DNA of 35,861 nucleotides from positions 1 through 35,861 of the forward strand of contig NEEC01000501.1 of the NCBI GenBank assembly GCA_002189035.1, in the 5' to 3' direction. Source of the DNA: Utricularia gibba. Taxonomy: Eukaryota > Streptophyta > Magnoliopsida > Lamiales > Lentibulariaceae. Position numbers and translations under genes: made by a program. Shown here piece after piece: positions 1 through 35,861 of this stretch (positions within the stretch are counted from its first letter, which is position 1; every line of letters starts with the position of its first letter). A model generated the notes under the pieces. That model had not been told where the DNA came from, did not search any database, and worked only from the letters and a program-made list of their open reading frames with translations.

Positions 1-3000
1 CAAAACGAGAAGCGGTTCCTTGAAAAACCATGTAGGCAGCCCCGAAAACCGAACGATAATAAATACATCACTTTATTTGCCGGACTACAACTACTTTGGG
101 CAAGCCAAACTTACCTTTGTCCGTTCCAGGTGCACCCAAAGACCGCCTCCTCAGTATAAAGTAAGTTGTTAAAAAATCATGTGGGGTGCACGTGATATCG
201 AATTTAAACAAATGCAACATTGTTTTATCGATTTGCATCCTTTTGTCCTCATGAGCCATAAAGAATCGCGGGCCCGGACCAAGTTCCTAGCGAGACTGGC
301 CGCCACAAAACGAGAAGCTGTTCCTTGAAAAACCATGTAGGCAACACCGAAAACCGAACGTTAATAAATACATCACTTTCTTTGCCGGGCTACAACTTAC
401 TTTGGGCCAAGGCCTAAGCTGACCTTTTTCCGGTTCCAAGTGCCCCCAAGACCGCCTCTCATGTATAAAGTATGTTGTTAAAAAAATCATGTGGGGTGCA
501 CGTGACATCGTAATTTAAACAAATGCATCATTTTTTTTAATCGATTTGCATCCAGTTGACCTCATGAGCCATACAGAATCGGGGTCAAGGACCAAGTTCC
601 CAGCGAGACTGGCCGCCACAAACGAGAAGCGGTTCCTTGAAAAACCATGTAGGCAGCCCCCGAAAACCGAACGATAATAAATACATCACTTTATTTGCCG
701 GACTACAACTAACTCTCGGTGCAAGCCAAACCTTACCTTTGTCCCGTTCCAGGTGCACCCAAAGACCGCCTGCTCAAGTATAAAGTAAGTTGTTGAAAAA
801 ATCATGTGGGGTGCACGTGATATCGCAATTTAAACAAATGCAACATTGTATTCATCGATTTGCATCCTTTTGTCCTCATGAGCCATAAAGAATCGCGGGC
901 CCGGACCAAGTTCCTAGCGAGACTGGCCGCCACAAACGAGAAGCTGTTCCTTGAAAAACCATGTAGGCAACACCGAAAACCGAACGTTAATAAATACATC
1001 ACTTTCTTTGCCGGGCTACAACTTACTTTGGGCCAAGGCCTAAGCTGATCTTTTTCCGGTTCCAAGTGCACCCAAAGACCGCCTTCTCAAGTATAAAGTA
1101 AGTTGTTGAAAAAATCATGTGGGGTGCACGTGACATCATAATTTAAACAAATGGATCATTTTTTTTAATCGATTTGCATCCAGTTGACCTCATGAGCCAT
1201 ACAGAATCGGGGTCAAGGACCAAGTTCCCAGCGAGACTGGCCGCCAAAACGAGAAGCGGTTCCTTGAAAAACCATGTAGGCAGCCCCGAAAACCGAACGA
1301 TAATAAATACATCACTTTATTTGCCGGACTACAACTTACTTTGGGCCAAGGCCTAAACCTTTTTCCGTTCCAAGTGCCCAAAGACCGCCTCCTCAGTATA
1401 AAGTAGTTGTTAAAAAAATCATGTGGGGTGCACGTGAATCGCAATTTAAACAAATGCATCATCGATTTGCATCCTTTTGTCCTCATGAGCCATAAAGAAT
1501 CGCGGGCCCGGACCAAGTTCCTAGCGAGACTGGCCGCCACAAAACGAGAAGCTGTTCCTTGAAAAACCATGTAGGCAACACCGAAAACCGAACGTTAATA
1601 AATACATCACTTTCTTTGCCGGGCTACAACTTACTTTGGGCCAAGGCCTAAGCTGATCTTTTCCGGTTCCAAGTGCCCCAAAGACCGCCTTCTCAAGTAT
1701 AAAGTAGTTGTTGAAAAAATCATGTGGGGTGCACGTGACATCATAATTTAAACAAATGCATCATTTTTTTAATCGATTTGCATCCAGTTGACCTCATGAG
1801 CCATACAGAATCGGGGTCAAGGACCAAGTTCCAGCGAGACTGGCCGCCACAAACGAGAAGCGGTTCCTTGAAAAACCATGTAGGCAGCCCCCGAAAACCG
1901 AACGATAATAAATACATCACTTTATTTGCCGGACTACAACTAACTTGTGCAAGCCAAACCTTACCTTTGTCCCGTTCCAGGTGCACCCAAAGACCGCCTC
2001 TCAAGTATAAAGTAAGTTGTTGAAAAAATCATGTGGGGTGCACGTGATATCGCAATTTAAACAAATGCAACATTGTATTCATCGATTTGCATCCTTTTGT
2101 CCTCATGAGCCATAAAGAATCGCGGGCCCGGACCAAGTTCCTAGCGAGACTGGCCGCCACAAAACGAGAAGCTGTTCCTTGAAAAACCATGTAGGCAACA
2201 CCGAAAACCGAACGTTAATAAATACATCACTTTCTTTGCCGGGCTACAACTTACTTTGGGCCAAGGCCTAAGCTGATCTTTTTCCGGTTCCAAGTGCACC
2301 CAAAGACCGCCTTCTCAAGTATAAAGTAAGTTGTTGAAAAAATCATGTGGGGTGCACGTGACATCATAATTTAAACAAATGGATCATTTTTTTTAATCGA
2401 TTTGCATCCAGTTGACCTCATGAGCCATACAGAATCGGGGTCAAGGACCAAGTTCCAGCGAGACTGGCCGCCACAAAACGAGAAGCGGTTCCTTGAAAAA
2501 CCATGTAGGCAGCCCCGAAAACCGAACGATAATAAATACATCACTTTATTTGCCGGACTACAACTAACTCTTGCAAGCCAAACCTTACCTTTGTCCCGTT
2601 CCAGGTGCACCCAAAGACCGCCTCCTCAAGTATAAAGTAAGTTGTTGAAAAAATCATGTGGGGTGCACGTGATATCGCAATTTAAACAAATGCAACATTG
2701 TATTCATCGATTTGCATCCTTTTGTCCTCATGAGCCATAAAGAATCGCGGGCCCGGACCAAGTTCCTAGCGAGACTGGCCGCCACAAAACGAGAAGCTGT
2801 TCCTTGAAAAACCATGTAGGCAACACCGAAAACCGAACGTTAATAAATACATCACTTTCTTTGCCGGGCTACAACTTACTTTGGGCCAAGGCCTAAGCTG
2901 ATCTTTTTCCGGTTCCAAGTGCACCCAAAGACCGCCTTCTCAAGTATAAAGTAAGTTGTTGAAAAAATCATGTGGGGTGCACGTGACATCATAATTTAAA

Positions 3001-4016
3001 CAAATGGATCATTTTTTTAATCGATTTGCATCCAGTTGACCTCATGAGCCATACAGAATCGGGGTCAAGGACCAAGTTCCCAGCGAGACTGGCCGCCACA
3101 AAACGAGAAGCGGTTCCTTGAAAAACCATGTAGGCAGCCCCCGAAAACCGAACGATAATAAATACATCACTTTATTTGCCGGACTACAACTTACTTTGGG
3201 CAAGCCAAACCTTTTTCCGTTCCAAGTGCCCCAAAGACCGCCTCTCAAGTATAAAGTAGTTGTTGAAAAAATCATGTGGGGTGCACGTGAATCGTAATTT
3301 AAACAAATGCATTTTTTTCATCGATTTGCATCCTTTTGTCCTCATGAGCCATAAAGAATCGGCCCGGACCAAGTTCCTAGCGAGACTGGCCGCCACAAAC
3401 GAGAAGCTGTTCCTTGAAAAACCATGTAGGCAACACCGAAAACCGAACGTTAATAAATACATCACTTTCTTTGCCGGGCTACAACTTACTTTGGGCCAAG
3501 GCCTAAGCTGACCTTTTTCCGGTTCCAAGTGCCCCCAAGACCGCCTCCTCAGTATAAAGTAAGTTGTTGAAAAAATCATGTGGGGTGCACGTGACATCGT
3601 AATTTAAACAAATGCATCATTTTTTAATCGATTTGCATCCAGTTGACCTCATGAGCCATACAGAATCGGGGTCAAGGACCAAGTTCCCAGCGAGACTGGC
3701 CGCCACAAACGAGAAGCGGTTCCTGAAAAACCATGTAGGCAGCCCCGAAAACCGAACGATAATAAATACATCACTTTATTTGCCGGACTACAACTAACTC
3801 TCGGTGCAAGCCAAACCTTACCTTGTCCCGTTCCAGGTGCACCCAAAGACCGCCTGCTCAAGTATAAAGTAAGTTGTTGAAAAAATCATGTGGGGTGCAC
3901 GTGATATCGCAATTTAAACAAATGCAACATTGTATTCATCGATTTGCATCCTTTTGTCCTCATGAGCCATAAAGAATCGCGGGCCCGGACCAAGTTCCTA
4001 GCGAGACTGGCCGCCA

Positions 4017-4612
4017 CAAAACGAGAAGCTGTTCCTTGAAAAACCATGTCGAACGTTAATAAATACATCACTTTCTTTGCCGGGCTACAACTTACTTTGG
4101 GCAAGGCCTAAGCTGATCTTTTTCCGGTTCCAAGTGCACCCAAAGACCGCCTTCTCAAGTATAAAGTAAGTTGTTGAAAAATCATGTGGGGTGCACGTGA
4201 CATCAATTTAAACAAATGGATCATTTTTTTAATCGATTTGCATCCAGTTGACCTCATGAGCCATACAGAATCGGGGGGACCAAGTAGCGAGACTGGCCCA
4301 CAAAACGAGAAGCTGTTCCTTGAAAAACCATGTAGGCAACACCGAAAACCGAACGTTAATAAATACATCACTTTCTTTGCCGGGCTACAACTTACTTTGG
4401 GCCAAGGCCTAAGCTGATCTTTTTCCGGTTCCAAGTGCCCCAAGACCGCCTTCTCAAGTATAAAGTAAGTTGTTGAAAAAATCATGTGGGGTGCACGTGA
4501 CATCATAATTTAAACAAATGGATCATTTTTTTAATCGATTTGCATCCAGTTGACCTCATGAGCCATACAGAATCGGGGTCAAGGACCAAGTTCCCAGCGA
4601 GACTGGCCGCCA
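4017..4612. repeat. B-B junction: two consecutive B monomers
   Basis: Unit 4017-4300 starts with gctgttcc and ends with gttgacc/catacagaatcgg, so it is B from end to end, and the next unit at 4301 again starts with gctgttcc and is B throughout. An A unit is therefore missing. The first B is only 284 bp. It lacks 16 bases after aaaccatgt (junction at 4049/4050), and its end reads cggggggaccaagtagcgag with several bases lost relative to either type. Unequal crossover or replication slippage that removed one A unit would give this order. An assembly collapse at the same spot is an equally good explanation. Confidence 0.85.
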
Positions 4613-7600
4613 CAAACGAGAAGCGTTCCTTGAAAAACCATGTAGGCAGCCCCCGAAAACCGAACGATAATAAATACATCACTTTATTTGCCGGACTACA
4701 ACTAACTCTCGGTGCAAGCCAAACCTTACCTTTGTCCCGTTCCAGGTGCACCCAAAGACCGCCTGCTCAAGTATAAAGTAAGTTGTTTAAAAAATCATGT
4801 GGGGTGCACGTGATATCGCAATTTAAACAAATGCAACATTGTATTCATCGATTTGCATCCTTTTGTCCTCATGAGCCATAAAGAATCGCGGGCCCGGACC
4901 AAGTTCCTAGCGAGACTGGCCGCCACAAAACGAGAAGCTGTTCCTTGAAAAACCATGTAGGCAACACCGAAAACCGAACGTTAATAAATACATCACTTTC
5001 TTTGCCGGGCTACAACTTACTTTGGGCCAAGGCCTAAGCTGATCTTTTTCCGGTTCCAAGTGCACCCAAAGACCGCCTTCTCAAGTATAAAGTAAGTTTG
5101 AAAAAATCATGTGGGGTGCACGTGACATCATAATTTAAACAAATGGATCATTTTTTTTAATCGATTTGCATCCAGTTGACCTCATGAGCCATAGAATCGG
5201 GGTCAAGGACCAAGTTCCCAGCGAGACTGGCCGCCACAAAACGAGAAGCGGTTCCTTGAAAAACCATGTAGGCAGCCCCCGAAAACCGAACGATAATAAA
5301 TACATCACTTTATTTGCCGGACTACAACTAACTTCGGGCAAGCCAAAACCTTTTTCCGTTCCAAGTGCACCCAAAGACCGCCTCTCAAGTATAAAGTAAG
5401 TTGTTAAAAAATCATGTGGGGTGCACGTGATATCGCAATTTAAACAAATGCATTGTTTTAATCGATTTGCATCCTTTCCTCATGCCATAAAGAATCGCGG
5501 GGCCCGGACCAAGTTCCTAGCGAGACTGGCCGCCACAAAACGAGAAGCTGTTCCTTGAAAAACCATGTAGGCAACACCGAAAACCGAACGTTAAAAAAAT
5601 ATCACTTTCTTTGCCGGGCTACAACTTACTTTGGGCCAAGGCCTAAGCTGACCTTTTTCCGGTTCCAAGTGCCCCCCAAGACCGCCTCCTCAGTATAAAG
5701 TAGTTGTTAAAAAAATCATGTGGGGTGCACGTGACATCGTAATTTAAACAAATGCATCATTTTTTTAATCGATTTGCATCCAGTTGACCTCATGAGCCAT
5801 ACAGAATCGGGGTCAAGGACCAAGTTCCCAGCGAGACTGGCCGCCACAAACGAGAAGCGGTTCCTTGAAAAACCATGTAGGCAGCCCCCGAAAACCGAAC
5901 GATAATAAATACATCACTTTATTTGCCGGACTACAACTAACTTTGGGCAAGCCTAAGCTACCTTTTCCGTTCCAAGTGCCCCAAGACCGCCTCTCAGTAT
6001 AAAGTAAGTGTTAAAAAATCATGTGGGGTGCACGTGATATCGCAATTTAAACAAATGCAACATTTTTTTCATCGATTTGCATCCTTTTGTCCTCATGAGC
6101 CATAAAGAATCGCGGGCCCGGACCAAGTTCCTAGCGAGACTGGCCGCCACAAAACGAGAAGCTGTTCCTTGAAAAACCATGTAGGCAACACGAAAACCGA
6201 ACGTTAATAAATACATCACTTTCTTTGCCGGGCTACAACTTACTTTGGGCCAAGGCCTAAGCTGACTTTTTCCGGTTCCAAGTGCACCCAAAGACCGCCT
6301 TCTCAAGTATAAAGTAAGTTGTTGAAAAAATCATGTGGGGTGCACGTGACATCATAATTTAAACAAATGGATCATTTTTTTTAATCGATTTGCATCCAGT
6401 TGACCTCATGAGCCATACAGAATCGGGGTCAAGGACCAAGTTCCCAGCGAGACTGGCCGCCACAAAACGAGAAGCGGTTCCTTGAAAAACCATGTAGGCA
6501 GCCCCCGAAAACCGAACGATAATAAATACATCACTTTATTTGCCGGACTACAACTAACTCTCGTGCAAGCCAAACCTTACCTTTGTCCCGTTCCAGGTGC
6601 ACCCAAAGACCGCCTGCTCAAGTATAAAGTAAGTTGTTGAAAAAATCATGTGGGGTGCACGTGATATCGCAATTTAAACAAATGCAACATTGTATTCATC
6701 GATTTGCATCCTTTTGTCCTCATGAGCCATAAAGAATCGCGGGCCCGGACCAAGTTCCTAGCGAGACTGGCCGCCACAAAACGAGAAGCTGTTCCTTGAA
6801 AAACCATGTAGGCAACACCGAAAACCGAACGTTAATAAATACATCACTTTCTTTGCCGGGCTACAACTTACTTTGGGCCAAGGCCTAAGCTGATCTTTTT
6901 CCGGTTCCAAGTGCACCCAAGACCGCCTCTGTATAAAGTAAGTTGTTGAAAAAATCATGTGGGGTGCACGTGACATCATAATTTAAACAAATGGATCATT
7001 TTTTTTAATCGATTTGCATCCAGTTGACCTCATGAGCCATACAGAATCGGGGTCAAGGACCAAGTTCCCAGCGAGACTGGCCGCCACAAAACGAGAAGCG
7101 GTTCCTTGAAAAACCATGTAGGCAGCCCCCGAAAACCGAACGATAATAAATACATCACTTTATTTGCCGGACTACAACTAACTCTCGGTGCAAGCCAAAC
7201 TTACCTTTGTCCCGTTCCAGGTGCACCCAAAGACCGCCTGCTCAAGTATAAAGTAAGTTGTTGAAAAAATCATGTGGGGTGCACGTGATATCGCAATTTA
7301 AACAAATGCAACATTGTATTCATCGATTTGCATCCTTTTGTCCTCATGAGCCATAAAGAATCGCGGGCCCGGACCAAGTTCCTAGCGAGACTGGCCGCCA
7401 CAAAACGAGAAGCTGTTCCTTGAAAAACCATGTAGGCAACACCGAAAACCGAACGTTAATAAATACATCACTTTCTTTGCCGGGCTACAACTTACTTTGG
7501 GCCAAGGCCTAAGCTGATCTTTTTCCGGTTCCAAGTGCACCCAAAGACCGCCTTCTCAAGTATAAAGTAAGTTGTTGAAAAAATCATGTGGGGTGCACGT

Positions 7601-9623
7601 GACATCATAATTTAAACAAATGGATCATTTTTTTTAATCGATTTGCATCCAGTTGACCTCATGAGCCATACAGAATCGGGTCAAGGACCAAGTTCCCAGC
7701 GAGACTGGCCGCCACAAAACGAGAAGCGGTTCCTTGAAAAACCATGTAGGCAGCCCCCGAAAACCGAACGATAATAAATACATCACTTTATTTGCCGGAC
7801 TACAACTAACTCTCGTGCAAGCCAAACCTTACCTTTGTCCGTTCCAGTGCACCCAAGACCGCCTGCTCAAGTATAAAGTAAGTTGTTGAAAAAATCATGT
7901 GGGGTGCACGTGATATCGCAATTTAAACAAATGCAACATTGTATTCATCGATTTGCATCCTTTTGTCCTCATGAGCCATAAAGAATCGCGGGCCCGGACC
8001 AAGTTCCTAGCGAGACTGGCCGCCACAAAACGAGAAGCTGTTCCTTGAAAACCATGTAGGCAACACCGAAAACCGAACGTTAATAAATACATCACTTTTT
8101 TGCCGGGCTACAACTTACTTTGGGCCAAGGCCTAAGCTGATCTTTTTCCGGTTCCAAGTGCCCCAAAGACCGCCTTCTCAAGTATAAAGTAAGTTGTTGA
8201 AAAAATCATGTGGGGTGCACGTGACATCGTAATTTAAACAAATGGATCATTTTTTTTAATCGATTTGCATCCAGTTGACCTCATGAGCCATACAGAATCG
8301 GGTCAAGGACCAAGTTCCCAGCGAGACTGGCCGCCACAAAACGAGAAGCGGTTCCTTGAAAAACCATGTAGGCAGCCCCCGAAAACCGAACGATAATAAA
8401 TACATCACTTTATTTGCCGGACTACAACTAACTCTGGTGCAAGCCAAACCTTACCTTTGTCCCGTTCCAGGTGCACCCAAAGACCGCCTCTCAAGTATAA
8501 AGTAAGTTGTTGAAAAAATCATGTGGGGTGCACGTGATATCGCAATTTAAACAAATGCAACATTGTATTCATCGATTTGCATCCTTTTGTCCTCATGAGC
8601 CATAAAGAATCGCGGGCCCGGACCAAGTTCCTAGCGAGACTGGCCGCCACAAAACGAGAAGCTGTTCCTTGAAAAACCATGTAGGCAACACCGAAAACCG
8701 AACGTTAATAAATACATCACTTTCTTTGCCGGGCTACAACTTACTTTGGGCCAAGGCCTAAGCTGATCTTTTTCCGGTTCCAAGTGCACCCAAAGACCGC
8801 CTTCTCAAGTATAAAGTAAGTTGTTGAAAAAATCATGTGGGGTGCACGTGACATCATAATTTAAACAAATGGATCATTTTTTTTAATCGATTTGCATCCA
8901 GTTGACCTCATGAGCCATACAGAATCGGGGTCAAGGACCAAGTTCCCAGCGAGACTGGCCGCCACAAAACGAGAAGCGGTTCCTTGAAAAACCATGTAGG
9001 CAGCCCCCGAAAACCGAACGATAATAAATACATCACTTTATTTGCCGGACTACAACTAACTTTGCAAGCCTAACCTTACCTTTTTCCGTTCCAAGTGCCC
9101 CCAAAGACCGCCTCCTCAGTATAAAGTAAGTTTGTTGAAAAAATCATGTGGGGTGCACGTGATATCGCAATTTAAACAAATGCAACATTTTTTCATCGAT
9201 TTGCATCCTTTTGTCCTCATGAGCCATAAAGAATCGCGGGCCCGGACCAAGTTCCTAGCGAGACTGGCGCCACAAAACGAGAAGCTGTTCCTTGAAAAAC
9301 CATGTAGGCAACACCGAAAACCGAACGTTAATAAATACATCACTTTCTTTGCCGGGCTACAACTTACTTTGGGCCAAGGCCTAAGCTGACCTTTTTCCGG
9401 TTCCAAGTGCCCCCCAAGACCGCTCCTCAGTATAAAGTAAGTTGTTGAAAAAATCATGTGGGGTGCACGTGACATCATAATTTAAACAAATGGATCATTT
9501 TTTTTAATCGATTTGCATCCAGTTGACCTCATGAGCCATACAGAATCGGGGTCAAGGACCAAGTTCCCAGCGAGACTGGCCGCCACAAAACGAGAAGCGG
9601 TTCCTTGAAAAACCATGTAGGCA

Positions 9624-9640
9624 GCCCCCGAAAACCGAAC
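9624..9640 (-). other. CENP-B-box-like 17-mer in A monomers
   Basis: Read on the minus strand this is GTTCGGTTTTCGGGGGC. Against the core of the mammalian CENP-B box (nTTCGnnnnAnnCGGGn) it matches TTCG and the last three G but has T for A at position 10 and G for C at position 13: seven of nine core bases. It requires the five-C form of cagcccccg; the common four-C copies match less well, and the B version (caacaccg) matches clearly less. I regard it as a candidate only. Confidence 0.25.
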
Positions 9641-9643
9641 GAT

Positions 9644-9649
9644 AATAAA
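9644..9649 (+). other. AATAAA in each monomer (possible poly(A) signal)
   Basis: AATAAA lies in cgatAATAAAtac of A and cgttAATAAAtac of B and is kept in nearly all units. It is lost at 11448, where the segment between cgaacg and the cactttattt is deleted, and at 5536. On the same strand TATAAA of the previous unit lies about 210 bp upstream. A six-base match in AT-rich DNA is weak evidence by itself. Confidence 0.25.
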
Positions 9650-9743
9650 TACATCACTTTATTTGCCGGACTACAACTAACTCTCGGTGCAAGCCAAACC
9701 TTACCTTTGTCCCGTTCCAGGTGCACCCAAAGACCGCCTGCTC

Positions 9744-9788
9744 AAGTATAAAGTAAGTTGTTGAAAAAATCATGTGGGGTGCACGTGA
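9744..9788. repeat. Conserved ~45-bp core shared by A and B monomers
   Basis: Offsets 159-203 of the monomer, from aagtataaagtaag to gtgcacgtga, are essentially identical in A and B, although the segments on both sides are the most diverged in the unit. Most changes seen in it across the window are single-base losses in homopolymers or the g/a change in gttgaaaaaa versus gttaaaaaaa. It contains TATAAA, an A6 tract, GTGCAC and CACGTG. It is also where the A-head/B-tail chimeras at 33057-34606 switch type. Either it is held by a binding protein or it is simply the patch homogenised most often. Coordinates given for the reference A unit. Confidence 0.75.
9747..9752 (+). promoter_or_regulatory. 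TATAAA in each monomer (possible TATA element)
   Basis: The sequence aagTATAAAgtaagttg occurs in every unit inside the conserved core. Satellites are often transcribed, and a TATA element in each unit followed by AATAAA in the next unit would allow short plus-strand transcripts. I see no initiator, upstream element or other support, so the promoter reading is speculative. Confidence 0.2.
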
Positions 9789-9789
9789 T
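9782..9789 (-). other. CACGTG E-box / CDEI-like motif
   Basis: CACGTGAT in A and CACGTGAC in B read on the minus strand as ATCACGTG and GTCACGTG, both exact matches to RTCACRTG, the yeast centromere element CDEI bound by Cbf1. CACGTG is also the classic bHLH E-box and plant G-box. I saw it intact in nearly every monomer checked. A long satellite is not a yeast point centromere, so only bHLH binding is a reasonable inference. Coordinates given for the reference A unit. Confidence 0.4.
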
Positions 9790-9825
9790 ATCGCAATTTA
9801 AACAAATGCAACATTGTATTCATCG

Positions 9826-9833
9826 ATTTGCAT
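9826..9833 (+). other. Octamer motif ATTTGCAT
   Basis: Every monomer carries atcgATTTGCATcc downstream of the variable A/B tail, even in units where neighbouring bases are lost (for example 12064 and 27173). ATTTGCAT is the exact POU-family octamer on the plus strand. Just upstream, caaatgcat or caaatgcaa gives a related but imperfect match. If the source is an animal, about 116 tandem octamers could titrate a POU factor; in other taxa the match has no known meaning. Confidence 0.4.
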
Positions 9834-9900
9834 CCTTTTGTCCTCATGAGCCATAAAGAATCGCGGGCCCGGACCAAGTTCCTAGCGAGACTGGCCGCCA

Positions 9901-10214
9901 CAAAACGAGAAGCTGTTCCTTGAAAAACCATGTAGGCAACACCGAAAACCGAACGTTAATAAATACATCACTTTCTTTGCCGGGCTACAACTTACTTTGG
10001 GCCAAGGCCTAAGCTGACCTTTTTCCGGTTCCAAGTGCACCCAAAGACCGCCTCCTCAGTATAAAGTAAGTTGTTTGAAAAAATCATGTGGGGTGCACGT
10101 GACATCGTAATTTAAACAAATGCATCATTTTTTTAATCGATTTGCATCCAGTTGACCTCATGAGCCATACAGAATCGGGGTCAAGGACCAAGTTCCCAGC
10201 GAGACTGGCCGCCA
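9901..10214. repeat. Reference full-length B monomer (314 bp)
   Basis: A complete B unit. It differs from A at gctgttcc, caacaccgaaaacc, cgttaataaat, ctttctttgccgggc, the segment cttactttgggccaaggcct with StuI AGGCCT (10005-10010), ccggttccaagtgc, gacatc in place of the EcoRV site, a run of seven to nine T before aatcgat, agttgacctcatgagcc, atacagaatcg, and ggggtcaagg in place of the ApaI palindrome. The densest A/B divergence is at offsets 92-135 and 205-290, with near identity between them. This copy has gtaat and atgcatcat in its tail, which are minority states in the left domain; the common left form is ataat with atggatcat. Confidence 0.94.
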
Positions 10215-11447
10215 CAAAACGAGAAGCGGTTCCTTGAAAAACCATGTAGGCAGCCCCCGAAAACCGAACGATAATAAATACATCACTTTATTTGCCGGAC
10301 TACAACTAACTCTCGTGCAAGCCAAACCTTACTTTGTCCCGTTCCAGGTGCACCCAAAGACCGCCTTCTCAAGTATAAAGTAAGTTGTTGAAAAAATCAT
10401 GTGGGGTGCACGTGATATCGCAATTTAAAAAATGCAACATTGTATTCATCGATTTGCATCCTTTTGTCCTCATGAGCCATAAAGAATCGCGGGCCCGGAC
10501 CAAGTTCCTAGCGAGACTGGCCGCCACAAAACGAGAAGCTGTTCCTTGAAAAACCATGTAGGCAACACGAAACCGAACGTTAATAAATACATCACTTTCT
10601 TTGCCGGGCTACAACTTACTTTGGGCCAAGGCCTAAGCTGATCTTTTTCCGGTTCCAAGTGCACCCAAGACCGCCTTCTCAAGTATAAAGTAAGTTGTTG
10701 AAAAAATCATGTGGGGTGCACGTGACATCATAATTTAAACAAATGGATCATTTTTTTTAATCGATTTGCATCCAGTTGACCTCATGAGCCATACAGAATC
10801 GGGGTCAAGGACCAAGTTCCCAGCGAGACTGGCCGCCACAAAACGAGAAGCGGTTCCTTGAAAAACCATGTAGGCAGCCCCCGAAAACCGAACGATAATA
10901 AATACATCACTTTATTTGCCGGACTACAACTAACTTTGGGCAAGCCAAAACCTTTTTCCGTTCCAGTGCCCCAAGACCGCCTCTCAAGTATAAAGTAAGT
11001 TGTTGAAAAAATCATGTGGGGTGCACGTGATATCGCAATTTAAACAAATGTTTCATCGATTTGCATCCTTTTGTCCTCATGAGCCATAAAGAATCGCGGG
11101 CCCGGACCAAGTTCCTAGCGAGACTGGCCGCCACAAAACGAGAAGCTGTTCCTTGAAAAACCATGTAGGCAACACCGAAAACCGAACGTTAATAAATACA
11201 TCACTTTCTTTGCCGGCTACAACTTACTTTGGGCCAAGGCCTAAGCTGATCTTTTTCCGGTTCCAAGTGCACCCAAAGACCGCCTTCTCAAGTATAAAGT
11301 AAGTTGTTGAAAAAATCATGTGGGGTGCACGTGACATCATAATTTAAACAAATGGATCATTTTTTTTAATCGATTTGCATCCAGTTGACCTCATGAGCCA
11401 TACAGAATCGGGGTCAAGGACCAAGTTCCCAGCGAGACTGGCCGCCA

Positions 11448-11749
11448 CAAAACGAGAAGCGGTTCCTGAAAAACCATGTAGGCAGCCCCCGAAAACCGAA
11501 CGGTTCACTTTATTTGCCGGACTACAACTAACTCTCGTGCAAGCCAAACCTTACTTTGTCCCGTTCCAGGTGCACCCAAAGACCGCCTGCTCAAGTATAA
11601 AGTAAGTTGTTGAAAAAATCATGTGGGGTGCACGTGATATCGCAATTTAAACAAATGCAACATTGTATTCATCGATTTGCATCCTTTTGTCCTCATGAGC
11701 CATAAAGAATCGCGGGCCCGGACCAAGTTCCTAGCGAGACTGGCCGCCA
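11448..11749. repeat. A unit with an internal deletion removing AATAAA
   Basis: After ccgaacg at about 11502 the unit goes straight to gttcactttatttgcc, so about a dozen bases (ataataaatacat in intact copies) are missing. The rest is a regular A (GATATC, cattgtattcatcg, CGGGCCCG). It is one of the larger private deletions in the window that is not explained by A/B mixing, so it may be a true copy-specific change. Confidence 0.7.
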
Positions 11750-14700
11750 CAAAACGAGAAGCTGTTCCTTGAAAAACCATGTAGGCAACACCGAAAACCG
11801 AACGTTAATAAATACATCACTTTCTTTGCCGGGCTACAACTTACTTTGGGCCAAGGCCTAAGCTGATCTTTTTCCGGTTCCAAGTGCACCCAAAGACCGC
11901 CTTCTCAAGTATAAAGTAAGTTGTTGAAAAAATCATGTGGGTGCACGTGACATCATAATTTAAACAAATGGATCATTTTTTTTAATCGATTTGCATCCAG
12001 TTGACCTCATGAGCCATACAGAATCGGGGTCAAGGACCAAGTTCCCAGCGAGACTGGCCGCCACAAAACGAGAAGCGGTTCCTTGAAAAACCATGTAGGC
12101 AGCCCCCGAAAACCGAACGAAATAAATACATCACTTTATTTGCCGGACTACAACTAACTTTCAAGCCAAAACCCCTTCCAGGTGCACCCAAAGACCGCCT
12201 GCTCAGTATAAAGTAAGTTGTTGAAAAAATCATGTGGGGTGCACGTGATATCAATTTAAACAAATGTCGATTTGCATCCTTTTGTCCTCATGAGCCATAA
12301 AGAATCGCGGGCCCGGACCAAGTTCCTAGCGAGACTGGCCGCCACAAAACGAGAAGCTGTTCCTTGAAAAACCATGTAGGCAACACCGAAAACCGAACGT
12401 TATAAATACATCACTTTCTTTGCCGGGCTACAACTTACTTTGGGCCAAGGCCTAAGCTGATCTTTTCCGGTTCCAAGTGCACCCAAAGACCGCCTTCTCA
12501 AGTATAAAGTAAGTTGTTGAAAAAATCATGTGGGGTGCACGTGACATCATAATTTAAACAAATGGATCATTTTTTTTAATCGATTTGCATCCAGTTGACC
12601 TCATGAGCCATACAGAATCGGGGTCAAGGACCAAGTTCCCAGCGAGACTGGCCGCCACAAACGAGAAGCGGTTCCTTGAAAAACCATGTAGGCAGCCCCC
12701 GAAAACCGAACGATAATAAATACATCACTTTATTTGCCGGACTACAACTAACTCTCGTGCAAGCCAAACCTTACCTTTGTCCCGTTCCAGGTGCACCCAA
12801 AGACCGCCTTCTCAAGTATAAAGTAAGTTGTTGAAAAAATCATGTGGGGTGCACGTGATATCGCAATTTAAACAAATGCAACATTGTATTCATCGATTTG
12901 CATCCTTTTGTCCTCATGAGCCATAAAGAATCGCGGGCCCGGACCAAGTTCCTAGCGAGACTGGCCGCCACAAAACGAGAAGCTGTTCCTTGAAAAACCA
13001 TGTAGGCAACACCGAAAACCGAACGTTAATAAATACATCACTTTCTTTGCCGGGCTACAACTTACTTTGGGCCAAGGCCTAAGCTGATCTTTTTCCGGTT
13101 CCAAGTGCCCCAAAGACCGCCTTCTCAAGTATAAAGTAAGTTGTTGAAAAAATCATGTGGGGTGCACGTGACATCATAATTTAAACAAATGGATCATTTT
13201 TTTTAATCGATTTGCATCCAGTTGACCTCATGAGCCATACAGAATCGGGGTCAAGGACCAAGTTCCCAGCGAGACTGGCCGCCACAAAACGAGAAGCGGT
13301 TCCTTGAAAAACCATGTAGGCAGCCCCGAAAACCGAACGATAATAAATACATCACTTTATTTGCCGGACTACAACTAACTCTCGTGCAAGCCAAACCTTA
13401 CCTTTGTCCCGTTCCAGGTGCACCCAAAGACCGCCTGCTCAAGTATAAAGTAAGTTGTTGAAAAAATCATGTGGGGTGCACGTGATATCGCAATTTAAAC
13501 AAATGCAAATCGATTTGCATCCTTTTGTCCTCATGAGCCATAAAGAATCGCGGGCCCGGACCAAGTTCCTAGCGAGACTGGCCGCCACAAAACGAGAAGC
13601 TGTTCCTTGAAAAACCATGTAGGCAACACGAAAACCGAACGTTAATAAATACATCACTTTCTTTGCCGGGCTACAACTTACTTTGGGCCAAGGCCTAAGC
13701 TGATCTTTTTCCGGTTCCAAGTGCACCCAAAGACCGCCTTCTCAAGTATAAAGTAAGTTGTTGAAAAAATCATGTGGGGTGCACGTGACATCATAATTTA
13801 AACAAATGGATCATTTTTTTTAATCGATTTGCATCCAGTTGACCTCATGAGCCATACAGAATGACCAAGTTCCCAGCGAGACTGGCCGCCACAAAACGAG
13901 AAGCGGTTCCTTGAAAAACCATGTAGGCAGCCCCCGAAAACCGAACGATAATAAATACATCACTTTATTTGCCGGACTACAACTTACTTTCCAAGCTACC
14001 TTTTTCCGTTCCAAGTGCCCCCAAGACCGCCTGCTCAGTATAAAGTAGAAAAAATCATGTGGGGTGCACGTGATATCGCAATTTAAACAAATGAATCGAT
14101 TTGCATCCTTTTGTCCTCATGAGCCATAAAGAATCGCGGGCCCGGACCAAGTTCCTAGCGAGACTGGCCGCCACAAAACGAGAAGCTGTTCCTTGAAAAA
14201 CCATGTAGGCAACACGAAAACCGAACGTTAATAAATACATCACTTTCTTTGCCGGGCTACAACTTACTTTGGGCCAAGGCCTAAGCTGATCTTTTTCCGG
14301 TTCCAAGTGCCCCAAAGACCGCCTTCTCAAGTATAAAGTAAGTTGTTGAAAAAATCATGTGGGGTGCACGTGACATCATAATTTAAACAAATGGATCATT
14401 TTTTTTAATCGATTTGCATCCAGTTGACCTCATGAGCCATACAGAATCGGGGTCAAGGACCAAGTTCCCAGCGAGACTGGCCGCCACAAAACGAGAAGCG
14501 GTTCCTTGAAAAACCATGTAGGCAGCCCCGAAAACCGAACGATAATAAATACATCACTTTATTTGCCGGACTACAACTAACTTCTGCAAGCCAAACCTTA
14601 CCTTTGTCCCGTTCCAGGTGCACCCAAAGACCGCCTCTCAAGTATAAAGTAAGTTGTTGAAAAAATCATGTGGGGTGCACGTGATATCGCAATTTAAACA

Positions 14701-17700
14701 AATGCAACATTGTATTCATCGATTTGCATCCTTTTGTCCTCATGAGCCATAAAGAATCGCGGGCCCGGACCAAGTTCCTAGCGAGACTGGCCGCCACAAA
14801 ACGAGAAGCTGTTCCTTGAAAAACCATGTAGGCAACACCGAAAACCGAACGTTAATAAATACATCACTTTCTTTGCCGGGCTACAACTTACTTTGGGCCA
14901 AGGCCTAAGCTGATCTTTTTCCGGTTCCAAGTGCACCCAAGACCGCCTTCTCAAGTATAAAGTAAGTTGTTGAAAAAATCATGTGGGGTGCACGTGACAT
15001 CATAATTTAAACAAATGGATCATTTTTTTTAATCGATTTGCATCCAGTTGACCTCATGAGCCATACAGAATCGGGTCAAGGACCAAGTTCCCAGCGAGAC
15101 TGGCCGCCACAAAACGAGAAGCGGTTCCTTGAAAAACCATGTAGGCAGCCCCCGAAAACCGAACGATAATAAATACATCACTTTATTTGCCGGACTACAA
15201 CTAACTCTCGTGCAAGCCAAACCTTACCTTTGTCCGTTCCAGGTGCACCCAAAGACCGCCTCTCAAGTATAAAGTAAGTTGTTGAAAAAATCATGTGGGG
15301 TGCACGTGATATCGCAATTTAAACAAATGCAACATTGTATTCATCGATTTGCATCCTTTTGTCCTCATGAGCCATAAAGAATCGCGGGCCCGGACCAAGT
15401 TCCTAGCGAGACTGGCCGCCACAAAACGAGAAGCTGTTCCTTGAAAAACCATGTAGGCAACACCGAAAACCGAACGTTAATAAATACATCACTTTCTTTG
15501 CCGGGCTACAACTTACTTTGGGCCAAGGCCTAAGCTGATCTTTTTCCGGTTCCAAGTGCACCCAAAGACCGCCTTCTCAAGTATAAAGTAAGTTGTTGAA
15601 AAAATCATGTGGGGTGCACGTGACATCATAATTTAAACAAATGGATCATTTTTTTTAATCGATTTGCATCCAGTTGACCTCATGAGCCATACAGAATCGG
15701 GGTCAAGGACCAAGTTCCCAGCGAGACTGGCCGCCACAAAACGAGAAGCGGTTCCTTGAAAAACCATGTAGGCAGCCCCCGAAAACCGAACGATAATAAA
15801 TACATCACTTTATTTGCCGGACTACAACTAAAAGCCAAACTTACCTTTGTCCGTTCCAGGTGCACCCAAAGACCGCCTGCTCAAGTATAAAGTAAGTTGT
15901 TAAAAAATCATGTGGGGTGCACGTGATATCGCAATTTAAACAAATGATCGATTTGCATCCTTTTGTCCTCATGAGCCATAAAGAATCGCGGGCCCGGACC
16001 AAGTTCCTAGCGAGACTGGCCCCACAAAACGAGAAGCTGTTCCTTGAAAAACCATGTAGGCAACACGAAAACCGAACGTTAATAAATACATCACTTTCTT
16101 TGCCGGGCTACAACTTACTTTGGGCCAAGGCCTAAGCTGATCTTTTTCCGGTTCCAAGTGCACCCAAAGACCGCCTTCTCAAGTATAAAGTAAGTTGTTG
16201 AAAAAATCATGTGGGGTGCACGTGACATCATAATTTAAACAAATGGATCATTTTTTTTTAATCGATTTGCATCCAGTTGACCTCATGAGCCATACAGAAT
16301 CGGGGTCAAGGACCAAGTTCCCAGCGAGACTGGCCGCCACAAAACGAGAAGCGGTTCCTTGAAAAACCATGTAGGCAGCCCCCGAAAACCGAACGATAAT
16401 AAATACATCACTTATTTGCCGGACTACAACTAACTCTCGGTGCAAGCCAAACCTTACCTTTGTCCCGTTCCAGGTGCACCCAAAGACCGCCTGCTCAAGT
16501 ATAAAGTAAGTTGTTGAAAAAATCATGTGGGGTGCACGTGATATCGCAATTTAAACAAATGCAACATTGTATTCATCGATTTGCATCCTTTTGTCCTCAT
16601 GAGCCATAAAGAATCGCGGGCCCGGACCAAGTTCCTAGCGAGACTGGCCGCCACAAAACGAGAAGCTGTTCCTTGAAAAACCATGTAGGCAACACCGAAA
16701 ACCGAACGTTAATAAATACATCACTTTTTTGCCGGGCTACAACTTACTTTGGGCCAAGGCCTAAGCTGATCTTTTTCCGGTTCCAAGTGCACCCAAAGAC
16801 CGCCTTCTCAAGTATAAAGTAAGTTGTTGAAAAAATCATGTGGGGTGCACGTGACATCATAATTTAAACAAATGCATCATTTTTTTTAATCGATTTGCAT
16901 CCAGTTGACCTCATGAGCCATACAGAATCGGGGTCAAGGACCAAGTTCCCAGCGAGACTGGCCGCCACAAAACGAGAAGCGGTTCCTTGAAAAACCATGT
17001 AGGCAGCCCCGAAAACCGAACGATAATAAATACATCACTTTATTTGCCGGACTACAACTAACTCTCGGTGCAAGCCAAACCTTACCTTTGTCCCGTTCCA
17101 GGTGCACCCAAAGACCGCCTGCTCAAGTATAAAGTAAGTTGTTGAAAAAATCATGTGGGGTGCACGTGATATCGCAATTTAAACAAATGCAACATTGTAT
17201 TCATCGATTTGCATCCTTTTGTCCTCATGAGCCATAAAGAATCGCGGGCCCGGACCAAGTTCCTAGCGAGACTGGCCGCCACAAAACGAGAAGCTGTTCC
17301 TGAAAAACCATGTAGGCAACACCGAAAACCGAACGTTAATAAATACATCACTTTCTTTGCCGGGCTACAACTTACTTTGGGCCAAGGCCTAAGCTGATCT
17401 TTTTCCGGTTCCAAGTGCCCCCAAGACCGCCTCTCAAGTATAAAGTAAGTTTTTGAAAAAATCATGTGGGGTGCACGTGACATCATAATTTAAACAAATG
17501 GATCATTTTTTTTAATCGATTTGCATCCAGTTGACCTCATGAGCCATACAGAATCGGGGTCAAGGACCAAGTTCCCAGCGAGACTGGCCGCCAAAACGAG
17601 AAGCGGTTCCTTGAAAAACCATGTAGGCAGCCCCCGAAAACCGAACGATAATAAATACATCACTTTATTTGCCGGACTACAACTAACTCTGGGCAAGCCA

Positions 17701-18827
17701 AAACCTTTTCCGTTCCAAGTGCCCCAAGACCGCCTCCTCAAGTATAAAGGTTGTTAAAAAATCATGTGGGTGCACGTGATATCGCAATTTAAACAAATGC
17801 AACATTTTTTTTAATCGATTTGCATCCTTTTGTCCTCATGAGCCATAAAGAATCGCGGGCCCGGACCAAGTTCCTAGCGAGACTGGCCGCCACAAAACGA
17901 GAAGCTGTTCCTTGAAAAACCATGTAGGCAACACGAAAACCGAACGTTAATAAATACATCACTTTCTTTGCCGGGCTACAACTTACTTTGGGCCAAGGCC
18001 TAAGCTGACTTTTTCCGGTTCCAAGTGCCCCAAGACCGCCTTCTCAAGTATAAAGTAAGTTGTTGAAAAAATCATGTGGGGTGCACGTGACATCATAATT
18101 TAAACAAATGGATCATTTTTTTTAATCGATTTGCATCCAGTTGACCTCATGAGCCATACAGAATCGGGTCAAGGACCAAGTTCCCAGCGAGACTGGCCGC
18201 CACAAAACGAGAAGCGGTTCCTTGAAAAACCATGTAGGCAGCCCCCGAAAACCGAACGATAATAAATACATCACTTTATTTGCCGGACTACAACTAACTC
18301 TCGGTGCAAGCCAAACCTTACCTTTGTCCCGTTCCAGGTGCACCCAAAGACCGCCTGCTCAAGTATAAAGTAAGTTGTTGAAAAAATCATGTGGGTGCAC
18401 GTGATATCGCAATTTAAACAAATGCAACATTGTATTCATCGATTTGCATCCTTTTGTCCTCATGAGCCATAAAGAATCGCGGGCCCGGACCAAGTTCCTA
18501 GCGAGACTGGCCGCACAAAACGAGAAGCTGTTCCTTGAAAAACCATGTAGGCAACACCGAAAACCGAACGTTAATAAATACATCACTTTCTTTGCCGGGC
18601 TACAACTTACTTTGGGCCAAGGCCTAAGCTGATCTTTTTCCGGTTCCAAGTGCCCCAAAGACCGCCTTCTCATGTATAAAGTAAGTTGTTAAAAAAATCA
18701 TGTGGGGTGCACGTGACATCATAATTTAAACAAATGGATCATTTTTTTTAATCGATTTGCATCCAGTTGACCTCATGAGCCATACAGAATCGGGTCAAGG
18801 ACCAAGTTCCAGCGAGACTGGCCGCCA

Positions 18828-19128
18828 CAAAACGAGAAGCGGTTCCTTGAAAAACCATGTAGGCAGCCCCCGAAAACCGAACGATAATAAATACATCACT
18901 TTATTTGCCGGACTACAACTAACTCTCGGTGCAAGCCAAACCTTACCTTTGTCCCGTTCCAGGTGCCAAAGACAAGTATAAAGTAAGTTTGAAAAAATCA
19001 TGTGGGGTGCACGTGATATCGCAATTTAAACAAATGCAACATTGTATTCATCGATTTGCATCCTTTTGTCCTCATGAGCCATAAAGAATCGCGGGCCCGG
19101 ACCAAGTTCCTAGCGAGACTGGCCGCCA
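18828..19128. repeat. A unit with deletions flanking the conserved core
   Basis: The segment normally reading gtgcacccaaagaccgcctg then ctcaag is contracted to gtgccaaagacaag around 18964-18975, and gttgttgaaaaa is shortened to gtttgaaaaa just after. The remainder is regular A with GATATC and the cattgtattcatcg tail. Private deletion or local consensus error. Confidence 0.65.
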
Positions 19129-22100
19129 CAAAACGAGAAGCTGTTCCTTGAAAAACCATGTAGGCAACACGAAAACCGAACGTTAATAAATACATCACTT
19201 TCTTTGCCGGGCTACAACTTACTTTGGGCCAAGGCCTAAGCTGATCTTTTTCCGGTTCCAAGTGCACCCAAAGACCGCCTTCTCAAGTATAAAGTAAGTT
19301 GTTGAAAAAATCATGTGGGGTGCACGTGACATCATAATTTAAACAAATGGATCATTTTTTTTAATCGATTTGCATCCAGTTGACCTCATGAGCCATACAG
19401 AATCGGGGTCAAGGACCAAGTTCCCAGCGAGACTGGCCGCCACAAACGAGAAGCGTTCCTGAAAAACCATGTAGGCAGCCCCGAAAACCGAACGATAATA
19501 AATACATCACTTTATTTGCCGGACTACAACTAACTCTTGCAAGCCAAACCTTACCTTTGTCCCGTTCCAGTGCACCCAAAGACCGCCTGCTCAAGTATAA
19601 AGTAAGTTGTTGAAAAAAATGTGGGGTGCACGTGATATCGCAATTTAAACAAATGCAACATTGTATTCATCGATTTGCATCCTTTTGTCCTCATGAGCCA
19701 TAAAGAATCGCGGGCCCGGACCAAGTTCCTAGCGAGACTGGCCGCCACAAAACGAGAAGCTGTTCCTTGAAAAACCATGTAGGCAACACCGAAAACCGAA
19801 CGTTAATAAATACATCACTTTCTTTGCCGGGCTACAACTTACTTTGGGCCAAGGCCTAAGCTGATCTTTTTCCGGTTCCAAGTGCACCCAAGACCGCCTT
19901 CTCAAGTATAAAGTAAGTTTTGAAAAAATCATGTGGGGTGCACGTGACATCATAATTTAAACAAATGGATCATTTTTTTTAATCGATTTGCATCCAGTTG
20001 ACCTCATGAGCCATACAGAATCGGGGTCAAGGACCAAGTTCCCAGCGAGACTGGCCCAAAACGAGAAGCGGTTCCTTGAAAAACCATGTAGGCAGCCCCC
20101 GAAAACCGAACGATAATAAATACATCACTTTATTTGCCGGACTACAACTTACTTTGGGCAAGCCAAACCTACCTTTTTCCGTTCCAGGTGCACCCAAGAC
20201 CGCCTGCTCAAGTATAAAGTAAGTTGTTAAAAAATCATGTGGGGTGCACGTGATATCGCAATTTAAACAAATGCATTTTTTTTAATCGATTTGCATCCTT
20301 TTGTCCTCATGAGCCATAAAGAATCGCGGGCCGGACCAAGTTCCTAGCGAGACTGGCCGCCACAAAACGAGAAGCTGTTCCTTGAAAAACCATGTAGGCA
20401 ACACCGAAAACCGAACGTTAATAAATACATCACTTTCTTTGCCGGGCTACAACTTACTTTGGGCCAAGGCCTAAGCTGATCTTTTTCCGGTTCCAAGTGC
20501 ACCCAAAGACCGCCTTCTCAAGTATAAAGTAAGTTGTTGAAAAAATCATGTGGGGTGCACGTGACATCATAATTTAAACAAATGGATCATTTTTTTTAAT
20601 CGATTTGCATCCAGTTGACCTCATGAGCCATACAGAATCGGGGTCAAGGACCAAGTTCCCAGCGAGACTGGCCGCCACAAAACGAGAAGCGGTTCCTTGA
20701 AAAACCATGTAGGCAGCCCCCGAAAACCGAACGATAATAAATACATCACTTTATTTGCCGGACTACAACTAACTCTCGTGCAAGCCAAACCTTACCTTTG
20801 TCCCGTTCCAGGTGCACCCAAAGACCGCCTGCTCAAGTATAAAGTAAGTTGTTGAAAAATCATGTGGGGTGCACGTGATATCGCAATTTAAACAAATGCA
20901 ACATTGTATTCATCGATTTGCATCCTTTTGTCCTCATGAGCCATAAAGAATCGCGGGCCCGGACCAAGTTCCTAGCGAGACTGGCCGCCACAAAACGAGA
21001 AGCTGTTCCTTGAAAAACCATGTAGGCAACACCGAAAACCGAACGTTAATAAATACATCACTTTCTTTGCCGGGCTACAACTTACTTTGGGCCAAGGCCT
21101 AAGCTGATCTTTTTCCGGTTCCAAGTGCCCCAAAGACCGCCTTCTCAAGTATAAAGTAAGTTGTTGAAAAAATCATGTGGGGTGCACGTGACATCATAAT
21201 TTAAACAAATGGATCATTTTTTTTAATCGATTTGCATCCAGTTGACCTCATGAGCCATACAGAATCGGGGTCAAGGACCAAGTTCCCAGCGAGACTGGCC
21301 GCCACAAAACGAGAAGCGGTTCCTTGAAAAACCATGTAGGCAGCCCCCGAAAACCGAACGATAATAAATACATCACTTTATTTGCCGGACTACAACTAAC
21401 TCTCGGTGCAAGCCAAACCTTACCTTTGTCCGTTCCAGTGCACCCAAGACCGCCTCCTCAAGTATAAAGTAAGTTGTTGAAAAAATCATGTGGGGTGCAC
21501 GTGATATCGCAATTTAAACAAATGCAACATTGTATTCATCGATTTGCATCCTTTTGTCCTCATGAGCCATAAAGAATCGCGGCCCGGACCAAGTTCCTAG
21601 CGAGACTGGCCGCCACAAAACGAGAAGCTGTTCCTTGAAAAACCATGTAGGCAACACCGAAAACCGAACGTTAATAAATACATCACTTTCTTTGCCGGGC
21701 TACAACTTACTTTGGGCCAAGGCCTAAGCTGATCTTTTTCCGGTTCCAAGTGCACCCAAGACCGCCTCTCAAGTATAAAGTAAGTTGTTGAAAAAATCAT
21801 GTGGGTGCACGTGACATCATAATTTAAACAAATGGATCATTTTTTTTAATCGATTTGCATCCAGTTGACCTCATGAGCCATACAGAATCGGGGTCAAGGA
21901 CCAAGTTCCCAGCGAGACTGGCCCCACAAAACGAGAAGCGGTTCCTTGAAAAACCATGTAGGCAGCCCCCGAAAACCGAACGATAATAAATACATCACTT
22001 TATTTGCCGGACTACAACTAACTCTTGGGCAAGCCAAAGCTTACCTTTTTTCCGTTCCAAGTGCACCCAAAGACCGCCTCTCAAGTATAAAGTAAGTTGT

Positions 22101-22551
22101 TAAAAAATCATGTGGGGTGCACGTGATATCGCAATTTAAACAAATGCAACATTTTATTTAATCGATTTGCATCCTTTTGTCCTCATGAGCCATAAAGAAT
22201 CGCGGGCCCGGACCAAGTTCCTAGCGAGACTGGCCGCCACAAAACGAGAAGCTGTTCCTTGAAAAACCATGTAGGCAACACCGAAAACGAACGTTAATAA
22301 ATACATCACTTTCTTTGCCGGGCTACAACTTACTTTGGGCCAAGGCCTAAGCTGATCTTTTTCCGGTTCCAAGTGCACCCAAAGACCGCCTTCTCAAGTA
22401 TAAAGTAAGTTGTTGAAAAAATCATGTGGGGTGCACGTGACATCATAATTTAAACAAATGGATCATTTTTTTAATCGATTTGCATCCAGTTGACCTCATG
22501 AGCCATACAGAATCGGGTCAAGGACCAAGTTCCCAGCGAGACTGGCCGCCA

Positions 22552-23126
22552 CAAAACGAGAAGCGGTTCCTTGAAAAACCATGTAGGCAGCCCCGAAAAC
22601 CGAACGATAATAAATACATCACTTTATTTGCCGGACTACAACTAACTCTCGGGCAAGCCAAGCTGACCTTTTTCCGTTCCAAGTGCACCCAAGACCGCCT
22701 GCTCAAGTATAAAGTAAGTTGTTGAAAAAATCATGTGGGGTGCACGTGACATCGTAATTTAAACAAATGCATTTTTTAATCGATTTGCATCCTTTGACCT
22801 CATGAGCCATAAAGAATCGGGGCCCGGACCAAGTTCCTAGCGAGACTGGCCGCAAAAACGAGAAGCTGTTCCTTGAAAAACCATGTAGGCATAATAAATA
22901 CATCACTTGCCGGACTACAACTAGGCAAGCCAAACCTCTTTGTCCGTTCCAGGTGCACCAAAGACCGCCTCTCAAGTATAAAGTAAGTTGTTGAAAAAAT
23001 CATGTGGGGTGCACGTGATCGCAATTTAAACAAATGCACATTGTATTCATCGATTTGCATCCTTTTGTCCTCATGAGCCATAAAGAATCGGGGCCCGGAC
23101 CAAGTTCCTAGCGAGACTGGCCGCCA
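22552..23126. repeat. Mosaic and shortened units at the domain boundary
   Basis: Unit 22552-22852 begins as A (gcggttcc, cagcccc, cgataataaat) but then shows B-like aagctgacctttttccg, gacatcgtaat and a short T-run, and ends in a mixed cctttgacc/aaagaatcggggcccgg. Unit 22853-23126 is only 274 bp: it starts with gctgttcc as B, drops the segment between ggca and ataataaat, then continues as A (gccggactacaact, gttccaggtgcacc, cattgtattcatcg, gtcctcat, aaagaatc). The next unit, 23127, starts a normal B. This is the second break in A/B alternation, and B units differ on its two sides. Recombination scar or assembly join; the sequence cannot decide. Confidence 0.85.
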
Positions 23127-26100
23127 CAAAACGAGAAGCTGTTCCTTGAAAAACCATGTAGGCAACACCGAAAACCGAACGTAATAAATACATCACTTTC
23201 TTTGCCGGGCTACAACTTACTTTGGCCAAGGCCTAAGCTGATCTTTTTCCGGTTCCTGCACCCAAAGACCGCCTTCTCAAGTATAAAGTAAGTTGTTGAA
23301 AAAATCATGTGGGGTGCACGTGACATCATAATTTAAACAAATGCATCATTTTTTTTAATCGATTTGCATCCAGTTGACCTCATGAGCCATACAGAATCGG
23401 GGTCAAGGACCAAGTTCCCAGCGAGACTGGCCGCCACAAAACGAGAAGCGGTTCCTTGAAAAACCATGTAGGCAGCCCCGAAAACCGAACGATAATAAAT
23501 ACATCACTTTATTTGCCGGACTACAACTACTTTGGGCAAGCCAAACCTTTGTCCCGTTCCAGTGCCCCCAAGACCGCCTCCTCAAGTATAAAGTAAGTTG
23601 TTGAAAAAATCATGTGGGGTGCACGTGATATCGTAATTTAAACAAATGCATCATTTTTTTTAATCGATTTGCATCCTTTGTCCTCATGAGCCATAAAGAA
23701 TCGCGGGCCCGGACCAAGTTCCTAGCGAGACTGGCCGCCACAAAACGAGAAGCTGTTCCTTGAAAAACCATGTAGGCACACCGAAAACCGAACGTTAATA
23801 AATACATCACTTTCTTTGCCGGGCTACAACTTACTTTGGGCCAAGGCCTAAGCTGACCTTTTTCCGTTCCAAGTGCCCCAAGACCGCCTTCTCAAGTATA
23901 AAGTAAGTTGTTAAAAAAATCATGTGGGGTGCACGTGACATCGTAATTTAAACAAATGCATCATTTTTTTTAATCGATTTGCATCCAGTTGACCTCATGA
24001 GCCATACAGAATCGGGGTCAAGGACCAAGTTCCCAGCGAGACTGGCCGCCACAAAACGAGAAGCGTTCCTTGAAAAACCATGTAGGCAGCCCCCCGAAAA
24101 CCGAACGATAATAAATACATCACTTTATTTGCCGGACTACAACTAACTCTCGGTGCAAGCCAAACCTTACCTTTGTCCCGTTCCAGGTGCACCCAAAGAC
24201 CGCCTGCTCAAGTATAAAGTAAGTTGTTGAAAAAATCATGTGGGTGCACGTGATATCGCAATTTAAACAAATGCATCATTGTATTCATCGATTTGCATCC
24301 TTTGTCCTCATGAGCCATAAAGAATCGCGGGCCCGGACCAAGTTCCTAGCGAGACTGGCCGCCACAAAACGAGAAGCTGTTCCTTGAAAAACCATGTAGG
24401 CAACACCGAAAACCGAACGTTAATAAATACATCACTTTCTTTGCCGGGCTACAACTTACTTTGGGCCAAGGCCTAAGCTGACTTTTTCCGGTTCCAAGTG
24501 CACCCAAAGACCGCTTCTCAAGTATAAAGTAAGTTGTTGAAAAAATCATGTGGGGTGCACGTGACATCATAATTTAAACAAATGCATCATTTTTTTTAAT
24601 CGATTTGCATCCAGTTGACCTCATGAGCCATACAGAATCGGGGTCAAGGACCAAGTTCCCAGCGAGACTGGCCGCCACAAAACGAGAAGCGGTTCCTTGA
24701 AAAACCATGTAGGCAGCCCCCGAAAACCGAACGATAATAAATACATCACTTTATTTGCCGGACTACAACTAACTCTCGGTGCAAGCCAAACCTTACCTTT
24801 GTCCCGTTCCAGGTGCACCCAAAGACCGCCTGCTCAAGTATAAAGTAAGTTGTTGAAAAAATCATGTGGGGTGCACGTGATATCGCAATTTAAACAAATG
24901 CAACATTGTATTCATCGATTTGCATCCTTTGTCCTCATGAGCCATAAAGAATCGCGGGCCCGGACCAAGTTCCTAGCGAGACTGGCCGCCACAAAACGAG
25001 AAGCTGTTCCTTGAAAAACCATGTAGGCAACACCGAAAACCGAACGTTAATAAATACATCACTTTCTTTGCCGGGCTACAACTTACTTTGGGCCAAGGCC
25101 TAAGCTGACTTTTTCCGGTTCCAAGTGCACCCAAAGACCGCCTCTCAAGTATAAAGTAAGTTGTTGAAAAAATCATGTGGGGTGCACGTGACATCATAAT
25201 TTAAACAAATGCATCATTTTTTTTAATCGATTTGCATCCAGTTGACCTCATGAGCCATACAGAATCGGGGTCAAGGACCAAGTTCCCAGCGAGACTGGCC
25301 GCCACAAAACGAGAAGCGGTTCCTTGAAAAACCATGTAGGCAGCCCCCGAAAACCGAACGATAATAAATACATCACTTTATTTGCCGGACTACAACTAAC
25401 TAAGCCAAACCTTTGTCCGTTCCAGGTGCACCCAAAGACCGCCTGCTCAAGTATAAAGTAAGTTGTTGAAAAAATCATGTGGGGTGCACGTGATATCGCA
25501 ATTTAAACAAATGCAACATTTTTTAATCGATTTGCATCCTTTTGTCCTCATGAGCCATAAAGAATCGCGGGCCCGGACCAAGTTCCTAGCGAGACTGGCC
25601 GCCACAAAACGAGAAGCTGTTCCTTGAAAAACCATGTAGGCAACACCGAAAACCGAACGTTAATAAATACATCACTTTCTTTGCCGGGCTACAACTTACT
25701 TTGGGCCAAGGCCTAAGCTGACTTTTTCCGGTTCCAAGTGCACCCAAAGACCGCCTTCTCAAGTATAAAGTAAGTTGTTGAAAAAAATCATGTGGGGTGC
25801 ACGTGACATCATAATTTAAACAAATGCATCATTTTTTTTAATCGATTTGCATCCAGTTGACCTCATGAGCCATACAGAATCGGGGTCAAGGACCAAGTTC
25901 CCAGCGAGACTGGCCGCCACAAAACGAGAAGCGGTTCCTTGAAAAACCATGTAGGCAGCCCCCGAAAACCGAACGATAATAAATACATCACTTTATTTGC
26001 CGGACTACAACTAACTCTCGGTGCAAGCCAAACCTTACCTTTGTCCCGTTCCAGGTGCACCCAAAGACCGCCTGCTCAAGTATAAAGTAAGTTGTTGAAA

Positions 26101-29100
26101 AAATCATGTGGGGTGCACGTGATATCGCAATTTAAACAAATGCAACATTGTATTCATCGATTTGCATCCTTTTGTCCTCATGAGCCATAAAGAATCGCGG
26201 GCCGGACCAAGTTCCTAGCGAGACTGGCCGCCACAAAACGAGAAGCTGTTCCTTGAAAAACCATGTAGGCAACACCGAAAACCGAACGTTAATAAATACA
26301 TCACTTTCTTTGCCGGGCTACAACTTACTTTGGCCAAGGCCTAAGCTGACTTTTTCCGGTTCCAAGTGCACCCAAAGACCGCCTTCTCAAGTATAAAGTA
26401 AGTTGTTGAAAAAATCATGTGGGGTGCACGTGACATCATAATTTAAACAAATGCATCATTTTTTTTTAATCGATTTGCATCCAGTTGACCTCATGAGCCA
26501 TACAGAATCGGGGTCAAGGACCAAGTTCCCAGCGAGACTGGCCGCCACAAAACGAGAAGCGGTTCCTTGAAAAACCATGTAGGCAGCCCCGAAAACCGAA
26601 CGATAATAAATACATCACTTTATTTGCCGGACTACAACTAACTCTCGGGCAAGCCAAACCTTACCTTTGTCCCGTTCCAGTGCACCCAAAGACCGCCTGC
26701 TCAAGTATAAAGTAAGTTGTTAAAAAAATCATGTGGGGTGCACGTGAATCGTAATTTAAACAAATGCAACATTTTTTTTCATCGATTTGCATCCTTTTGA
26801 CCTCATGAGCCATAAAGAATCGCGGGCCCGGACCAAGTTCCTAGCGAGACTGGCCGCCACAAAACGAGAAGCTGTTCCTTGAAAAACCATGTAGGCAACA
26901 CCGAAAACCGAACGTTAATAAATACATCACTTTCTTTGCCGGGCTACAACTTACTTTGGGCAAGGCCTAAGCTGACCTTTTTCCGGTTCCAAGTGCCCCA
27001 AAGACCGCCTCCTCAAGTATAAAGTAAGTTGTTAAAAAAATCATGTGGGGTGCACGTGACATCATAATTTAAACAAATGCATCATTTTTTTTAATCGATT
27101 TGCATCCAGTTGACCTCATGAGCCATACAGAATCGGGGTCAAGGACCAAGTTCCCAGCGAGACTGGCCGCCACAAAACGAGAAGCGGTTCCTTGAAAAAC
27201 CATGTAGGCAGCCCCGAAAACCGAACGATAATAAATACATCACTTTATTTGCCGGACTACAACTAACTCTCGGTGCAAGCCAAACCTTACCTTTGTCCCG
27301 TTCCAGGTGCACCCAAAGACCGCCTGCTCAAGTATAAAGTAAGTTGTTGAAAAAATCATGTGGGGTGCACGTGATATCGCAATTTAAACAAATGCATCAT
27401 TGCGATTTGCATCCTTGTCCTCATGAGCCATAAAGAATCGCGGGCCCGGACCAAGTTCCTAGCGAGACTGGCCGCCACAAAACGAGAAGCTGTTCCTTGA
27501 AAAACCATGTAGGCAACACCGAAAACCGAACGTTAATAAATACATCACTTTTTTGCCGGGCTACAACTTACTTTGGGCCAAGGCCTAAGCTGACTTTTTC
27601 CGGTTCCAAGTGCACCCAAAGACCGCCTCTCAAGTATAAAGTAAGTTGTTGAAAAAATCATGTGGGGTGCACGTGACATCATAATTTAAACAAATGCATC
27701 ATTTTTTTTAATCGATTTGCATCCAGTTGACCTCATGAGCCATACAGAATCGGGGTCAAGGACCAAGTTCCCAGCGAGACTGGCCGCCACAAAACGAGAA
27801 GCGGTTCCTTGAAAAACCATGTAGGCAGCCCCCGAAAACCGAACGATAATAAATACATCACTTTATTTGCCGGACTACAACTAACTCTCGTGCAAGCCAA
27901 ACCTTACCTTTGTCCCGTTCCAGGTGCACCCAAAGACCGCCTGCTCAAGTATAAAGTAAGTTGTTGAAAAAATCATGTGGGGTGCACGTGATATCGCAAT
28001 TTAAACAAATGCAACATTGTATTCATCGATTTGCATCCTTTTGTCCTCATGAGCCATAAAGAATCGCGGGCCCGGACCAAGTTCCTAGCGAGACTGGCCG
28101 CCACAAAACGAGAAGCTGTTCCTTGAAAAACCATGTAGGCAACACCGAAAACCGAACGTTAATAAATACATCACTTTCTTTGCCGGGCTACAACTTACTT
28201 TGGGCAAGGCCTAAGCTGATCTTTTTCCGGTTCCAAGTGCACCCAAAGACCGCCTCTCAAGTATAAAGTAAGTTGTTGAAAAAATCATGTGGGGTGCACG
28301 TGACATCATAATTTAAACAAATGCATCATTTTTTTTAATCGATTTGCATCCAGTTGACCTCATGAGCCATACAGAATCGGGGTCAAGGACCAAGTTCCCA
28401 GCGAGACTGGCCGCCACAAAACGAGAAGCGGTTCCTTGAAAAACCATGTAGGCAGCCCCCGAAAACCGAACGATAATAAATACATCACTTTATTTGCCGG
28501 ACTACAACTAACTCTCTGCAAGCCAAACCTTACCTTTGTCCCGTTCCAGTGCACCCAAAGACCGCCTGCTCAAGTATAAAGTAAGTTGTTGAAAAAATCA
28601 TGTGGGGTGCACGTGATATCGCAATTTAAACAAATGCAACATTGTATTCATCGATTTGCATCCTTTTGTCCTCATGAGCCATAAAGAATCGGGGGCCCGG
28701 ACCAAGTTCCTAGCGAGACTGGCCGCCACAAAACGAGAAGCTGTTCCTTGAAAAACCATGTAGGCAACACCGAAAACCGAACGTTAATAAATACATCACT
28801 TTCTTTGCCGGGCTACAACTTACTTTGGGCCAAGGCCTAAGCTGACCTTTTCCGGTTCCAAGTGCCCCCAAGACCGCCTCCTCAAGTATAAAGTAAGTTG
28901 TTAAAAAATCATGTGGGGTGCACGTGACATCGTAATTTAAACAAATGCATCATTTTTTTTAATCGATTTGCATCCAGTTGACCTCATGAGCCATACAGAA
29001 TCGGGGTCAAGGACCAAGTTCCCAGCGAGACTGGCCGCCACAACGAGAAGCGGTTCCTTGAAAAACCATGTAGGCAGCCCCGAAAACCGAACGATAATAA

Positions 29101-31537
29101 ATACATCACTTTATTTGCCGGACTACAACTAACTCTCGGTGCAAGCCAAACCTTACCTTTGTCCCGTTCCAGGTGCACCCAAAGACCGCCTGCTCAAGTA
29201 TAAAGTAAGTTGTTGAAAAAATCATGTGGGGTGCACGTGATATCGCAATTTAAAAAAAATGCATCATTTTTTTTAATCGATTTGCATCCCCTCATGAGCC
29301 ATAAAGAATCGCGGGCCCGGACCAAGTTCCTAGCGAGACTGGCCGCCACAAAACGAGAAGCTGTTCCTTGAAAAACCATGTAGGCAACACCGAAAACCGA
29401 ACGTTAATAAATACATCACTTTCTTTGCCGGGCTACAACTTACTTTGGGCCAAGGCCTAAGCTGATCTTTTTCCGGTTCCAAGTGCACCCAAAGACCGCC
29501 TCTCAAGTATAAAAGTAAGTTGTTGAAAAAATCATGTGGGGTGCACGTGACATCATAATTTAAACAAATGCATCATTTTTTTTAATCGATTTGCATCCAG
29601 TTGACCTCATGAGCCATACAGAATCGGGGTCAAGGACCAAGTTCCCAGCGAGACTGGCCGCCACAAAACGAGAAGCGGTTCCTTGAAAAACCATGTAGGC
29701 AGCCCCGAAAACCGAACGATAATAAATACATCACTTTATTTGCCGGACTACAACTAACTCTCGGTGCAAGCCAAACCTTACCTTTGTCCCGTTCCAGGTG
29801 CACCCAAAGACCGCCTGCTCAAGTATAAAGTAAGTTGTTGAAAAAATCATGTGGGGTGCACGTGATATCGCAATTTAAACAAATGCAACATTGTATTCAT
29901 CGATTTGCATCCTTTTGTCCTCATGAGCCATAAAGAATCGCGGGCCGGACCAAGTTCCTAGCGAGACTGGCCGCCACAAAACGAGAAGCTGTTCCTTGAA
30001 AAACCATGTAGGCACACCCGAAAACCGAACGTTAATAAATACATCACTTTCTTTGCCGGGCTACAACTTACTTTGGGCCAAGGCCTAAGCTGATCTTTTT
30101 CCGGTTCCAAGTGCACCCAAAGACCGCCTTCTCAAGTATAAAGTAAGTTGTTGAAAAAATCATGTGGGGTGCACGTGACATCATAATTTAAACAAATGCA
30201 TCATTTTTTTTAATCGATTTGCATCCAGTTGACCTCATGAGCCATACAGAATCGGGGTCAAGGACCAAGTTCCCAGCGAGACTGGCCGCCACAAAACGAG
30301 AAGCGGTTCCTTGAAAAACCATGTAGGCAGCCCCCGAAAACCGAACGATAATAAATACATCACTTTATTTGCCGACTACAACTAACTCTCGGTGCAAGCC
30401 AAACCTTACCTTTGTCCCGTTCCAGGTGCACCCAAAGACCGCCTGCTCAAGTATAAAGTAAGTTGTTGAAAAAATCATGTGGGGTGCACGTGATATCAAT
30501 TTAAACAAATGCATCATTGTATTCATCGATTTGCATCCTTTTGTCCTCATGAGCCATAAAGAATCGCGGGCCCGGACCAAGTTCCTAGCGAGACTGGCCG
30601 CCACAAAACGAGAAGCTGTTCCTTGAAAAACCATGTAGGCACACCGAAAACCGAACGTTAATAAATACATCACTTTCTTTGCCGGGCTACAACTTACTTT
30701 GGGCCAAGCCTAAGCTGACCTTTTTCCGGTTCCAAGTGCCCCAAGACCGCCTCCTCAAGTATAAAGTAAGTTGTTAAAAAATCATGTGGGGTGCACGTGA
30801 CATCATAATTTAAACAAATGCATCATTTTTTTTAATCGATTTGCATCCAGTTGACCTCATGAGCCATACAGAATCGGGGTCAAGGACCAAGTTCCCAGCG
30901 AGACTGGCCGCCACAAAACGAGAAGCGGTTCCTTGAAAAACCATGTAGGCAGCCCCCGAAAACCGAACGATAATAAATACATCACTTTATTTGCCGGACT
31001 ACAACTAACTCTCGGTGCAAGCCAAACCTTACCTTTGTCCCGTTCCAGGTGCACCCAAAGACCGCCTGCTCAAGTATAAAGTAAGTTGTTGAAAAAATCA
31101 TGTGGGGTGCACGTGATATAATTTAAACAAATGCATCATTTTTTTTAATCGATTTGCATCCAGTTGACCTCATGAGCCATAAAGAATCGCGGGCCCGGAC
31201 CAAGTTCCTAGCGAGACTGGCCGCCACAAAACGAGAAGCTGTTCCTTGAAAAACCATGTAGGCAACACCGAAAACCGAACGTTAATAAATACATCACTTT
31301 CTTTGCCGGGCTACAACTTACTTTGGCCAAGCCTAAGCTGACCTTTTTCCGTTCCAAGTGCACCCAAAGACCGCCTCTCAAGTATAAAGTAAGTTGTTGA
31401 AAAAATCATGTGGGGTGCACGTGACATCATAATTTAAACAAATGCATCATTTTTTTTAATCGATTTGCATCCAGTTGACCTCATGAGCCATACAGAATCG
31501 GGGTCAAGGACCAAGTTCCCAGCGAGACTGGCCGCCA
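23127..31537. repeat. Right domain: A/B dimers with the GCATC type of B and a visible six-monomer period
   Basis: B starts: 23127, 23741, 24365, 24992, 25605, 26234, 26860, 27478, 28104, 28729, 29349, 29977, 30604, 31227. A starts: 23437, 24052, 24678, 25305, 25920, 26548, 27173, 27790, 28417, 29041, 29664, 30292, 30914. Every B here, and every B to the end of the window, reads atgcatcat (17 of 17). The B units at 24365, 24992, 25605, 26234 and 27478 share ctgactttttcc, missing one base of the left-domain ctgatcttttt. Variant A units recur at 25305, 27173, 29041 and 30914, and variant B units at 26860, 28729 and 30604, giving steps of 1868-1875 bp. Confidence 0.9.
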
Positions 31538-32433
31538 CAAAACGAGAAGCGTTCCTTGAAAAACCATGTAGGCAGCCGAAAACGAACGATAATAAATACA
31601 TCACTTTATTTGCCGGACTACAACTACTTTCGAACCTTTTTCCGTTCCAAAGACCGCCTCCTCAAGTATAAAGTAAGTTGTTGAAAAAATCATGTGGGGT
31701 GCACGTGATATCGTAATTTAAACAAATGCATCATTTTTTTTAATCGATTTGCATCCTTGACCTCATGAGCCATACAGAATCGGGGTCAAGGACCAAGTTC
31801 CCAGCGAGACTGGCCGCCACAAAACGAGAAGCTGTTCCTTGAAAAACCATGTAGGCAGCCCCGAAAACCGAACGTAAATAAATACATCACTTTATTTGCC
31901 GGACTACAACTAACTCTCGGTGCAAGCCAAACCTTACCTTTGCCCGTTCCAGGTGCACCCAAAGACCGCCTGCTCAAGTATAAAGTAAGTTGTTGAAAAA
32001 ATCATGTGGGGTGCACGTGATATCGCAATTTAAACAAATGCATCATTTATTCATCGATTTGCATCCTTTTGACCTCATGAGCCATAAAGAATCGGGGCCG
32101 GACCAAGTTCCAGCGAGACTGGCCGCCACAAAACGAGAAGCTGTTCCTTGAAAAACCATGTAGGCAGCCCCGAAAACCGAACGTAATAAATACATCACTT
32201 TATTTGCCGGCTACACTAACTCTCGGCAAGCCAAACCTCCTTTTCCGTTCCAGGTGCACCCAAAGACCGCCTGCTCAAGTATAAAGTAAGTTGTTGAAAA
32301 AATCATGTGGGGTGCACGTGACATCAAATTTAAACAAATGCATCATTTTTTTTAATCGATTTGCATCCAGTTGACCTCATGAGCCATACAGAATCGGGGT
32401 CAAGGACCAAGTTCCCAGCGAGACTGGCCGCCA
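31538..32433. repeat. Mosaic block of three A/B chimeric monomers
   Basis: Three units (31538, 31820, 32129) cannot be typed as A or B. 31538 has an A start, a shortened middle, GATATC, then a B-like T-run tail ending in acagaatcggggtcaagg. 31820 and 32129 begin gctgttcc as B but continue with A-type cagcccc, ctttatttgccgg and ccaggtgcaccc. Unit 31820 keeps GATATC and ends aaagaatcggggccgg. Unit 32129 has gacatc and a full B tail. Switches fall in conserved stretches shared by A and B, as expected for gene conversion or unequal exchange. Confidence 0.82.
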
Positions 32434-33056
32434 CAAAACGAGAAGCGGTTCCTTGAAAAACCATGTAGGCAGCCCCAAAACCGAACGATAATAAATACAT
32501 CACTTTATTTGCCGGACTACAACTAACTCTCGGTGCAAGCCAAACCTTACCTTTGTCCCGTTCCAGGTGCACCCAAAGACCGCCTGCTCAAGTATAAAGT
32601 AAGTTGTTGAAAAAATCATGTGGGGTGCACGTGATATCGCAATTTAAACAAATGCAACATTGTATTTCGATTTGCATCCTTTTGTCCTCATGAGCCATAA
32701 AGAATCGCGGGCCGGACCAAGTTCCTAGCGAGACTGGCCGCCACAAAACGAGAAGCTGTTCCTTGAAAAACCATGTAGGCAACACCGAAAACCGAACGTT
32801 AATAAATACATCACTTTCTTTGCCGGGCTACAACTTACTTTGGGCCAAGGCCTAAGCTGACTTTTTCCGGTTCCAAGTGCCCCCAAGACCGCCTCCTCAA
32901 GTATAAAGTAAGTTGTTAAAAAAATCATGTGGGGTGCACGTGACATCATAATTTAAACAAATGCATCATTTTTTTTAATCGATTTGCATCCAGTTGACCT
33001 CATGAGCCATACAGAATCGGGGTCAAGGACCAAGTTCCCAGCGAGACTGGCCGCCA
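32434..33056. repeat. Single intact A/B dimer between two recombined blocks
   Basis: A at 32434 (gcggttcc, tctcggtgcaagcc, GATATC, ttttgtcctc; one palindrome base lost, giving cgcgggccgg) is followed by B at 32744 (gctgttcc, ggccaaggcct, gacatcataat, atgcatcat, gttgacc). The B carries the B' markers gtgcccccaag and gttaaaaaaatc. This is the only regular dimer between the mosaic block to its left and the chimeric run to its right. Confidence 0.85.
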
Positions 33057-34606
33057 CAAAACGAGAAGCGGTTCCTTGAAAAACCATGTAGGCAGCCCCC
33101 GAAAACCGAACGATAATAAATACATCACTTTATTTGCCGGACTACAAACTCTCGGTGCAAGCCAAACCTTACCTTTGTCCCGTTCCAGGTGCACCCAAAG
33201 ACCGCCTGCTCAAGTATAAAGTAAGTTGTTGAAAAAATCATGTGGGGTGCACGTGACATCATAATTTAAACAAATGCATCATTTTTTTTAATCGATTTGC
33301 ATCCAGTTGACCTCATGAGCCATAAGAATCGGGGTCAAGGACCAAGTTCCCAGCGAGACTGGCCGCCACAAAACGAGAAGCGGTTCCTTGAAAAACCATG
33401 TAGGCAGCCCCCGAAAACCGAACGATAATAAATACATCACTTTATTTGCCGGACTACAACTAACTTCGGGCAAGCCAAACTTACCTTTCCCGTTCCAGGT
33501 GCACCCAAGACCGCCTGCTCAAGTATAAAGTAAGTTGTTGAAAAAATCATGTGGGGTGCACGTGACATCATAATTTAAAAATGCATCATTTTTTTTAATC
33601 GATTTGCATCCAGTTGACCTCATGAGCCATACAGAATCGGGGTCAAGGACCAAGTTCCAGCGAGACTGGCCGCCAAAACGAGAAGCGGTTCCTTGAAAAA
33701 CCATGTAGGCAGCCCCCGAAAACCGAACGATAATAAATACATCACTTTATTTGCCGGACTACAACTAACTCTCGGCAAGCCAAACCTTACCTTTGTCCCG
33801 TTCCAGGTGCACCCAAAGACCGCCTGCTCAAGTATAAAGTAAGTTGTTAAAAAATCATGTGGGGTGCACGTGACATCAAATTTAAACAAATGCATCATTT
33901 TTTTTAATCGATTTGCATCCAGTTGACCTCATGAGCCATACAGAATCGGGGTCAAGGACCAAGTTCCCAGCGAGACTGGCCGCCACAAAACGAGAAGCGG
34001 TTCCTTGAAAAACCATGTAGGCAGCCCCCGAAAACCGAACGATAATAAATACATCACTTTATTTGCCGGACTACAACTAACTCTCGGCAAGCCAAACTTA
34101 CCTTTGTCCGTTCCAGGTGCACCCAAAGACCGCCTGCTCAAGTATAAAGTAAGTTGTTGAAAAAATCATGTGGGGTGCACGTGACATCATAATTTAAACA
34201 AATGCATCATTTTTTTTAATCGATTTGCATCCAGTTGACCTCATGAGCCATACAGAATCGGGGTCAAGGACCAAGTTCCCAGCGAGACTGGCCGCCAAAA
34301 AACGAGAAGCGGTTCCTTGAAAAACCATGTAGGCAGCCCCCGAAAACCGAACGATAATAAATACATCACTTTATTTGCCGGACTACAACTAACTCTCGGC
34401 AAGCCAAACTTACCTTTGTCCCGTTCCAGGTGCACCCAAAGACCGCCTGCTCAAGTATAAAGTAAGTTGTTGAAAAAATCATGTGGGGTGCACGTGACAT
34501 CATAATTTAAACAAATGCATCATTTTTTTAATCGATTTGCATCCAGTTGACCTCATGAGCCATAAAGAATCGGGGCGGACCAAGTTCCCAGCGAGACTGG
34601 CCGCCA
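33057..34606. repeat. Monomeric run of five A-head/B-tail chimeric units
   Basis: Units 33057, 33369, 33674, 33986 and 34306 all have an A-type first two thirds (gcggttcc, cagcccc(c), cgataataaat, ccggactacaa, gttccaggtgcaccc, gcctgctcaag) joined to a B-type last third (gacatcataat or gacatcaaat, atgcatcat, T-run, agttgacc, mostly acagaatcggggtcaagg). The switch lies inside the ~45-bp block identical in A and B that ends in gtgcacgtga. No EcoRV, ApaI or StuI site occurs in this run, unlike the rest of the array. It looks like one recombinant monomer that then amplified in tandem with a ~310-bp period. Unit 34306 ends in a mixed aaagaatcggggcggacc. Confidence 0.9.
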
Positions 34607-35861
34607 CAAAACGAGAAGCGTTCCTTGAAAAACCATGTAGGCAGCCCCGAAAACCGAACGATAATAAATACATCACTTTATTTGCCGGACTACAACTAAC
34701 TTCGGGCAAGCCAAAGCTTACCTTTGTCCGTTCCATGCACCCAAAGACCGCCTGCTCAAGTATAAAGTAAGTTGTTGAAAAAATCATGTGGGGTGCACGT
34801 GATATCGCAATTTAAACAAATGCAACATTGTATTCATCGATTTGCATCCTCCTCATGAGCCATAAAGAATCGGGGCGGACCAAGTTCCAGCGAGACTGGC
34901 CGCCACAAAACGAGAAGAAAAACCAGGCAACACCGAAAACCGAACGTTAATAAATACATCACTTTCTTTGCCGGGCTACAACTTACTTTGGGCCAAGGCC
35001 TAAGCCCGGTTCCAAGTGCACCCAAAGACCGCCTCTCAAGTATAAAGTAAGTTGTTGAAAAAATCATGTGGGGTGCACGTGACATCATAATTTAAACAAA
35101 TGCATCATTTTTTTTAATCGATTTGCATCCAGTTGACCTCATGAGCCATACAGAATCGGGGTCAAGGACCAAGTTCCCAGCGAGACTGGCCGCCACAAAA
35201 CGAGAAGCGGTTCCTTGAAAAACCATGTAGGCAGCCCCCGAAAACGAACGATAATAAATACATCACTTTATTTGCCGGACTACAACTAACTCTCGGTGCA
35301 AGCCAAACCTTACCTTTGTCCGTTCCAGGTGCACCCAAAAGACCGCCTGCTCAAGTATAAAGTAAGTTGTTGAAAAAATCATGTGGGGTGCACGTGACAT
35401 CGTAATTTAAACAAATGCATCATTTTTTTTAATCGATTTGCATCCAGTTGACCTCATGAGCCATAAAGAATCGCGGGCCCGGACCAAGTTCCTAGCGAGA
35501 CTGGCCGCCACAAAACGAGAAGCTGTTCCTTGAAAAACCATGTAGGCAACACCGAAAACCGAACGTTAATAAATACATCACTTTCTTTGCCGGGCTACAA
35601 CTTACTTTGGGCAAGGCCTAAGCTGACCTTTTTCCGGTTCCAAGTGCCCCCCAAGACCGCCTCCTCATGTATAAAGTAAGTTGTTAAAAAAATCATGTGG
35701 GGTGCACGTGACATCATAATTTAAACAAATGCATCATTTTTTTTAATCGATTTGCATCCAGTTGACCTCATGAGCCATACAGAATCGGGGTCAAGGACCA
35801 AGTTCCCAGCGAGACTGGCCGCCACAAAACGAGAAGCGGTTCCTTGAAAAACCATGTAGGC
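34607..35861. repeat. Right edge: irregular A, B, A/B, B and a partial A unit
   Basis: 34607 is A-like with GATATC and cattgtattcatcg but a shortened end (gcatcctcctcatg, cggggcggacc). 34906 is a B that lacks ctgttccttg and part of catgtagg near 34918-34926 and is also missing several bases before ccggttcc. 35196 has an A head, gacatcgtaat, a T-run and gttgacc, then switches back to A-type aaagaatcgcgggcccgg. 35511 is a B with the B' markers (gtgccccccaag, cctcctca, gttaaaaaaatc). 35825 is the first 37 bases of an A unit cut by the window edge. Confidence 0.85.

Follow-up and report, generated by a model that had tools for sequence, protein, structure and literature searches.

A dimeric satellite array of Utricularia gibba containing a short stretch with a weak six-monomer period

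The window, that is, the whole stretch of 35,861 nucleotides analysed (1-35861), is an entire contig of Utricularia gibba (NEEC01000501.1, C101 below). It consists of head-to-tail satellite DNA, with 116 monomers of approximately 313 bp and a 37-bp end piece, and TRF assigns it a period of 313 and 116.1 copies. Segmentation of the 116 monomers reveals two types, A and B, which alternate across the window. Units two apart (lag 2) are more similar to each other than neighbours (lag 1), the identities being 0.978 and 0.897, respectively. A conserved 29-mer of the satellite has 12,246 matches in the genome with up to three mismatches. The window is plant-type satellite DNA of an ordinary kind, in which A and B alternate, and its stable unit is the A/B dimer, with about 626 bp, of the 313-bp monomer. 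The monomer itself possibly derives from an old doubling of a sub-unit of about 157 bp. For the later identity tests the monomers were cyclically aligned to an A/B composite. The features of the array are the following:

1..35861, plus strand: whole contig, satellite (TRF period 313; segmentation; lag identities)
4301..22551, plus strand: left domain, A/B dimers in regular succession; A' units, rich in deletions and patched with B-like sequence, recurring irregularly
23437..23740, plus strand: A', exactly one period (1868 bp) before 25305
24052..31537, plus strand: right domain, dimeric A/B organization, lag-6 identity locally raised (24-unit scan, p = 0.002)
25305..31226, plus strand: flagged segment, 19 monomers, about three hexamer copies (substitution identity by lag)
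25305..25604, plus strand: A', B-like T-run; middle a shortened form of A rather than a blend
26548..26859, plus strand: A unit with T-run tail, off the six-monomer period
26860..27172, plus strand: B', monomer 88
27173..27477, plus strand: A', T-run tail deleted
28729..29040, plus strand: B', monomer 94
29041..29348, plus strand: A', B-like patch and deletions at the tail
30604..30913, plus strand: B', monomer 100
30914..31226, plus strand: A', almost complete A, T-run patch of B type, 3 deletions
32744..33056, plus strand: fourth B', monomer 107, seven monomers past the third
33057..34297, plus strand: four successive A>B chimeras, each A on the 5' side and B on the 3' side; dimer alternation broken

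The original prediction placed a six-monomer period on two sets of variant units, A' and B'. Monomer segmentation returns exactly its A' starts at 25305, 27173, 29041 and 30914 (steps of 1868, 1868 and 1873 bp) and its B' starts at 26860, 28729 and 30604 (steps of 1869 and 1875 bp). A T-run tail is also carried by the unit at 26548, off the period, and the A' at 23437 had been left out. Four of the 116 monomers (88, 94, 100 and 107, spaced by 6, 6 and 7) match the full B' haplotype (cctcctcaag...gttaaaaaa) exactly, among them the three predicted ones. On the other hand, the marker gtgcccc(c)aag is found in 14 monomers of the window, the B' at 26860 not being one of them, and gttaaaaaa is found in 19. 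No B' stands directly before the A' at 25305. Genome-wide, exact copies of the B' haplotype number 57, distributed over 26 contigs, and 3 of the 31 within-contig gaps between B' units measure about 1870 bp, two of them in the window contig. The exact word at the junction of the B-like T-run with A occurs at 5 genome places only, too few for a spacing test. The A>B run that begins at 33057 comprises four labelled monomers, and the next monomer (34298) has no A>B label.

Substitution identity in 25305-31226 peaks at lag 6 (0.9915), compared with 0.9860 and 0.9854 at lags 2 and 4, and with 0.9873, 0.9852 and 0.9887 at lags 8, 10 and 12. The excess is small, about 0.5% across approximately three copies. 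Shuffling the unit order and contrasting lag 6 with lags 2, 4, 8 and 10 on substitutions only yielded p = 0.009 for A (10 units) and p = 0.014 for B (9 units), and all shuffle p-values for this segment were computed on the same data that suggested the hexamer. With gaps counted, the values were 0.083 for A and 0.010 for B; for lags 6 and 12 jointly they were 0.063 and 0.51 for A, and 0.009 and 0.013 for B. The lag test on 24052-31500, using substitutions, gave p = 0.056 for A and p = 0.006 for B. The best partner stands at lag 6 for 6.7 of the 19 units in the flagged segment (3.1 expected). When 98 windows are ranked by lag-6 contrast, the flagged one is only 8th, and lag 6 is the best among lags 2-10 in 22 of them. 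The A' spacing in 24052-31500 alone is not significant (six in 2 of 4 intervals, p = 0.12; tests there p = 0.12-0.43). With some three copies and a few columns behind it, the hexamer was evaluated on the very data from which it had been proposed. A local six-monomer period atop the A/B dimer, at about 24052-31226, is supported in the assembly sequence. With its small excess and about three copies, it does not suffice to establish the hexamer as the last unit to have been amplified in the array.

We consider it likely that the array is built of dimers, within which short multimer blocks shift from place to place, and that 24052-31226 contains one such block, a hexamer, in about three copies. 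This block would be the hexamer ABABA'B, with B' directly before A'. Copies paired out of register would undergo unequal crossing-over and gene conversion and so yield chimeric A/B monomers. The same exchanges may copy blocks of a few monomers, and periods of 4, 5 and 6 monomers would consequently arise and fade locally. Many A' units of the left domain were probably further distorted by an assembly consensus that mixed A-like and B-like reads.

The original prediction went further and suggested as the last amplified unit the hexamer, which in the left domain would have to be masked by phase slips and consensus errors. We regard this as improbable. The A' units were said to recur there mostly every third dimer; about six of the intervals are indeed of six monomers, but the recurrence is irregular. 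In the window contig (1-31500, score of at least 4), six-monomer intervals make up 8 of 20 (null 2.55, p = 0.0014), whereas another A' rule gives 3 of 15 (p = 0.30), so the spacing result varies with the definition of A'. In the lag-6 test on 4301-22300, A reached p = 0.085 with substitutions and p = 0.008 with gaps counted, and B gave p = 0.29 and 0.56. Against a masked hexamer, the substitution scan of the left domain found no lag-6 excess (p = 0.34), and the best partners there stand at lag 8 (8.4, 3.6 expected) and not at lag 6 (3.4, 3.7 expected). The identity check proposed with the prediction, which succeeds in the flagged segment, fails over the whole window: the mean identity falls from 0.9778 to 0.9736 and 0.9708 at lags 2, 4 and 6, and the median rises slightly (0.9863, 0.9869 and 0.9887). 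A window-wide hexamer is rejected on these means, which have no lag-6 peak, together with the left-domain scan.

Other contigs of the same satellite display echoes of the six-monomer period, as well as different periods. In C33 lag 6 is the highest (0.9687, with 0.9642 at lag 2 and 0.9581 at lag 4), an echo of the local period. In C7:18000-31300 the lag-6 test on substitutions gave p = 0.011 for A and p = 0.044 for B, but the best partners in C7 stand at lag 4, and neither the first part of C7 nor C17 has a lag-6 excess in the lag test. C17:2938-16900 is instead a clear 5-mer (lag 5 0.9756, lag 2 0.9486), and C479 and C487 carry A' at four-monomer intervals. Outside C101, only 1 of 32 A' intervals is of six (null 3.3), and six-unit A' spacing is rejected as a general rule. 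The hexamer of C33 is invisible in this count because two thirds of the A units in each hexamer are A'. C85 is formed by near-uniform chimeric monomers (27 of 33 units A>B), and in C15 a 5.0-kb block of satellite and a gag fragment is present twice at 95.1%, in line with block copying. A hexamer is not shown to have been what was amplified last in this array, because the left domain fails the scan, other contigs have periods of 4 and 5, and among the A' differences many are deletions such as a poor consensus would produce.

The 116 units differ by 524 deletions versus 38 substitutions at invariant columns, with 32 insertions, and 337 of the 429 deletion runs are single-base, which suggests a poor consensus. 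Homopolymer errors are rejected as the main cause, since homopolymers hold no excess of deletions (1.4-2.0% at run lengths from 1 to 4). Many A' units of the left domain resemble blends of A and B, and 12 of 15 hand-picked A' middle segments are closer to B than a randomly shortened A (p < 0.05); the middle at 25305 is not blend-like. Blending varies among the arrays, no deletion excess at A/B-different columns being found in C17 (1.27% versus 1.50%) or C7 (3.26% versus 3.11%). The six-unit pattern is probably in part blurred by assembly errors. That a consensus of noisy reads created A' and B' entirely, with no hexamer at all, would agree with the deletion bias and the blend-like middles. It is very unlikely given that the exact B' haplotype recurs across many contigs, the deletions spare no run length in particular and the right-domain signal rests on substitutions. 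Near-intact A/B chimeras are furthermore found in C33, C59, C60, C170 and C487 (A' units with at most 6 deletions number 15 of 60 across 17 classified stretches), and those in C33 show that such variants exist. Real but chance-scattered A' and B' units, whose regular steps in 25305-31226 were a coincidence picked from a long array, would fit the rank of the flagged segment (8th of 98), the irregular B' elsewhere and the definition-dependent A' spacing, yet are also very unlikely, as A and B independently give the same period, lag 12 is also raised and the right-domain scan is significant.

A dimeric satellite with short, shifting blocks has parallels in known systems. In the higher-order repeats of human alpha satellite, monomer types in fixed order form a larger repeated unit, near-identical across long arrays. 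The array shares this fixed order, but its six-unit excess is slight and limited to a short stretch. Some plant centromeric satellites have monomers of 150-180 bp, which the possible 157-bp sub-unit resembles; they differ in that three exact words of the present satellite had no match in contigs C1-C6, the matches listed starting at C7, and diverged copies may remain there. Telomere repeats both near the start and at 5.347 Mb were observed for C3 alone. Another parallel is Palv156 of Populus, a tandem satellite for which PMC12046899 describes blocks of several monomer variants repeated in fixed order; its sequence and monomer length differ, and here the dimer dominates and the hexamer has about three copies.

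The contigs constitute a small panel of one satellite with differing multimer lengths, useful for studies of block copying. Where an older long-read assembly shows a faint multimer period, markers based on substitutions need to be separated from deletion-type differences that may stem from a poor consensus. According to PMC8333044, the putative centromeric regions of Utricularia gibba are devoid of satellite repeats. It is doubtful that the present satellite, which amounts to several megabases, was seen in small contigs only and is divided among array-specific blocks of 4, 5 and 6 monomers, represents the centromeric DNA left unassembled for the other chromosomes. If true, Utricularia gibba would carry both satellite and satellite-free centromeres, and a centromeric role in a species whose centromeres are described as free of such repeats would raise the importance of the array.

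The Utricularia gibba assembly GCA_002189035.1 comprises 516 contigs and 100,091,633 bases, and the window is one complete contig of 35,861 bases, C101 (other contigs are numbered likewise). C101 is a single tandem array with a period of 313 and 116.1 copies. Its segmentation yields 116 monomers, all in the same orientation, and a 37-base end piece. Clustering separates 62 A-like from 54 B-like monomers, and the two classes alternate, with mean identities of 0.970 within A, 0.990 within B and 0.894 between A and B. This alternation shows phase slips at 4017/4301, at 22552/22855 and at several points beyond 31538. When the halves of a monomer are compared, the identity is 0.548 for A (shuffled mean 0.487, maximum 0.545, 200 shuffles) and 0.555 for B (shuffled mean 0.489, maximum 0.537). 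Judging from this weak likeness, the 313-bp monomer probably derives from an old doubling of ~157 bp. The stretches of C101 concerned are:

4301-22551, left domain
24052-31537, right domain
25305-31226, flagged segment of 19 monomers
33057-34297, run of four chimeric monomers with an A 5' part and a B 3' part

The original prediction placed a six-monomer period (~1.87 kb) on top of the A/B dimer and suggested that this hexamer was the last amplified unit. The expected identity peak between monomers six units apart (lag 6) is present in 25305-31226, but the window-wide means are highest at lag 2 (0.9778, against 0.9736 at lag 4 and 0.9708 at lag 6). Identity is lower at longer lags because of phase slips; the window-wide medians are 0.9863, 0.9869 and 0.9887 at lags 2, 4 and 6, respectively. 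When only substitutions are counted, the flagged segment reaches 0.9915 at lag 6 and 0.9887 at lag 12, with 0.9860, 0.9854, 0.9873 and 0.9852 at lags 2, 4, 8 and 10. Shuffling the unit order gives p = 0.009 for A (10 units) and 0.014 for B (9 units) with substitutions, and 0.083 (A) and 0.010 (B) with gaps counted. The joint test of lags 6 and 12 gives 0.063 and 0.51 for A, and 0.009 and 0.013 for B.

A scan with 19-monomer windows and 500 shuffles per domain detects the lag-6 signal in the right domain (p = 0.002, 24 units) and gives p = 0.34 in the left domain (59 units). Few columns carry the right-domain signal: in A, those of the T-run; in B, two where every third unit (the third, sixth and ninth) has a C. 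The flagged segment ranks 8 of 98 windows by lag-6 contrast. Among lags 2 to 10, the best is lag 2 in 43 windows, 6 in 22, 8 in 16, 10 in 14 and 4 in 3. The top-contrast window, starting at 1245, has its best lag at 2, and we read its high lag-6 contrast as the result of a phase slip.

The variant A and B units (A' and B') predicted as markers all start at the expected positions in 25305-31226, with exact steps, and a further A', at 23437, precedes 25305 by exactly one period. However, the A unit at 26548, which also has a T-run tail, sits off the period, and the A' at 25305 lacks the B' expected directly before it. The exact B' haplotype occurs in 4 of the 116 monomers (nos. 88, 94, 100 and 107). 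The single marker words are less specific than first thought: gtgcccc(c)aag occurs in 14 monomers, cctcctcaag in 9 and gttaaaaaa in 19.

For the A' spacing, units were scored on missing or B-like bases within the two stretches that diverge most, with a cut-off of 4 or more. Under this rule the claimed recurrence at every third dimer holds for 8 of 20 intervals in C101 1-31500 (null 2.55, p = 0.0014), but under another for 3 of 15 (null 1.91, p = 0.30). By the first rule, six-monomer intervals number 2/4 in 24052-31500 alone (p = 0.12), 2/4 in C7:18323-33600 (p = 0.07) and 0/6 in C7:107-9400. The A' spacing is not a measure to be relied on.

The quality of the sequence also bears on the A' units. 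Against a 316-column A/B composite, in which A and B differ at 39 columns, the 116 units carry 524 deletions versus 38 substitutions at the invariant columns, plus 32 insertions; single bases make up 337 of 429 deletion runs. Homopolymers are ruled out as the main cause, since the deletion rates stay at 1.4-2.0% for runs from one to four identical bases long. In C101 the deletion rate is 3.5% at A/B-differing columns versus 1.6% at the remaining columns, an excess absent in C7 (3.3% vs 3.1%) and C17 (1.3% vs 1.5%). Of the hand-picked A' middle segments, 12/15 share more bases with B than a randomly shortened A does (p < 0.05); the exceptions are the segments at 15737, 17592 and 25305. These deletions and B-like middles would fit a consensus built from a mixture of noisy reads, some A-like and some B-like. 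The shortened left-domain A' units should not be accepted as they stand.

Other arrays were sampled in all of C7, 30 kb of C17, 10 kb of C10 and 13 further pieces of 8.3-10 kb (twelve more contigs and the C17 end). C17:2938-16900 (oriented; reverse strand) is a clear 5-mer of ~1.55 kb, with identities of 0.9756 at lag 5, 0.9593 at lag 10, and 0.9486, 0.9115 and 0.9137 at lags 2, 4 and 6; its multimer signal exceeds that of the flagged hexamer. In C17:16908-29900 the array is a simple dimer, with identities of 0.9930-0.9938 over the even lags 2 to 14. C7:18000-31300 has a slight lag-6 excess by substitutions (A p = 0.011, B p = 0.044), and its best partners fall at lag 4 in 8.4 cases vs 3.8 expected. 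C33 leans to a 6-mer (23 units; 0.9687, 0.9659, 0.9642 and 0.9581 at lags 6, 9, 2 and 4). Each hexamer-like block of C33:1-10000 contains two nearly intact A units whose central tract is B-like. In C479 and C487 A' recurs every four monomers, and C85:5001-15000 consists almost uniformly of A>B chimeras (27/33 units, lag 1 0.987). C8:1-10000 holds a diverged version of the satellite: its 32 units carry 406 substitutions at invariant columns, and identities are 0.932 at lags 4 and 8, slightly above 0.899 at lag 2.

Among the 60 A' units of the 17 classified stretches, 15 carry at most six deletions (C33 7, C101 3, C59 2, and one each in C60, C170 and C487). Outside C101, A' intervals span six monomers in 1 of 32 cases (null 3.3, p = 0.97) and four in 9 (null 5.2, p = 0.053). 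The exact B' haplotype occurs genome-wide at 57 places in 26 contigs, and 3 of 31 within-contig gaps measure ~1870 bp (two in C101, one in C33). The multimer period varies by array, and a six-monomer period is not the rule.

A conserved 29-mer matches the genome 12,246 times with up to 3 mismatches, which at one per 313-bp monomer corresponds to ~3.8 Mb of satellite, near 3.8% of the assembly. Among the matches listed, three exact satellite words have none in C1-C6 and the first at C7, and mismatched copies may occur in C1-C6; C3 has telomere repeats, among the matches listed, at 5.347 Mb and close to its start. In the same assembly, cox1 on C515 (183547-185854) is interrupted by ~960 bases, presumably the flowering-plant cox1 intron. 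Other contigs contain five weaker cox1-like pieces, some with stops and some without, which are probably nuclear copies of mitochondrial DNA. PMC8333044 describes putative centromeric regions of Utricularia gibba without satellite repeats. A literature search, weak on subscription journals, found no publication on a 313-bp satellite in this species.

The original prediction is confirmed in part, and its hexamer reading has partial support: the satellite is an ordinary dimeric one, in which the hexamer forms a small, local block. In C15:4001-14000 a ~5.0-kb block occurs twice (1-4998 and 4979-9995 of the piece, 95.1% identity), composed of satellite interrupted by a piece that carries a copia-type gag frame (PF14223, E 2.5e-27), so blocks far longer than the hexamer have been copied too. 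Known products of unequal crossing-over and gene conversion include chimeric monomers and multimers of differing length. The repeat pattern suggests that these exchanges may have produced the chimeric A/B monomers and the varied multimer lengths of the Utricularia gibba satellite.
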